From NCBI GenBank assembly GCA_012837715.1, contig DUQR01000029.1:1-50851 (forward strand): a stretch of DNA of 50,851 nucleotides, in the 5' to 3' direction. This document shows positions 1-50,851 of this stretch, one piece after another; positions within the stretch are counted from its first letter, which is position 1; the number at the start of each line of letters is the position of its first letter. Origin of the DNA: Bacillota bacterium. Lineage in GTDB: Bacteria > Bacillota > UBA4882 > UBA10575. The notes under the pieces are model-generated. The model saw nothing but the letters and a program-made list of their open reading frames with translations. It was not told the origin of the DNA and searched no databases. Position numbers and translations under genes: made by a program.

Positions 1-8
1 TACTTCAT
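1..8 (-). CDS. 5' end of a gene leaving the left edge, possibly a transposase
   Basis: On the minus strand an ATG lies at 8-6, preceded at about 7 bp by a strong ribosome binding site (GAGGAGG, complement of 17-23). Only the first codons (Met-Lys and part of a third) are inside the window, so the product cannot be read. The inverted repeat just upstream, which buries the ribosome binding site, and the truncated gene on its far side suggest an insertion-sequence transposase. That identity is inference. Confidence 0.35.
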
Positions 9-11
9 ATT

Positions 12-85
12 GAGTACCTCCTCTGTTAGTCTTATTTTGTAAGGGGTAAACTTGCTTACACCCAGTATTCTAACAGGAGGTACTC
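12..85 (-). promoter_or_regulatory. Inverted repeat sequestering a ribosome binding site
   Basis: GAGTACCTCCTCTGTTAG (12-29) pairs with CTAACAGGAGGTACTC (70-85): 16 base pairs with a two-base bulge at 23-24. In minus-strand RNA the 3' arm contains the ribosome binding site of the gene starting at 8, so folding would hide it. Such fold-back control is known for several insertion sequences, where it limits transposase translation from read-through transcripts. The arms may also be part of the element's end. Confidence 0.6.
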
Positions 86-98
86 GTCTTTTCAAAGT

Positions 99-785
99 TC
101 ATTTGATTTCAATACAGGAATGCTCCTCAGTTAAATTTAAAAACTTTGTTAGTGAGAATTCTTCTTCTAATGCCCTAGAAAATATTTCTACAATTATTTC
201 TTGCCATTCGCGATCTCTACCCCTACCAAGAATACCATCATTTTTATAGTTTTCTGGGAAAGTTACTTCTTCAGGAACCCTATCGCTAAAATCATCAAAA
301 TACAGGATATTTGGTAATCTTTTTACTATTGCATTGACTAACGCATTGGTTTTAGGGTTGTTAGCAATATCTTCATTTTCATTAACCAATGAGTAACTCT
401 TTTGAAGAATACCATTTTCACAGTTTCTCATTATAAATATCTCCCTTTTATTATCAACAGCAGATTTTAACCACGTGTATAGCGGGTTATCCATTTTTAA
501 GCGGATCTCTTCTCCAATGTCTTGAAACTCTTCCTCATCCTCAATCTCAACTGCGGCAATTATTTTACATGGGCGTTGAGTTGTCCTATATTTATTTTTT
601 GGGTTTGTGTGAACCCCGTTAAGAATGTTGTCCTTATCTTTATCGAATGCCAATATCGCTTGTAGTATTGATGTTTTCCCAGATTCATTGACCCCAATTA
701 GAGGTATAACACTTTTATTAAGGTTAATTGTTAAGTCATCAATAGCCTTGTAGTTACAAATAGAAAATTTCTTGTAACGCATCAT
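99..785 (-). CDS. AAA ATPase of the OLD/RecF-like class, C-terminally truncated
   Basis: An ABC-type ATPase head of about 229 residues. It begins with a FxIxNYKAIDDLTI strand, typical of RecF, SMC and OLD proteins, followed by a P-loop GVNESGKTS near residue 32. No signature motif, Walker B or TOPRIM segment follows, whereas OLD-type proteins usually run to 400-600 residues, so the C-terminal half is missing. The open frame ends next to the inverted repeat at 70-85, as expected if a mobile element cut the gene. A longer frame starting with TTG at 797 would include the GGAGG (complement of 791-795). That sequence is better read as the ribosome binding site of ATG 785 or ATG 782. The intact relative probably served DNA repair or phage defence; the fragment is unlikely to function. 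Confidence 0.75.
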   Translation of the reverse strand: MMRYKKFSICNYKAIDDLTINLNKSVIPLIGVNESGKTSILQAILAFDKDKDNILNGVHTNPKNKYRTTQRPCKIIAAVEIEDEEEFQDIGEEIRLKMDNPLYTWLKSAVDNKREIFIMRNCENGILQKSYSLVNENEDIANNPKTNALVNAIVKRLPNILYFDDFSDRVPEEVTFPENYKNDGILGRGRDREWQEIIVEIFSRALEEEFSLTKFLNLTEEHSCIEIK

Positions 786-838
786 TATTTCCTCCAATTC
801 CCCGTTTTCATTGAACTACATATATTTTTTCCCCAATT

Positions 839-858
839 CCGCGCCATGGAGGGCGCGG
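839..858. other. GC-rich hairpin
   Basis: CCGCGCC (839-845) pairs perfectly with GGCGCGG (852-858) around a six-base loop, in an otherwise AT-rich gap. It lies upstream of the truncated ATPase and beside the 40-bp-periodic palindromes. No T-run follows on either strand, so it is not a typical terminator. Confidence 0.45.
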
Positions 859-887
859 CTAAGCGACCAATTTCATTTAAACGTTTA

Positions 888-990
888 ATAACCGAATCTA
901 TTCGTTTATATCCTTATTTCCATTCAATAGACGAACCTCTTTCGTTTATTGGGACAAATTGCATCTATTAGCGAATGTAGTTCGTTTATC
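888..990. repeat. Three palindromes at exact 40-bp spacing
   Basis: The 9-mer TTCGTTTAT occurs at 901, 941 and 981. Each copy is the right half of an imperfect dyad whose left half resembles ATAAACGAA: 888-896, 925-935 and 967-975. The arms are separated by 4-5 bases. The middle copy is the best, pairing 925-935 with 941-951 with one G-T wobble. The 40-bp period puts the sites on nearly the same DNA face, which would suit an operator array or iteron-like protein sites. The arms are too short and the array too regular inside for CRISPR. Confidence 0.6.
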
Positions 991-1286
991 TAAGCTTACT
1001 ACCCAATGTCACCATTCTATAAGTGGTCTCAAATTATAGGCTAGTTTTTTTGCTAACTTGTGGATAAAATTGGACATCTTTGCTAAGTATGTTAAATATT
1101 TATTTCGGCAGTTAACCTTTATATTCCTCCAATTTATGTCAATTATTTAATTTTATCCCTAAATTAAGAAAACCCAGATCTAGTAATCTAATTCCGTAGT
1201 TGTTGGTATTCTTTACTATTTTCCCACTTCTACTTGGATGAGTTTTTCGTGATACAGCAACAAACGGAACTTGGGGAAACTTCTTA
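991..1286. other. AT-rich intergenic region without a recognisable gene
   Basis: Nothing here can be supported as a gene. A minus-strand open frame crosses it but continues through the T-box leader, has no ribosome binding site and resembles nothing I know. It may hold the upstream control region of the truncated ATPase. Confidence 0.4.
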
Positions 1287-1315
1287 TTGACTTTTCGGGT
1301 TAGAGTATATATACT
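1287..1315 (+). promoter_or_regulatory. Sigma-A promoter of the T-box/trpB2 unit
   Basis: TTGACT (1287-1292), a 17-bp spacer and TATACT (1310-1315) form a near-consensus vegetative promoter. Transcription would start near 1322, just before Stem I of the T-box leader. Confidence 0.75.
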
Positions 1316-1321
1316 ATTAGC

Positions 1322-1640
1322 AAATAAAGTCACCCTATACGTTATAAGGTTTACACTTATATCGACTAAACCGTTGAGTAAGAAGAGTAGGTATAGCCGC
1401 TTGTTTTTAGAGAGCCGCTGAGGGTGGGAATGCGGTAACAAAGAGCGATACCGAATGGACTTACGAGGGCAGGGAGAAAGGCGCACCACCGCCGAGTAAT
1501 ACCTGACGGAATCTCCATCCGTTACCAAGGGAGCATATATGATTGTATATGGTAAGAGTGGGCGCCAAGGCGCCAAACCGGGTGGTACCGCAGAAGGCTA
1601 AAAGCTTCTGTCCCAGTGATACTGAGACAGAAGCTTTTTT
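1322..1640 (+). promoter_or_regulatory. T-box riboswitch, specifier UGG (tryptophan)
   Basis: The T-box core GGGTGGTACCGC is at 1580-1591. In Stem I, GTAAG (1378-1382) pairs with CTTAC (1460-1464) and GGTAT (1390-1394) with ATACC (1448-1452). The internal loop between them carries AGTA (1386-1389) opposite GAA (1453-1455), the loop-E signature of T-box specifier loops. The next triplet, TGG (1456-1458), is the tryptophan specifier. Uncharged tRNA-Trp would stabilise the antiterminator and switch on the downstream gene. The tRNA-binding bulge reads TGGT. The specifier assignment is by eye but agrees with the regulated gene being a tryptophan synthase beta homologue. Confidence 0.92.
1600..1640 (+). 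terminator. Rho-independent terminator of the T-box leader
   Basis: AAAAGCTTCTGTC (1600-1612) pairs with GACAGAAGCTTTT (1626-1638), followed by T residues to 1640. An inner CAGT/ACTG pair extends the stem. It lies directly after the T-box core, where the competing terminator of a T-box is expected. Confidence 0.92.
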
Positions 1641-1763
1641 ATATATAAAGGAATTGCATAAGGGCAATTCCTATCTAGATAAAACTAAAAGTTTCTTTTC
1701 AAAGATTAAGGAATTTCAATCCTTAAGTTGAGAAGAGACGAGAAGAGAGGAGAAAAGAAGAGA

Positions 1764-3146
1764 ATGAAGAGAAGCAAAAAAGTCCCTTACCGTTTTTATC
1801 TGAGTGAGGAGGAGATGCCGAAGGTCTGGTATAACATCCGGGCTGACATGAAAGAGCAGCCTGATCCCATGCTTAATCCGGCCACTCTGCAGCCAGTCAC
1901 CGCCGAAGATTTAGCCCCTGTTTTCTGCGAAGAGCTCGTCAAACAAGAACTGGATAGTACAACCAGGTATTTTGAGATCCCCGCTGAAATCCAGGAATTT
2001 TACAAAATATACCGGCCTTCGCCCCTGATCCGCGCCTACAACCTGGAAAAAGCTATGGACACCCCGGCTAAAATCTATTACAAATTTGAAGGTAACAACA
2101 CTTCCGGCAGTCATAAGTTAAACTCCGCTATTGCTCAGGTCTATTACGCAAAAGAACAAGGACTGACCGGCCTCACCACGGAGACCGGCGCCGGTCAATG
2201 GGGAACGGCTTTGGCCGAAGCATGCGCCTATTTTAAGCTGCCTTTAACCGTATATATGGTCAAATGTTCCTACGAGCAAAAGCCCTTCCGCCGCTCCGTA
2301 ATGCAAACCTTTGACGCGGAAGTTATCCCCAGTCCCAGTTCGACCACGAAAACCGGCTGCGCGATCCTGGAAGACGACCCGGACACTGGCGGCAGTCTTG
2401 GTTGCGCCATCTCCGAAGCTGTGGAAAAAGCGGTCACGACCCCTGGATACCGTTATGTCCTCGGCTCCGTTCTGAACCAGGTCCTACTGCACCAGTCCGT
2501 GATTGGCCTTGAATCGAAAAAGGCTCTGGAGAGCCTGGATGAATACCCCGATCTCATTATTGGTTGTGCCGGCGGTGGTTCAAACTTAGGTGGTTTAATC
2601 GCCCCCTTCGTTCAAGATAAATTACTGGGGAAAGCTTCGCCCCGCATTATCGCCGTGGAACCGGCTTCTTGTCCCTCCCTCACCCGGGGCCGTTATGCCT
2701 ATGATTTTTGTGACACCGGCAAAATCACCCCTCTAGCCCGGATGTACACTTTAGGTTGTCAATTCGTACCCTCTCCCAACCACGCCGGTGGTCTGCGCTA
2801 TCACGGGATGTCCCCGATCCTGTCCAAACTGTATCATGATGGTTACATGGAAGCGGTCGCCGTTGAACAGACCAAAGTCTTTGAAGCCGCCGTTTTCTTT
2901 GCCAAACATGAAACCATCCTCCCGGCGCCCGAATCGGCCCATGCGATCCGGACCGCCATTGATGAAGCCCTAAAATGCAAGGAATCCGGGGAAGCAAAGA
3001 CGATTCTCTTTGGCTTAACCGGCACCGGCTACTTTGACATGACTGCCTATGACGCCTATTTGAATGGGACGATGACCGACTATATTCCCAGTGACGAAGA
3101 TCTGGAAAAAGCCTTTGCCAAACTTCCGGAGCTTTCCCGGGTTTAG
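1764..3146 (+). CDS. trpB2: TrpB2-like tryptophan synthase beta chain (PLP enzyme)
   Basis: A fold-type II PLP enzyme of about 460 residues, the length of the TrpB2 group (TrpB1 is near 400). The PLP lysine is in SGSHKLNSA (about residue 118), ETGAGQWG follows near 142, and the phosphate-binding glycine loop is CAGGGSNLGG. TrpB makes L-tryptophan from indole and serine. TrpB2 proteins often occur without TrpA and may salvage free indole, and no other trp gene is seen here. The frame opens at TTG 1728, but ATG 1764 follows a purine-rich binding site (GAGAGGAG, 1744-1751) and removes a lysine/arginine-rich head. The T-box upstream makes expression respond to tryptophan starvation. The hairpin at 3201-3230 ends the unit. 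Confidence 0.9.
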   Translation: MKRSKKVPYRFYLSEEEMPKVWYNIRADMKEQPDPMLNPATLQPVTAEDLAPVFCEELVKQELDSTTRYFEIPAEIQEFYKIYRPSPLIRAYNLEKAMDTPAKIYYKFEGNNTSGSHKLNSAIAQVYYAKEQGLTGLTTETGAGQWGTALAEACAYFKLPLTVYMVKCSYEQKPFRRSVMQTFDAEVIPSPSSTTKTGCAILEDDPDTGGSLGCAISEAVEKAVTTPGYRYVLGSVLNQVLLHQSVIGLESKKALESLDEYPDLIIGCAGGGSNLGGLIAPFVQDKLLGKASPRIIAVEPASCPSLTRGRYAYDFCDTGKITPLARMYTLGCQFVPSPNHAGGLRYHGMSPILSKLYHDGYMEAVAVEQTKVFEAAVFFAKHETILPAPESAHAIRTAIDEALKCKESGEAKTILFGLTGTGYFDMTAYDAYLNGTMTDYIPSDEDLEKAFAKLPELSRV

Positions 3147-3200
3147 CCAGACACCATAATGGCCCCAGGTTATATAGAAAAGATAAGAGTTTAAACATTT

Positions 3201-3230
3201 AATCCCCCTGCCTCAACGGTTAGGGGGATT
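3201..3230. terminator. Terminator hairpin between converging genes
   Basis: AATCCCCC (3201-3208) pairs with GGGGGATT (3223-3230). The sequence after it on the plus strand is only moderately T-rich. It lies between trpB2 and the converging permease gene and may serve both strands. Confidence 0.65.
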
Positions 3231-3268
3231 ATTATCGCAAAGGACAACATAAAAGGCCCTCTTAGCAA

Positions 3269-4138
3269 TCAGATTAATAAGGACAGCGTTCCGGCGACAA
3301 TGAGGATTAACCCCGTCGTTGTCTTGCCGGTCAGTTTTTCTTTAAGGAAATAATAGGAAAAGGCAATGGTAAAGAGGATGCTCAATTTATCAATGGGCAC
3401 GACCACACTGGCCGGTCCGCTCTGCAAAGCCCGGTAATAGCATAACCAGGAACCACCGGTAGCAAAGCCTGATAAGATCAGAAAGCGCCAGCTTTTTTGA
3501 TCAATCTGCTTTAGTGTGCCTTGTTTCTTCGTGGCGAAAACGATGATCCAGGCCATTAACAATACAACAATCGTCCGGATGGCCGTGCCCAAGTTGGACT
3601 CAATCCCTTCGATTCCCACTTTACCCAGGATCGCGGTTAGGCTGGCAAAAATGGCGGCCCCCCAAGCATAGGCCAGCCATAGACTGCCTTTCGCGCCAAC
3701 CCCGTTTGTTGAGGGCTGTTTTTTCTGATACACCATAAGATAAGTGCCCATCCCGATCAAAATCATCGCTCCGGCCTTGATCAGGGTAATCTTTTCACCC
3801 AGAAAAATAAAGGCAAAAACCATGGTCAAAACGGTGCTCGCTTTATCAATAGGCGTTACTTTATTCACATCACCAAGTTGTAAAGCCTTAAAATAACAAA
3901 GCCAGGAGGCGCCGGTCGCCAGACCGGATAAGATGAGAAACAATAATGTTTTCCCGCTCACGTCAACCAGCGTCCGGTGTGAACCCACAATAAACACCAT
4001 CAGCCATGAAAACAAAAGTACAACAACGGTCCGGAGTGCCGTGGCCACATTCGAATCCACATTTTTAATCCCAATCTTGGCGAGAATCGCGGTGAGTCCC
4101 GCAAAAACCGCAGACCCAAAGGCAAATAGAATCCACAT
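3269..4138 (-). CDS. EamA-family DMT permease
   Basis: A 289-residue inner-membrane protein with about ten membrane segments in two homologous EamA halves. The motif AxFAxLTAILxKxGI at residue 8 recurs near 162, and TGASWLCYFKALQLG near 80 recurs as TGGSWLCYYRALQSG near 233. That duplication is typical of drug/metabolite transporters that export amino acids, nucleotides or other small metabolites. The substrate cannot be told. ATG 4138 follows GGAGGGGACAAGG. The gene converges on trpB2; a role in tryptophan-related export would be speculation. The upstream 336-bp gap holds only a gene-like scrap (4364-4474). Confidence 0.85.
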   Translation of the reverse strand: MWILFAFGSAVFAGLTAILAKIGIKNVDSNVATALRTVVVLLFSWLMVFIVGSHRTLVDVSGKTLLFLILSGLATGASWLCYFKALQLGDVNKVTPIDKASTVLTMVFAFIFLGEKITLIKAGAMILIGMGTYLMVYQKKQPSTNGVGAKGSLWLAYAWGAAIFASLTAILGKVGIEGIESNLGTAIRTIVVLLMAWIIVFATKKQGTLKQIDQKSWRFLILSGFATGGSWLCYYRALQSGPASVVVPIDKLSILFTIAFSYYFLKEKLTGKTTTGLILIVAGTLSLLI

Positions 4139-4363
4139 CCTTGTCCCCTCCCTTTCCCAAGTTGGCGCTTAATCCAGTTTAAAACCCGGTCCCGCATTAT
4201 GAATGTGGACCTGGATTGAACTTACTCCCATTCTACCATAATAAAAGAAGCTCTAGATAAGAACAGAGGCCGGTTATTTTCAGTCTCCCCATTTCGCAAT
4301 ACCAGGAAAACGCTTTTGCAGGCTTTCGCCTTTTTGGGCAGTTTCCGGTTTGGAAAGGTGAGA

Positions 4364-4474
4364 TTACTCCCGGTTTAAATTTAGCGAGCTAGCTCGTGGC
4401 ATGCTGCCAACGACCAGCTTAACATCTTTAATAATGGCCAGTTCGTCGCTTTCGGTACAGACCTTGATAACAGC
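4364..4474 (-). pseudogene. Open in-frame extension behind the stop of the next permease
   Basis: Directly after the TAG (4475-4477) of the DMT permease gene, the same frame stays open for 36 codons to a TAA at 4364. The composition looks protein-like (VCTESDELAIIKDVKLVVG) and there is no start codon or ribosome binding site of its own. It could be a relic of a longer gene, a read-through tail or chance. The rest of 4139-4474 holds nothing I recognise beyond a weak GGC/GCC hairpin near 4320. Confidence 0.3.
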
Positions 4475-5380
4475 CTATTCAAAAAAACCTAGAATAAAGA
4501 TACCCAGCAGGACCAGGGCGATGAATAAATACTGCCGTGAACTCAAATGTTCTTTCAGAAAGAGCCGTCCCAAAATTACCGAGACAATACTGTAACTGGC
4601 GATCATCGGCGCCACAATCACGGAGTTGGTGTTCAAGGCAAAAACATAAAAGTACTGACCGGCAGTCTCGAAAACTGCCGCTAGCACCCGGTCTTTTTCT
4701 TGCCGAAGCTTGAAGGGGCTTTTTTTCACTCCCACCAGATAAATAAAGGCCACAACGGCACAGCATAAAAAGGTAAGTTCGTAGGAGATCAAAGCTTCTT
4801 CCGGACTCATCAGTTTGGTAAGGTAAACATCATCCAAAAAAGTACCTAAAGCATCGATTACCGCATAAAGCAGGGGAAAGATCAGCGCAAGCGCACCCAA
4901 CCGGTATTTCCGATCGATCACGATCTGCTTTCGCTTTCTTTCTGCTTCCGCCAGTTTACGCTCAATAATCCCAATGGCAACCAAACCTATGGTAATCAGC
5001 GACACGGCCATCAGTTGCCAACCGTTCATCCTTTTCCCGAGAACAAAGAAGGCTAAAAGTCCGGCCACTGCGCCGGAGGTATTGCTAACCGGCGAGTTAA
5101 TCGAGACCTCCAAATATCTGAGGCCGACATACCCGATGGTCATTGATAAGATGTACATTGAAGAGACCGGAAGATATCTTATCATGTTATAAAAATCAAA
5201 TTGCCATCCTAATTTATTCATTTCAAAGAGAGCTTGCAGGCCCATCACGGCTCCAACCATGATCACAATGCGTAAATGGCTGTATTTATCTTGGGGTGAA
5301 GTTCCTTTTTTGTAAAATGTATCAGCTATCCCCCATAACAGAATCGTCAGGATTGCCGATGTATACCACGAAAAGTTCAT
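4475..5380 (-). CDS. DMT-superfamily (EamA-like) permease
   Basis: A 301-residue membrane protein with about ten hydrophobic segments and a charged cytoplasmic loop (KLAEAERKRKQIVIDRKYR) between its two halves. The second half ends with the usual EamA pattern of SVILGRLFLKEHLSSRQY and a last helix. ATG 5380 is preceded by GGGGAG at suitable spacing. The longer frame to 5425 would start inside the hairpin at 5424-5456, so it is rejected. It points the same way as the TRAP operon upstream but two terminator-like hairpins separate them, so it is probably a separate unit. Substrate unknown. Confidence 0.82.
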   Translation of the reverse strand: MNFSWYTSAILTILLWGIADTFYKKGTSPQDKYSHLRIVIMVGAVMGLQALFEMNKLGWQFDFYNMIRYLPVSSMYILSMTIGYVGLRYLEVSINSPVSNTSGAVAGLLAFFVLGKRMNGWQLMAVSLITIGLVAIGIIERKLAEAERKRKQIVIDRKYRLGALALIFPLLYAVIDALGTFLDDVYLTKLMSPEEALISYELTFLCCAVVAFIYLVGVKKSPFKLRQEKDRVLAAVFETAGQYFYVFALNTNSVIVAPMIASYSIVSVILGRLFLKEHLSSRQYLFIALVLLGIFILGFFE

Positions 5381-5423
5381 CAATTTCTCCCCTTTTTTTC
5401 CTGAGTAAAAGCGGCTTAGCCCC

Positions 5424-5456
5424 AAAAATCCCTCTCCGCTCCGGAAAGGGATTTTT
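5424..5456. terminator. Strong symmetrical terminator hairpin
   Basis: AAAAATCCCT (5424-5433) pairs with AGGGATTTTT (5447-5456). A-runs and T-runs flank the stem on both sides, so it can end transcription in either direction. On the minus strand it is the second hairpin behind the TRAP operon. Confidence 0.8.
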
Positions 5457-5474
5457 CGATCTTTAGTAAAATAA

Positions 5475-5505
5475 GGCCATCCATCACTGTTTCGTGAAGA
5501 TGGCC
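5475..5505 (-). terminator. Terminator of the TRAP operon
   Basis: GGCCATC (5475-5481) pairs with GATGGCC (5499-5505), with an inner TCAC/GTGA pair (5484-5487 and 5494-5497). On the minus strand it is followed by TTATTTT. It begins within 10 bp of the permease stop codon. Confidence 0.75.
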
Positions 5506-5513
5506 CTCACTTT

Positions 5514-7466
5514 TTATTCGGCCACTACCGATTGGTCTCTTCCGATTTTGATTCCATATTGGAGTACTACAATGATGGCGATGAGGATAATGCCAATCAG
5601 ATCCGTGGATATTCTCGGCTCAATCATGAGGAGTCCGGCGCCCACCGCCAAAATTCGCTGCCAGGTAGGAAGTTTCTTTTTCATAAAACCTTCCATGCCT
5701 CCGGCAATGGCAAACATCCCGATCAGTGAGGTCACGGTAAACTGGACAATCTGCCCAAAGCTGGCATCAATCAACAACATCGTCGGGTTCAGCACAAACA
5801 TATAGGGAATAACAAAAGCGGCAATGGCCAGTCGCGTCGCAATCACCCCGGTCCGTAACGGGTTACCACCGGAGATCGCCGCCCCGGCGTATGCGGCCAA
5901 AGCCACCGGAGGCGTAATATCAGCAACCACGCCAAAGTAAAAGACAAAAAAGTGAGCCGCCAAAACCGGCGTTTCCGGGATTAGTTTTAAGATAATCGGT
6001 GCGGTAATCGTCGCCATAATCACATAGTTGGCGGTCGTCGGTACGCCCATCCCCAAGATCAGACAGGCGATCATCGTTAAGAAAAGGGCAATAATGTCAA
6101 TCCCGCCCGAAAGGATGAGCAAACCTTCAGCCAGCTTAAGCCCGATCCCGGTCAAGGAGACAATACCAACAATGATCCCGGCGATGGAACAAGCCGCCGC
6201 AACCCCAATCGTATTCTTCGCCCCATTCTCCAAAGCGGCAACAAAAGACTTGGGGTCCAACCGGGTTTCCTTACGGAACATACTAACAACAATCGAGGCC
6301 AGAATAGCAAGACAGGCCGCGCGGGAAGGCGTGTAACCAATCGACATGGTGGTAATCAACACCACAATCGGCAGGAATAAATAACCTTTTTTCAAAAACA
6401 GCTTGAAAAAGTTGGGGATCGCTTCTTTCGGCAACCCCTTAAGGCCGGTTTTCTTCGCTTCAAAATGGACCATCAAGAAAATACCGGTAAAGTAAAGAAT
6501 CGCAGGAAAAATCGCCGCCACCGCAATCATGGAATAGGGCACCCCGGTCATCTCCGCCATCAGGAAGGCAGCGGCGCCCATAATCGGCGGCATAATCTGT
6601 CCCCCGGTGGAAGCTGCTGCCTCGACCGCAGCGGCAAAATCTTTGTCATACCCGGTCTTTTTCATCACCGGAATGGTCACACTGCCGGAACCAACGGTGT
6701 TGGCGACCGAACTGCCGGAGTACATTCCTTCCAGGGCACTGGAGATCACAGCGACTTTGGCCGGTCCGCCGGTGGCCCATCCGGCAATCGAGTTGGCGAT
6801 ATCAATAAAAAAGGTACCGATATTGGTTTTTTCCAGAAACGAACCTAAAATGATAAACAAAACGATAAAGGTCGAGCAAACACCAATCGGGGTCCCGATT
6901 ACACCATCAAGGGTATAAAACAGGGTGTAAATAATCCGCTTTAGCGAATAACCGGCATAAAAGGCATAACATACAAAAGAACCGGCCACGACCAAGATGG
7001 GCAGACCAACCACTCGGCGGCAGACTTCGGCCGTAATAAACACTCCCACTAACCCAATCAGCGTATCCCACTGGGTAATCCGGGTCGCCTTCACCGCCAG
7101 GTCGGCAAAATTGGCCACATAATAGAAATAGCAGGCTGCGCCGATCAGCCCCAGGACAACGTCATACCAGGGGATAAAATTCACCCGTTTGGCTGTTCTC
7201 TTTTTCGCCGGGTAAAGCGTAAATGCCATAAAAACAATCAGCCCGACAAAGGATGCCCTCCGGATTTGCTCCGGCCACACACTAATCAAATTCATATAGA
7301 AGACATACAGAGTAAACGCCGCCAAGAGATAACGGACTATAACACGGGGGACACCGCGAAAATGCCTGGTATTTGATTCGCGATCATATTCAGCCATCAA
7401 GGCATCCACATCAACTGAGTCTGCCTGGTCATGCAAGGATAGGGGTGTATTCTTTAGTTCAGACAT
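5514..7466 (-). CDS. TRAP transporter fused 4TM/12TM permease (TAXI type)
   Basis: A 650-residue integral membrane protein. The N-terminal part (about residues 40-150) is the small DctQ-like subunit. The rest is the large DctM-like subunit with the re-entrant motifs of ion-coupled TRAP permeases, such as SSALEGMYSGSSVANTVGSG near 240 and GMGVPTTANYVIMA near 480. Fused permeases of this length are typical of TAXI-type TRAP systems, which move organic acids or amino acids by sodium or proton symport. ATG 7466 follows AGGAGG; the TTG at 7469 is too close to it. It is the last gene of a three-gene operon after the TAXI receptor and the DUF1850 protein. Substrate unknown; glutamate, alpha-ketoglutarate and sialic acid are known for other TRAP systems. 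Confidence 0.93.
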   Translation of the reverse strand: MSELKNTPLSLHDQADSVDVDALMAEYDRESNTRHFRGVPRVIVRYLLAAFTLYVFYMNLISVWPEQIRRASFVGLIVFMAFTLYPAKKRTAKRVNFIPWYDVVLGLIGAACYFYYVANFADLAVKATRITQWDTLIGLVGVFITAEVCRRVVGLPILVVAGSFVCYAFYAGYSLKRIIYTLFYTLDGVIGTPIGVCSTFIVLFIILGSFLEKTNIGTFFIDIANSIAGWATGGPAKVAVISSALEGMYSGSSVANTVGSGSVTIPVMKKTGYDKDFAAAVEAAASTGGQIMPPIMGAAAFLMAEMTGVPYSMIAVAAIFPAILYFTGIFLMVHFEAKKTGLKGLPKEAIPNFFKLFLKKGYLFLPIVVLITTMSIGYTPSRAACLAILASIVVSMFRKETRLDPKSFVAALENGAKNTIGVAAACSIAGIIVGIVSLTGIGLKLAEGLLILSGGIDIIALFLTMIACLILGMGVPTTANYVIMATITAPIILKLIPETPVLAAHFFVFYFGVVADITPPVALAAYAGAAISGGNPLRTGVIATRLAIAAFVIPYMFVLNPTMLLIDASFGQIVQFTVTSLIGMFAIAGGMEGFMKKKLPTWQRILAVGAGLLMIEPRISTDLIGIILIAIIVVLQYGIKIGRDQSVVAE

Positions 7467-7547
7467 CAATCATCCTCCTTTTCTTAATTAGAAAAACTCT
7501 ATTACAATCAAAACCGGAACTTTAGTCTAATCCAAAAATCCCGGTCC

Positions 7548-8054
7548 TTAAGGCCGATGCAACAAAAAAGAAGATAATCTCCGCCCGCTCGTAAATTGGA
7601 CGGTCGTATTACGGCCACAAAGCCCGCGCAGACTGATCTTCTCCCCGCCAACCTGTAGGATATGGTCGGAAACAGTGCCCACAATATACGAAAGTGAATC
7701 CAGACGTCGGTTAAAACCGGAGATAATCATCGCGCCATCTTCACCATACTCGAGACGCTGGCCTTCCTCCAACTGGGTTTGGACACCGGCGCCAAAAGCA
7801 TAATAAATCGTGCGCGTCACATAGATGGCGCCCTTTCGGATCTGGTAAACATCGGTCACCGGGCTTTGATTCACCGAATGGATAAAGGTGACCGCAAACT
7901 CCTCCCCATCCTCCACGGGGAAAGCACTGATCACTTGACCGGTGTCACCGTTTTTCAAAATTAAACACGGCGTGGAATTAATGAAGAGTAAAAAAACAGA
8001 GGCCGTGATTGTGACCACGATCGCGGCCCCCGTTAATAACCTTTTAGGTGGCAT
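7548..8054 (-). CDS. DUF1850 protein of the TRAP operon
   Basis: A 168-residue protein with one N-terminal membrane segment (about residues 8-26) and an extracytoplasmic domain holding the DUF1850 core VTFIHSVNQSPVTDVYQI near residue 54. DUF1850 genes typically sit between the receptor and fused permease genes of TAXI-TRAP operons, as here. Their role is unproven; assembly or receptor docking is plausible. It starts three bases behind the receptor stop codon, so translational coupling is likely. Confidence 0.85.
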   Translation of the reverse strand: MPPKRLLTGAAIVVTITASVFLLFINSTPCLILKNGDTGQVISAFPVEDGEEFAVTFIHSVNQSPVTDVYQIRKGAIYVTRTIYYAFGAGVQTQLEEGQRLEYGEDGAMIISGFNRRLDSLSYIVGTVSDHILQVGGEKISLRGLCGRNTTVQFTSGRRLSSFLLHRP

Positions 8055-8057
8055 TAC

Positions 8058-9008
8058 TTATAGAAGGCCAAGCTCCTTATAGTATTTCTTCGCTCCCGGA
8101 TGCATCGGAATGGAGATACTGGCAACGGAATAAGCCGGATCCAGTTCAGCCCCTTTCGGATGGCCAATCGCAATCTCCCCGGCGTTTTCGAAGAGGGCTT
8201 TCGTCATATCATAAACCAAATCCTCACTAAGATCCTGGGCTACAATATAGGTGGCAACCACGGCTACCGTCTGGACACTGGCGTCTACACCCTTGTAGGT
8301 GCCGCCCGGAATATCAAATTTGGTATAGAAGGGATACTTCTCCATCAATTTAGCGGCATGTTCATCATCAACTTTTAAGAGATTGATCGGGTTGGAAGTG
8401 GCCAGTTCAACAACGGCAGTGGTCGGCGCGCCGGCGACACAGAAGAAAGCGTCAATTTTATCATCCTTAAAGGCCGTTGCGCTATCACCAAAGCTGAGGT
8501 TGTTCACAACAATATCATCAAAGGTGATCCCATAGGCTTCCAAGATCTGGCGGGCATTAAACTCGACACCGGAACCGATATCACCCACGGAGACCCGTTT
8601 ACCTCTTAATTCTTCAATGGAGTTGATACCGCTCTTAGCGACTATTTGACAGACTTCAGCATAGAGGCCGGCCATCGCCGAAAAACCCGACACTTTCTCC
8701 CCGGCAAAGAGATCGGTGCCATTATAGGCGTAATACATAACATCATTCTGAACGAGCGCAATATCCGCTTCCTTGTCGGAGATTAGGTAGATGTTAGCTT
8801 TCGAAGCGCCGGTGGACTGTACATCAAAGCTTAGATTGTCAATTTTCTTGCTGAGCACTTGCGAGATCGTCCCACTGTAAGCATAGTACGTGCCTGTTGT
8901 CCCACCGGTGGCCATTTTTAAAGTGGTTTTTTTCTTTCCACCACAGCCCGATAAGATCAGTGTAATGATCAACAGCATTGACATGATGAACCATAGTCTT
9001 TTTTTCAT
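8058..9008 (-). CDS. TAXI-family TRAP solute receptor (lipoprotein)
   Basis: A 316-residue periplasmic-binding-like protein. A lipoprotein signal peptide ends at the lipobox LILSGC, with the lipidated cysteine at 22. The mature part starts with TLKMATGGTTGTYYAYSG, the hallmark of TAXI (TRAP-associated extracytoplasmic immunogenic) receptors. It continues with SVGDIGSGVEFNARQILEAY and KIDAFFCVAGAPTTAV. It should sit on the outer face of the membrane and hand its ligand to the fused permease. ATG 9008 follows GGGGGA. It is the first gene of the operon; the inverted repeat at 9037-9057 lies in its leader. Confidence 0.93.
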   Translation of the reverse strand: MKKRLWFIMSMLLIITLILSGCGGKKKTTLKMATGGTTGTYYAYSGTISQVLSKKIDNLSFDVQSTGASKANIYLISDKEADIALVQNDVMYYAYNGTDLFAGEKVSGFSAMAGLYAEVCQIVAKSGINSIEELRGKRVSVGDIGSGVEFNARQILEAYGITFDDIVVNNLSFGDSATAFKDDKIDAFFCVAGAPTTAVVELATSNPINLLKVDDEHAAKLMEKYPFYTKFDIPGGTYKGVDASVQTVAVVATYIVAQDLSEDLVYDMTKALFENAGEIAIGHPKGAELDPAYSVASISIPMHPGAKKYYKELGLL

Positions 9009-9036
9009 TAAAATTGTCCCCCTTTGTATTATTCAG

Positions 9037-9057
9037 TTGTTACAAGAAAAGTAACAA
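9037..9057. promoter_or_regulatory. Inverted repeat upstream of the TRAP operon
   Basis: TTGTTAC (9037-9043) and GTAACAA (9051-9057) form a perfect 7-bp dyad around seven bases, about 30 bp upstream of the receptor start. It may be an operator or leader hairpin. A TATAAT-like box on the minus strand (complement of 9168-9173) is a possible -10, but I see no good -35. Confidence 0.45.
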
Positions 9058-9217
9058 TTTAATTCCTGTAATGAACGAAACCAAGCCAAGTTGGGCTTTT
9101 CCCGCTGGAAAACACATACCGTTTTAATTTCGTCATCAACACCCCTCGTTCCTGCCCCTTTCAACTTATTATACTGTATACACGAATACAATATTTTTCA
9201 CCGGCTAAGCTCCCGCT

Positions 9218-9246
9218 TTGATAAAATTAGCCTGATATGGTATAAT
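9218..9246 (+). promoter_or_regulatory. Promoter of the xylanase gene
   Basis: TTGATA (9218-9223), a 17-bp spacer and TATAAT (9241-9246) match the vegetative consensus closely. The start codon is 45 bp downstream of the -10 box. Confidence 0.78.
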
Positions 9247-9290
9247 TTTCTGGTTATAAACAAGAGGAAGAATGGAGGGATTTGCATACT

Positions 9291-10994
9291 ATGAAAACTC
9301 TTTGTCTACAGAAGCATGGTCTGTTCCAGCCCCTGCTGATCATCGTTGTTCTTATTTTTAGCTCGTGTGTTCTAACTTCGCAGACCAACACGGCAGAAGT
9401 TGGCGATATTCTCTACTATGAAGGTTTTGAATCCACCAACTCGCTCCAACAGAACGGCACCGCCACTATTGCCCTCAGCGACGTTTATGCGGCGGCCGGA
9501 GATAAAAGCCTCAGCGTTGAGCCAGTCGCGGACAACAACTGGAGCGGTGTAGCCCTGCGTAACGACTCCTTAGCGACACCGATGTTGCCTAGCGGTAAGT
9601 ACCGCTTGACCGCCAAGATCTTGAGTCCTAAGAATACGACGGTGGGTATCCGTGTGGAAACTAAGGATAGCTTCGGGATGGATACCTACGGTAGTGTGGG
9701 TAGCGCCAAGGTTAATTTGGTGGCTGACCAATGGGTGGATGTAACGATGGATTTTGCCGTCCCGGCCGACCATCAATCCGTGGTCGCGATTGTCTTCCAC
9801 AATGACGACCAAATTCCCAATCTCCATTTCTATCTGGATGAAGTAAAGCTACTGGTAACCGGCTTACCGCTGGAACCAAAACCTACCCCCCCACAGGAAA
9901 TCGTCTTCCCCCAATGGGATCTGAGCCTTCCCTCGCTCAAAGATACATACAAAGACTACTTCATGATCGGAAACATTATCAGTCCTTATCAGATGGATCT
10001 CGAGACAACCGCCATGTATAAGCACCACTACAACTTAGTAACGGCTGAAAACGACATGAAGCCCCAGTATTTTAGTCCCGCCAAGGGGATCTACCTCTTT
10101 GAAAATGCGGATTGGATCATCGACTGGGCGGAAGCTAACGACCTTAAGGTTCATGGTCATGTCTTGGTCTGGCACTCCCAGTCGGCCCGCTGGCTGAATA
10201 CGGGCTTGGACGGTAAGCCCCTTACCCGGGCTGAAGCTAAATCCAACATGGAGGAGTACATCACCAATGTGGCCGGACATTTCAGGGGCAAAGTGATCTC
10301 CTGGGACGTAGTCAACGAAGCTTTTACCGACCGCGCCGGAATCCCCACCGATTGGAAAGAGGCCCTGCGCCAAGATGTGCCCTGGTATCTCGCCTACGAA
10401 AATGGCGCGGACAAGAGTAAGGGTGAAAGCGGCGCGGACTATATCTACGACGCCTTTGTCTTTGCCCGTCTGACCGATCCGGGGGCGACCCTGTTCTATA
10501 ACGACTATAACGAGACTGACTCTTGGAAACGGGAAGCCATGGCCATGATGGCCGAAGAGCTTAATGCAAAATGGAAAACGGATGAACGCAACACCGAACC
10601 CGATCGCTTACTCATCGAAGCCCTTGGCATGCAAGCTCATTACTGGACCGCCAGCTTAAGAGTGCAGGACGTCGAAGCCGCCATTAAGCGCTTTATTGAA
10701 GCCGGGGTAAAAGTCGGCATTACTGAACTGGACATTCCCTATGGCTCCTGGACAAACCAGCATTCGGACCCTTTGACCGCAGAAGAAGAACGGAACCAAG
10801 CCCGGCTGTATGCGGAGTTATTTAAGATCTATAAGAAGTACGCCAGTCATATCGATCGCGTTACCTTCTGGGGTAAAGCCGACTCCCAAAGTTGGCGCGC
10901 TAAGGGCAGCCCGTTACTGTTCAATCGGGCTTTCGGCGCCAAACAGTCCTTCTACGCAGTCATCGACCCCGAAGGCTTTCTCAGTGGGAATTAG
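9291..10994 (+). CDS. Secreted GH10 endo-1,4-beta-xylanase with N-terminal CBM
   Basis: A 567-residue modular enzyme. The N-terminus has a hydrophobic signal segment ending near LIFSSC, possibly a lipobox. Residues 40-190 form a beta-sandwich of the CBM22/CBM4_9 type (EGFESTNS, GDKSLSVEP, FYLDEVKLL). From about 210 comes a GH10 TIM barrel: acid/base Glu about 343 in WDVVNEAF, nucleophile Glu about 479 in ITELDIPYG, and the substrate-site motif HVLVWHSQ. It would hydrolyse xylan backbones outside the cell. ATG 9291 follows GGAGGG at about 12 bp; TTG 9282 is in frame but almost touches it. The gene stands alone with its own promoter and is followed by two hairpins. Confidence 0.95.
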   Translation: MKTLCLQKHGLFQPLLIIVVLIFSSCVLTSQTNTAEVGDILYYEGFESTNSLQQNGTATIALSDVYAAAGDKSLSVEPVADNNWSGVALRNDSLATPMLPSGKYRLTAKILSPKNTTVGIRVETKDSFGMDTYGSVGSAKVNLVADQWVDVTMDFAVPADHQSVVAIVFHNDDQIPNLHFYLDEVKLLVTGLPLEPKPTPPQEIVFPQWDLSLPSLKDTYKDYFMIGNIISPYQMDLETTAMYKHHYNLVTAENDMKPQYFSPAKGIYLFENADWIIDWAEANDLKVHGHVLVWHSQSARWLNTGLDGKPLTRAEAKSNMEEYITNVAGHFRGKVISWDVVNEAFTDRAGIPTDWKEALRQDVPWYLAYENGADKSKGESGADYIYDAFVFARLTDPGATLFYNDYNETDSWKREAMAMMAEELNAKWKTDERNTEPDRLLIEALGMQAHYWTASLRVQDVEAAIKRFIEAGVKVGITELDIPYGSWTNQHSDPLTAEEERNQARLYAELFKIYKKYASHIDRVTFWGKADSQSWRAKGSPLLFNRAFGAKQSFYAVIDPEGFLSGN

Positions 10995-10998
10995 CAAA

Positions 10999-11025
10999 CG
11001 GTTAGCGCCCCGTCACTGCTAACCG
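10999..11025 (+). terminator. Hairpin behind the xylanase gene
   Basis: CGGTTAGC (10999-11006) pairs with GCTAACCG (11018-11025) a few bases behind the stop codon. There is no T-run, so it may act mainly as a 3' stabiliser before the second hairpin. Confidence 0.55.
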
Positions 11026-11123
11026 GGCCTGTACGCTAATCGACAGCCTCCCTCTGGATGGTAGCGTCGAGAAACCGCTGAAGAAGAAAGACCAGCTAAT
11101 CAAAATCAACAGCACTAGTGAAG

Positions 11124-11153
11124 AAACAGGCGCTGCAGTAGCGGCGCCTGTTT
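11124..11153. terminator. Terminator hairpin between xylanase and XRE regulator
   Basis: AAACAGGCGC (11124-11133) pairs perfectly with GCGCCTGTTT (11144-11153). The symmetric A and T ends allow function in both directions for the converging genes. Confidence 0.75.
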
Positions 11154-11173
11154 GCTCCACGTTAATAATCGGC

Positions 11174-11374
11174 TTAATCAAAATCAAATATCTCCTCAAT
11201 CGGCGCCTTGACCGCCTTGGCGATATCCATCGCCAATTTGAGCGATGGATTGTATTTGCCCGCTTCCAAACGAACAATTGTCTCGCGACGGACCTTTACT
11301 TTCTTCGCCAGTTCTTCCTGGGTTAATTCGGCAAGTTGACGGTATTTTCTTAAATAGCACTTGAATTCCGGCAT
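11174..11374 (-). CDS. Small XRE-family HTH regulator
   Basis: A 66-residue protein that is essentially one Cro/C1-type helix-turn-helix: [20 protein letters not shown] forms the second and third helices, and the tail reads [20 protein letters not shown]. Such stand-alone regulators in Bacillota are usually co-transcribed with a small four-helix membrane protein. Here the gene upstream in the same direction (11381-11641) is such a protein, apparently broken. ATG 11374 follows AAGGGG; a TTG at 11377 is less likely. The palindrome at 11654-11670 at the head of the unit is a candidate operator for autoregulation. Confidence 0.88.
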
Positions 11375-11380
11375 CAAGAA

Positions 11381-11641
11381 TTACCCCTTTTCATAAAAAT
11401 AAAAGGCGATGGCGTAAGCGATGAGCACTGAAGCATAGCATAAAGCGCTCACCACGGTATAATTTCCCTACTGATCACGGTTAGCGGGGTTATTAAGCAT
11501 AAAATAAACAATTCGACCACCGCAAGGTTAAAGCTAAAGGCCTTCGCCTTTCTTGAATTTTCAAGATAGCGCTCATCGATCATTTCCGCGGCAATTTTGC
11601 CGATCCAGAAATAACTGAAAAAGGCGAAGAAGGCAAAAAAA
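11381..11641 (-). pseudogene. Frameshifted small membrane protein, partner of the XRE regulator
   Basis: One minus-strand frame reads FFAFFAFFSYFWIGKIAAEM and on to LCLITPLTVISREIIPW, then stops at 11449-11451. A second frame continues the hydrophobic protein (SALCYASVLIAYAIAFYFYE) to the TAA at 11381-11383. Together they make a plausible protein of about 86 residues with three membrane helices. A strong ribosome binding site (AAAGGAGG) sits just upstream, but the start lies in a run of seven T and no start codon is in the right frame. So at least one indel near 11455, and probably another in the T-run, has disabled the gene, unless these are sequence errors. Family not certain. Confidence 0.6.
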
Positions 11642-11653
11642 CTCGCCTCCTTT

Positions 11654-11690
11654 GTGATATATTTATATCATTTTGTTATATAATTATCAC
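11654..11690 (-). promoter_or_regulatory. Palindromic operator upstream of the XRE unit
   Basis: TGATATA (11655-11661) and TATATCA (11664-11670) form a perfect dyad around two bases. A wider pair, GTGATA (11654-11659) and TATCAC (11685-11690), encloses it. The site lies directly in front of the ribosome binding site of the broken gene. An XRE-type repressor site is a reasonable reading. Confidence 0.5.
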
Positions 11691-11694
11691 ATTA

Positions 11695-11865
11695 CTAGGG
11701 ATTCGTCAACCCTAGCTCCAACTGGTAGATCGAGCGCTGAAAAAACGAGAGTGCATCCTGGGAGCCGGGGAAGAGATCATCCCATTTACCCCATTCGTTA
11801 AAGAAGGGATTCAAATCAAGCGGAGAACATACTTCATAAAGATGGTGACACCGGGTAATTAATTC
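11695..11865 (-). pseudogene. Orphan C-terminal gene remnant
   Basis: A 56-codon minus-strand frame, closed by TAA at 11866-11868 on its upstream side and ending with TAG at 11695-11697, has no start codon or ribosome binding site. Its product looks like real protein: LYEVCSPLDLNPFFNEWG, then KWDDLFPGSQDALSFFQRSI. It overlaps the last bases of the peptidase-like gene in another frame. I do not recognise the family. It is most likely the tail of a gene removed by deletion. Confidence 0.4.
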
Positions 11866-13253
11866 TTACGCAAAACTATACTGGTGTCTCCCATGAAAGG
11901 AAACAAAGCCAATTGGATATTGGAAGTAGGCAGAACCTCTTCTTTTAAGGCAATCCCTAGTTCCTCCCGGATGAACCTTTTTCTTTCCATCATCCGCTGC
12001 CAGGAATCGGGGAAAAGCCTTTTTATTTCATCCCGTAAAGTCTGATCGGCAATCAGCAATCCATCCTCTACATGCACTCCTCCGTAAGGAGCACCTGGAA
12101 AGGCAATCATATCAGCTTGAATGATCATTCCCGAAGCAACTTTGAACGGAGAATTTTCATAAAAAATGCTGGTGGTCCATTCTTCAATATGAATTAGGTG
12201 TCCGGGGTTGAGGCCGACGCCATACTTTTGAAAATCTCCGAGTGTAGCACGGACGGTATTAAAGATTTCCCCTCCGGGCACTCCGATCCCGATCGTTTCA
12301 TACCAGTTTACCAAGGCCTTGAAGTACGGGATATAGAAATTCTCAACCACCCCTGCCATGGCGGGAGGAATCTCAGTTTGATCTTTAACAAATATTCCAG
12401 TCCGGGCGACCATCCCTCTCCGATAGCCTAAACCGATATTTACGAAATCCCCTTTTTCCAAAGTCTTGGTATAAGTGGGACTGGCCAATCCCAATAAAGT
12501 GTTTTCAAGGCCGAAATTCACATTGGGATGAGCCACTAAAGGCTCTCCATCAATCTGCAGGTACTGGGAAGCTTCCATTTCGGTCATGCCGGGACGTAGG
12601 TTCCGCAACAGATTCAGCACTTGTTGGGAGGTCTTGGTGCCGGCGATTTCATGTAACACCATTTCCTTAACGTCCGCCTTCGAACGTAAGCCGTATTCAG
12701 GGTGGAGCATTAAATCTGCGGCATTTTCAATCTTTTCCAGCCCGACCGCTTCAATCAGGGCTTTCACAATATAGTAAGGGACGTCAATCATCTCTGCAGG
12801 AACCGGGGCTTTTGGATAGTACTTCCAGCCCACTACCCCCACCTTACAATGATTCTTAATGCCATTGGCGGCAAAAATCTCTTTTAAACTTTTTTCCTGT
12901 CTACGGGGTTGACCGATTAAACTAAAATCGGGATATACTTCTTTATCAACCGCAAAAGGAATTAGATCGGAAAAACTCAGGCCTTCATTACCCACCACTA
13001 ATAACGGGGGCCATTTATCTTTAGAGAAGATCAGCAAAGCCTCTTCAAAACGGGGTTCAAATCCGGTTAGAAAAAGAATGTTGGAAAAATGTTCCCGGTC
13101 ACCGTAAATTACCAGATGGTCAAAGCCCCGCGTCTGCATCAAAGCGGTTAAATCATGAAATCTCCGTTCATAATCTTCTTTGGTGTAGACAGGAACCTGA
13201 TTAGTCAGTTTCTGCTCCGGCAGACCCTGCACCTTGGTTAGGGTAATAATCAT
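11859..13253 (-). CDS. M24 (creatinase/prolidase-fold) protein without canonical metal ligands
   Basis: A 464-residue protein with a creatinase-type N-terminal domain (about residues 20-170) and a C-terminal pita-bread domain. True M24 peptidases bind two metals through Asp, Asp, His, Glu and Glu. Here the usual V-x-I-D-F-G is VNIGLG, the S-D-x-T-R-T segment is GMVARTG, and the E-P-G before the last strand is QAD. Only the final Glu (HVEDGLL) and a His in GHLIHIEEW are evident. The protein is therefore probably not a metallopeptidase; creatinase itself is a metal-free hydrolase of this fold. ATG 13253 follows AAAGGAGG; the frame to 13316 crosses that site. It stands alone, with GH3 upstream and a gene remnant downstream. 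Confidence 0.85.
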   Translation of the reverse strand: MIITLTKVQGLPEQKLTNQVPVYTKEDYERRFHDLTALMQTRGFDHLVIYGDREHFSNILFLTGFEPRFEEALLIFSKDKWPPLLVVGNEGLSFSDLIPFAVDKEVYPDFSLIGQPRRQEKSLKEIFAANGIKNHCKVGVVGWKYYPKAPVPAEMIDVPYYIVKALIEAVGLEKIENAADLMLHPEYGLRSKADVKEMVLHEIAGTKTSQQVLNLLRNLRPGMTEMEASQYLQIDGEPLVAHPNVNFGLENTLLGLASPTYTKTLEKGDFVNIGLGYRRGMVARTGIFVKDQTEIPPAMAGVVENFYIPYFKALVNWYETIGIGVPGGEIFNTVRATLGDFQKYGVGLNPGHLIHIEEWTTSIFYENSPFKVASGMIIQADMIAFPGAPYGGVHVEDGLLIADQTLRDEIKRLFPDSWQRMMERKRFIREELGIALKEEVLPTSNIQLALFPFMGDTSIVLRKN

Positions 13254-13499
13254 TTTCCATACCTCCTTTTTTTTTGACTCCTGGCGACTACTTAGAAAAT
13301 ACCTCTCGTTGTCCACCCGACTTTGATTAAATTACTGATCTATACGATCGGTAGTCGGCAGGAACAACCAATTCACGCGCCGCTGGGGCCCGTCGCCCAA
13401 TTAGATAATGCCTTCGACGCTTATCGACTGGCCCGGCTTTGATTATTTATCACCTCGCCGCCCATCCGCCAAGGCCTCTCTGGCCAGAGGCGTGGGCGA

Positions 13500-15764
13500 C
13501 TACCTCGAACTACCTTTCTTCAACAGGAGTCTTAATCCGTAAAAAAACTTTCCGTTGGCCATCGCCAGCAACCCTTGGAACAAATTAGCTTTCAAACCGC
13601 TAAAAATCTGCATGGTGCGTAAAGGACTACCGGTGCTTGACTGCAAGATCATCCGGTACTCGGCCGTGCCGGGCTCTGCCTTTCTGGCAACCATCCTTTT
13701 CACACCCCAGTACAAGGCCTTCATCACAAAGGAGTGTTCCTTCATCTCTAAAACCGTATCATTTATCGTAAATTTCCCTTTTTGCAAAAGGTAGGGCTGG
13801 TATTTCCGGCCCAGCATGGTCTCCCACTGCTCCTGTGTTGGGGAACCGCTTGGTTTTTCATACCAGGAACCCCGCTGCCATACCGGGATTTTTCCGGTTT
13901 CGCCAGTTTTATCAATGACTCCGGCCACCAACAACTGGTCCGGACCACCACCGACCAGAACCGTATACCGGCCGCCGGGAACCTGCCAACCATCGTCCCA
14001 AACGGCAAAACAACGGGCGTCAAGGTCAAAGCGGACTTTTCTACTCTCTCCCGGTTGGAGATAAAGTTTGGTGAAGCGCTTTAGCTCCCGGACCGGACGA
14101 TGGATCCCGTCTTGCGGGGGAGCGATGTAAAGTTGGACAACCTCGGCGCCGCCGCGGCAGCCGGTGTTTGTCACTGTAACGTAGGCCGTTTCCCCGTCCA
14201 GGATTGGGTCGGAGTAGGCAAATTCAGTGTAACTCAGCCCAAACCCAAACTTCCAACGGACGTTAACATCTGCCTTATCATAATAGCGGTAACCGACATA
14301 GATTCCCTCGCGGTACTGGCCGTCCCGCTGCGGATAGTAGGTCGCCGACGGACAATCAGCATATTGCACAGGCCAGCTCTCGGCTAACTTGCCACTGGGG
14401 TTTGCTGCACCGTACAATAAATTTTTAACCGCCGCGCCCCCGGCTTGTCCGGGCAGACCCATATATAAAATCGCCTTCACTTGGTCGGCCCACGGTGTTT
14501 CCACCGGAGCGCCACAGAAGAGAACGACCACTGTATTGGGGTTCTTGGCCGCCGTTTCTTCAATGAGCTTGACCTCCTCTGCCGGCATTTCCATATTACT
14601 CCGGTCAAAACCTTCACCTTCAATCTCCGGTGGCAAACCGGTAAAGACCACTGCCACGTCGGCCTCTTCCACTCCCACACCTGTCTCAAGGAGCGCAGCG
14701 GGATGGATCAGTTTGGTCGGGTTAATGTGACTGGATCCCGCGCCCTGATAACGCATGTTTTTCGCCATCTGGCCCACAATGGCAATTTTCTGTCCTTCCT
14801 TAAGGGGCAGAATCTGATCCTCGTTTTTGAGCAAGACCGCGCTTTGCTCGGCTGCCGTCCGCGCCAGCTCATGGTGGGCCTCATAGTCACAAGACGCCTT
14901 GCTTTTCAGGGCTTCCACCGCTTCGTGCACCATCTTCTTAACCCGTTCCACACTCCGGTCAATCTCCTCTTCAGCCAGTTCACCCCGGGCCACCGCCGCC
15001 AGCACCTCCTGGACCATGTAGTTGCTGCCACCGGGCATGTTCAGGTCGCAACCGGCCCGAAAACCGGCAATCCGGTCATGCATGGCGCCCCAGTCGGTCA
15101 TCACCAGACCGTCAAAGCCCCATTCTTCCCGTAGAATACCGGTTAAGAGCTCCGCATGGTCGCTACAATAGGTGCCGTTAACTTTGTTGTAGGCACACAT
15201 TACGGTTTTGGGTTTCCCCTCGCGGACCGCGATTTCAAAAGGGGTCAGGTATATCTCCCGCAGTGTGCGCTCATCAAGGATGGAATCGGAACTGAATCGT
15301 TTATACTCCTGATTATTACAGGCAAAATGCTTTAAACATGTGCCAATCCCTTTTTCTTGGGCGTTCTTAATAAAACTGGCCGCCAATTTCCCTGCCAAAT
15401 AGGGGTCTTCGGAGAAATACTCAAAATTCCGGCCACACAAGGGGTTGCGTTTGATGTTGACCCCGGGTCCAAGAAAGACTCCTACCCCCTGATCCGCCGC
15501 TTCCTCGGCAATGGCGGCGCCAATTTGGCCAACCAACTCTTCATCCCAGCTACAGGCGGTTGAGACCGCCGCCGGAAAACAAGTGGCCGGGCGGGAAGCG
15601 TTGACAACCGTATGGTCGTTGTGGATCTCCAGCTTGCGCAAGCCGTGGGGCCCGTCACACATAAACATGGACGGGATCCCGTATTCGGGGAAGGCTTTAG
15701 TTTCCCAAAAATTTTTCCCCTCGCACAGAGCAATTTTGTCTCTAAGTTCCATTTTAGTTCCCAT
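13500..15764 (-). CDS. GH3 beta-glucosidase/beta-xylosidase
   Basis: A 754-residue cytoplasmic GH3 enzyme with no signal peptide. The N-terminal TIM barrel has the nucleophile Asp about 224 in LVMTDWGA and the substrate-site motif CLKHFACNNQE. The alpha/beta sandwich contains EGEGFDRS, where the acid/base Glu of this subgroup is expected. A fibronectin-III-like domain (PVRELKRFTKLYLQPGES) and an extra tail of about 110 residues follow. Between SSHINPTK and EADVAVVF the usual connecting segment of roughly 60 residues is only about 20, which suggests an in-frame deletion. It would split beta-linked oligosaccharides, perhaps products of the nearby xylanase. ATG 15764 follows AGGAGG. Confidence 0.93.
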   Translation of the reverse strand: MGTKMELRDKIALCEGKNFWETKAFPEYGIPSMFMCDGPHGLRKLEIHNDHTVVNASRPATCFPAAVSTACSWDEELVGQIGAAIAEEAADQGVGVFLGPGVNIKRNPLCGRNFEYFSEDPYLAGKLAASFIKNAQEKGIGTCLKHFACNNQEYKRFSSDSILDERTLREIYLTPFEIAVREGKPKTVMCAYNKVNGTYCSDHAELLTGILREEWGFDGLVMTDWGAMHDRIAGFRAGCDLNMPGGSNYMVQEVLAAVARGELAEEEIDRSVERVKKMVHEAVEALKSKASCDYEAHHELARTAAEQSAVLLKNEDQILPLKEGQKIAIVGQMAKNMRYQGAGSSHINPTKLIHPAALLETGVGVEEADVAVVFTGLPPEIEGEGFDRSNMEMPAEEVKLIEETAAKNPNTVVVLFCGAPVETPWADQVKAILYMGLPGQAGGAAVKNLLYGAANPSGKLAESWPVQYADCPSATYYPQRDGQYREGIYVGYRYYDKADVNVRWKFGFGLSYTEFAYSDPILDGETAYVTVTNTGCRGGAEVVQLYIAPPQDGIHRPVRELKRFTKLYLQPGESRKVRFDLDARCFAVWDDGWQVPGGRYTVLVGGGPDQLLVAGVIDKTGETGKIPVWQRGSWYEKPSGSPTQEQWETMLGRKYQPYLLQKGKFTINDTVLEMKEHSFVMKALYWGVKRMVARKAEPGTAEYRMILQSSTGSPLRTMQIFSGLKANLFQGLLAMANGKFFYGLRLLLKKGSSR

Positions 15765-15937
15765 CTCCGCCCCTCCTATTCCCCGCATGGAAGTTTCCTG
15801 TAAATCTTCTTCCCCTTCCGCGACTTATCCTTCTTTTACCGATAACCATCCATCACTCCCGTGCTCAACCACTGCACAGCCCCGGGCCGCATCTTAACAA
15901 AAAACTGATTCTCAGCAAATTGCCCAACATAAAGAAA

Positions 15938-15960
15938 CCTTTGCTCGTCCCGAGCAAAGG
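15938..15960 (-). terminator. Terminator behind the DUF4097 lipoprotein gene
   Basis: CCTTTGCTCG (15938-15947) pairs perfectly with CGAGCAAAGG (15951-15960). On the minus strand the stem is followed by TTTCTTTATG. A second hairpin, AAAGACGT/ACGTCTTT (15976-15996), overlaps the stop codon just before it. Confidence 0.8.
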
Positions 15961-15985
15961 CCTTCCCTCAGACGTAAAGACGTTT

Positions 15986-16771
15986 CTAACGTCTTTCCAC
16001 CTTAATAGAACCGTTTCCTGTCCAGAGCGAAATTAGATTTTCGCCATCTCCATCCGTCCATTTCCCTGTGCGGGAGCTACGAGAACCAAAAATATTAATC
16101 TCGCCTAGACTGGATTGGGCGTCAATGGTTGCATTAGCCGGCATTCGAGCGGTACAGACCAGAATATTCCCATTGCCGGTTGATAAGTTAATTGGCCACC
16201 GATCGAGCCTTTCCGCGGACAGCCGAATCTGACCGTTCCCTGTTCTGCCTCTTATGATTCCGGAGACATCAACAAAAAGGAGCTCCCCGTTCTTTGTTTC
16301 CGCGGAGACATCGGCGGCGGTAATTGATTTCATAGTAATCGCGCCATTATCGTTGTTAATTTCCACTTTTTCCACCTTTAAATTGTTGAGCTGAACAGAA
16401 CCATTATCCTCCTTTACCTTTAACGAGGTATATTCCTTGACCGGCAAGAGGATCCGAACGATGAAATTGTTTGGATTTAAGAAAGAAGACCCCTTCTTCG
16501 CCTCAACCATCAAAGTTGCCTCCTCGACCTCAACAGAGAAAATATCGAGGGTGCTTGAGGATTTTTCAGCATATAACTTAACCACTCCGGTCTTGTCATT
16601 AACCGGGAACACTTCGACCCCTACATTACTGGCATCTACCAGGATCGAGTTAACTTCTCCGGGAAAGGGGATCTCATCGATAACCACCCTCTTTTGTTCG
16701 GGCCTGCATCCGGCCACCACCACTAACAACAGAAGCAAAGCTAAAAACAGTAACTTTTTAAGACTAATCAA
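15986..16771 (-). CDS. DUF4097-type beta-repeat lipoprotein
   Basis: A 261-residue lipoprotein: signal segment ending VVVAGC (lipid cysteine about 22), then a repetitive beta-structure of the putative-adhesin DUF4097 class. The repeats show evenly spaced N/D-G turns (KEDNGSVQLNNL, NNDNGAITMKSI, ETKNGELLFVDV, STGNGNILVCTA, WTGNGSIKVERR) typical of a right-handed beta-solenoid. It should sit on the outer membrane surface. The family's function is unknown; some members accompany PspC/LiaFSR envelope-stress systems, which are not seen here. The start is TTG 16771, about nine bases behind AGGGGG. Followed by two hairpins. Confidence 0.8.
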   Translation of the reverse strand: MISLKKLLFLALLLLLVVVAGCRPEQKRVVIDEIPFPGEVNSILVDASNVGVEVFPVNDKTGVVKLYAEKSSSTLDIFSVEVEEATLMVEAKKGSSFLNPNNFIVRILLPVKEYTSLKVKEDNGSVQLNNLKVEKVEINNDNGAITMKSITAADVSAETKNGELLFVDVSGIIRGRTGNGQIRLSAERLDRWPINLSTGNGNILVCTARMPANATIDAQSSLGEINIFGSRSSRTGKWTDGDGENLISLWTGNGSIKVERR

Positions 16772-16856
16772 TTGTTCTACCCCCTGTAACGATAATTAAG
16801 ATTCCTCAGTCTTCATCCCAAAGGCATCGTCGCTGAAATGAAGCTACACTCCTGTT

Positions 16857-17819
16857 TCATTCATACTTTGTTAAAAAGTCATCCATTCTCTTACGGTATT
16901 CCTGATTGTAATCTACCCATATCTCAAAGTGTTTGCTATCATCTACCGTCCAAATTTCTCCCTTGTTTTCCGAAACTGCGTTGTAGATGTCTTTTCCCAT
17001 AAAATAAGGAGTCAGAGCGTCGGCCTTACTATTGATCACCAGCACGGGGGTCTTCACATCTTGCATGACGGCGGCCACTTCGGCATCCCGATAAGCAAAG
17101 CCCAATTTCAGCTTGTTGACAATATTGCCGCACCAACTCATATAGCCCACCGGTATGCCGATATTCATCCCTTTCATTTCCTCCTCGATCATCCAGGCCA
17201 TACTGCTCACCGGAGAGTCCAGAATTAAAAAATCAATCCGTTTATCCATATCCCCATAGCCTACGGCCAGACCTGCGGTGGCCCCGCCGTAGGAAGTCCC
17301 CCATACTCCTATTTTCTGTCCCGGGGCCTGTTCTTCAATGTAATTTACCCAATCAATTAGATCGTATTTCTCCCAATAGCCAAAAGTGGTATACCTGGCG
17401 GTATTTTGGTTGGAACTCCGCTGGTCATAAGTAATGACATTGTACCCTTTTCCCAAAAAATATTGGGTGATCGGGTAATTGGTATACCGGTTGCCTCCCA
17501 AGCCGTGAATCATAATCACTGTGGGGTGATTCTTACTGTTCCCGGATTCAACGGCATAGATATAATCGGCGGGGATCTTGTGCCCGCCAAAAGATGACGG
17601 TATTTCGATCTCCTCCACTTGATATTGCCGGCGAAAGCTTTCATAATCAAGACCGTACTTTTCCCAAAAGCCGGCGGGCACCGCCCTTGTTTTCTCGTTG
17701 GTTACCAACTGGGTGGAACCGGCAAAGACCTGTAAGCCGATGAAAGCTGATAGGCCAATAAATAAGAGGACCAGCACCGCCACGACAATGCTAAAGATAA
17801 GACCCAATCTTTTTTTCAT
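16857..17819 (-). CDS. Membrane-anchored alpha/beta hydrolase
   Basis: A 320-residue serine hydrolase. An N-terminal membrane anchor (about residues 6-33) is followed by an alpha/beta-hydrolase domain. It has the oxyanion motif HGLGGNR, nucleophile Ser in GTSYGG (about 176), acid Asp in NSKADALTP and catalytic His in DDSKHFE near residue 300. The arrangement matches the BAAT/YqkD-like hydrolases of Bacillota, which act outside the membrane on unknown esters or amides. ATG 17819 follows GGAAGGCGAGAAG. It lies 85 bp behind the lipoprotein gene start region in the same direction; co-transcription with either neighbour is possible but not shown. Confidence 0.87.
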   Translation of the reverse strand: MKKRLGLIFSIVVAVLVLLFIGLSAFIGLQVFAGSTQLVTNEKTRAVPAGFWEKYGLDYESFRRQYQVEEIEIPSSFGGHKIPADYIYAVESGNSKNHPTVIMIHGLGGNRYTNYPITQYFLGKGYNVITYDQRSSNQNTARYTTFGYWEKYDLIDWVNYIEEQAPGQKIGVWGTSYGGATAGLAVGYGDMDKRIDFLILDSPVSSMAWMIEEEMKGMNIGIPVGYMSWCGNIVNKLKLGFAYRDAEVAAVMQDVKTPVLVINSKADALTPYFMGKDIYNAVSENKGEIWTVDDSKHFEIWVDYNQEYRKRMDDFLTKYE

Positions 17820-17887
17820 CTTCTCGCCTTCCTTAGCAACAATAAGTAATCATGGTTTATCAATGGAACCTCTCAGATCTACTATCC

Positions 17888-17998
17888 TCAGAGGGGTTTT
17901 AGACCAAATTGTTGTTCTTCGATGCGTTGCCCGGTTTGAATATAAGTAGTCAGCCATAAGTTCAACGCTTTTTCGATCCGAAGAGCGGCTTTTACCAT
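17888..17998 (-). CDS. Possible 36-residue protein overlapping the radical SAM stop
   Basis: ATG 17998 overlaps the last codons of the radical SAM gene (TTATGGTAA) and opens a 36-codon frame beginning MVKAALRIEKALNLW and ending in TGA at 17888-17890. The product is a plausible amphipathic helix rich in Glu, Gln and Lys. There is no clear ribosome binding site; translation could be coupled through the overlap. No family recognised, and chance cannot be excluded. Confidence 0.25.
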   Translation of the reverse strand: MVKAALRIEKALNLWLTTYIQTGQRIEEQQFGLKPL

Positions 17999-18855
17999 AA
18001 AGACAGCTGCGCGGACTTTTGTTCGAACTGCTGTAAATAGTGGAACACTTGATCCGTTCCCCAGAGGATCCGGTGTTTTTCACACACGGAGCGGAGGATC
18101 TCCATCAGCCGTCCATTGTTCGGACTTGTACAGACATAAGCGTTTCCGTAATGCTTAATATACCTCGCTTTCAGCCCGGGAAAGGAGGCATCGAGCTGTT
18201 GATAAAAGTATTCCCGGTTTCCCTCCCTCAACGTCACCCCAAAGCCAAAACAGAGGATCGCCCGGACCTTAGCCCGGATACAATAATCCAGTAGTCCGTA
18301 AAGATTATCCTCCGTATCGTTAATGAACGGGAGGATGGGCGAAAGCCACACCACCGTCGGAATTCCTTCGTCACGCATCATTTCAAGCACTTTAAAACGT
18401 TCAAAGGTGGTCGCCACCTTCGGTTCGACTACCCGGCACAAATCTTCGTCATAAGTGGTCAAGGTCATTTGCACCACACATTTGGTCCGGGCTTGAATGC
18501 GCTTGAGCAGATCCAAATCCCGCAGGATCCGCGGGGATTTGGTCTGAATCGCCAGGCCAAACCCATACCTGTCGATCAACTCCAGACATTGCCGGGTAAG
18601 CCCCAGTTCTTCCTCCAAATGCAGATAAGGGTCGCTCATCGCCCCCGTCCCAACCATACCGGGCTTCCGGCGGCGGCGCAATTGGGCTTCGAGGATTCTG
18701 GGGGCGTCCTTTTTGACCTCAATCTCCTCGAAGTCGTGGTTCATCTGGTAGCATTTACTCCGGCTGTCACAGTAAATACAGCCGTGAGTGCAGCCCCGGT
18801 AGATATTCATATTGTTCTTTGGCGATAAAATCGACTTATACTCCTTATAATGCAT
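17992..18855 (-). CDS. SPL/Rv2578c-like radical SAM protein
   Basis: A radical SAM enzyme of about 287 residues. The cluster motif C-x3-C-x2-C is in YRGCTHGCIYC (cysteines near 22, 26 and 29). It is followed by GTGAMSDPYLHLEEELGLTR and later FGFGVTL, as in the family that includes spore photoproduct lyase relatives and Rv2578c-like proteins. The reaction is unknown. The spore photoproduct lyase cysteine is not evident, so DNA repair should not be assumed. ATG 18855 is preceded nine bases upstream by GCGGG; a TTG at 18861 is in frame. Upstream in the same direction is a truncated YoaP-like fragment. Confidence 0.85.
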   Translation of the reverse strand: MHYKEYKSILSPKNNMNIYRGCTHGCIYCDSRSKCYQMNHDFEEIEVKKDAPRILEAQLRRRRKPGMVGTGAMSDPYLHLEEELGLTRQCLELIDRYGFGLAIQTKSPRILRDLDLLKRIQARTKCVVQMTLTTYDEDLCRVVEPKVATTFERFKVLEMMRDEGIPTVVWLSPILPFINDTEDNLYGLLDYCIRAKVRAILCFGFGVTLREGNREYFYQQLDASFPGLKARYIKHYGNAYVCTSPNNGRLMEILRSVCEKHRILWGTDQVFHYLQQFEQKSAQLSLW

Positions 18856-18861
18856 CTCCAA

Positions 18862-19020
18862 TTACCCGCAAACCAGTTTTTTCAGCTGCCCTTCATTCAA
18901 CAACTGCGTGGTCTGAAACTTACCTTTGTAGAAGACTGCCCAATTGTTGAAAATATCGGGCACGGCTTTGGCTTTCTCCAGGGTATCAACTTCAACCCTA
19001 CGAAAGTAATTATAGCCGGT
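18862..19020 (-). pseudogene. C-terminal fragment of a YoaP-like acetyltransferase
   Basis: A 52-codon open stretch reads FRRVEVDTLEKAKAVP, then NNWAVFYKGKFQTTQLL and QLKKLV. This matches the end of YoaP-type GNAT proteins, where a strand, EAQNAP-like turn, YNGK and a final helix occur in the same order. There is no start, and an in-frame TAA (19021-19023) closes it upstream. It is in the same frame as the acetyltransferase gene that ends at 19045, but two stop codons separate them. Most likely the remnant of a deleted yoaP-like gene. Confidence 0.55.
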
Positions 19021-19044
19021 TTAACCTGACAACTTAGTGTCATA

Positions 19045-19797
19045 TTATATTAATAAGGTGGCATTCAAAATTTTGTTTTTTCCGTTGGCTTTTTTGTCAT
19101 ACAAAATTTCGAGTCCGGTCCCAGTTTTTCGATAGCCGATTCCCTGATATCCCCGGTTCAACAGGGTGAGCTGTTGTTGAAGATCGCTACTTGGGACCGG
19201 AACAGCCGCCCTCTCTTTAAAATCTTCTTCCACCCATAAATCGCGGTAGAAAATGTAACGCCAGCTGTTATTGTATTTCTGTTTTAAGGCGACAATCTTC
19301 ATCTTTTGCACAAACTTATCGACAATGCTGGGGCTGTTTGCCGGCATGACCGTAGAGAAGAGATGACGATATTCTTTTTCCGACAACACCTGTTGCAGAA
19401 GGAGCTCACCCAGCTTCGTTTGGATTCTGTTCCCGCGGTAAGCGGGATGAACAAAGCAAGCTTCCAAATGGGCCACATGTTTGAATTCCGAAGCGAAAAG
19501 GCCGACATCCCTTCCCAAGTTATCTTCATTATCCTGCGGATAGTAAACAGCCCCAAAACCGATCAATCGCTCCGCAACAAAGGCGCCCAGCGCCAAGCCA
19601 TCTTGCCTGGTCAAGATATTAACCAATTCAGTGGACGATAAGGGGAAATACAACTCTTTGTGCGGTAAAGTTTCAAGGATATAAGCTTGTAATTCTTCTA
19701 CTTGCGATAAGTAGCTTTCATCCAGCCAACAAACTTGACAAGGATAGTCTTCCGAAGCTCCCTTCCGCCTGACAATTAAATTTGCCGGTAACCTCAT
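19045..19797 (-). CDS. GNAT-family N-acetyltransferase
   Basis: A 250-residue acetyltransferase-like protein. The GNAT core covers about residues 25-185: beta strands GAFVAERLIGFGAVYY, then ACFVHPAYRGNRIQTKLGEL, which contains the acetyl-CoA loop (R/Q-x-x-G-x-G/A, here RGNRIQTKLG), and the substrate-side YNNSWRYIFYRDL. About 65 C-terminal residues are not part of the fold. Acceptor unknown. GTG 19806 and ATG 19797 are both in frame; ATG is preferred because GGGGTG lies at about six bases. In the 300-bp gap upstream, minus-strand promoter elements are weak. Confidence 0.78.
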   Translation of the reverse strand: MRLPANLIVRRKGASEDYPCQVCWLDESYLSQVEELQAYILETLPHKELYFPLSSTELVNILTRQDGLALGAFVAERLIGFGAVYYPQDNEDNLGRDVGLFASEFKHVAHLEACFVHPAYRGNRIQTKLGELLLQQVLSEKEYRHLFSTVMPANSPSIVDKFVQKMKIVALKQKYNNSWRYIFYRDLWVEEDFKERAAVPVPSSDLQQQLTLLNRGYQGIGYRKTGTGLEILYDKKANGKNKILNATLLI

Positions 19798-19806
19798 TAT
19801 TTTCAC

Positions 19807-20160
19807 CCCAGTAAAGATCTATAAAATTAGCCCGCAATCCGGCTTCATCCTTTCGGTAATTTGTACACGAAATTTTAAAAATAAGTTATAATAATATTAG
19901 GACAAAAAATCCATCCGCCTAAATTAAGTTTCTAGCGGAAAGGTGTTGGGGGAAAAAAACTAAGAATAAAACTGCAACCAATAGAGCAAATCAGTCGGCA
20001 CTGATTATTCGATAAAAAGCGGGATTCCGGATTGCGAAATGCTCTGCAGACATAGTTAATAACCTGGGGAAGTATAAGGACAACTATCACAACATACATG
20101 GTTTCCTTAAAATTTTGGATATCTTTTGGTCCTCTATACATAACAAAAGGAGTAACAGAT
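19807..20160. other. Divergent intergenic region with a possible GGDEF-EAL promoter
   Basis: A TATAAT box at 19887-19892 (plus strand) lies 20 bp behind TTGTAC (19861-19866), a long spacer for a vegetative promoter. A TCCGC/GCGGA dyad lies near 19914-19940. I looked for a cyclic-di-GMP riboswitch in the roughly 260-base leader and do not recognise one. No gene is evident. Confidence 0.4.
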
Positions 20161-22599
20161 ATGGCATATCCAATGCTTTTTTCAATCATGTTCTTTTCCG
20201 TGTGCATCGTTTCAATGGTCAGCGGGATACTAGTACTCCGGTATAACCGTAAGGAACCTATGAACCGCTGTTTTTTTGCTCTGACCATTATGGTTAATTT
20301 TTGGTCGGCGGGGCTGGCCCTGGCCAACATTGCGCCCAATGCCGCAACCTGTGAAATCTGGCGGCGTGTTTCGACTGTGGGCTGGGGATCGGTATATGCC
20401 GTAACCCTTCACTTTATCTTACTAATCACCGGCCACAAAACGCTCCTCCAAAAAAGGTGGTTCTCCTTCCTTTTGTATCTCCCGGCGATCCTCTCGATCC
20501 TGGCCTTTGCCCTCCCGTCCAGTCTAAACCCCAGCCCCTATAATCTGCAGCGCACTGAATTCGGTTGGGTTAACGTGAGCCTTTTAGCTGATCATAACAT
20601 ATGGGACTGGATCTTCAACATCTACTATAGCGGATATGTCATTACTGGTTTGATCCTTATCCTGCAATGGGGGAAAAAATCAACCAAACATATCATCAAG
20701 ATCCAGTCGCGCATCATTTTTTTCTCTTTTGCCAGCGCTTTTATTCTGGCCTCCATAACCGATGTGCTGCTGGGCAACTACTTCGCTAAAATACCGCAAA
20801 TGGCGCCGATTATTTTGTTGATACCAATCGTCGCAATCTACCATGCCATCGAAAAGTATGGTTTTATCATTTCTCGACCTGGGAAAAAGAGAACCACCAG
20901 CTATATACGGATTACCATCAGTGTTGCGGTCTATGTGATTTTCAGCCTCATGCAGACTACTTCTACAACAAACACCAGCATGGTCACTATAGGCGGTTTG
21001 AACAGCGCCACCTTTCAAGGGATGATTACTCAGTTTAAGATGGTCATCGCCATTTATCTAGTACTCACGGAAGATCGGCCGGGATTTATTACCGCCCTTC
21101 TGCTTAATGTCGGAAGTATATTCTCCTCGATCAGCCTCATGATTCACCAAAAGTCAATCCAACCGTTACCAGGGACGTTCTCTTATTTAAGCGTGCTCCT
21201 CATCATCTTGCTGATCGCCTCTAATAAATGGAAAATGGCCACCTATATCGAGAAAATTAATAACCAAAGAAATAACCTGAAAAAATCGGAAAAAAAACTG
21301 TTCCGGATGGCTTATTATGATTCCTTGACCGGACTTCATAATCGGGAATGGTTTATCGATCATTTGGATAAAGCAATCCACACCGCACAAAAAGACAACT
21401 CATTATTCGGCGTGATCTTTATTGACTTAGACTCGTTTAAGGCAATAAACGACACAATAGGACATTCATTCGGCGATCAAATACTGCGAATCCTAGCCAG
21501 TCAGCTTTCTTCCCGCTTAAGAGAAGGGGATGCTATTGCCAGATTTGGCGGGGATGAATTCCTGATCATGGTCTCCAATATAAACAATCGGGAGGAACTG
21601 TATGAAATAACCGACCAGATCATGAACGTCTTCCAAACTCCGATCTCCCTTCAAAATATAGAGTATTTTATTACCGCCAGCGTTGGCGTGGCGGTTTATC
21701 CTGAAGATGGATTGGACGCGGAGACTTTGATTAAGAATGCTGATATTGCCATGTATATAGCAAAAAACAAAGGGAAAAACCAACGGGTTTTTTGTACTTC
21801 CTCAATTAAAAAAGATACGACAAAAAAAATGGAATTATCAAACCAATTATATAAAGCGCTTGATAATAGAGAATTAGTAATCCATTATCAGCCCCAGATT
21901 ACAGCGGATTTGCAAAAAATAATTGGCTTTGAAGCACTTTTACGCTGGAATAATAAAAAATATGGGCTCGTCACCCCGGATGTTTTTATTCCAATGGCGG
22001 AGCAAACCGGACTGATCAGGACGATTGGATTATGGGTTTTTAAAACCGCTTGTGAACAGCTCAAAGCATTCCAGCAAAGATTTGATGAAAATCTCGGTAT
22101 GTCGATCAATCTCTCGCCAGAGCAATTGAAAGACGTTGATATTGCCAATAAAATCGGAAAAATAATAAACGAGACTGGAACGAATGCCGCGCACATCCAG
22201 ATTGAAATCACCGAAAGCATTGCTTTTAATGAAGATGCCCTTATTTTACAACGGCTCAAAGAGATTAAGGACCTTGGAGTTTCCATCTCCATAGATGATT
22301 TCGGCACGGGTTTTTCCTCCCTTACCCGGCTGAAAACATTCCCCATTGACTTGCTTAAAATCGATATCTGCTTTGTGCAGGGCATCTCTTCCGGGTCCGA
22401 AAAAGACAAGTCGATTATTAAAAGTATCATTCAGATTGCGGAAAACCTCGGCCTTGAAACGTTGGCGGAGGGTGTTGAGACGAGAGACCAGTTTATGCAC
22501 CTGAAAGATGAGGGCTGTAAATTAATCCAGGGTTACTATTTTTATAAACCCATGCCGGCCAAGGAGATCGAATCCCTCTTAAAAGCGAAACCATTATAA
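20161..22599 (+). CDS. Membrane GGDEF-EAL protein (cyclic-di-GMP turnover)
   Basis: An 812-residue protein. The N-terminal 370 residues hold about ten hydrophobic helices, starting like the 7TM sensor region of some histidine kinases (RYNRKEPMNRCFFALTIMVN). A short coiled coil (INNQRNNLKKSEKKL) leads to a GGDEF domain with an intact RFGGDEF motif near residue 466. A complete EAL domain follows: EALLRWN, ITES, DDFGTGFSS, EGVET and QGYYF. Both synthesis and breakdown of cyclic di-GMP are therefore possible. The lysine segment reads KIDICFV instead of the common KIDRSFV. ATG 20161 follows AAAGGAGTAACAG; the upstream ATG 20098 lacks a site. The gene is monocistronic, with hairpins at 22607 and 22661. 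Confidence 0.93.
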   Translation: MAYPMLFSIMFFSVCIVSMVSGILVLRYNRKEPMNRCFFALTIMVNFWSAGLALANIAPNAATCEIWRRVSTVGWGSVYAVTLHFILLITGHKTLLQKRWFSFLLYLPAILSILAFALPSSLNPSPYNLQRTEFGWVNVSLLADHNIWDWIFNIYYSGYVITGLILILQWGKKSTKHIIKIQSRIIFFSFASAFILASITDVLLGNYFAKIPQMAPIILLIPIVAIYHAIEKYGFIISRPGKKRTTSYIRITISVAVYVIFSLMQTTSTTNTSMVTIGGLNSATFQGMITQFKMVIAIYLVLTEDRPGFITALLLNVGSIFSSISLMIHQKSIQPLPGTFSYLSVLLIILLIASNKWKMATYIEKINNQRNNLKKSEKKLFRMAYYDSLTGLHNREWFIDHLDKAIHTAQKDNSLFGVIFIDLDSFKAINDTIGHSFGDQILRILASQLSSRLREGDAIARFGGDEFLIMVSNINNREELYEITDQIMNVFQTPISLQNIEYFITASVGVAVYPEDGLDAETLIKNADIAMYIAKNKGKNQRVFCTSSIKKDTTKKMELSNQLYKALDNRELVIHYQPQITADLQKIIGFEALLRWNNKKYGLVTPDVFIPMAEQTGLIRTIGLWVFKTACEQLKAFQQRFDENLGMSINLSPEQLKDVDIANKIGKIINETGTNAAHIQIEITESIAFNEDALILQRLKEIKDLGVSISIDDFGTGFSSLTRLKTFPIDLLKIDICFVQGISSGSEKDKSIIKSIIQIAENLGLETLAEGVETRDQFMHLKDEGCKLIQGYYFYKPMPAKEIESLLKAKPL

Positions 22600-22606
22600 T
22601 AACCCA

Positions 22607-22636
22607 GGCGCTCTACAAATTAAACCGTAGAGCGCC
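22607..22636 (+). terminator. Hairpin behind the GGDEF-EAL gene
   Basis: GGCGCTCTAC (22607-22616) pairs perfectly with GTAGAGCGCC (22627-22636), followed by only a few T residues. Confidence 0.7.
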
Positions 22637-22660
22637 TTACGTCTGTTGGCTACCGGGGTG

Positions 22661-22678
22661 CCGATTGATCGGTTTTTT
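22661..22678 (+). terminator. Small terminator with T-run
   Basis: CCGA-TTGA-TCGG (22661-22672) is followed by six T residues. It is the likely true end of transcripts that pass the first hairpin. Confidence 0.6.
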
Positions 22679-22734
22679 CTGGCGCAGGGCTTTCCACGCA
22701 AAAAGCTTAGGCAAAAGCTTTGTTGAGCTTTCGA

Positions 22735-23229
22735 TTAATACTCGATAAATTTTGCGCCGGGTACCCCACAAATGAAGCACTTTTCAGGCCGGGATTTTTC
22801 GATATTTCCACAGACCGGACAGAGATAATAGAAGACTTCCTCCGTCTGGTCAAGGTTTTCCAAGGCCTCCTGATAAAGTTTGGCATGAACCTCCTCCGCT
22901 TTCAGCGCAAAGGTGAAGATCTTGAGCGCAGCTTTATTTCCCGCTGCTTCCGCTTCCCGGGCAAAAGGTGGATACATCTCCTGGTATTCGTAGGTCTCGC
23001 CGGTAACCGCATCTTTGAGATTCTCTTCTGTTGAGCCTATTTTCCCGGCCAGTTCAAACTCTTTTAAGGCATGAATAGTTTCAGCTTCCGCGGCCACCCT
23101 AAAGAGTTTGGCGGCATTCATTTTTCCTTCTTCCTCCGCTTTTTTAGCGTAAGCCAGATACTTTCTGTTGGCTTGGGCTTCACCGGCAAAGGCCTCCATT
23201 AAGTTAGCAACCGTTTTGTTTTCGTTCAT
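22735..23229 (-). CDS. rbr: Rubrerythrin
   Basis: A 164-residue rubrerythrin. The ferritin-like four-helix domain carries diiron ligands in EAFAGEAQANRKY, AEAETIHA, REAEAAGNKAA and KAEEVHA. The C-terminal rubredoxin-like domain has the two CxxC knuckles CPVCG and CFICG. It reduces hydrogen peroxide in the cytoplasm of anaerobes with electrons from rubredoxin or NAD(P)H. ATG 23229 follows AAGGAGG; the frame to 23277 includes that site and is rejected. Next upstream in the same direction is cysK. No PerR-like box is seen by eye. Confidence 0.95.
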   Translation of the reverse strand: MNENKTVANLMEAFAGEAQANRKYLAYAKKAEEEGKMNAAKLFRVAAEAETIHALKEFELAGKIGSTEENLKDAVTGETYEYQEMYPPFAREAEAAGNKAALKIFTFALKAEEVHAKLYQEALENLDQTEEVFYYLCPVCGNIEKSRPEKCFICGVPGAKFIEY

Positions 23230-23386
23230 TTCATTAGCCTCCTTGTTTTGATGCAAACTCTTGAGTATTTTCTCCATATCCGCTCAGGGAAAACCGTCCG
23301 GTTGTTTTATGGCAAAACTGAGCACTATGCCCTCCATGAAAATCGGAGCTTCGGAACAACCCTCAACAGTAACCTCACAGAAGGGC

Positions 23387-24289
23387 TCAAATCAAAGCCG
23401 TGCTAAAATAACGTTCGGCCCGATCCGGCAAGATGGTAGCGATTATCTTCTCCCGGCCGTACCGCTCCGCCATCTGCAACGCGGCCCAGACATTGGCTCC
23501 GGACGAGGTTCCAACTAACGCCCCGGCGTGGCGCGCCAACCAACGGGCAGTCTCGATCGCATCGTCGTCGGTCACCTCGACCACCTCATCGACCAACGCC
23601 GGATCAAGAACCGCCGGAATGAACCCGTCACCAATCCCCTGAATCTTATGTAAGCCCGGTTCATGCCCGAGTAAGGCCGAGACATTCTTTGGCTCGACGG
23701 CCACCACTTTGATCCCCGGATTTTGTTCTTTAAGGAATTGGCCGATTCCGGCCAGCGTTCCCCCACTGCCCAGCCCGGAGACGAAGATATCCACCCGGTG
23801 GTCAAGGGCTTCCCAGAGCTCCGGTGCGGTTGTCAGATAATGAATCTTGGGGTTATCCGGGTTTTCAAACTGTTGCGGAACAAAAATGTCCGGATCTTCG
23901 GCCTGCAACTCCTTTACCCGGCGCAAACAGCCATCGATACTCTCCGCGGCCGGTGTAAGGATCAGTTCCCCGCCTAAGGAAGCAATGATCCGCTTCCGTT
24001 CGTCGCTCATATTCTCCGGCATGACGATCACTACCCGGTAACCCTTTTGCGTACCGGCCAAAGTCAGCCCAATCCCGGTATTGCCGGAGGTTGGTTCAAC
24101 AATCGTCATCCCCGGTTTCAAAACGCCCCGCCGCTCGGCTTCGTCAAGCATAAACTTGGCGACCCGGTCTTTAATACTGCCCCCAGGGTTGAGGAACTCC
24201 GCTTTCGCGAAGATCTTAGCCTTCGTCGACGCTTCCAAAGATAGCAACGGGGTCTTTCCGATCCAATCTAATAGTGAATTGATCAACAT
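23387..24289 (-). CDS. cysK: Cysteine synthase (O-acetylserine sulfhydrylase)
   Basis: A 300-residue fold-type II PLP enzyme. The PLP lysine is in NPGGSIKDRVA (about 40), TSGNTGIGL follows near 68, the glycine loop is GLGSGGTLAG (about 173) and GTSSGAN is near 263. It makes cysteine from O-acetylserine and sulfide. The active-site loop motif supports CysK over threonine dehydratase; cystathionine beta-synthase-like activity cannot be excluded. ATG 24289 follows CGGAGG. The leader to about 24420 contains a long nested hairpin (24333-24410), which may control expression or be an inserted repeat. Confidence 0.93.
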   Translation of the reverse strand: MLINSLLDWIGKTPLLSLEASTKAKIFAKAEFLNPGGSIKDRVAKFMLDEAERRGVLKPGMTIVEPTSGNTGIGLTLAGTQKGYRVVIVMPENMSDERKRIIASLGGELILTPAAESIDGCLRRVKELQAEDPDIFVPQQFENPDNPKIHYLTTAPELWEALDHRVDIFVSGLGSGGTLAGIGQFLKEQNPGIKVVAVEPKNVSALLGHEPGLHKIQGIGDGFIPAVLDPALVDEVVEVTDDDAIETARWLARHAGALVGTSSGANVWAALQMAERYGREKIIATILPDRAERYFSTALI

Positions 24290-24332
24290 GAACTGTACCT
24301 CCGTTTAGTCTTTATTCTTTGGCCATAAGATT

Positions 24333-24410
24333 CCTAAGTTGTGTTTAAGACGGGTTTTCCGTTATTGTCTTGAGAATCCTATTAATTGAATCCAACACAA
24401 TAAGCTTAGG
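24333..24410 (-). repeat. Nested hairpin in the cysK leader, member of the palindromic family
   Basis: CCTAAGTTGTGTT (24333-24345) pairs with AACACAA (24394-24400) plus CTTAGG (24405-24410). Inside, AAGAC/GTCTT enclose CGG/CCG. Read on the minus strand, it shares TCAAGACAATA, a GCTTnTT...GTTG left end and CGGAAAA with the element at 30952, so it is probably a diverged copy of the same dispersed family. A regulatory leader function is the alternative. Confidence 0.5.
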
Positions 24411-24503
24411 CTGGATTTGGTTTCAATGGATAGGTTTGGTTTAAACAGTATTATTCAATTTTAGCTCTAGACTTTCCTTCTATCAGGCCAGGTTTAAAAA
24501 TAT

Positions 24504-24532
24504 TTGACGTTTTTAATTAAGTATATTACGAT
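24504..24532 (+). promoter_or_regulatory. Promoter of the arsR-ABC operon
   Basis: TTGACG (24504-24509), a 17-bp spacer and TACGAT (24527-24532). The -10 box touches the 28-bp palindrome that follows. Confidence 0.7.
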
Positions 24533-24558
24533 ATATTTAAGTAATTACTTAAATATAT
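24531..24558 (+). promoter_or_regulatory. Perfect 28-bp palindromic operator
   Basis: Each half is ATATATTTAAGTAA or its complement, and the 28-bp dyad has no mismatch. It starts within the -10 box and ends just before the ribosome binding site of the ArsR-type gene. ArsR/SmtB repressors bind such 12-2-12 or longer AT-rich dyads, so autorepression by the encoded protein is very likely. Confidence 0.85.
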
Positions 24559-24570
24559 GGGGTGATCGCT

Positions 24571-24903
24571 TTGCCCGAACTTTTCGCAATTATGAGGGCC
24601 TTAGGTGATGAAAAAAGATACAACATAGTCAAACTGCTCCTGCAACATAATTATTGTGTCGGCGCCCTCGCCCAACGCCTGGAGCTGTCTGAATCAGCCG
24701 TTTCGCAACATTTAAAAATTCTCCGCACGGCCGGACTTGTCAAAGGCGAAAAAAGAGGATATTTTACCCACTATTACGTGGACCGTGCATTCCTGAAAGA
24801 AGCGGCAAAGGGACTGCTTAAACTAAGCGAGCTGAAAAAGAGCGCACATCCATGTTGCCACCGGATTAATAAGAACGGGAGGTCAGAGCTTGAACATCAT
24901 TGA
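24571..24903 (+). CDS. ArsR-family repressor
   Basis: A 110-residue winged helix-turn-helix protein. The recognition region is CVGALAQRLELSESAVSQHLKI and the wing is KGEKRGYFTHYYVD. The C-terminus carries HPCCH, which could bind metal; the classic ArsR ELCVCDL motif is absent. It should repress its own operon through the 28-bp palindrome at 24531-24558 until an inducer arrives. TTG 24571 is placed after GGGGTGA; GTG 24562 has no binding site. The gene overlaps the next one (ATPase) by 14 bases, so the regulator and exporter are translated together. Confidence 0.87.
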   Translation: MPELFAIMRALGDEKRYNIVKLLLQHNYCVGALAQRLELSESAVSQHLKILRTAGLVKGEKRGYFTHYYVDRAFLKEAAKGLLKLSELKKSAHPCCHRINKNGRSELEHH

Positions 24904-25855
24904 AGTAAAAAAGCTAACGAAAAAATTTGGCGACTTTACAGCAGTGAACGGCATTAGTTTTAGTGTGAAAAAAGGAGAGGTCTTCGGCTTCCTGGGACCG
25001 AACGGCGCCGGAAAAACAACCACCATAAACATGCTGACCGGTCTCGCCAAACCATCCGCCGGCGAAATTAGGATCGCCGGTTACGATGGGAGCAAAGAGA
25101 TCAAAAAGGTCCAGCAAATCATCGGTATTGTGCCGGACGAGAGTAATTTATATGATGAGATGAGTGGTCTTGATAATCTTCTCTTTTGTGCCTCGCTTTA
25201 TGGTATGAAAAAAGAAGTGCGTGAAAAAAGAGCAAAAGAACTGCTCGAACAATTCTCATTGGCCGATACCGGCAAGCGGCCTTTTAAAGCCTATTCCAAA
25301 GGGATGAAGCGCAAGCTGACGATCGCCGCCGGGATCATTCATCATCCGGCAATCCTCTTCTTGGATGAGCCGACAACCGGCATTGATGTGGAAAGCGCCA
25401 GACAGATCCGGCGCCTGATTAAAGAGCTCAATGCGCAGGGAACAACCATTTTTTTAACAACCCATTATATTGAAGAAGCAGAGCGCTTGTGCCACCGGCT
25501 TGGTTTCATCGTCGCTGGAAAAGTGATTAAGGTAAGCGAAGTCCAGGCCTTAATGGAGGAAGCGCAACAAGAAAACGTCGTTGAATTCAGGACCGAGCCC
25601 AATGGCCTCGACCTTGAAAAAAAGCTTGTTCGGGTTTTCCCCAAGATTCGGATCAAAGCCAGCACCGGGCATAGTATACGAATCACTTCTCAAGAACCAA
25701 TCGAACTGATGCCTTTTATGAAATTTTTCGCACAGGAGGGCATCAAGGTTAGCGAAGCAAAAATCATCCGCCCTTCTCTGGAAGATGTGTTTGTTAAAAT
25801 TACCGGAATTGGCATTGACAAATTGAAAAAGGAAAAGGAAGGCAAAAGAAGATGA
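24890..25855 (+). CDS. ABC transporter ATP-binding protein
   Basis: A 321-residue ATPase of the DrrA/CcmA-like exporter group. Walker A is GPNGAGKTT (about 39), the signature reads YSKGMKRK in place of the usual LSGGQ, Walker B is ILFLDEPTTGID and the switch histidine is in TTHYIEEAE. About 90 extra C-terminal residues follow, as in DrrA. The start is TTG 24890 with GGGAGG seven bases upstream. It pairs with the membrane protein encoded next (ATGA overlap) and would power export of a drug, lipid or peptide. The ArsR-type gene in front suggests induction by the exported or a toxic compound. Confidence 0.93.
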   Translation: MNIIEVKKLTKKFGDFTAVNGISFSVKKGEVFGFLGPNGAGKTTTINMLTGLAKPSAGEIRIAGYDGSKEIKKVQQIIGIVPDESNLYDEMSGLDNLLFCASLYGMKKEVREKRAKELLEQFSLADTGKRPFKAYSKGMKRKLTIAAGIIHHPAILFLDEPTTGIDVESARQIRRLIKELNAQGTTIFLTTHYIEEAERLCHRLGFIVAGKVIKVSEVQALMEEAQQENVVEFRTEPNGLDLEKKLVRVFPKIRIKASTGHSIRITSQEPIELMPFMKFFAQEGIKVSEAKIIRPSLEDVFVKITGIGIDKLKKEKEGKRR

Positions 25856-26586
25856 ATAAGCTAATGGCGTTTTGGAGCATCCTGACCAAAGATATGAAAA
25901 ACTACTACCTAAAACCGCCCAACATCAGCTGGGGAATAATTTTCCCTATTTCCTGGACCCTCATGTTTTTTATCAAATCCGACAGTACCGTTGATCTCCG
26001 CCAAATATTACCTGGAGTCATGGCCCTCTCCATCCTTTTCGGGACAACATCAATGCTTGCCGTCACCATTACCTTTGAACGAAAGAGCAGATCCTTTGAA
26101 CGACTATTGCTGGCCCCGATCAGCTTAAATTTATTAATGCTCGCCAAAACAACCGGCGCCATCTTCTTTGGCATCATCAACGCGTTCATTCCGCTCCTCT
26201 TCGCTTCACTTATGATTGATCTCTCCGGGATCAATTGGCTAACCACTTTTTTGGGAGTAGTTTTAATTGCTGTGACCTCCACTTTCCTTGGATTGTTGAT
26301 CGCCGTTTCCGTAAGTGAGGTTTTTGAAGCCCAGACTTTTTCGAACTTTTTCCGCTTTCCGATGATGTTCTTGTGCGGGCTCTTTATTCCCCTTGAAAAG
26401 CTGCCGGTTTTCTTGCAACCACTGTCTTACGTCTTACCTTTAACTTACGGGGCGGATCTGTTGAAATTCGCCATTAATTCCGCCGGCTCCATCCGGCTCT
26501 GGGTTAGCCTTTTGGTGCTCATTGGTTATGCTCTGGTTCTGTTTCTGATTAGCACTCACAACATCAAAAGAAAATGGATCTATTAG
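25852..26586 (+). CDS. ABC-2 type transporter permease
   Basis: A 244-residue membrane protein with six predicted helices and the ABC-2 family signature (MTFERKSRSFERLLLAPIS-like segment near residue 75, and FPMMFLCGLFIPLEKLP near 170). It forms the membrane part of the exporter with the preceding ATPase; the two genes overlap by four bases. Substrate unknown. The gene ends 22 bp from the converging DtxR-type gene, with no clear terminator between them. Confidence 0.9.
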   Translation: MNKLMAFWSILTKDMKNYYLKPPNISWGIIFPISWTLMFFIKSDSTVDLRQILPGVMALSILFGTTSMLAVTITFERKSRSFERLLLAPISLNLLMLAKTTGAIFFGIINAFIPLLFASLMIDLSGINWLTTFLGVVLIAVTSTFLGLLIAVSVSEVFEAQTFSNFFRFPMMFLCGLFIPLEKLPVFLQPLSYVLPLTYGADLLKFAINSAGSIRLWVSLLVLIGYALVLFLISTHNIKRKWIY

Positions 26587-26608
26587 GCTCAAAAACCGGT
26601 CCGTATTT

Positions 26609-27094
26609 CTACTTTCCATGCCGGAACAACCACGCCCGTAAATACTGTAGATCTTCTTGATCCGGGTAATCGGTATGACATTGGATACTTTCCAACTCCT
26701 GTAGCCGGTTAGGGTCCGCTTGAAAATAGATAATCAGGTTTCGAATAAAACGCATGGTCGCCGGGGTAATGTAATGCTCGATCCCTTCCACCTGTTCTTC
26801 GACTCTGCTATTTTCCTTGGAGAGCCGAAAAAACTCTTTCAGTTTTTCGTCCCGCCAGACTAAAAAGCGGCCATAAACCATTCCCTTCTCGGTCAGTGCA
26901 ATATTCCGGTACTTCTCATATTTAATAAAACCGGCTTCATCCAGCTTTTGGATCATCCGCGTCACCGAAGATGGTTTAACCTTGATCGCATTGGAGAGAT
27001 CCACCGGACGGATATAGCCTTGGGCCGAGACAATCCGGAAAAACATTTCCAGATAGTCTTCCATACTTTCCGTGAGAATCATCTCTTTATACAT
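26609..27094 (-). CDS. DtxR/MntR-family metal-dependent repressor
   Basis: A 161-residue regulator closely following the MntR pattern. It has ESMEDYLE at the N-terminus (Asp and Glu metal ligands), a winged helix (VKPSSVTRMIQKLDEAGFI) and VEGIEHYITPAT (two Glu and His ligands). The position equivalent to MntR His77, in a VxRHE context, is Asp here (VWRDEKL), which may change metal preference. It lies directly behind feoB, so iron sensing is plausible. ATG 27094 has GGGAG at six bases; ATG 27100 is too close to it. The 5' region contains a GC hairpin (27114-27141) and a candidate operator (27174-27191). Confidence 0.9.
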   Translation of the reverse strand: MYKEMILTESMEDYLEMFFRIVSAQGYIRPVDLSNAIKVKPSSVTRMIQKLDEAGFIKYEKYRNIALTEKGMVYGRFLVWRDEKLKEFFRLSKENSRVEEQVEGIEHYITPATMRFIRNLIIYFQADPNRLQELESIQCHTDYPDQEDLQYLRAWLFRHGK

Positions 27095-27113
27095 CGGCAT
27101 CTCCCGTTCTCAA

Positions 27114-27141
27114 GGTGGCGGCAAGCCTCCCCGCCGCCACC
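27114..27141 (-). promoter_or_regulatory. GC hairpin in the leader of the DtxR-type gene
   Basis: GGTGGCGGC (27114-27122) pairs perfectly with GCCGCCACC (27133-27141), ending about 20 bp before the start codon. There is no T-run. It could modulate translation or transcript stability. Confidence 0.45.
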
Positions 27142-27173
27142 CGACACTCACTACGCAAAAAGTTCCACTCCCA

Positions 27174-27191
27174 CTTTAGCTTATGCTAAAG
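27174..27191 (-). promoter_or_regulatory. Candidate DtxR-type operator
   Basis: CTTTAGCTTATGCTAAAG is a perfect 7-bp dyad around TTAT, 80 bp upstream of the repressor gene. The 8-mer TTAGCTTA in it recurs at the feoA promoter (complement of 29969-29976). It resembles the DtxR/IdeR pattern (TTAGGTTAG half-site), so autoregulation is likely. Confidence 0.55.
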
Positions 27192-27270
27192 ATGTTTCCT
27201 TCAGAACTATCTCCACCTTCTATATAGAAAATAGCTCTAGCGGTAACCAGCGTGGACGACTACCCACCAT

Positions 27271-28659
27271 CTAAACTAAGCCCAACGTCCGCACGATTTG
27301 GGTAACCCCAAAGCAAACAAGGATCCCGATCCCGGTGGGAATTAATGCGGCCAGCACTGTCCATTTGGTGCTTTGTGTCTCTTTCCGGATGGTTAATAAA
27401 GTTGTCGCACAGGGAAAATGCAGCAGGGAAAGGAGGATCATATTGAGCGTCGTCAACCATGTCCAACCGTTATTCACCAACAGTTCCCGCAAAGCATCAA
27501 TACTATCCAACTCCAACATCATGCCCTGCGCTAAATAACTCATAATTAAAATCGGAATCACAATTTCATTGGCGGGCAGACCCAAGATAAAGGCTAAGAC
27601 AATGAAACCATCGAGGCCAATGGCGTGGCCAAAGCCCTGTAACCATCCGGCCAGGTGCGCTAAGATACTTAAATCCCCCACCTGAAGATTGGCCAGGAGC
27701 CAGGTTACAGCGCCCGCCGGCGCCGCCACCACCACGGCGCGCATTAAGACAAACAAGGTCCGGTCCAGCACAGAACGGATCAATAACGGGCCGAGCTTGG
27801 GGAGGCGATACGGCGGCAGTTCCAGCGTAAAAGTGGAAGGAACCCCCTTCAACAAAGTTTTGGATAAGACCCACGAGACGGCTAAAGTGACTAACACGCC
27901 AAGGACGACCACCCCCGCCACCAAAAACGAAGCGGCAAAAGTGTTATAACCGCTGACCAGGACGCCCATAAAGACCGCAGCCATGGTGATCATCGTCGGG
28001 AACCGTCCGTTACACGGCACAAAGTTATTGGTTAAAATCGCAATTAACCGTTCCCGGGGCGATTCAATAATCCGGCAGGCAATGATTCCGGCGGCATTAC
28101 AACCAAAGCCCATACACATAGTAAGAATCTGTTTGCCATGGGCTCCCGCTTTCTTAAATAGTCGATCAAGGTTGAAGGCGACCCGGGGAAGATAGCCTAA
28201 ATCTTCGAGAAAAGTAAAGAGCGGGAAGAAGATGGCCATCGGCGGCAACATGACCGAAACCACCCAGGCCAATCCGCGGTACATACCTAAAACCAATACC
28301 CCGTGCAGCCAAGCGGGAGCGCCAACCCACTGGAAAAAGGCGGTTAACCGGTGTTGGAACCCGAACAGCAGATCCGCCAGGAGCGCCGAGGGAAGATTAG
28401 CCCCGCTAATGGTCAGCCAGAAGATAAAACTAAGCAAAGCAAGCATCAGGGGATAACCTAAAAGCTTTGAAGTAACAATATTATCGATCGTGCGGTCCAA
28501 GTCCCTCTTGTTCTCTTCTTTCTTCACCACTTTTTCCGCGATCTGCTGGGCTTCGCGGTAAAGAGCCTGCACGACCTGATCACGTACTGCCCCCAATTTC
28601 TTCCGCTCCGCTTCCGCTTTTTGCGTAAGGCGCTCAAAATCGGTTGCTAAGTTGTTCAA
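27271..28659 (-). CDS. feoB: FeoB membrane domain (separate gene)
   Basis: The Fe(II) permease part of FeoB as an independent 462-residue protein. An N-terminal helical linker (about 1-65) is followed by two Gate/nucleoside-recognition repeats: GCNAAGIIACRIIESPRERLIAILTNN near 190, with the PCNGRFP pore motif, and LGLPANEIVIPI near 360. In most bacteria this is fused to the GTPase. Here the GTPase is the preceding gene and the two overlap by 26 bases. Both have their own start and end and conserved motifs, so this is a natural split and not a frameshift. The start is TTG 28659 behind GAGGGGG. Confidence 0.92.
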   Translation of the reverse strand: MNNLATDFERLTQKAEAERKKLGAVRDQVVQALYREAQQIAEKVVKKEENKRDLDRTIDNIVTSKLLGYPLMLALLSFIFWLTISGANLPSALLADLLFGFQHRLTAFFQWVGAPAWLHGVLVLGMYRGLAWVVSVMLPPMAIFFPLFTFLEDLGYLPRVAFNLDRLFKKAGAHGKQILTMCMGFGCNAAGIIACRIIESPRERLIAILTNNFVPCNGRFPTMITMAAVFMGVLVSGYNTFAASFLVAGVVVLGVLVTLAVSWVLSKTLLKGVPSTFTLELPPYRLPKLGPLLIRSVLDRTLFVLMRAVVVAAPAGAVTWLLANLQVGDLSILAHLAGWLQGFGHAIGLDGFIVLAFILGLPANEIVIPILIMSYLAQGMMLELDSIDALRELLVNNGWTWLTTLNMILLSLLHFPCATTLLTIRKETQSTKWTVLAALIPTGIGILVCFGVTQIVRTLGLV

Positions 28660-29452
28660 AGCCTTTTACCCCCTCGCCCTTTTCAAGAAAGGGTTCTGCC
28701 TTTGGTTGCCTTCTTTGTAAGTAGTTACGCATCTCATTAACAAGCGTCGGATCTCCGTCTAACAGGCGGAGCGCCACCCACCTACTGTTAAATTTACCTT
28801 GAAACAGCCGCTTAACTTCACCCTGAAGTTCCCCGATGACGGCCTCAATCGCTTGGTTGTAGACGATCCGCTTGGGTCGATTCCTTTGTTTTCCGAAGAC
28901 CACTTTATGAATGGCCTCTTTCAAATCGGTAAGGCCAACCTTATCCCTGGCCGCAGCAGGCACGACCGGTATTCCCAAGCTCCTTTCCAACTTAGGGCAG
29001 TCAACCTCGATCCGCTTGCGTTTTGCTTCATCAACCAAATTTACACAGAGAATGGTTTTCGGCGTAATCTCAATGACTTGCAAAACCAAATTTAGATTCC
29101 GTTCCAAACAAGTGGCATCGGCGACCACGACGGTCGCATCGGGATCACCAAAGCAGATAAAGTCGCGGGCTACTTGTTCATCGGCCGAATTGGCCAGAAG
29201 CGAATAAGTCCCCGGTAAATCCACCAAGGTTATGCTTTTATTTCTATGGCGGTAATTGCCTTTCGCTAAAACCACGGTTTTTCCGGGCCAATTCCCGGTA
29301 TGTTGATTCAGTCCCGTTAAGCCGTTGAAGACTGTGCTTTTTCCGGTATTCGGATTTCCGGCCAAAGCAACCACGGCATCAGCCTTCACCGGGCTGCGGC
29401 TGAGTTCTTCCAGAAAGGCGTAAATGCCTGTGGATTGAGCTGTTAGCCCCAA
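28634..29452 (-). CDS. feoB: FeoB GTPase domain (separate gene)
   Basis: A 272-residue G-protein of the FeoB type: G1 GNPNTGKST, G2 region NWPGKTV, G3 VDLPGTYSL and G4 NLVD (FeoB usually has NxxD). A GDI-like helical domain (LFQGKFNSRWVALRLLDGD) ends the protein. It controls iron flow through the FeoB membrane protein encoded next. TTG 29452 has GGGGG eight bases upstream. The frame to 29530 would run into the palindromic element at 29490-29607 and is rejected. The order feoA, GTPase, membrane part on one strand suggests an operon. Confidence 0.92.
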   Translation of the reverse strand: MGLTAQSTGIYAFLEELSRSPVKADAVVALAGNPNTGKSTVFNGLTGLNQHTGNWPGKTVVLAKGNYRHRNKSITLVDLPGTYSLLANSADEQVARDFICFGDPDATVVVADATCLERNLNLVLQVIEITPKTILCVNLVDEAKRKRIEVDCPKLERSLGIPVVPAAARDKVGLTDLKEAIHKVVFGKQRNRPKRIVYNQAIEAVIGELQGEVKRLFQGKFNSRWVALRLLDGDPTLVNEMRNYLQRRQPKAEPFLEKGEGVKGFEQLSNRF

Positions 29453-29489
29453 GCTACTGACCCCCTTTTTTCGGAACCGGCAAAAGTAG

Positions 29490-29607
29490 AGCTTTTTGCG
29501 TTGTTTCTTGCTTCGGTAATCCCAATACAATATATCGATAGCCTAATTTAAGTGAAACACTATATATTGTATTGCAATCCCTTTTATTGGTTGCAACGCA
29601 AAAAGCT
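29490..29607. repeat. Palindromic MITE-like element A (118 bp)
   Basis: AGCTTTTTGCGTTG (29490-29503) and CAACGCAAAAAGCT (29594-29607) are perfect inverted ends. Inner arms AATACAATATAT (29524-29535) and ATATATTGTATT (29562-29573) are also perfect. The element lies between feoA and the feoB GTPase gene. A second complete copy with the same ends and spacing is at 48956-49070. The ends resemble terminal inverted repeats of a miniature transposable element; no clear target duplication is visible. Confidence 0.8.
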
Positions 29608-29651
29608 TTAGTAAGTTCACTTCTGCCGGTTTAAACTAACCAAAAAGCTTC

Positions 29652-29894
29652 TTAATTTATTGAGCGCACGGTGATATGACGGCTTTCCTCCGACCTTAAG
29701 GCAATCACTGCTCCCCGGATTTTATAAGCCACCGGATCGCCGGACGGGCTTTTCCGGATCGCCTCGACAATCGTGGATGGAACCAAACCCAAATCCAAGA
29801 GGCGGTTACGGGCTAATCCCGTTAGCCCCACTTTTACTACTTCCGCCATCCTGCCAATCGGAAGTTGTGTTAACTCAAACTCGGCAACAGCCAT
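29652..29894 (-). CDS. feoA: FeoA
   Basis: An 80-residue SH3-like protein of the FeoA family: LTQLPIGRMAEVVKVG, then RNRLLDLGLVPSTIVEAIRKSPSGDPVAYKIRG and ALRSEESRHITV, each a recognisable FeoA block. It is a cytoplasmic accessory of the FeoB iron(II) transporter. ATG 29894 follows AAGGGAGAG. It is the first gene of the feo cluster. Its promoter region (29911-29982) carries two dyads resembling binding sites of DtxR-type repressors. Confidence 0.93.
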   Translation of the reverse strand: MAVAEFELTQLPIGRMAEVVKVGLTGLARNRLLDLGLVPSTIVEAIRKSPSGDPVAYKIRGAVIALRSEESRHITVRSIN

Positions 29895-29910
29895 GAAATG
29901 CTCTCCCTTC

Positions 29911-29982
29911 GCTAAACTTAATAGTTAGCAGCCACAAAACAGATCCGTTGTCAACAAGAGTTTTGCCCTAAGCTAACGTTAG
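29911..29982 (-). promoter_or_regulatory. feoA promoter with two candidate DtxR-type boxes
   Basis: On the minus strand TTGACA (complement of 29949-29954), an 18-bp spacer and TGCTAA (complement of 29925-29930) form a promoter. The dyad GCTAAACTTAATAGTTAGC (29911-29929) overlaps its -10 box. A second palindrome, CTAACGTTAG (29973-29982), lies upstream and shares TAAGCTAA (29969-29976) with the box in front of the DtxR-type gene. Iron-dependent repression is inferred. Confidence 0.6.
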
Positions 29983-30038
29983 TTCAATATATGACCACCG
30001 GCCGCGAACGGTCCCTGCCCCAACCCCTTTTTTTAGAC

Positions 30039-30064
30039 AAAAAAAGACTGCCCTTACGGACAGT
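30039..30064 (-). terminator. Terminator of the polysaccharide-utilisation operon
   Basis: ACTG and CAGT (30047-30050, 30061-30064), extended by CC/GG pairs, form a short stem. On the minus strand a run of seven T (complement of 30039-30045) follows. It is the first terminator after the isomerase gene. Confidence 0.72.
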
Positions 30065-30088
30065 TTCTCCCTCTTGTGTGACCCCCCT

Positions 30089-30895
30089 TTAAAGCAGGGG
30101 CTTTATTTTTTGGATGTATTGGTAGATCGCAATGTAGGAATCTTCGATCCCGGGATGCCATCGTTTCTCCCATTCGAGAGATAAAAAACCACGGTAACCT
30201 ATCACCTGCAAATACTCGACTATGGTCTCCAACGGCAATGCGCCGGCCCCCAACAGCACCAGTCGATCCTGACCCAATCCTGGCACCACCAGCCAATCCT
30301 TGAGGTGGATATGATGGATTAAAGCACCAACCTTTTGAAGGGTTGCGGTGACCGCTTCCCCTTCGCGCAACGAATGCTTCACATCCCATAACACCCCGGC
30401 CGAGATGGGCCCGGCAAGATCAAAAACCTGTCTTACCGCATGACCACTACTCAACAGATCATGGTTTTCCAGAAGCACCCGCACCCCGCGCTTCGTGGCA
30501 TAATCATCCACCGCCACTAACCCGTCGGCAATCCACCGCGCTAAGTTCTCCCGGTCGACAGGCCAGTCCACATTTGCGCCAAAGGTGCGGACATAAGGGG
30601 CTTCCAAATCATGGGCCAGGTCGATTACTTGTTTGAGCGCGATAATATTTTCCTGGCGCCGTTCCGGCTCGGAAAAAGCAAAACGGGTATACGCCGCCAA
30701 ACAAGGAATTGCCAGCTTATTCCGGGTGAACAAACGCCGTACATTTTTCCGTTCGGTTTGGGAAAGAGCGGGGTGAACCGCTTCATCATCGGCAACCCGC
30801 AACTCTACCCCATCATAACCCCATTCCCGGGCCAGCCGGACAATCGTCGCCAAATCCCAACCGACACAAGCCAGGGTACTAAAGGAGAGTCGCAA
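30089..30895 (-). CDS. Sugar isomerase/epimerase (xylose-isomerase-like TIM barrel)
   Basis: A 268-residue protein of the AP_endonuc_2 fold shared by sugar isomerases, epimerases and IolE-like dehydratases. The metal-site segments are VLLENHD (Glu), GVLWDVKH (Asp), IHHIHLKD (His) and FLSLEWEK (Glu), so it should be active. It probably rearranges the monosaccharide released by the upstream GH2 and lyase enzymes. The start is TTG 30895 with GGGAGG six bases upstream; GTG 30916 lies before that site. It is the last gene of the operon, separated from the lyase gene by 139 bp holding a partial palindromic element. Confidence 0.86.
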   Translation of the reverse strand: MRLSFSTLACVGWDLATIVRLAREWGYDGVELRVADDEAVHPALSQTERKNVRRLFTRNKLAIPCLAAYTRFAFSEPERRQENIIALKQVIDLAHDLEAPYVRTFGANVDWPVDRENLARWIADGLVAVDDYATKRGVRVLLENHDLLSSGHAVRQVFDLAGPISAGVLWDVKHSLREGEAVTATLQKVGALIHHIHLKDWLVVPGLGQDRLVLLGAGALPLETIVEYLQVIGYRGFLSLEWEKRWHPGIEDSYIAIYQYIQKIKPLL

Positions 30896-30951
30896 AAAAT
30901 TCCTCCCTTCAAACACATATAGTAAAATAAATCCCTTTCCAACTCGATAGC

Positions 30952-30998
30952 GCTTTTTACGTTGTCCTTTGTTTTATTCCTTCAAGACAATATAATTC
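30952..30998. repeat. Partial palindromic element C
   Basis: About 47 bp matching one arm of the family: GCTTTTTACGTTGTC, then TTCAAGACAATA near the inner arm. It is closest to the left arm of the element at 48956, with roughly three quarters of positions identical by eye. The opposite arm is not recognisable, so this is a half copy. Confidence 0.6.
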
Positions 30999-31034
30999 GG
31001 AAAAACTTGGACAAGAAGCCGCGCCTCAAAAGAC

Positions 31035-32888
31035 CTATTGCCGAAGGGTAAGAATGACCTCCCCCTCCAGGTCGGGTTCAATCCGGGTCAAGCATAACCG
31101 GAAAATCCGTCGCCCCCAGCAAGCCGCCAATAATGGATCCGCAATGGGAATTAACTCCCAGGAAGGCGCCCACTGGGCTTGATCATACAAAAGTTTGACT
31201 GCCTCCGCCCCCGCCTGTAAATACAGGAAATCCGGCCCGATCCGGGGTTCCTGCGGCAGTATCAAAACAAGCTGGAGCGAATGGGCATAGACCAATCTGA
31301 ACCGGTCCCGGATCCCTACGGCCGGCTGCGGTTCCCGGCTTAAACGATAACTGCGCTCCCATTCCCGAATTCCTGCTTCCGGCGGGTAGGCTTCCCTTAA
31401 TTCAAAACTCACCGTAGAACTCTTGCCGTCACGGTAATACCGCGCCTCCAGCGCCCGATGCTCTTTTCCCGGTAACTGTTCGTAACCATTAATGATCGGC
31501 AGATTGTGGTAGATGGAACGCATGGTCCAAAGCTCATACCGGCGGGGGCTGAAGGTCCGGGCGGTATAGGTTTCAACCCCCACATCAATCAGGAGGGGAT
31601 GGCCATTGTAATAGACAATGCAACTACCCACATCGTTGTGGTTATGATTCTCACCGTTATGACCGCCTTTGGCGCTGAGATAGAATCCTTGGTTTTGATC
31701 ACCCCTTTCCCGGGCGATCATTACTTGTAAACGGTCGAACCAATGGTCTAGGCTGGCGTCTTCCTGAAGTCCGTCCTCCCCCATGAGCTCCGCATGGAGC
31801 AGAGCGGCGCGGATCAAACGGCCAAGGGAAAAAGTCGGGGCTGCCATTAACTTATTCAGCCCGTATTGCCGGTACATTTGGGCTCCCAACGTTATCAACT
31901 TGGGATCTTGAATCCGCTTTCCATAAGCGTATAAAAGGGAACCGTCCACTTCAGCCTTGGCGCTGCCATCAGCGAAATTCACAAAGTATTCCCCGGCAAT
32001 ATGGACATGGCGCATGTACTGGCCAATCTTTACCAACAATGGCTTGGAAAAAGGATCAAAGGCGCCTTGGCTCACTTCCCATAACATTTCTAAACATTCA
32101 AAGAGAGAACCCCCGGAGCGCCCCCAATAGCTTGGCCCCTCATCACATCCGCCATCCGGGGAATAATGCTGAAGGTACCGGTCTAAACTACGCAGGCCTT
32201 TACCCACCGCCCGCTGACGGCGGGTGGCGTTTTCCTCGGTTAATAAAAACACCCGGAGACAGTTTCCGGTGATCCAGGGAACCCAGTTGCCTAAAGTATG
32301 GCCGGTATCATTACGAAAACCCATCCACCAGAAATCGTCCCGCTCCAAATAGGGGGTAAGAATGCGTTTCTCTAGCTCCCACCGGATGCGTTCGGTTCCT
32401 TGCGGCGTAATTTCCGCCAGCGCCGAACCGAGAAGATGCCAAGTCCAAGCCAGCAAAGCGCCAGTTTCGGCGGCAAACAAGTCAATAACCGGTTCCTCAA
32501 TCCGGGGCAACCGGTGCAAACCGCCCTGCGCGTAAAATTGGTTATGATGGGCTGGCAAGACCCAACTGGTTTCTTCACTGATACACCAAATACCGTTGAG
32601 GATATCATCCAAAAACCGGCCTTTCTGCTCCAAACACTCGGCCAGGACCAGCGTTGCCAGGACTTGCCGCCGCTTAAAATAAGCGGCTTCAAAGGGCGCC
32701 CGGTTTCCGGTGCGGGCATAATCCATATATAGGGTAGCCGGTAAAGAAGGCCACTGGAAAGCGGAGTATTTTTCCGCGACCGGGATCAACGCTTGCCGAA
32801 AAGCGGACGCAACTCTTTGCCAAGCGGGCCGGGCTGTCAGCCGCGGAACCGTCGGCAATCCGGTTTCTTCCCAGAGCGAAACGAGCAC
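31035..32888 (-). CDS. Heparinase II/III-like polysaccharide lyase
   Basis: A 617-residue protein with an alpha/alpha-toroid N-terminal half (about 1-380) and a beta-sandwich C-terminal half opening with YLSAKGGHNGENHNHNDVGS near 415. The His/Asn-rich site is the hallmark of heparinase II/III-like lyases (PL12, PL15, PL17 and PL21 groups). RYELWTMRSIYHNLPIINGY follows. These enzymes cleave uronic-acid glycosidic bonds by beta-elimination. No signal peptide is present, so it acts on imported oligosaccharides. GTG 32888 follows AAAGGAGG; the longer frame to 32933 crosses it. Exact substrate (alginate, heparan-like, pectic or other) cannot be read. Confidence 0.85.
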   Translation of the reverse strand: MLVSLWEETGLPTVPRLTARPAWQRVASAFRQALIPVAEKYSAFQWPSLPATLYMDYARTGNRAPFEAAYFKRRQVLATLVLAECLEQKGRFLDDILNGIWCISEETSWVLPAHHNQFYAQGGLHRLPRIEEPVIDLFAAETGALLAWTWHLLGSALAEITPQGTERIRWELEKRILTPYLERDDFWWMGFRNDTGHTLGNWVPWITGNCLRVFLLTEENATRRQRAVGKGLRSLDRYLQHYSPDGGCDEGPSYWGRSGGSLFECLEMLWEVSQGAFDPFSKPLLVKIGQYMRHVHIAGEYFVNFADGSAKAEVDGSLLYAYGKRIQDPKLITLGAQMYRQYGLNKLMAAPTFSLGRLIRAALLHAELMGEDGLQEDASLDHWFDRLQVMIARERGDQNQGFYLSAKGGHNGENHNHNDVGSCIVYYNGHPLLIDVGVETYTARTFSPRRYELWTMRSIYHNLPIINGYEQLPGKEHRALEARYYRDGKSSTVSFELREAYPPEAGIREWERSYRLSREPQPAVGIRDRFRLVYAHSLQLVLILPQEPRIGPDFLYLQAGAEAVKLLYDQAQWAPSWELIPIADPLLAACWGRRIFRLCLTRIEPDLEGEVILTLRQ

Positions 32889-32975
32889 CCCCCGTTCCTC
32901 CTTTCCATCACTCGACGCCGGGCAATAACCCATTCGGCGCTTTAAATTTGCTTGGTCTACACGTTATAATCCCCG

Positions 32976-34136
32976 TCACCCCATTGGCCAACGGGGACCG
33001 GCCAGCGCTTGATCGGGAAGAACGTCTTTTTCTCCGCTCCAGATCCGCAGGCTGGTATAGGGCGCTGGCGGAGCCAACCAAAAAGGATGGCTGCTGGGTA
33101 GACCGAGAGGCAATAAGGCGGTAGAACAAAGATAAACGCTGGCGTTTGTGATATAGGACTCACCCAAAACCGGCTGGCGCCCGGCGAGGCCAATCGTCAG
33201 CCAGCCGTTTTCGTCAAAGGCGCCGGGTGCTTCCATGGTCCTTTTCATGACGGCGCTTAAACCGCAACGCACTTGCGCCGGGGTTAACTCCGCCGGCAGC
33301 TGATCCCGCCAAGCCAGTTGCGCCAGGAGATGGAAGGCCCCCATCCGATAGGTGAGCGACCGCCCAATCGGCGGAAAAGAGCCATCGGGGGCAATCAGTC
33401 GTTCGAGAATAACCGCCTGCCTTTCCGCCCGTTGCCGGACAAGGGGAAACAGGCTCTCCAGATCGGCCCGTTCAGCCCGGAAGGTAGCAACCAGATCCAG
33501 CAACATGGGCTGGATGACAAAACTATTGTAATAATCCCAATGAAACTCCGGGCCATCACTGTACGTTCCGTCCCCAAGGTACCAGTCTTCAAGTTGGCGT
33601 AAGGCATAATCGACGCGCATCGGATCGTAGCCGACGCCCATGCGAAAAAGGGCGGCTTCAATGATCGCGCTAAACAATAACCAATTACAAAAGTAGGGTT
33701 GAATCGCCCTTGTCTTTTGCAGGCCGGCAATCAAATCAGCTTGGACCCGCGGATTCAACTTCCCCCATAATTCGGTGGGAGCCCGCAAAAGGGCTTGGGC
33801 TAAAAAAGCGGCATCGACGAGAGGCTGATCTGGGCCGGTAAAATTAAACCGGTCCGGGGAGGCCTGATCAAGCCCGATTGTCAACGCCTGGCGCGCCAGA
33901 TCCCTGAACTCCTTATTGAGCTTTGCTTCCAGTCCGGTCGGTTCCAGCTCCAACCAAGGAGCAAGCCCGTTCAGCAGCCGACCGGTCACTTCCAGGCTGG
34001 CATATTTTCGCCGACACGGATCGCCCGCCAAAGGCATCCGGGCCATTAACTTCCCACCGGCCAGGTTCGTCAAGACCGGTCGGGCTAAACGTTCCAGTAT
34101 TTGTACCCAATAGGCACGTACCTTTTCCACCGCCAT
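32976..34136 (-). CDS. DUF2264-family protein
   Basis: A 386-residue protein of the DUF2264 (COG4289) type, predicted to be an alpha/alpha-toroid. Conserved-looking stretches are YCNWLLFSAII-like (PYFCNWLLFSAIIEAALFRM, about 147), LEDWYLGDGTYSDGPEFHWDYYNSF (about 183) and the C-terminal GLAGRQPVLGESYITNASVYLC. Members occur in polysaccharide operons next to glycosidases and lyases; activity on unsaturated or modified sugars is suspected, not shown. No signal peptide. It begins 14 bp behind the GH2 gene and precedes the lyase, consistent with one transcript. ATG 34136 has GGGGATG about 11 bases upstream. Confidence 0.82.
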   Translation of the reverse strand: MAVEKVRAYWVQILERLARPVLTNLAGGKLMARMPLAGDPCRRKYASLEVTGRLLNGLAPWLELEPTGLEAKLNKEFRDLARQALTIGLDQASPDRFNFTGPDQPLVDAAFLAQALLRAPTELWGKLNPRVQADLIAGLQKTRAIQPYFCNWLLFSAIIEAALFRMGVGYDPMRVDYALRQLEDWYLGDGTYSDGPEFHWDYYNSFVIQPMLLDLVATFRAERADLESLFPLVRQRAERQAVILERLIAPDGSFPPIGRSLTYRMGAFHLLAQLAWRDQLPAELTPAQVRCGLSAVMKRTMEAPGAFDENGWLTIGLAGRQPVLGESYITNASVYLCSTALLPLGLPSSHPFWLAPPAPYTSLRIWSGEKDVLPDQALAGPRWPMG

Positions 34137-34150
34137 CTTAACATCATCCC

Positions 34151-35950
34151 CTAATCCGCCGGGGACCGGGACAGCCCCTCCGCTGCTCGGCGCCGGTAAT
34201 ACTCCTGTAGAACCCCAAAGGCCAGTTTACGAGTGCGCTTGTCTTCGGCGATCAGACCTTTGCGGTTGTAACCTTGTTGAAAACGGTTTTGTCGCCTTGG
34301 CGAGCGGAAATCATATAAGATCCAAGGGGAAAAACCTCTAATATAATCGATGTTCCTAGTGATCTCAATCTGCTGTTGATAGACACGGGCCATATATTCT
34401 TCGGTGAACATTTCGGTGACCGGACCATGATAACCGGCCAAGGCGCCGGCTCCCGTCTCGCTGATCACGACCGGTTTCCCAGGCCGCCATTCCTTAAGAA
34501 GCTTGACAAGGCCTGCGTAGTCCGGATTATACCAGCCATAATATTCGTTTATCCCGATCACATCTAAAACCTGGGCCAAGCGATCCTGCTCCACAATACA
34601 AGCCGCCGCCACCAGTCTGGCCGGATCTTGCTTCTTGGCGGCCCGGAATAGATTGCTCATGAATTGGAAGCGGTCCTCCGTATCCGCGTTTTCATTCCCA
34701 ATGGACCAAATGATCACACTTGCCCGGTTAAAGTCCCGCTTGATCAGTTCTAACAATTGATTTTCCGCATCTTGATACGTCTCCGGATTGGCGAAGTCGA
34801 CCGTCCAATAGACCGGGAGCTCCTCCCAAAGCAAAATACCCAGTTCATCAGCGATCTGCGCTGCCAATTCACTGTGGGGATAATGAGCGAGCCGGACATA
34901 GTTACACCCTAATTCCAGCGCATCGGCAAACATTTGACGAATGCGCTCTTCAGTGGTGGCTTTCCCCAGTTCCCAATCGTCTTCATGCACGCTAATTCCC
35001 CGGAGAAAGAGGGGTTTACCATTGAGGAGCAACTCCGTCCCCCTAGTTTCAATTTGCCGGAAACCGACCCTGTCCTGAATGGTATCCTCTTGATAGGTAA
35101 TCACGCATTGATAGAGTTTGGGATTTTCCGGGCTCCATAGCTCCGGTTGACCCTCTACGGTAAACTCCGCCCGTCCCTCGATGACCGGGCTTTTTACTGA
35201 AATATTCAGTTCGGGGATGCTTAAAGTGACGATTTCTTCCGCAACGCCCTGCATAGCCTGGTTAACCTCGACTTCTGCTTTAATGGTGGAAAAGCTGCCG
35301 TCGGGCACAAGATAGATGGCAACCTGCTGGATGAAATTCGGTGGCAGACGCAAGAGTTCAACATCCCGGTAGAGCCCGCCGTAATTGAACCAATCGGTAT
35401 TCCGGCCCGGCAAGCGCTGGATGGAACGTTCGTTATTGACACAAATTTGCAATAAATTATCTTCCTTAAGATGGGCGGTGAGTTCCAGGCAAAAAGGAGT
35501 AGAACCGCCTTGATGGCGCCCAAGATATACGCCGTTCAGAAAAATCTTCGTGTCGTAGTTGGCGGCGCCGATCCGGAGGAAAACCCGTTCTCCCGGGCGC
35601 TGGGGCCGATAAGACACACGCCGGGCGTACCAGGCGCTTCCTTCGTAGTAGTAGTATTCCGGGTGCACCGTATTCCAACAGGACGGCACCGGCGTCAAAT
35701 CTCCTTCATCCCAACCGTAGTCCCAAGGGGTGTCTTTTTGCCAATAAGCCTGATCCCTCTCTTGCGGCCAGTTGGCTCTAAGCCCAGTATCGTATGGATC
35801 AACCGTAAAATACCAGTAACCGTTGAGGCTTTCGGCGGGACGGTTAGTCCGGAAAACCAATGATTGATGATCAATTCGTGCCATCGCATACTGCTGCAGA
35901 TAAGATTCACTATGAATGTGGGTAACAATCTTTTCGTTGATCGTAATCAC
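34151..35950 (-). CDS. GH2 glycosidase (beta-glucuronidase/galactosidase type)
   Basis: About 590-600 residues with the GH2 three-domain core. A jelly roll starts at ESLNGYWYFTVDPYDTG, an Ig-like domain follows, and then a TIM barrel. RGISVHEDDWELG and RLAHYPH lie near its start, acid/base Glu is in WSIGNENAD and nucleophile Glu in VISETGAGA. The short NENA-type motif and single Ig domain fit the beta-glucuronidase branch, consistent with a uronate substrate. Start choice is open: AAAGGAG (complement of 35950-35956) is a good binding site, but the next in-frame codons are GTG abutting it, then ATT, ACG and ATC; the first ATG is at 35884. The gene is flanked by the permease and DUF2264 genes. 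Confidence 0.88.
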   Translation of the reverse strand: MITINEKIVTHIHSESYLQQYAMARIDHQSLVFRTNRPAESLNGYWYFTVDPYDTGLRANWPQERDQAYWQKDTPWDYGWDEGDLTPVPSCWNTVHPEYYYYEGSAWYARRVSYRPQRPGERVFLRIGAANYDTKIFLNGVYLGRHQGGSTPFCLELTAHLKEDNLLQICVNNERSIQRLPGRNTDWFNYGGLYRDVELLRLPPNFIQQVAIYLVPDGSFSTIKAEVEVNQAMQGVAEEIVTLSIPELNISVKSPVIEGRAEFTVEGQPELWSPENPKLYQCVITYQEDTIQDRVGFRQIETRGTELLLNGKPLFLRGISVHEDDWELGKATTEERIRQMFADALELGCNYVRLAHYPHSELAAQIADELGILLWEELPVYWTVDFANPETYQDAENQLLELIKRDFNRASVIIWSIGNENADTEDRFQFMSNLFRAAKKQDPARLVAAACIVEQDRLAQVLDVIGINEYYGWYNPDYAGLVKLLKEWRPGKPVVISETGAGALAGYHGPVTEMFTEEYMARVYQQQIEITRNIDYIRGFSPWILYDFRSPRRQNRFQQGYNRKGLIAEDKRTRKLAFGVLQEYYRRRAAEGLSRSPAD

Positions 35951-35967
35951 TCCTTTCGCCTCATCTC

Positions 35968-36783
35968 CTACCCCTTCAGGCCTGTCAATGAGATCCCTTC
36001 CACAAAATATTTCTGGCAAGCGAGAAAAACGATAAGCACCGGGATTAAAGAACAGACCGAAGCCGCCATAATTAAAGCATATTCCGCGCTGTATTGGGAG
36101 ATAAACATACGGATTCCCAGTTGGATCGTACGTAAGTCTCCAGAATGCAAATAAATGAGCGGTCCTAAAAAGTCGTTCCAAACAAAAACAAAAGTGAAGA
36201 TGGTAAGGCTGGCCAACGCCGGTTTTGAAAGGGGCAACATAATTTTGGTGTAGATCCCGAATTCACTTAAACCATCAATTCGGGCTGCTTCAATCAGCTC
36301 ATCGGGGATGCTTAAATAGAATTGCCGCATGAGAAAGACCCCAAAAGGGCTAAAGGCCTGCAGTAAAATGAGGGCTAGGTGTTTGTTGACCAGACCCAGG
36401 TTGCGCATTAAAATAAACTGCGGGATCATCACCACTTGAAAGGGGATAATCATGGTTGCGATATACGCCACAAATAAGCCGTTCCGTTCCGGGAATTTCA
36501 GCTTGGCAAAGGCGTAAGCCGCCAGACTGCAGGTGAGCAACTGGAGGAGAGTAATGATCACGGTTAGTTTGATCGTGTTAAAATAGTAGCGGCCGAAATT
36601 AATCTTTGTCCATATTGTAAGGTAATTTTTCCACTGCGGATCTTTTGGAATCCACTGGATGGGAAATTGAAAGACCTGAACATTGGTCTTCAAAGATGCG
36701 GAAAGCATCCACACAAAGGGTAGCAACATCAAGAGCGAGGAGGCGATTAAGGGTATGATTAGGTAAGGACGCATTTTCTTCAT
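35968..36783 (-). CDS. Sugar ABC transporter permease (MalG type)
   Basis: A 271-residue membrane protein with six helices and the CUT1 permease EAA loop (EAARIDGLSEFGIYTKIMLPLSKP) near residue 185, which docks on the ATPase. SAAYAFAKLKFPERN-like and PFQVVMIPQFILMRNLGLVN segments are typical of MalG homologues. ATG 36783 follows AAAGGATG; ATG 36792 is an alternative. It partners with the MalF-type permease encoded 61 bp upstream. No ATPase gene is present, as usual for Bacillota systems served by a shared MsmX-like ATPase. Confidence 0.94.
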   Translation of the reverse strand: MKKMRPYLIIPLIASSLLMLLPFVWMLSASLKTNVQVFQFPIQWIPKDPQWKNYLTIWTKINFGRYYFNTIKLTVIITLLQLLTCSLAAYAFAKLKFPERNGLFVAYIATMIIPFQVVMIPQFILMRNLGLVNKHLALILLQAFSPFGVFLMRQFYLSIPDELIEAARIDGLSEFGIYTKIMLPLSKPALASLTIFTFVFVWNDFLGPLIYLHSGDLRTIQLGIRMFISQYSAEYALIMAASVCSLIPVLIVFLACQKYFVEGISLTGLKG

Positions 36784-36844
36784 CGGATTCATCCTTTCAT
36801 TAATCTGAAAGTCCGGGCATAATCCTAAACATACGCGACTGGTA

Positions 36845-37726
36845 TCAATTTAAATAGGTAACCCATCTTTCCTGTAAGCGGAACTGGAGGATGGTGAAAC
36901 CTAAAATAATCAAGAAAAACGTAGTAGCCATGGCTGAGGCGTAACCGAAATTCTGGTTGACAAAAGCCTGCACGTAAATATAGTAAACCAGCACCGAGGT
37001 GGCCCGACCCGGCCCTCCCTGGGTCATAATATGAATCTGATCAAACACTTTAAAAGAGTAAATCAGATTCATGGTCAGGACAAAAAACAAGGTTGGAGTG
37101 AGCAGTGGCAGAGTAACATAGCGAAATTTTTGCCATGGCGAGGCCCCATCGATCGTGGCCACTTCGTATAAATGATCGGGTATGGCTTGTAACCCGGCAA
37201 GAAACATCGTCATATAGTAACCGGCTGATTTCCAGACCGTCATGATAATCACCGCCGGCATTGCCCAGGTTGCCGATGCCGTCCACCGCGGGGGGGTGGC
37301 GATCCCAATCGCGCGTAAAAAATGATTGATCGGGCCCATATCCGGATGGTACAAAAATTGCCAGACCACAGCAACCGCAATCAGCGAAGCGACATGAGGA
37401 AAAAAGTGAATCGCGCGGATTATTTTAATACTACGGAAACCTTTATTGAGCGCTAAGGCTAATAGTAGAGCAAAGATCACGGTCAGGGGCACCGTTAAAC
37501 CGGTAAAATAAAGGGTGTTCCAAAAGGCAATGATAAAACTACTATCGCGAAACATCGTTGCAAAATTGCGCAACCCCACATATTTGATAGGTGAATAGCT
37601 GTCCCAACGCATAAAACTCAAACCTAATGCCGTGAAGACCGGAAGCAAAGTGAAGACAAGAAAGCCGAGCAAATTAGGTAAAAGAAAACAATAGGCGGTA
37701 AGCCGGTTTCTGGTGGTCTTCTTCAA
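36845..37726 (-). CDS. Sugar ABC transporter permease (MalF/UgpA type)
   Basis: A 293-residue membrane protein with six helices. The CUT1 signatures are YCFLLPNLLGFLVFTLLPV at the N-terminus, the EAA loop YEVATIDGASPWQKFRYVTLPLL near 215 and FDQIHIMTQGGPGRATSVLVYYIY near 250. It forms the import channel with the MalG-type protein. TTG 37726 is preceded at eight bases by AAGGAG; the in-frame ATG (37735) sits on that site. The hairpin at 37749-37787 separates it from the binding-protein gene. Confidence 0.94.
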   Translation of the reverse strand: MKKTTRNRLTAYCFLLPNLLGFLVFTLLPVFTALGLSFMRWDSYSPIKYVGLRNFATMFRDSSFIIAFWNTLYFTGLTVPLTVIFALLLALALNKGFRSIKIIRAIHFFPHVASLIAVAVVWQFLYHPDMGPINHFLRAIGIATPPRWTASATWAMPAVIIMTVWKSAGYYMTMFLAGLQAIPDHLYEVATIDGASPWQKFRYVTLPLLTPTLFFVLTMNLIYSFKVFDQIHIMTQGGPGRATSVLVYYIYVQAFVNQNFGYASAMATTFFLIILGFTILQFRLQERWVTYLN

Positions 37727-37748
37727 AAAGATCATCTCCTTTTTTACA

Positions 37749-37787
37749 GTAAAGTACCCTGTGCTTCTCACGTACAGGGTACTTTAC
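37749..37787 (-). promoter_or_regulatory. Perfect intercistronic hairpin between binding protein and permease genes
   Basis: GTAAAGTACCCTGT (37749-37762) pairs perfectly with ACAGGGTACTTTAC (37774-37787). It lies about 25 bp behind the binding-protein stop codon. Such a stem protects the upstream mRNA segment or partly terminates transcription, giving more binding protein than permease, as in other sugar ABC operons. Confidence 0.78.
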
Positions 37788-37812
37788 ATCCACGTTCTTG
37801 CTTCTGTTTATA

Positions 37813-39075
37813 CTATTGATTTAGCTCAATAATCTCTTGCCGTCGTTCTTCCATATCGGCAATGGCTTGGTCAATACTCTTATTACCCGTCATCGCCAGT
37901 TGGATCTCTTCATCCACCATCTTACCGAGGAGACCGGAGAGCGGATGGGCCGGCCATTCCATATGCACAATATTGGTGACCAACGCTTCGGCGCCATCAC
38001 TCGGGAATCCCGGCACACTGGCAAAGCTCTTAAAGACCGAGTCATCAACATAACCGGGCATAATCATATTCTCCGCCAGAATAGCGGCGCCGTCCTTACC
38101 GCCTAAAAACTTGGCCAGTTCCCAAGCGGCTTCCATTTTTTTAGTTTTGGCGTTAATCACCACCGGCGTGACGTTACCAATGGTCGAATGTTCAACCCCT
38201 TCCCACTGAGGAATACGGACAATTCCCCAATTTACATTATGGAGTCCTTCCTTGGCATCATGAACCAAGGCTTGCATATACCAAGTTCCCATGTAGAGCA
38301 TGCCGATATTGCCCTGCTCAAACAAACCCCGGTAATGGGCGCCCATCGAACGGTTGGTGGCATAGTCGGCAGCGGATTTGTCAACCGTTTGGATTTGGTA
38401 AGCCAGTTCCAACCCATCTTTGAGCATGGAATAAGGCCCTTCGACCAGGTCGCCGATGTTCTTTTGTAGACCGAACACAAAATAGGTGCTCGCCCAGGTA
38501 TGGATATAGGCGCCATAGGTTCGGGAAGCGCCTTCCCCCGAAGTCAGTGCTTTTGCGGTTTTCCGGAATTCGCTCCAGGTCATGTTATTGGTCGGGTAAG
38601 GAACCCCAAAACGGTCAAATAGGTCTTTGTTGTAAAATAAGATCCAAAAATCTCCACGGTACGGCAGACCATAGATTTGATCATCGATCTTCACGTTGTC
38701 GAGATTGCCGCCATAGCCCGACAGATCCAGTTTGTCACGGGCGATCAGATCATTCAGGGGCCTGATTTGCTTTCTTAAAACTAGACCACCGTACATCGTC
38801 GGATCCTTGGCGTAAAAGACATCAATATCCTCGCCGCCGGCCAACATAATGAGCATCTTATCCGGGTATTCCGAAGCCGGCATATCAAATACTTCTACTT
38901 TGATTTCGGGATGACGTTTTTCAAACTCTTGGATCAATATTTTATCGTATTGGTTTAACTCATAATCCCAACAAGCAAATTTCAATGTGGTCCCGGCTTT
39001 GGCCGCCTGGGTGACGGGAATTAGCGCGATCAACAGCAACCCCACTAATCCAAAGGTAAACAGTCTTCTCCTCAC
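37813..39075 (-). CDS. Extracellular sugar-binding protein (ABC SBP family 1)
   Basis: A 420-residue solute-binding protein. The signal peptide (RRRLFTFGLVGLLLIALIPV) ends near TQAAKA and lacks a lipobox, so its anchoring is unclear. The mature part shows the family-1 features LKFACWDYEL, EKRHPEIKVEV, YGLPYRGDFWILFYNKDLF and a C-terminal MEWPAHPLSGLL. It should bind an oligosaccharide, with many aromatic residues available for stacking. GTG 39075 follows AAGGAGGG. It is the first transporter gene; the palindrome (39090-39113) and a TATAAT box (complement of 39142-39147) lie upstream. Confidence 0.93.
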   Translation of the reverse strand: MRRRLFTFGLVGLLLIALIPVTQAAKAGTTLKFACWDYELNQYDKILIQEFEKRHPEIKVEVFDMPASEYPDKMLIMLAGGEDIDVFYAKDPTMYGGLVLRKQIRPLNDLIARDKLDLSGYGGNLDNVKIDDQIYGLPYRGDFWILFYNKDLFDRFGVPYPTNNMTWSEFRKTAKALTSGEGASRTYGAYIHTWASTYFVFGLQKNIGDLVEGPYSMLKDGLELAYQIQTVDKSAADYATNRSMGAHYRGLFEQGNIGMLYMGTWYMQALVHDAKEGLHNVNWGIVRIPQWEGVEHSTIGNVTPVVINAKTKKMEAAWELAKFLGGKDGAAILAENMIMPGYVDDSVFKSFASVPGFPSDGAEALVTNIVHMEWPAHPLSGLLGKMVDEEIQLAMTGNKSIDQAIADMEERRQEIIELNQ

Positions 39076-39089
39076 AACACACCCTCCTT

Positions 39090-39147
39090 ATATTATTTAT
39101 AGCTAAATAATATTGCTTTTCGGTTGAATGGTAAATGTTTTATTATA
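39090..39147 (-). promoter_or_regulatory. Promoter region of the sugar ABC operon
   Basis: On the minus strand a TATAAT box (complement of 39142-39147) has no good -35, as expected for a promoter activated by an AraC-type regulator. Downstream, ATATTATTTA (39090-39099) and TAAATAATAT (39104-39113) form a perfect dyad in the 5' leader. Confidence 0.55.
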
Positions 39148-39241
39148 CGTTTCTTTATATTTTGTAACGGTTTTGTGTCGAAAAAAAGGAAGCAAAAAAA
39201 TGGCCCCGGAAATTATTGACTTTTCTTTGGTTTTGTTGCGG

Positions 39242-40852
39242 TTATTTTTGTTTTCGGTAATCAAGCGGGGTTAAACCCGTTATCTTCTTAAAGAGCCGGT
39301 TGAAATAATACTGATTGGTATAACCAACCATCTGGCCAATTTCATAGACGTGGTAATGGGTCTCTTTCAGGAGTTCTTTAGCCCGTTCCAAGCGGACCCA
39401 GGTCAAGTACTCGGAGTAACTCATTCCTGTGTGTTCTTTAAAGACTGTGCTGAAATAGGAAGGTGTAAGCCCTACCACCGCCGCTACCTCGGCCAGAGTA
39501 ACTTCTTCGGCATGGTGTTCACGGATATAACGTTTGGCTTCACCAATGACCCGTGGATAGTTATTTCCTTCTTCACCTTGAATAAAGAGAGCCAAGTCTT
39601 TCTTCAATTCGGAAAGCCAGCCCAGAACCTGGCTTAAATTAACCATATGTAGCAACTCCCGGTATGTTTGGTAGCTTGAGGTTAAAACTTCCTCCGGGGA
39701 TAAACCCTTACGGTCGATGATTTCGCAGAGCATGGAGAGTAACTCCAAGGCGCCATGGGAACAAGCTTCCTGACTAAGATGTAACTCTTTAAAATCATTA
39801 ATGATCGCATCAAAGACAGAACATAACTCCTCGACCTGGGCTTGGAGGAAAGTTTGTTCAATGCGGTCCCGGTACTGAAGGACCGAATAGGTCTCCCGCG
39901 GGGGTGGAAGATGCTCGACCCGCTTCCAGAGGATAATTTGGTCATTTTCCTTGAAAAAGCGATATTGAATCGCCTCGTTGGCTTGCCGGTAGGCAGTGCG
40001 AATCCCATCATAACTGATGGCTACATCCCCGATTCCAATCACTGCCTTTAAACCTAAATATTGTTCCAGGATCGTCAGTAATCTTTGACAAGCGGTAATA
40101 ACCCCTTCGATCCGGGCGGACGGTTTTTTCGGCGACAATAATAAGACAAATTCGTCCTCCTTGATTTGAAAACAATAACCCCAATAGTCATCGCCGGTCA
40201 CTTCTTCACAGATGCTCATAATGGCGTTTACGGTCGATTTGGCCTGATCGGCGCCCATATTGTCTAAACGATAGGCGTTTCCGATCCGGAACACAAGGCA
40301 ATAGACCTGATCCGGATCAAGACAAATACCCAGGCGGGCTAATCCTTGCTGTAGTTTTTCCCCGCAGAGTTTCTCATTACATAAAATCTCCTCTAAGAAA
40401 ACCCGGCGGAGGGTGGAAATATTTGTTTGGATTTCCTCATCGATCTGAGCTTGCTGTCTTCGTTCCGCTCTTTCCTGCAAAATCTCTTCTTTGAAACTGG
40501 CCAGCACTTCCAGTAACTGATCGGGTTCCATCTCCAGTTTGAGGAGATAATCGACGGCCCCCAGTTTCATGGCTTCCCTAACCAAAGCATAATCATCATA
40601 ACTACTAAGCACAACAACCCGGCATTTAGCATTTAATTCGTTTAGACGGCGGATTAACTCAAGGCCATCCATGACCGGCATCTTCAAATCGGTAATCACT
40701 AGATCCGGTTTGCTTTTCCGAAACAAGTCCAAGGCCTTCTGCCCATCATTTGCTTCGCCAACCAACTGAAATCCGTGGTTCTCCCAGTCGATCATCGATT
40801 TTAAGCCGATGCGCACAATGGCTTCATCATCAACAATCATCACTTTCACCAT
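39242..40852 (-). CDS. YesN-type response regulator (REC plus AraC HTH)
   Basis: A 536-residue regulator. The receiver domain (1-125) has the phosphoacceptor Asp55 in LVITDLKMP and acidic DDE at 8-10. A long middle region (about 140-420) includes a degenerate cyclase-like segment. The C-terminal AraC pair of helix-turn-helices spans about 435-536 (LAEVAAVVGLTPSYFSTVFK and IGQMVGYTNQYYFNRLFKK). It would activate the sugar operon directly downstream when phosphorylated by the YesM-type kinase. ATG 40852 follows GGAGGTG and overlaps the kinase gene by 23 bases. Confidence 0.94.
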   Translation of the reverse strand: MVKVMIVDDEAIVRIGLKSMIDWENHGFQLVGEANDGQKALDLFRKSKPDLVITDLKMPVMDGLELIRRLNELNAKCRVVVLSSYDDYALVREAMKLGAVDYLLKLEMEPDQLLEVLASFKEEILQERAERRQQAQIDEEIQTNISTLRRVFLEEILCNEKLCGEKLQQGLARLGICLDPDQVYCLVFRIGNAYRLDNMGADQAKSTVNAIMSICEEVTGDDYWGYCFQIKEDEFVLLLSPKKPSARIEGVITACQRLLTILEQYLGLKAVIGIGDVAISYDGIRTAYRQANEAIQYRFFKENDQIILWKRVEHLPPPRETYSVLQYRDRIEQTFLQAQVEELCSVFDAIINDFKELHLSQEACSHGALELLSMLCEIIDRKGLSPEEVLTSSYQTYRELLHMVNLSQVLGWLSELKKDLALFIQGEEGNNYPRVIGEAKRYIREHHAEEVTLAEVAAVVGLTPSYFSTVFKEHTGMSYSEYLTWVRLERAKELLKETHYHVYEIGQMVGYTNQYYFNRLFKKITGLTPLDYRKQK

Positions 40853-42650
40853 CCGGCTTCACCTCCATTGGCAGCCTAATCACCACTTTAGTGTATTCCC
40901 CCTCCCGACTGTCGAGGGCCAAGCCGTAATCCACTCCATAGATCAACTGGATTCGATCGTGGATGTTTCGCAGGCCGATCCCATTGTTGGCCTTGCCCCT
41001 GTCCCCATCCTCTTTGGCTAATAGGCCGACCAATTTTTGCCGGCTGATGCCGACACCATTATCCCAAACCGAGATGACCAGCTGTTGCTGTTGTTCAGTG
41101 ATGGATAAAACAACTTCCCCGGAACCATCCTTCGGTTCAATCCCGTGGAAAACGGCATTCTCCACAAGAGGCTGTAGGGTAAACTTGGGAATTAAGCAAT
41201 TGAGGAGAACAGGCGCTTCGATGATCCGTCGAAAGCCGATTTTACCACGGTAACGGATTTTCTGAATATACATATAGTCGTCGAGGAGGGCTAATTCTTC
41301 CCGGATGGTTATTTTCTCATTCACATCTCCCATGACCGCCCGGAGTAACCGGCCTAAGGAACTGATCATCGCCCGGATCCCATCCGCCCCTTGCAAGGTA
41401 GCCATCCATTTGATTGAGTTTAAAGTGTTATGCAAAAAGTGGGGGTTAATCTGGCTTTGGAGGAGACGGACCTCCGTCTTTCTAATGTTTTCCTCGATTT
41501 GCAGGCGTTCATCCAGAAGATTTTGAATCTGCTGGGACATGCGGGTAATCGCCCGTCCTAAAACCCCAATTTCGTCGTTGTTTCTCAAGACCACTTCCCG
41601 GCCGAAATCCCCGCCGGCGATGCGGTTTACGGTCTCGGTCAGTGAGCGAATAGGCTTCCACAGGTTTTCCGATAAGAATAAGGAAAACCACAAGCACAAA
41701 AAGATGGTCCCACCGGCCAGCCAAAAGGTGGTGATCGCTATTAACTGGCGCTGTCTTTGCAGTTCATCTAGACGGGTAATAAGGGTGACATGGGTTTTCG
41801 TTCTTTCCGCAGCCCGGTGGACCACCAAGTAGCTTTGGTTCCCTGCAGTCACCTCAAAGTAAGGCCGTTCTTCTTCTATCAATCCCTCTAAGAGCTGGGA
41901 CCAATCGGCTGCCGACTCCTGGGCGCCGTAGTGGTCACTGAAGAAGAGACGTCCGGAGGCGTCATGGATAAAGAGAAAGGCTTCCTTTTCCGCGACTAAG
42001 CCACTATAGGACTGGCGAAAAAAGGAGGGTTTGAGCTGAAGCACAATCGAACCGAGGATTTTTCCGTTCTGAATATCGATAAATCCCCGGTAGACGGGGA
42101 TGATGTACGGGTTGGAAGTGCGGGAAGAGTAGTTTGGGGTTATCGCTCCCCAGGTGAGTACACTGGAATGGGAGATCCCTTGTTGGAACCAGGGTTCGTT
42201 GGCGAAGACGGCCGGATCAATCCGGTAGCTATCCGGACCATACCGGATGTCAATCCCATTATGCCCCAGGAGAAAGAAGGCATTAACATGCTCCATGATG
42301 GGCAGGAAGCGGAACTGGTTTTCAATCTTCTGGACGACATTGATGTTCTGCTGGTCATAACGTTTGGCTTCTTCCGGGGTCCGTTGCAGCAGACTGAGCA
42401 CATCCCGATCCAAATACAACCAGTTGGTAAACTGATAAGCCTCTTCAATCTGCTGTTCCACATTGTTTAAAATATGAGCGAGCAGGATGACATAGGTATC
42501 ACCGACATTTGCTTCTAATGCCTTTTTTGAGTCCACATAGTAGAAAACACTGATGGTGACCGCCGGGATAAAGGCAATAAACATAAAGCCCAGTAAAAGC
42601 TTTTTTTTTAGACCCCAAGACCGCATTTGAAAGCGTTCTTTAATATCCAT
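40830..42650 (-). CDS. YesM-type sensor histidine kinase
   Basis: A 606-residue membrane kinase. The first transmembrane helix is near 15-40, followed by an extracytoplasmic Cache-like sensor of about 240 residues, a second helix (about 300-325) and a HAMP linker. A His_kinase domain carries the phosphoacceptor in LQSQINPHFLHNTLNSIKW, and a HATPase has N box LQPLVENAVFHGI and G box NNGIGLRN. This architecture senses extracellular carbohydrates in Gram-positive sugar operons, with or without the binding protein. ATG 42650 is preferred to 42659 because of AAGGATG at suitable spacing. It starts the locus, with the regulator gene overlapping its end. Confidence 0.94.
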   Translation of the reverse strand: MDIKERFQMRSWGLKKKLLLGFMFIAFIPAVTISVFYYVDSKKALEANVGDTYVILLAHILNNVEQQIEEAYQFTNWLYLDRDVLSLLQRTPEEAKRYDQQNINVVQKIENQFRFLPIMEHVNAFFLLGHNGIDIRYGPDSYRIDPAVFANEPWFQQGISHSSVLTWGAITPNYSSRTSNPYIIPVYRGFIDIQNGKILGSIVLQLKPSFFRQSYSGLVAEKEAFLFIHDASGRLFFSDHYGAQESAADWSQLLEGLIEEERPYFEVTAGNQSYLVVHRAAERTKTHVTLITRLDELQRQRQLIAITTFWLAGGTIFLCLWFSLFLSENLWKPIRSLTETVNRIAGGDFGREVVLRNNDEIGVLGRAITRMSQQIQNLLDERLQIEENIRKTEVRLLQSQINPHFLHNTLNSIKWMATLQGADGIRAMISSLGRLLRAVMGDVNEKITIREELALLDDYMYIQKIRYRGKIGFRRIIEAPVLLNCLIPKFTLQPLVENAVFHGIEPKDGSGEVVLSITEQQQQLVISVWDNGVGISRQKLVGLLAKEDGDRGKANNGIGLRNIHDRIQLIYGVDYGLALDSREGEYTKVVIRLPMEVKPDGESDDC

Positions 42651-42760
42651 CGGCGCCATCCTTTTGTCACTGATTTGTTAATATTTTTCGATGTTGTTCT
42701 GAAAAAACCTCCTTTAATTCGTACTGCTTTTCTTTCTCACCTTATTGCCCCACGCTCTGG

Positions 42761-42826
42761 GCTTTTTGCATCGTCCTTTACTTCAACAATTCCAATACGA
42801 TAAAATCGCAAAAAATTGTTGACGAT
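42761..42826. repeat. Partial palindromic element D with hairpin
   Basis: GCTTTTTGCATCGTC followed by CCAATACGATAAAATCG resembles one arm of the element at 29490 (about seven of ten positions by eye). Here a different stem closes it: ATCGTC (42770-42775) with GACGAT (42821-42826), and CAACAATT (42784-42791) with AATTGTTG (42814-42821). It lies at the 3' end of the CNNM-type gene and may act as its terminator. Confidence 0.5.
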
Positions 42827-44118
42827 TATCCTTTACAAGCTTTAACTTTGACGATTCTTTTTTCGGCCATTTCTTCAACTTTAAAAACCAACCCCTCAAA
42901 CTCGATTACCGGCTTTTCCTCTTCCCGCGGTATTCTCCCTAATTGACCGATTAAAAAGCCGCTTAAGGTGTCGTAATCATTGACCGGTAAATCCACCTTG
43001 AGGACGTCAGATACCCGTTCCAAACTTGCTGCCCCATTAAGCAGAAAAGTGTTCTCATCCAGCTTTTCAAAGTCCTTTTCGACCTCATCATATTCGTCAA
43101 AGATATTACCGACAATCTCCTCGATTAAATCCTCGATCGTGACGATCCCGGCCGTACCCCCATACTCATCAATCGCCACCGCCATATGGGTCTTTCGATT
43201 CTGTAACTCTCTAAGCAACTGATCGGTCTTTTTCGAGGCGGGAACAAAATAGGGCTGTCGCATGATCTTTTTCATACTGAAAGCTTCCCTGTTCTCCCCT
43301 AAAAGCTGAATTAGATCTTTAATATTCAAGATCCCGACAATATTATCAATATCATCCTCATACACCGGGTACCTTGTGTATTTTTCCCTGTTAATCACGG
43401 CAAAGATCTCTTTTAAACCAGCCGCGATGGGAATCCCAACGATATCTGTCCGGTGTGTCATGATCTCGGAGACGATTTTATTATCAAACTCGAAGATATT
43501 GTTAATCATCTCCTTTTCGCTTTCGTCGATCGCCCCTCTTTCTTCCCCTACATCCACCAACATGCGAATTTCTTCTTCGGTGATCTGTTTTTCATCGGCA
43601 TGGGGGTCAATCCCAAAAAGGCGCACCACAAAGTTGGTTGAGGCTGTAAGCAGTTTAACAAAGGGGGAGGCGCCTATCGATAAAAAATACAAAGGTAAGA
43701 CTACAAAAAAGGAGATTGGCTCAGCCTTCTTCATGGCCAGTCGTTTGGGGACTAATTCCCCTAAAACCAAGGTGAAATAGGAAAGAATGATCGTGATGAT
43801 GATAACGGCCGCCGTTTTTAAGACATTTTCCCCCATTGGAAGCTGCGCCCTTTTGATGAGCTTTACTAACGGACCGGCGAAACTTTCAGCAGCAAAGGCA
43901 CTGGCTAGAAACCCCGCCAGGGTGATCCCAATTTGAATCGTGGCCAGAAACTTGCTCGGCTCGCTTAAAACCTTCCTGATCTGTTTGGCTTTTTTATTCC
44001 CTTCGTCGGCCAGATATTTGATCTTGTTTTCATTCAAAGAGATTAAGGCGATTTCCGACGCGGCAAAAAAGGCATTGAGCACAATCAGCATCATTAAAAG
44101 AAAGAGTTGAGAAAGCAA
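42826..44118 (-). CDS. CNNM/CorC-type membrane protein with CBS domains (hemolysin-family)
   Basis: A 430-residue protein: DUF21/CNNM membrane domain with four helices (about 1-190, including ASEIALISLNENKIKYLADEG), a CBS pair (EIMTHRTDIVGIP near 213 and ASKKTDQLLRELQNRKTHMA near 280) and a C-terminal CorC_HlyC domain. Characterised relatives (CorC, MpfA, YhdP) transport magnesium out of the cell or modulate this. The name hemolysin is historical. The start is TTG 44118 behind GGAGG at ten bases. The gene is divergent from the alcohol dehydrogenase gene. Confidence 0.9.
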   Translation of the reverse strand: MLSQLFLLMMLIVLNAFFAASEIALISLNENKIKYLADEGNKKAKQIRKVLSEPSKFLATIQIGITLAGFLASAFAAESFAGPLVKLIKRAQLPMGENVLKTAAVIIITIILSYFTLVLGELVPKRLAMKKAEPISFFVVLPLYFLSIGASPFVKLLTASTNFVVRLFGIDPHADEKQITEEEIRMLVDVGEERGAIDESEKEMINNIFEFDNKIVSEIMTHRTDIVGIPIAAGLKEIFAVINREKYTRYPVYEDDIDNIVGILNIKDLIQLLGENREAFSMKKIMRQPYFVPASKKTDQLLRELQNRKTHMAVAIDEYGGTAGIVTIEDLIEEIVGNIFDEYDEVEKDFEKLDENTFLLNGAASLERVSDVLKVDLPVNDYDTLSGFLIGQLGRIPREEEKPVIEFEGLVFKVEEMAEKRIVKVKACKG

Positions 44119-44412
44119 ATATATTCATCCTCCAATAAGTATTTATACCCAGAAGCAAGAGGAAAAGTGCGTAATTCTTATGTGCTTTTAGGCCTGATCG
44201 CCGCAATCCCCAGTGCTTTTATACTTTCGACCGCTTTTTGTTACCATTTTAGTATGAGAATGCTCCGCTTAAAGCAAACAGTGTTATTTTTGTGTCTTAT
44301 ATGGAAGGAAAAAACATCCGGCATGGTAAACGAATCAATGATGATGAGTACTGGTCCAAAAAGTTTAAACGCTATTATTTTCCGAAATAATGTAATAAAA
44401 GGAGGAATAGTA
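44119..44412 (+). other. Divergent intergenic region
   Basis: An open plus-strand frame in phase with the dehydrogenase crosses this region from 44107 but has no ribosome binding site or conserved sequence. The dehydrogenase start at 44413 is marked by GGAGG at 44401. I see no convincing promoter boxes. Confidence 0.4.
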
Positions 44413-45696
44413 ATGGATTTGAAGGAACGCGCAGCAAAGCTTTTGCATGATTTTCGAGGAGAAAACTACGTTTTTGGCCTTAATGTCTTGGACCAAGTTG
44501 GGACGCTAGCCGCCGCTTACGCCGATAATGCCTTGGTCATTAGCAATACCACCTACCGCAAGCCCGTAGCCGACCAGGTCGTGGCTTCCCTGAAAAAACA
44601 CGGAGTGAAGCTAGCCGGTGCGCGGATTGTGCCTGGTGCCCGCCCCAACTGTCCACGGGAGGATGTATACCGGATTGAAAGCTATCTTCTCCACTGTAAA
44701 CCGGATTGTATCATCGCCATCGGCGGAGGAAGCACCTTGGACGCCGCCAAAGCCGCCAATCTCCTAGCAACCTTAGGCGAATACAATCCCGAGATCGATC
44801 CTTATTTCGGTACCGGTTTGGTGAGCGCCGCTTTGCAAAAAACCGGCAAAAGGCTCCTCCCCTTGATCGCGGTCCAAACCGCTGCTAGTTCCGGGGCGCA
44901 TTTGACCAAATACTCAAATGTCACCGACCCAGTGGCTGGGCAAAAGAAACTCATCGTTGATGAAGCCATCATTCCGGCCAAAGCGGTTTTCGACTACACC
45001 GTGACCGAAAGCATGCCTCCCAACCTGACCGTTGACGGTGCGTTAGATGGGCTCGCCCATTGTTTGGAAGTCTTTTACGGAGTAAAACCGGCCCAGTATG
45101 ATTTGGCCAAGGAGATTGCCGAGGTTGCCATAGAGTTGATTGTTAAGTATACCGGCCGGGTCGTGGAGAATCCCCATGACCATGAAGGCAGAGAAGCCCT
45201 GGGACTAGCCACCGACCTTGGCGGTTATGCGATCATGGTTGGCGGGACCAACGGCGCCCACTTGACCAGTTTCTCCCTGGTCGATCTTACCAGCCACGGT
45301 CGGGCTTGTGGGATCATGAACCCATACTATACCGTCTTTTTCGCCCCGGTGGTTGAGAAACAGCTTCGTCTGGTCGGCGGGATCTTCCAGCGTGCTGGTT
45401 TGATCAGTCAGAATCTTAATCAGTTACGCGGTCGGGAACTGGGAATCGCCGTCGCCGAAGGAATGGTGGCCTTTAGCAAAAGCATTAACTCCCCGACCAC
45501 CTTGGGAGAACTGCCCGGGTTCACCAACGAACATATCGAACGGGCGCTTACTGCCGCTAAGGACCCCCAGCTTGACATGAAACTAAAGAATATGCCGGTT
45601 CCTTTAAATGCCGCTCTGGTCGATGAATACCTCGCCCCCATTTTAGCCGCCGCCCAAAACGGCGACTTCAATCTGATCAAGAATATGAACCTGTGA
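44413..45696 (+). CDS. Iron-containing alcohol dehydrogenase
   Basis: A 427-residue group III dehydrogenase. The NAD-binding GGGST motif is in IIAIGGGSTLDAAKAA near residue 100. Metal ligands are an Asp in the TVDGALDGLAHCLEV segment (about 215-230) and the His residues of that segment, GTNGAHLTSFSLV and TSHGRACG. It interconverts an alcohol and an aldehyde or ketone with NAD(P)H; candidates are ethanol, butanol or 1,2-propanediol metabolism. ATG 44413 follows AAAAGGAGG. It stands alone; no strong terminator is seen behind it before the promoter at 45808. Confidence 0.93.
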   Translation: MDLKERAAKLLHDFRGENYVFGLNVLDQVGTLAAAYADNALVISNTTYRKPVADQVVASLKKHGVKLAGARIVPGARPNCPREDVYRIESYLLHCKPDCIIAIGGGSTLDAAKAANLLATLGEYNPEIDPYFGTGLVSAALQKTGKRLLPLIAVQTAASSGAHLTKYSNVTDPVAGQKKLIVDEAIIPAKAVFDYTVTESMPPNLTVDGALDGLAHCLEVFYGVKPAQYDLAKEIAEVAIELIVKYTGRVVENPHDHEGREALGLATDLGGYAIMVGGTNGAHLTSFSLVDLTSHGRACGIMNPYYTVFFAPVVEKQLRLVGGIFQRAGLISQNLNQLRGRELGIAVAEGMVAFSKSINSPTTLGELPGFTNEHIERALTAAKDPQLDMKLKNMPVPLNAALVDEYLAPILAAAQNGDFNLIKNMNL

Positions 45697-45807
45697 ATCC
45701 AAGGTTGTCTTTGGCGGTATTTTGTTTGTGCTCTGCCAGTCATCAGTGGCATTGTTGTATCCTTCGACAACAAAAAGCTAGCAAAAGCATGGCAACAATT
45801 TTTTAAA

Positions 45808-45858
45808 TTGATACCGACTTGCATGGATCATATCATTATGATATCATACTAGTATCAA
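45808..45858 (+). promoter_or_regulatory. Promoter with nested dyads upstream of the SPFH gene
   Basis: TTGATA (45808-45813), 17 bp and TATCAT (45831-45836) form a promoter. ATATCATTATGATAT (45830-45844) is a palindrome over the -10 box. TTGATAC (45808-45814) and GTATCAA (45852-45858) form an inverted pair around the whole region, and ATACTAGTAT is a third dyad. A repressor site is likely. The ribbon-helix-helix protein encoded downstream is one candidate to bind it. Confidence 0.65.
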
Positions 45859-45880
45859 TATGGAAGGAAAGGAGATAATT

Positions 45881-46900
45881 ATGAAAGAACAAGTTTTAAA
45901 GGCGAAAGCCGGGATGCCTAGGTTAATTCTTTTTATCCTCCTCTACCTGGCCGCTATTGCCCTTATTATCCTCGGGGGAGTTCTTATCGACAGAGGAGCA
46001 AGTGGATTCGGCGGGTTACTTTTAGCAGTGGGAATTTTATGGGTGCTCATTGGTTTTATCCCCTTTTTGGGGCTTAAGATCATCAAGCCCCAAGAAGCCT
46101 TGGTTCTCACCCTGTTCGGAAAATATATCGGTACCCTGAAAGATCCCGGCTTCTATTACGTACATCCTTTCGCGGTGGCGGTCAATCCGGCGGCCAAAAC
46201 CCGTTTGGGCCAAAGCGGAGATGTAGAAAGCAGCCCGAAACTGACCATTTCTTCTGCGGGTAATATTATGCAGACTAACGGGGTAAACAAAAAAATCTCC
46301 CTTAAAATCATGACCTTAAATAATAGTAAGCAAAAAGTGAATGATGCTTTAGGTAATCCTGTGGAAATTGGTATTGCCGTCATGTGGCGAGTTGTTGACA
46401 CCGCCAAGGCTGTTTTCAATGTGGATAATTATAAAGAATATCTCTCGCTACAATGCGATAGCGCCGTCCGCAATATCGTCCGCATCTACCCGTACGATGT
46501 GGCCCCGGGCATTGACACCACCGGTGACGGCGAGCCGGACGAAGGGAGCCTCCGTGGTTCCAGTATGATCGTGGCTGAGCGGATCCGTAAAGAAATTCAA
46601 GACAAAGTGGAAAATGCAGGTCTGGAAATTCTCGAAGCACGCATCACCTATCTGGCTTACGCTCCGGAAATTGCCGCTGTCATGCTCCAACGGCAGCAAG
46701 CCAGCGCCGTTATTGACGCCAGAAAAATGATCGTCGACGGGGCTGTAAGTATAGTCGAGATGGCTTTGGAGAAGCTCAATCAAAATGATGTAGTCAAACT
46801 TGATGAGGAGCGGAAGGCCGCTATGGTATCTAATTTACTAGTTATCCTCTGTGGTAATAAGGATGCCCAGCCTGTCATCAATAGCGGCAGTCTTTACTAA
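45881..46900 (+). CDS. SPFH/band-7 domain membrane protein
   Basis: A 339-residue protein. Two N-terminal membrane helices (about 14-34 and 42-64) are followed by an SPFH domain (about 70-260; IKPQEALVLTLFGKYIGTLKDPGFYYVHPF is its typical start) and a short coiled C-terminus. SPFH proteins form membrane-associated cages that scaffold proteases or lipid domains; no NfeD-like partner is seen. ATG 45881 follows AAAGGAG; the frame to 45860 includes that site. A ribbon-helix-helix gene follows after two bases, as in many Bacillota genomes, so the pair is probably an operon. Confidence 0.92.
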   Translation: MKEQVLKAKAGMPRLILFILLYLAAIALIILGGVLIDRGASGFGGLLLAVGILWVLIGFIPFLGLKIIKPQEALVLTLFGKYIGTLKDPGFYYVHPFAVAVNPAAKTRLGQSGDVESSPKLTISSAGNIMQTNGVNKKISLKIMTLNNSKQKVNDALGNPVEIGIAVMWRVVDTAKAVFNVDNYKEYLSLQCDSAVRNIVRIYPYDVAPGIDTTGDGEPDEGSLRGSSMIVAERIRKEIQDKVENAGLEILEARITYLAYAPEIAAVMLQRQQASAVIDARKMIVDGAVSIVEMALEKLNQNDVVKLDEERKAAMVSNLLVILCGNKDAQPVINSGSLY

Positions 46901-46902
46901 AA

Positions 46903-47100
46903 TTGACTAATCCGAAAAAGCAAATTCCACTTCGTCTATCACAAAAGCTTTATGAGGAGCTTGCGGCCTGGGCTGAGCAAGATTTCCGGTCAATTAACGG
47001 CCAGATCGAATATCTGCTCACCGAATGTGTCCGGCAAAGGAAAAAAACGGGCAAATATCTCCCCGAGTTTTTAGTTGAGAAAAAGACACCGGAGCGGTAG
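46903..47100 (+). CDS. Ribbon-helix-helix (Arc-like) protein
   Basis: A 65-residue protein with one Arc-type fold. The beta strand KKQIPLRLSQ is followed by helices KLYEELAAWAEQDF and SINGQIEYLLTECVRQRKK. Arc-like proteins bind DNA as dimers through the strand. TTG 46903 lies two bases behind the SPFH stop codon without its own binding site, so its translation is coupled. The nested dyads at the operon promoter are a possible target. It could also serve as a structural partner of the SPFH protein. Confidence 0.82.
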   Translation: MTNPKKQIPLRLSQKLYEELAAWAEQDFRSINGQIEYLLTECVRQRKKTGKYLPEFLVEKKTPER

Positions 47101-47128
47101 AACCCTAGGGGAGAGCCGCAGTTTAACT

Positions 47129-47168
47129 AAACACCCCGCTTGCAATTTAGTTGTAAGCAGGGTGTTTT
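47129..47168 (+). terminator. Terminator of the SPFH operon
   Basis: AACACCCCGCTTGCAA (47130-47145) pairs with TTGTAAGCAGGGTGTT (47151-47166) with two mismatches, followed by further T residues. Confidence 0.85.
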
Positions 47169-47187
47169 CTTACTCATTAAACCGCTC

Positions 47188-47216
47188 TTGACAGAAGCCC
47201 ATAGGGGTATTAAGAT
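47188..47216 (+). promoter_or_regulatory. Promoter of the MATE gene
   Basis: TTGACA (47188-47193), a 17-bp spacer and TAAGAT (47211-47216). It lies 20 bp behind the terminator of the SPFH operon and 70 bp before the start codon. Confidence 0.75.
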
Positions 47217-47286
47217 CGATTTTATATGTATTAGAAGGCAACTAGCGCTTCAGTTTTTTCTTAGCTTAGGGAGGAAGGATATAGGC

Positions 47287-48672
47287 ATGATTAAAGATCT
47301 TTTTGCTCCGAAAGACATGACCCAAGGAGCACCTTGGAAAAGGATTGCTGAGTTCACCATCCCCATGTTCATCGGGAATGTGGCCCAACAGTTTTATAAT
47401 ACCGCCGATTCCATTATTGTCGGCCGCTATATCGGCGACAACGCCCTTGCCGCGGTGGGCAGCGCCGCACCGATCTTATTTTTATTAATGGTTCTTTTTG
47501 TCGGCATCTCGGTAGGAGCCGGGATCATGGTCTCCCAATATTTCGGGGCCAAGGATCGGGAAAACCTTTCCCGCACCATCGGCAACTGTCTTACCCAAAC
47601 GGCCCTTGCCTCGGTGGTCATTATGGTGATCGGCCCTTTGGCGAGTAAACCCCTGCTTATCCTTCTTAACACCCCGCCTTCCATTCTGGATTGGTGCGCC
47701 GATTACCTGAATATTTTTTTCCTGGGGAGCGCCGGCTTTGCCTTTTATAATATTTTAGCCGGGGTCTTACGCGGCCTAGGTGATTCCTTTTCCGCTTTGG
47801 TCTTTCTCCTGATTTCCACGGCACTCAATGTTTGGTTGGATATTGTCTTTGTCGCCCGGTTCGGAATGGGCGTTCCCGGTGTAGCCTTAGCAACGGTTAT
47901 TGCCCAAGGAATATCAGCCTTCTTCTGTCTATTAAAATTACTAAAGATGAAAGATAGCTTTGATCTCAATTGGTCGGCGCTGAAACCAACCAAAAAGCAT
48001 TCAATGGACCTAATTAGACTAGGCTTACCTTCCGGTTTGACCCAGGCCATCTTCTCCCTGGCGATGATTGTTGTCCAGTCCCTGACCAATACCTTCGGCG
48101 AAATGGTTATCGCCTGTAATGTGATTGTTATGCGTGTGGATGGGTTTGCGATGATGCCCAATTTTTCCTTTGGCGCCGCCATGACCACCTTTGCCGGGCA
48201 GAATTTCGGGGCTAACCGACTGGATCGGATTCACCAGGGAACGAAGGATGGCGCTAAAATGGCAGTGGCAGTATCGACCGTAATCACCATTTTCCTCTTG
48301 TTCTTCGGTCACCACCTGATGAGGGTCTTTACTGACACGGCGGAACTTGTTGATCTAAGTATGCGGATGATGCGGATCTTGGCCGTTGGATATATAGCGG
48401 TAGCGGTCACCCAATCTTTATCAGGGGTGATGCGGGGGGCCGGAGATACCATTACGCCCATGTGGATTTCTTTGATTACTGTAGTTGCGCTCCGCGTCCC
48501 CATCGCGTATGGAATTGCTTACTTCACCAGAAGCGATGCCTACCCTACCGGTAGACCCGAGTCCACCTTTATCTCCCTTCTTCTCTCTTGGACCCTAGGG
48601 GCCTTCATCACCTATATTTTTTATCACAAAGGCGCTTGGCGAAAAAAGAGGGTAAGTTCTGAGGTTCAATAA
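47287..48672 (+). CDS. MATE-family efflux transporter
   Basis: A 461-residue membrane protein with twelve predicted helices in two homologous halves. The first has FTIPMFIGNVAQQFYNTADSIIVGRYIG and GIMVSQYFGAKD; the second has RLGLPSGLTQAIFSLAMIVVQ and AGQNFGANR. It belongs to the DinF/NorM-like branch and would export cationic drugs or metabolites against sodium or proton entry. ATG 47287 follows GGGAGGAAGG; the frame to 47140 starts inside the upstream terminator and is rejected. It ends at the bidirectional terminator shared with the converging HMA gene. Confidence 0.94.
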   Translation: MIKDLFAPKDMTQGAPWKRIAEFTIPMFIGNVAQQFYNTADSIIVGRYIGDNALAAVGSAAPILFLLMVLFVGISVGAGIMVSQYFGAKDRENLSRTIGNCLTQTALASVVIMVIGPLASKPLLILLNTPPSILDWCADYLNIFFLGSAGFAFYNILAGVLRGLGDSFSALVFLLISTALNVWLDIVFVARFGMGVPGVALATVIAQGISAFFCLLKLLKMKDSFDLNWSALKPTKKHSMDLIRLGLPSGLTQAIFSLAMIVVQSLTNTFGEMVIACNVIVMRVDGFAMMPNFSFGAAMTTFAGQNFGANRLDRIHQGTKDGAKMAVAVSTVITIFLLFFGHHLMRVFTDTAELVDLSMRMMRILAVGYIAVAVTQSLSGVMRGAGDTITPMWISLITVVALRVPIAYGIAYFTRSDAYPTGRPESTFISLLLSWTLGAFITYIFYHKGAWRKKRVSSEVQ

Positions 48673-48677
48673 AAAAA

Positions 48678-48693
48678 GCCGCATGAATGCGGC
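48678..48693. terminator. Bidirectional terminator
   Basis: GCCGCA-TGAA-TGCGGC (48678-48693). On the minus strand it is followed by seven T residues, giving a strong end for the HMA-protein gene. It also closes the MATE gene on the plus strand. Confidence 0.88.
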
Positions 48694-48701
48694 CGATTTC
48701 C

Positions 48702-48929
48702 CTATCTTACTTGCTTTTTTATGACCTCATACCCCAGGGCGGTAATGGCCTTTTCAATTTGATCGATGGTTATTTTGTCCTCATCAAAATTCAGCTTTAC
48801 TTTACTGGCGTTGAAGAGGACATTGACGCTTTCTTTATCGACGCCTGCCAAAGATTTCACCGCGTTTTCAATCTTTTGCAGGCATGAGGGACAAGCTAAG
48901 GTTTCCAGTTGAAGCGTAGCCTTTTTCAT
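48702..48929 (-). CDS. HMA-domain metallochaperone (CopZ-like)
   Basis: A 75-residue ferredoxin-fold heavy-metal-associated domain: LQLETLACPSCLQKIENAVK contains the CxxC metal site (CPSC). The rest (VNVLFNASKVKLNFDEDK, IEKAITALGYEV) follows the HMA pattern. It binds a soft metal ion in the cytoplasm and may deliver it to the P-type ATPase encoded upstream in the same direction. CopZ usually has MxCxxC (GMTCxHC); TLACPSC is unusual, so copper is not certain. ATG 48929 follows AAAAGGAGTGATCTTA. A complete palindromic element lies between the two genes. Confidence 0.85.
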   Translation of the reverse strand: MKKATLQLETLACPSCLQKIENAVKSLAGVDKESVNVLFNASKVKLNFDEDKITIDQIEKAITALGYEVIKKQVR

Positions 48930-48955
48930 TAAGATCACTCCTTTTCTTTATCTTC

Positions 48956-49070
48956 GCCTTTTGCGTTGTCTCTTGCTTAATCTTCCCAAGACAATACATT
49001 GACCACCTGGTTCAAGTTAAACAGTATACATTGGATCAGGACCATTTTTATTATTTACAACACAAAAAGC
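48956..49070. repeat. Palindromic MITE-like element B (115 bp)
   Basis: GCCTTTTGCGTTG (48956-48968) and CAACACAAAAAGC (49058-49070) form the inverted ends with two mismatches. Length, ends and inner ACAATACATTG/CAGTATACATTGG segments match the element at 29490-29607. It lies between the P-type ATPase and HMA-protein genes. Confidence 0.75.
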
Positions 49071-49133
49071 TTATATCCTACACGATAGTATGTTCAAAGA
49101 CCGCCATCTGCTTTCACTTGTAGGTTTAGAATC

Positions 49134-50851
49134 CTATCTTAATCGGTACCGCAAAAGGCGCATTCCGTTTAAGATTACGGCCAGAATACTACCTTCGTGC
49201 ACTAACATACCAATCGACATATTCATCCAGTCACTAAAGAGGAGACTGGCCAATAAGACAAGGACCACACCGACCGCGATCAAAATGTTTTGTCTCATAT
49301 TCCGCGCAATGGCTTTTGTTAACCCAAGGGCGTGGGGTAAACGGTTAAAATCCGAATTCATCAAGACCACGTCGGAGGTTTCAATCGCTACGTCGGTCCC
49401 GCCGCCCATCGCGATACCGATGTTCGCCAGCGCCAGCGAAGGACTGTCATTGACACCGTCGCCGACAAAGGCGACAATTTGACCTTCTTCCTCAATTAGC
49501 CGCTGAATGTAGGCGGATTTATCTTCCGGTAACATGTTACCATGGGCTTCGGTGAGCCCCAGTTCCCGACTGACCAGATCAACAGTGCCTTGGTTGTCAC
49601 CGGAGAGCATAATAAGGTTCTTGACCCCCAGTTTCTTTAGTTTACGGAGATCCGCTTTCACACCGGGACGGATCTGGTCACGAACACCCATCAACACTTT
49701 CAGCTCGCCATCAACGGCCGTTAAGACCAACGAATTCCCGTTCTTTTCAAAGCGGGCCACATCGGCTCGGGCTTTCTCATTTATTTCAACCTTTTCCCTT
49801 TCCATTAAGGCAACATTACCGACAGCGATCCGATGTCCATTGACCCGGGCGACAATGCCTCCCCCTTTCACCACTTCGGTCTCTTCCACGGTTGAGAATT
49901 TGGTCTCGCCAATCTCTTCTAAAACCGCTTTAGCGAGCGGATGATCCGATTCCCGTTCCACACTGGCCAAATAACCTAAAACTTCATCAATCTGTTCGCC
50001 ATAATATTCGGTTTCAGCAACCGCTGGCTTTCCCTTCGTTAGGGTCCCTGTTTTATCGAAGACAATCGTATCTAACCTGCTAAAATCACTGATTACTTCA
50101 CTCCCTTTGAGAAGGACGCCATGACGGGCGCCATTTCCGATCCCGGCCACGTTCGAGACGGGAACCCCAATCACTAAAGCCCCCGGGCAACCAAGGACAA
50201 GAATGGTGATGGCCAGTTCAAGTTGGCGCGAGATTAGCCAGACGATAAATGAAAGGACAAGAACAGCAGGGGTGTAGTATTTGGAAAAGCGGTCGATAAA
50301 ACGCTCGGCCGCGGATTTTGAGTCTTGGGCTTCCTCGACCAGTTCAATGATCTTACCAAAAGTGGTGTCTTCCCCGACCCGGTCGGCAACAATTTGTAGG
50401 GTTCCATTATCTAAGATGGTACCGGCATAAACCTTTGACCCTTTTTCTTTCGCCACAGGAATGGATTCCCCGGTAATACTTGCTTCGTTGATACTGCCTT
50501 CCCCCGCAAGCACACGGCCATCAACCGGGACTTTCGCCCCTGTCTTCACCAGTAAAACATCGCCGACCTCGACTTCGTCGACTTCAACCTCCTCAAACTC
50601 TCCATCTTCCCTTTGTTTGAGGGCGCTTTCCGGCGCCATCTCGGTCAATTCCTTAATAGCGGAACGCGTTTTATTTAAAGTGCGCTGCTCTAAAAAGGCG
50701 CCGAAAAGGAAGAGGAAGGTGACAATGGCCGCTTCTTCGTAGTTCCGAATCAAAAAGGCGCCCATAACGGCAATTGTAACCAAAACATCAATACTAACTA
50801 CTTTTACCCTTAAAGCTTGATAGGCTTGGATCGCAATCGGCGCAACCCCGA
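49134..50851 (-). CDS. P1B-type heavy-metal ATPase, 5' end beyond the window
   Basis: At least 572 residues of a heavy-metal P-type ATPase; the frame continues through the right edge, so the N-terminus (and any HMA domain) is missing. The actuator loop has ITGES, phosphorylation site DKTGTLTKG, HPLAK in the nucleotide domain and GDGVNDSP near the end. The membrane metal motif is CPG (VLGCPGALVIGVPVS), not the CPC of copper and zinc/cadmium pumps, so the metal cannot be inferred. It exports an ion at ATP cost. The HMA protein downstream on the same strand is a likely partner. The in-frame TTG at 50783 is internal; the preceding residues (PIAIQAYQALRVKVVSIDVL) fit the family. Confidence 0.92.
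   Translation of the reverse strand, partial: GVAPIAIQAYQALRVKVVSIDVLVTIAVMGAFLIRNYEEAAIVTFLFLFGAFLEQRTLNKTRSAIKELTEMAPESALKQREDGEFEEVEVDEVEVGDVLLVKTGAKVPVDGRVLAGEGSINEASITGESIPVAKEKGSKVYAGTILDNGTLQIVADRVGEDTTFGKIIELVEEAQDSKSAAERFIDRFSKYYTPAVLVLSFIVWLISRQLELAITILVLGCPGALVIGVPVSNVAGIGNGARHGVLLKGSEVISDFSRLDTIVFDKTGTLTKGKPAVAETEYYGEQIDEVLGYLASVERESDHPLAKAVLEEIGETKFSTVEETEVVKGGGIVARVNGHRIAVGNVALMEREKVEINEKARADVARFEKNGNSLVLTAVDGELKVLMGVRDQIRPGVKADLRKLKKLGVKNLIMLSGDNQGTVDLVSRELGLTEAHGNMLPEDKSAYIQRLIEEEGQIVAFVGDGVNDSPSLALANIGIAMGGGTDVAIETSDVVLMNSDFNRLPHALGLTKAIARNMRQNILIAVGVVLVLLASLLFSDWMNMSIGMLVHEGSILAVILNGMRLLRYRLR

Follow-up and report, generated by a model that had tools for sequence, protein, structure and literature searches.

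Three phased dyads at the edge of a gene cassette in a Bacillota genome as a probable orphaned attI site

The attI1 site of class 1 integrons (core L/R plus DR1/DR2), at which cassettes are inserted, is described as combining a G^TT crossover with additional repeats to one side that are bound by the recombinase, and DR1 and DR2 as favouring attI1 x attC reactions (PMC8946536). As stated in PMC9024848, attI sites beyond class 1 have been poorly characterized and escape detection by the standard integron finder, a complete Firmicutes integron has been reported once, in Limnochorda pilosa, and the usual definitions of CALIN (clusters of attC sites lacking an integrase) count attC sites only. With regard to the enzyme, the I2 helix is stated in PMC7790495 as necessary for cassette capture, and the view of the field given there is that gain of I2 enabled this capture. 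We found no account of an attI made of phased palindromes, or of a cassette recombinase without I2, in the openly accessible literature, subscription papers and preprints being outside the scope of the search.

Here, we analysed a stretch of 50,851 bp (referred to as the window) which starts at the start of its contig and which carries three palindromic dyads in phase next to a gene cassette. We consider it likely that an integron-like platform takes up its cassettes at these dyads, which would thus constitute its attI site, and the phased arrangement would then be a variation on the attI sites of integrons. The likeness to attI1 consists of a G^TT landing site with extra repeats on one side; however, attI1 has two direct repeats where we find three imperfect palindromes at intervals of about 37-41 bp, and here the recombinase gene is oriented like the cassettes and encodes an enzyme of another kind. 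As in CALIN, the genome carries cassettes but lacks a recombinase, whereas an attI would be still present and recognisable here.

Within the whole 50,851-bp window, TTCGTTTAT occurs exactly at 901-909, 941-949 and 981-989, in steps of 40 and 40 bp, and a single further copy lies at 34544. Each of the three phased copies is the right arm of a dyad, as an earlier note on this DNA had claimed: ATAACCGAA-TCTA-TTCGTTTAT at 888..909 (dyad 1), ATAGACGAA-CCTCT-TTCGTTTAT at 927..949 (dyad 2) and ATTAGCGAA-TGTAG-TTCGTTTAT at 967..989 (dyad 3), whose centres are 16.5, 56 and 96 bp, respectively, from the G of the crossover described below. The arms of dyads 1, 2 and 3 are complementary at 8/9, 8/9 and 7/9 positions, the loops are of 4-5 bp, and the centre-to-centre distances are 39.5 and 40 bp. 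An equally spaced triple of 9-mers with dyads was found once in the real window and in 0 of 100 first-order Markov copies. When the window was ranked with a weight matrix built from the other three array-bearing genomes only, leaving the window genome out, the three dyads were the top three of all 50,851 bp (26.2, 25.2 and 20.9 bits), followed by a site with 12.5 bits. By itself, the single-dyad pattern is a weak marker: CGAAN{4,5}TTCGTTTAT gave 14 matches in 31 genomes, compared to 8 for the reversed control, and 7 of the 14 fall in arrays. Matches were also present in G024, G027, G028 and G030, and identical matches in G003:C14 and G004:C29 were set aside as lone dyads of one common region.

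The putative orphan attI site, which comprises the crossover and the three dyads, covers 882..994 on the minus strand and reads toward the cassette; the evidence for it comes from alignment, weight matrix and palindrome test. The first gene cassette is represented by its 5' part (123..881, minus strand). Over 758 bp (window 123-880), only positions 172 and 345 are mismatched to a cassette in locus L030 (JAAYEK010000230.1, also G020:C227), which belongs to a Bacillota metagenome-assembled genome of another family of the same class. The identity ends at 880, at the cassette crossover, where the dyads begin. The G^TT crossover (879..883, minus strand) was accordingly placed between 882 and 881, a junction that aligns in five loci; the window junction has one A/T pair more than the L030 cassette. 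The same ATPase cassette is bordered on its 5' side by an ordinary attC in L030 (G020) and by the dyads in the window. The same alternation is seen for a gene-less cassette, X, with an ordinary attC before it in G003:C36 (L077) and dyads in G006, G005 and G008. The array has a G^TT crossover at one end with a first cassette attached, and other cassettes join at the same alignment column. An element of 160-170 bp with AGTTCATGGCAATGA inverted ends was observed inside or beside the X cassette in two genera (L077 499-663; L066 ~3340-3490).

In L030, ORFs for an ATPase, an acetyltransferase-like, a GrpB-like, a D-cysteine desulfhydrase-like and a methyltransferase-like protein (the GrpB and methyltransferase names were given by eye) alternate with long inverted repeats. 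As a single strand, one of these inter-ORF sites adopts a single long hairpin (z −5.6) in which the R boxes (outer) and the L boxes (inner) are paired, as in an integron cassette array, and one attC site of G011 folds with a z of −3.1. The L030 repeats are attC sites and, therefore, the ATPase gene is a gene cassette. The ends of the ATPase cassette are alike over about 19 bp (18/19), and those of the first cassettes of G011 and G012 at 17/19 each, all counted by eye. The usual attC R box has 7 bp, and the mutual match of about 19 bp between cassette ends in L030, L073 and L074 is well above this length. The AAA_15/RecF-like ATPase gene of the window (99..785, minus strand) is truncated, as the earlier note had said, and can now be specified as a cassette gene interrupted by an approximately 125-bp repeat at the contig end (1..122), which is found in several relatives; the intact homologue in L030 has 578 aa. 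This repeat (window 1-122; L023 ~1501-1626) carries a GAGTACCTCC.../...GGAGGTACTC inverted repeat; in G014 it is flanked by a gene on either side, with no transposase, and in others it is found at contig ends. Cassettes of this clade have strong GC-rich hairpins close to their 5' and 3' ends (window 838-857; cassette ends in L030), and several of these hairpins contain CCATGG in an arm or loop.

Since the array sits exactly at the attC position of a cassette array, it might be the decayed attC site of a lost cassette. We regard this as very improbable, because the two ends of the dyad region do not pair into one hairpin and the region forms separate small hairpins, in contrast to the one long hairpin of an array attC, and because a conserved layout of its own is kept in four genomes. 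Further attC remnants were observed elsewhere in the window genome, in G000:C46 (L123 ~1960-2700) and G000:C39 (L124 ~1335-1375), one of them with a copy of the companion element described below; they fit a decayed integron in this genome.

The array is present once per genome, and its period of about 40 bp, whose conservation in relatives the earlier note had proposed as a check, is kept in three other genomes. Dyad centres are spaced by 39.5/40 bp in the window genome (G000), 41.5/40 bp in G006, 40.5/40 bp in G005 and 40.5/40.5 bp in G008. In an alignment of five loci (these four plus a degenerate array in G003:C29), the crossover falls in one column and the three dyads are in register. Period and crossover distance are thus kept in genomes of differing sequence, which supports the suggestion of selection on geometry. 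In 5 of 9 loci (G000, G008, G020, G011 and G009), the dyad next to G^TT has its centre 16.5-17.5 bp away and scores at least 7/11. In G011, which bears a recombinase gene, the dyad centres are 16.5, 53 and 90.5 bp from the crossover; in G009, which bears one too, they are at 17 and 54.5 bp, plus a weak third, with a period of about 38 bp, the crossover being assumed to be the contig end. The sum score of the palindrome test was reached in 0 of 4000 shuffles each for G011, G009, G000 and G008, with values of 0.003 for G005 and 0.02 for G006; the distance windows of this test were set after the loci had been inspected. The three-dyad test was not significant in G020 (p 0.25), G012 (p 0.17) and the degenerate G003 array (p 0.35), and G020 and G012, with motif matches in the right interval, were dropped as three-dyad support. 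A sequence model of the four arrays, R1, from which the degenerate G003 array was left out, gave matches in 27 of 121 genomes at E<=0.1, strong only in the four training genomes, by construction. Only one further copy was accepted, in G013 (E 8.8e-5), where one dyad remains at the same place as in G008; all other matches (E 0.0026 or weaker) were taken as chance.

The earlier note had also mentioned RNA hairpins and an iteron-like origin. Dyads of this kind could fold in RNA, as a terminator or leader; however, the 27 pairs compared across 5 sequences show no compensatory change, the single strand yields small hairpins only, and no Rfam match was obtained at 888-990 even at E<=1, so that the RNA reading is barely credible. 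The origin reading found no support, as no replication gene or initiator-like ORF was noticed by eye in the first 9 kb. Conserved arms without compensatory change fit protein binding to double-stranded DNA.

Intact recombinase genes of the kind associated with these loci were found in 5 of 29 genomes of the class; the window genome and the three others that carry a full array are not among them. Every genome with an array or a recombinase is a fragmented assembly. In G009, the recombinase gene ends just before three dyads at the contig end. In G011, it is followed by the dyads, the crossover, a methyltransferase-like cassette and an attC. In both relatives the dyads, with a period of 37-38 bp, lie between the recombinase stop codon and the crossover. 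In G012, the recombinase gene is followed by a HAD-phosphatase-like cassette and then an attC, and in G020 a cassette edge comes next. In G003:C29, the degenerate dyads and the companion element flank a decayed C-terminal remnant of the recombinase (ILGHASLKTTEKYKHVSRRKLTDI), detected with E values of about 9e-4 and 4e-4 in a small database and without composition correction. One weak match in the window itself, antisense of the T-box region, was taken as noise. The position at the cassette edge, the dyads of recombinase-bearing relatives and the G003 remnant, taken together, point to an attI that is orphaned here. Because no recombinase gene of this kind was found in the window genome, its site would be a relic or be used only in trans.

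The lack of a recombinase in the same genome would also be expected if a chromosomal element (operator, origin or repeat) had been turned into a secondary insertion site for cassettes, and the arrays do occupy three distinct sites in the chromosomes: close to a T-box and a TrpB-like gene in G000 and G006, near a tctA-like gene in G005, and near an operon resembling 2-oxoacid oxidoreductase in G008 and, as the one-dyad remnant, in G013 (the last two assignments were made by eye). Against it, the recombinase genes of G009 and G011 are also followed by dyads of this sort, and the array is accompanied by the companion element and the recombinase remnant. No orthologous place with dyads and free of integron traces was seen, and we hold such an origin to be most unlikely.

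The companion element (1095..1175, minus strand) recurs beside cassette arrays or attC pieces, with copies in G000:C46, G005, G008, G003 and G006. In the window, it contains a sigma-H-like promoter at ~1103-1130 reading toward the dyads; our pattern for such promoters was present in 4 of 6 copies of the element. Upstream of the G009 recombinase gene, a sigma-H-like sequence fits fully the published consensus (as given in PMC4754846). Since background sequence of 98 kb already yields 12 matches to this pattern, the presence of a sigma-H promoter in the companion element is suggestive only.

With the dyads placed between this promoter element and the first cassette, and with arms conserved as for a dimeric regulator, a multi-site operator, as the earlier note had put forward, also has to be weighed. 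A host- or cassette-borne repressor would then bind the three dyads and control the upstream promoter into the first cassette. We judge this unlikely, given that the distance to the crossover is fixed at 16.5 bp although the cassettes differ, that the dyads of G009 and G011 come after the recombinase stop codon, and that no regulator gene common to the loci was noticed by eye. The proposal was right in kind as to a protein-binding array, whereas its position at the cassette crossover points to an integron attI and not to an operator. Control by the SOS response is expected for integron integrases, and the LexA consensus is CGAAC-N4-GTTCG. Boxes resembling it lie between the promoter hexamers of the G020 and G012 recombinase genes. 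As SOS (LexA) operators, the dyads themselves were rejected, CGAA-N4/5-TTCG being one to two bases too short.

For the attI reading, the minus strand would be ordered as a promoter-like element, the recombinase gene (lost here), three dyads, the G^TT crossover and the first cassette. Each dyad most likely binds recombinase, presumably a pair of protomers on double-stranded DNA, and the three bound dyads may load or orient recombinase at the crossover. Incoming cassettes, as folded attC sites, would insert there, in a manner comparable to the aid given by DR1 and DR2 in attI1. If correct, the three-dyad attI would provide a searchable signature of former integrons even after loss of the recombinase.

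The G009 and G020 recombinases scored 213.5 and 200 bits, respectively, against the integron integrase family TIGR02249, below its cut-off of 265, and no protein in 31 relatives exceeded this value. Matches below the cut-off were also obtained in 14 of 14 control genomes, so that weak ones mean just a tyrosine recombinase. The best NCBIfam match of both proteins was NF040815 (XerA). They differ from XerA/XerC-type recombinases in about 85 extra N-terminal residues, in their location before cassettes and in the promoters of three loci, which are LexA-like or sigma-H-like. Among solved structures, the one closest to the G020 protein was IntI4 (2a3v), with which it shares the catalytic core and an SPL(D) tail, in addition to having cassettes next door. 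The alignment consists of two blocks, between which there are 16 query residues compared to 58 of IntI4; we take this region to be the place of the extra domain with the I2 helix in integron integrases. In an alignment of four recombinases, with 47-48% identity to the first, none of the four has an insert at the I2 region, and the additional I2 domain near patch III that marks canonical IntI is lacking in them. The first ~85 residues gave a weak match to the HARP family in 3 of the 4 (L071-L074), with E values of 0.005-0.014, below the curated cut-off. On the basis of these comparisons, the recombinases appear to resemble integron integrases without the segment expected to hold the I2 helix.

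Whether these loci represent a separate Bacillota integron lineage, in which an I2-less Xer-like recombinase with a HARP-like N-terminus would capture cassettes with long-hairpin attC sites into a three-dyad attI, is in our estimation evenly balanced. A cassette recombinase without I2 would be a bolder reading than the attI layout. If such an enzyme does move cassettes, this would bear on the origin of integrons: the I2 helix would be no requirement for cassette capture, and the dyads together with the N-terminal segment might replace it.

On the other side of the companion element, a T-box leader of the neighbouring TrpB-like gene was identified at 1365..1618 on the plus strand (Rfam RF00230, 106 bits), which belongs to the chromosomal flank, outside the integron.

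Follow-up and report, generated by a model that had tools for sequence, protein, structure and literature searches.

We predict that a nine-gene locus under YesM/YesN control in a Bacillota genome probably serves for the uptake and cytoplasmic dismantling of oligosaccharides containing 4-linked beta-D-glucuronate or a closely related hexuronate. This grading applies to the overall function of the operon and not to the direction of the reaction of its DUF2264 protein, which is treated separately below. The use of uronate oligosaccharides by mostly known parts is well supported. The architecture is ordinary and the parts were recently characterized; the one real loose end is the missing unsaturated-uronyl hydrolase.

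Organization of the locus

The locus lies in a stretch of 50,851 nucleotides, here called the window. The original prediction had placed nine genes at 30089-42650; all nine open reading frames are indeed present, on the minus strand from 42659 to 30089, each scoring above the Pfam cut-off for its family, and the families are those expected. The start of the kinase gene is moved to 42659. The features are, in the order of transcription:

40830-42659, minus strand: YesM-like sensor histidine kinase (Pfam His_kinase, HAMP, and HATPase_c; weak dCache)
39242-40852, minus strand: YesN-like response regulator with an AraC-type HTH (Pfam)
37813-39075, minus strand: extracellular solute-binding protein (SBP_bac_1, 126 bits)
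36845-37771, minus strand: CUT1-type ABC permease, MalF/UgpA-like (BPD_transp_1, profile matches)
35968-36792, minus strand: CUT1-type ABC permease, MalG/UgpE-like (BPD_transp_1, profile matches)
34151-35950, minus strand: predicted GH2 beta-hexuronidase for GlcA and/or GalA (family match, motifs; start revised)
32976-34136, minus strand: DUF2264 (former GH154) protein, putative beta-D-glucuronate dehydratase-type enzyme (Pfam, PDB matches, residues)
31035-32933, minus strand: PL33 polysaccharide lyase, predicted to be cytoplasmic (PDB matches, key residues)
30089-30916, minus strand: xylose-isomerase-like TIM-barrel protein, putative sugar or sugar-acid isomerase/epimerase (Pfam AP_endonuc_2, AlphaFold model)
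30047-30064, minus strand: terminator-like hairpin with a T-run after the last gene (consensus match only)

The regulator and kinase genes share 23 bp, and a 166-bp gap separates the regulator gene from the binding protein gene, whereas the gaps from the latter through the TIM-barrel gene are short, 14 to 118 bp. The nine genes form a regulator pair and a transport-and-enzyme operon. The YesM/YesN-controlled CUT1 loci of Bacillota consist of a sensor kinase, an AraC-type regulator, a solute-binding protein, and two permeases; compared with them, the window locus is ordinary and differs only in its enzyme cargo. No gene for an ABC ATPase was found within the locus. As originally noted for the enzymes, none of the four carries a signal peptide, judging by inspection of the N-termini. 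The binding protein, inspected in the same way, has a signal peptide that lacks the lipobox cysteine, and since such a protein would suit a periplasm, the host may be a diderm member of Bacillota. The same type of signal peptide occurs in the related locus L038, unlike locus L024.

The locus resembles a mosaic assembled from two modules. The G+C content of the enzyme genes (30089-35950) is 0.52 for GH2, 0.57 for DUF2264, 0.55 for PL33, and 0.53 for the TIM barrel, compared with 0.45-0.46 for the permeases and the regulator (in the 35968-42659 part) and a window mean of 0.48. The transporter counterparts in L038 are 79% (binding protein), 83% (MalF/UgpA-like permease), and 85% (MalG/UgpE-like permease) identical to the window proteins, and in L038 the transporter is oriented opposite to the DUF2264-PL33 genes. 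The DUF2264, PL33, and this type of GH2 gene occur in one copy each in the genome. A locus typical of its genus is ruled out, as DUF2264 is missing in two genomes of the same genus and four of the same family; one other match in the family is of a distant type (27% identity).

Two further observations concern the remainder of the window. FeoB appears as two overlapping open reading frames in different frames, the GTPase part at 28634-29530 and the membrane part at 27271-28659; by reading only, the gene at 27271-29530 is either split or frameshifted. The organism probably uses plant polysaccharides, because a GH10 xylanase (9282-10994, plus strand) and a GH3 enzyme (13500-15788, minus strand) are encoded in the same window.

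Enzyme assignments

The original prediction had listed a GH2 with beta-glucuronidase-like motifs, a heparinase II/III-type lyase, and a TIM-barrel isomerase-type protein, and all three assignments agree with the profile and structure matches given below. It had further considered the DUF2264 protein to be without a settled reaction, a view superseded by the demonstration that members of this family are beta-D-glucuronate dehydratases (PMC12269599, 2025).

The best PDB match of the GH2 protein is 6ncy (E 5e-191), named a beta-glucuronidase, and another relative, 7vqm, is named a beta-galacturonate enzyme. Both catalytic glutamates are present, in the motifs WSIGNE and ISETGA, together with the carboxylate motif NRK; the NxK motif is the mark of GH2 hexuronidases (PMC12243196). 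From these features the protein is predicted to be a beta-hexuronidase for GlcA and/or GalA. The open reading frame as listed starts at 36181 and overlaps the upstream permease gene. A GTG codon at 35950, 17 bp past the permease stop, agrees better with the N-terminus of the homologs and is probably the true start, because the homology with 6ncy begins there and the longer frame overlaps the permease.

The heparinase-like protein is assigned to PL33. It matches Pfam Hepar_II_III_C with 28.3 bits (cut-off 24) and the PDB structures 8r6z, 8r70, 8r73, and 8r75 in alignments of about 600 residues (E 1e-107 to 2e-114), and all 11 key catalytic, platform, and tunnel residues of BtPL33HA are kept. 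The catalytic N238, Y291, and H444 correspond to N216, Y269, and H430, and the substrate residues R103 and H154 to R78 and H129; the other key positions present are L152, W202, W217, W220, Y456, and F461. The equivalents of N238, Y291, and H444 are kept in all PL33-type proteins examined, and the window lyase also keeps the tryptophan at the W242 position, in which it resembles subfamily PL33_1. It would act by beta-elimination. By sequence it belongs to the same family as the hyaluronan, heparosan, and gellan lyases (BtPL33HA and others; PMC11848413), but differs from BtPL33HA-type enzymes in being cytoplasmic, as predicted from its N-terminus, and in its setting in an ABC-transporter operon of Bacillota.

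The DUF2264 protein matches PF10022 with 371.6 bits (cut-off 25) over positions 2-352 of its 353 residues. Its PDB matches are 8oi4, 9o4u, and 9nwf (E 6e-93 to 1e-85), of which 9o4u and 9nwf are structures of the glucuronate dehydratase BcGDH. Nine of the ten active-site residues that had been mutated in BcGDH are kept (E49, R53, N151, W152, F155, Y203, R259, Y263, and Y328), including the proposed base Y203, the acid Y263, and the arginine R259; the only change is N176, which is C150 in the window protein. BcGDH and BT3677, once placed in glycoside hydrolase family 154, dehydrate a terminal beta-D-glucuronate to a delta4,5-unsaturated residue, which is then cleaved by GH88, and it has been argued that the entire former GH154 family consists of dehydratases, not hydrolases (PMC12269599). 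The window protein would likewise be a beta-D-glucuronate dehydratase-type enzyme, possibly working here in the hydratase direction.

The TIM-barrel protein matches PF01261 (AP_endonuc_2) with 128 bits. Its AlphaFold model (pLDDT 82) has a xylose-isomerase-like fold and is closest to the Art22 isomerase (Z 28), and numerous epimerases and isomerases score Z 24 to 28; the fold search fits an isomerase, epimerase, C-deglycosidase, or hydratase without separating them. The protein is not a member of the named equivalogs IolO, fructoselysine 3-epimerase, Hyi, and similar, as its NCBIfam scores are far below the cut-offs (for instance, 51 of 300 bits for IolO). Based on the operon neighbors of its orthologs, it may act on a uronate-derived monosaccharide. 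One ortholog (45% identity) belongs to a PL33-GH2-TIM-Gfo/Idh-ManD-ABC operon (L155), where the D-mannonate dehydratase ManD, just over its cut-off, points to a saturated uronate as the monosaccharide. The second is a neighbor of the KDPG aldolase and KDG kinase genes (L156). The latter operon also holds GH112 and Gfo/Idh genes, and at L156:7076-11243 the ortholog lies between an old-yellow-enzyme-like oxidoreductase and a 616-aa protein without a Pfam match.

Uronate catabolism and the direction of the DUF2264 step

The enzymes, identified by their sequences, could act in the following predicted order. The oligosaccharide would be imported by the CUT1 transporter, energized by an ATPase presumably encoded elsewhere. 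The PL33 lyase would cut at uronate linkages and leave delta4,5-unsaturated uronate ends, and the DUF2264 protein would interconvert these with saturated beta-GlcA ends by gain or loss of water at C4-C5, both reactions sharing one active site. The GH2 enzyme would then free saturated uronate from the non-reducing ends, to be converted to KDG by UxaC, a UxuB-like reductase, and UxuA.

Normally, the unsaturated ends left by a uronate lyase are removed by GH88 or GH105 (both PF07470), followed by KduI and KduD. The genome under study (2.44 Mb, 98.7% complete, draft) was searched with family profiles, on which all genome-wide statements rest. No PF07470 match at E <= 0.001 was found, PF07470 being an imperfect probe and the genome a draft, nor was any GH88/GH105-like gene detected in the window with a custom HMM. 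KduI was not found in the genome, and for KduD there are only general SDR matches far below the cut-off. UxaC and UxuA are present outside the locus, and UxuA is followed by a UxuB-like open reading frame (137 of 603 bits, below the curated cut-off). Since UxaC, UxuA, and the UxuB-like gene are present, and PF07470, KduI, and KduD over the cut-off were not found, the genome is equipped for saturated uronate and not for unsaturated uronate by the known route. Thus, of the full import and breakdown route originally proposed, the import and intracellular breakdown of uronate oligosaccharides stand, but the route is not full: the locus has no GH88/GH105, none is detected in the genome, and the genes for saturated uronate lie elsewhere.

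We tentatively suggest, while holding it rather unlikely, that the DUF2264 protein is mainly a hydratase here: it would add water to the unsaturated ends produced by PL33, and the resulting saturated ends would be removed by GH2, so that neither an unsaturated-uronyl hydrolase nor KduI and KduD would be needed. A two-way enzyme would then have its direction set by its partner, GH88/GH105 or GH2. Hydration is conceivable at this step in view of the failure to find GH88/GH105, KduI, or KduD, and GH2 would pull the reaction. There is a precedent in the ulvan pathway of Formosa agariphila (P29_PDnc, P33_GH105, P34_GH3; PMC8511951), which likewise has a dehydratase between saturated and unsaturated uronate ends and a hydrolase for the saturated ones: the reaction of P29_PDnc ran in reverse in vitro once its saturated substrate was being consumed by GH3, and deuterium entered at the double bond. 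By analogy, a GH2 gene adjoining DUF2264, with no GH88/GH105 found, makes a hydratase role plausible. This reversal is a feature of P29_PDnc, to which the window enzyme is likened by arrangement; the sequence of P29_PDnc is described as bearing no relation to the BcGDH family, and the F. agariphila system has a GH105.

The only measured reactions of the DUF2264 family, those of BcGDH and BT3677, were recorded in the dehydration direction (PMC12269599), which speaks against hydration. It is a serious possibility, at least as likely as the hydratase role, that the window protein dehydrates saturated GlcA ends in the same way and that the residue is opened by a hydrolase invisible to PF07470, belonging either to the divergent GH105-like proteins or to a family not yet described; the product would then perhaps be isomerized by the TIM-barrel protein, whose fold relatives include sugar isomerases, in place of KduI. 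This alternative concerns the direction of one step, not the general function of the operon. A divergent hydrolase could be missed in the genome, because PF07470 missed a protein of this type: the divergent GH105-like protein of L050 matches PF07470 only with E 3e-4 when scored alone and gave no match in the search of its genome. Many other loci have a gene for a protein of this divergent kind immediately next to DUF2264, and a PL33-type lyase is often present too. However, the searches above gave no PF07470 match at E <= 0.001, no KduI, and no KduD over the cut-off in a genome that has the saturated-uronate route instead, and dehydration would make the GH2 beta-hexuronidase of the operon partly redundant.

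The reclassification of GH154 as dehydratases (2025) rests partly on the pairing with GH88/GH105. Among 50 named DUF2264 genomes, PF07470 scores over the cut-off in 33, gives only weaker matches in 6, and none in 11. Subject to the choice of these genomes by similarity to the window DUF2264, to the many drafts among them, and to the failure of PF07470 with one divergent member or more, the published pairing does not hold everywhere. The genome studied here resembles the 17 of 50 without PF07470 over the cut-off, and has an otherwise coherent route for saturated uronate. If DUF2264 acted as a hydratase in such organisms, a direction would have to be added to the annotations of the family, and a gap in uronate catabolism would be explained.

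Substrate and related loci

The substrates originally listed (pectin, alginate, ulvan, xanthan, and glycosaminoglycans) can be narrowed by the record of PL33 to beta-GlcA-containing chains such as heparosan, hyaluronan, chondroitin, gellan, and glucuronan. No substrate-defining gene (hexosaminidase, sulfatase, rhamnosidase, or glucosidase) was found in the locus; because it encodes nothing to act on amino sugars, sulfate, rhamnose, or glucose, a uronan-like oligosaccharide, or one trimmed beforehand, is slightly favored.

The characterized PL33 enzymes act on hyaluronan, chondroitin, heparosan, or gellan (PMC11848413), and the window lyase has the tryptophan at the W242 position that is typical of PL33_1, in agreement with the use of glycosaminoglycan or gellan fragments whose other sugars would be left to enzymes from other parts of the genome. 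We consider this unlikely, given a locus free of sulfatase, hexosaminidase, rhamnosidase, and amino-sugar genes and the presence of GH88 in glycosaminoglycan loci described elsewhere. The same gene content, in which all named enzymes fit uronate chemistry and none another sugar, would suit a beta-1,4-glucuronan-type oligomer. PL33 would then work as an oligo-lyase down to monomers with no need for GH88/GH105, DUF2264 would dehydrate terminal or free GlcA, and the TIM-barrel protein would isomerize 5-keto-4-deoxyuronate. One PL33 member does have some glucuronan activity, but characterized PL33 enzymes are endo-acting, the glycosaminoglycan-degrading ones ending at disaccharides (PMC11848413); with KduI absent and no KduD over the cut-off as well, such a homo-uronan route is quite doubtful.

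For the predicted uronate-oligosaccharide operon, one of the closest described counterparts is the chondroitin pathway of Bacteroides caccae PUL25 (BcPL35, BcGDH, BcGH88, BcGH109; PMC12269599), which also combines a uronate lyase and a DUF2264/GH154-type enzyme with the same active site in one locus. Here, however, the lyase is of PL33, a GH2 beta-hexuronidase is added, no GH88/GH105 is detected in the genome, the locus has no GH109-type gene, the oligosaccharide would enter through an ABC transporter, and its cutting would be cytoplasmic.

The four-enzyme cluster is not due to chance, because locus L037, from the nearest relative that has this cluster, keeps the same order, GH2-DUF2264-PL33-TIM, at roughly 67-80% protein identity. 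Its genome contains UxaC and UxuA but neither KduI nor KduD over the cut-off, and has one PF07470 match below the cut-off (E 7.6e-5). Thermotoga maritima, present among the control lines of the profile searches, appears to share much of this profile, with DUF2264, UxaC, and UxuA and without PF07470 or KduI. A point against the predicted route is that two other genomes with DUF2264 and PL33 (G101 and G300) have neither UxaC nor UxuA. GH2 genes of the window type occur in three contexts: DUF2264-PL33-TIM (the window and L037), PL33-TIM-Gfo/Idh-ManD-ABC (L155, on a contig that stops beyond PL33), and, in L024 (GH2 49% identical), alongside PL33, a GH105-like gene, and a DUF2264 of two domains. 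Thus GH2 and GH105-like enzymes are not exclusive, as L024 has both.

A divergent GH88/GH105-like clade is found in the DUF2264 loci L024, L026-L029, L033, L034, L058, L078, L092, L095, L100, L106, and L113, mostly directly beside DUF2264 and often with PL33. Its members match PF07470 with E from 4.5e-5 to 1e-27, one below the cut-off. In Bacillota, this clade probably supplies the hydrolase that usually accompanies DUF2264.

An AP_endonuc_2 protein directly adjoins DUF2264 in L046, L054, L056, and L085 and is near it in L037, and all five genomes lack a PF07470 match over the cut-off. The TIM barrel as a replacement for GH88/GH105 was considered and rejected: the proteins of L046, L056, and L085 share just 23-25% identity with that of the window and so do not make up one group, and closer orthologs of the window protein sit in saturated-uronate/KDG operons. 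A 3-keto oxidation route by a Gfo/Idh/MocA oxidoreductase and a TIM-barrel protein, a pair found beside DUF2264 in L085, was also discarded, as no oxidoreductase of this type is encoded in the window operon and a literature search gave nothing useful. In L085:5952-12182 and L054:5055-11140, DUF2264 is accompanied by Gfo/Idh or SDR proteins, D-2-hydroxyacid dehydrogenases, and a TIM barrel; with no PF07470 over the cut-off, this arrangement is perhaps another way to finish uronate removal.
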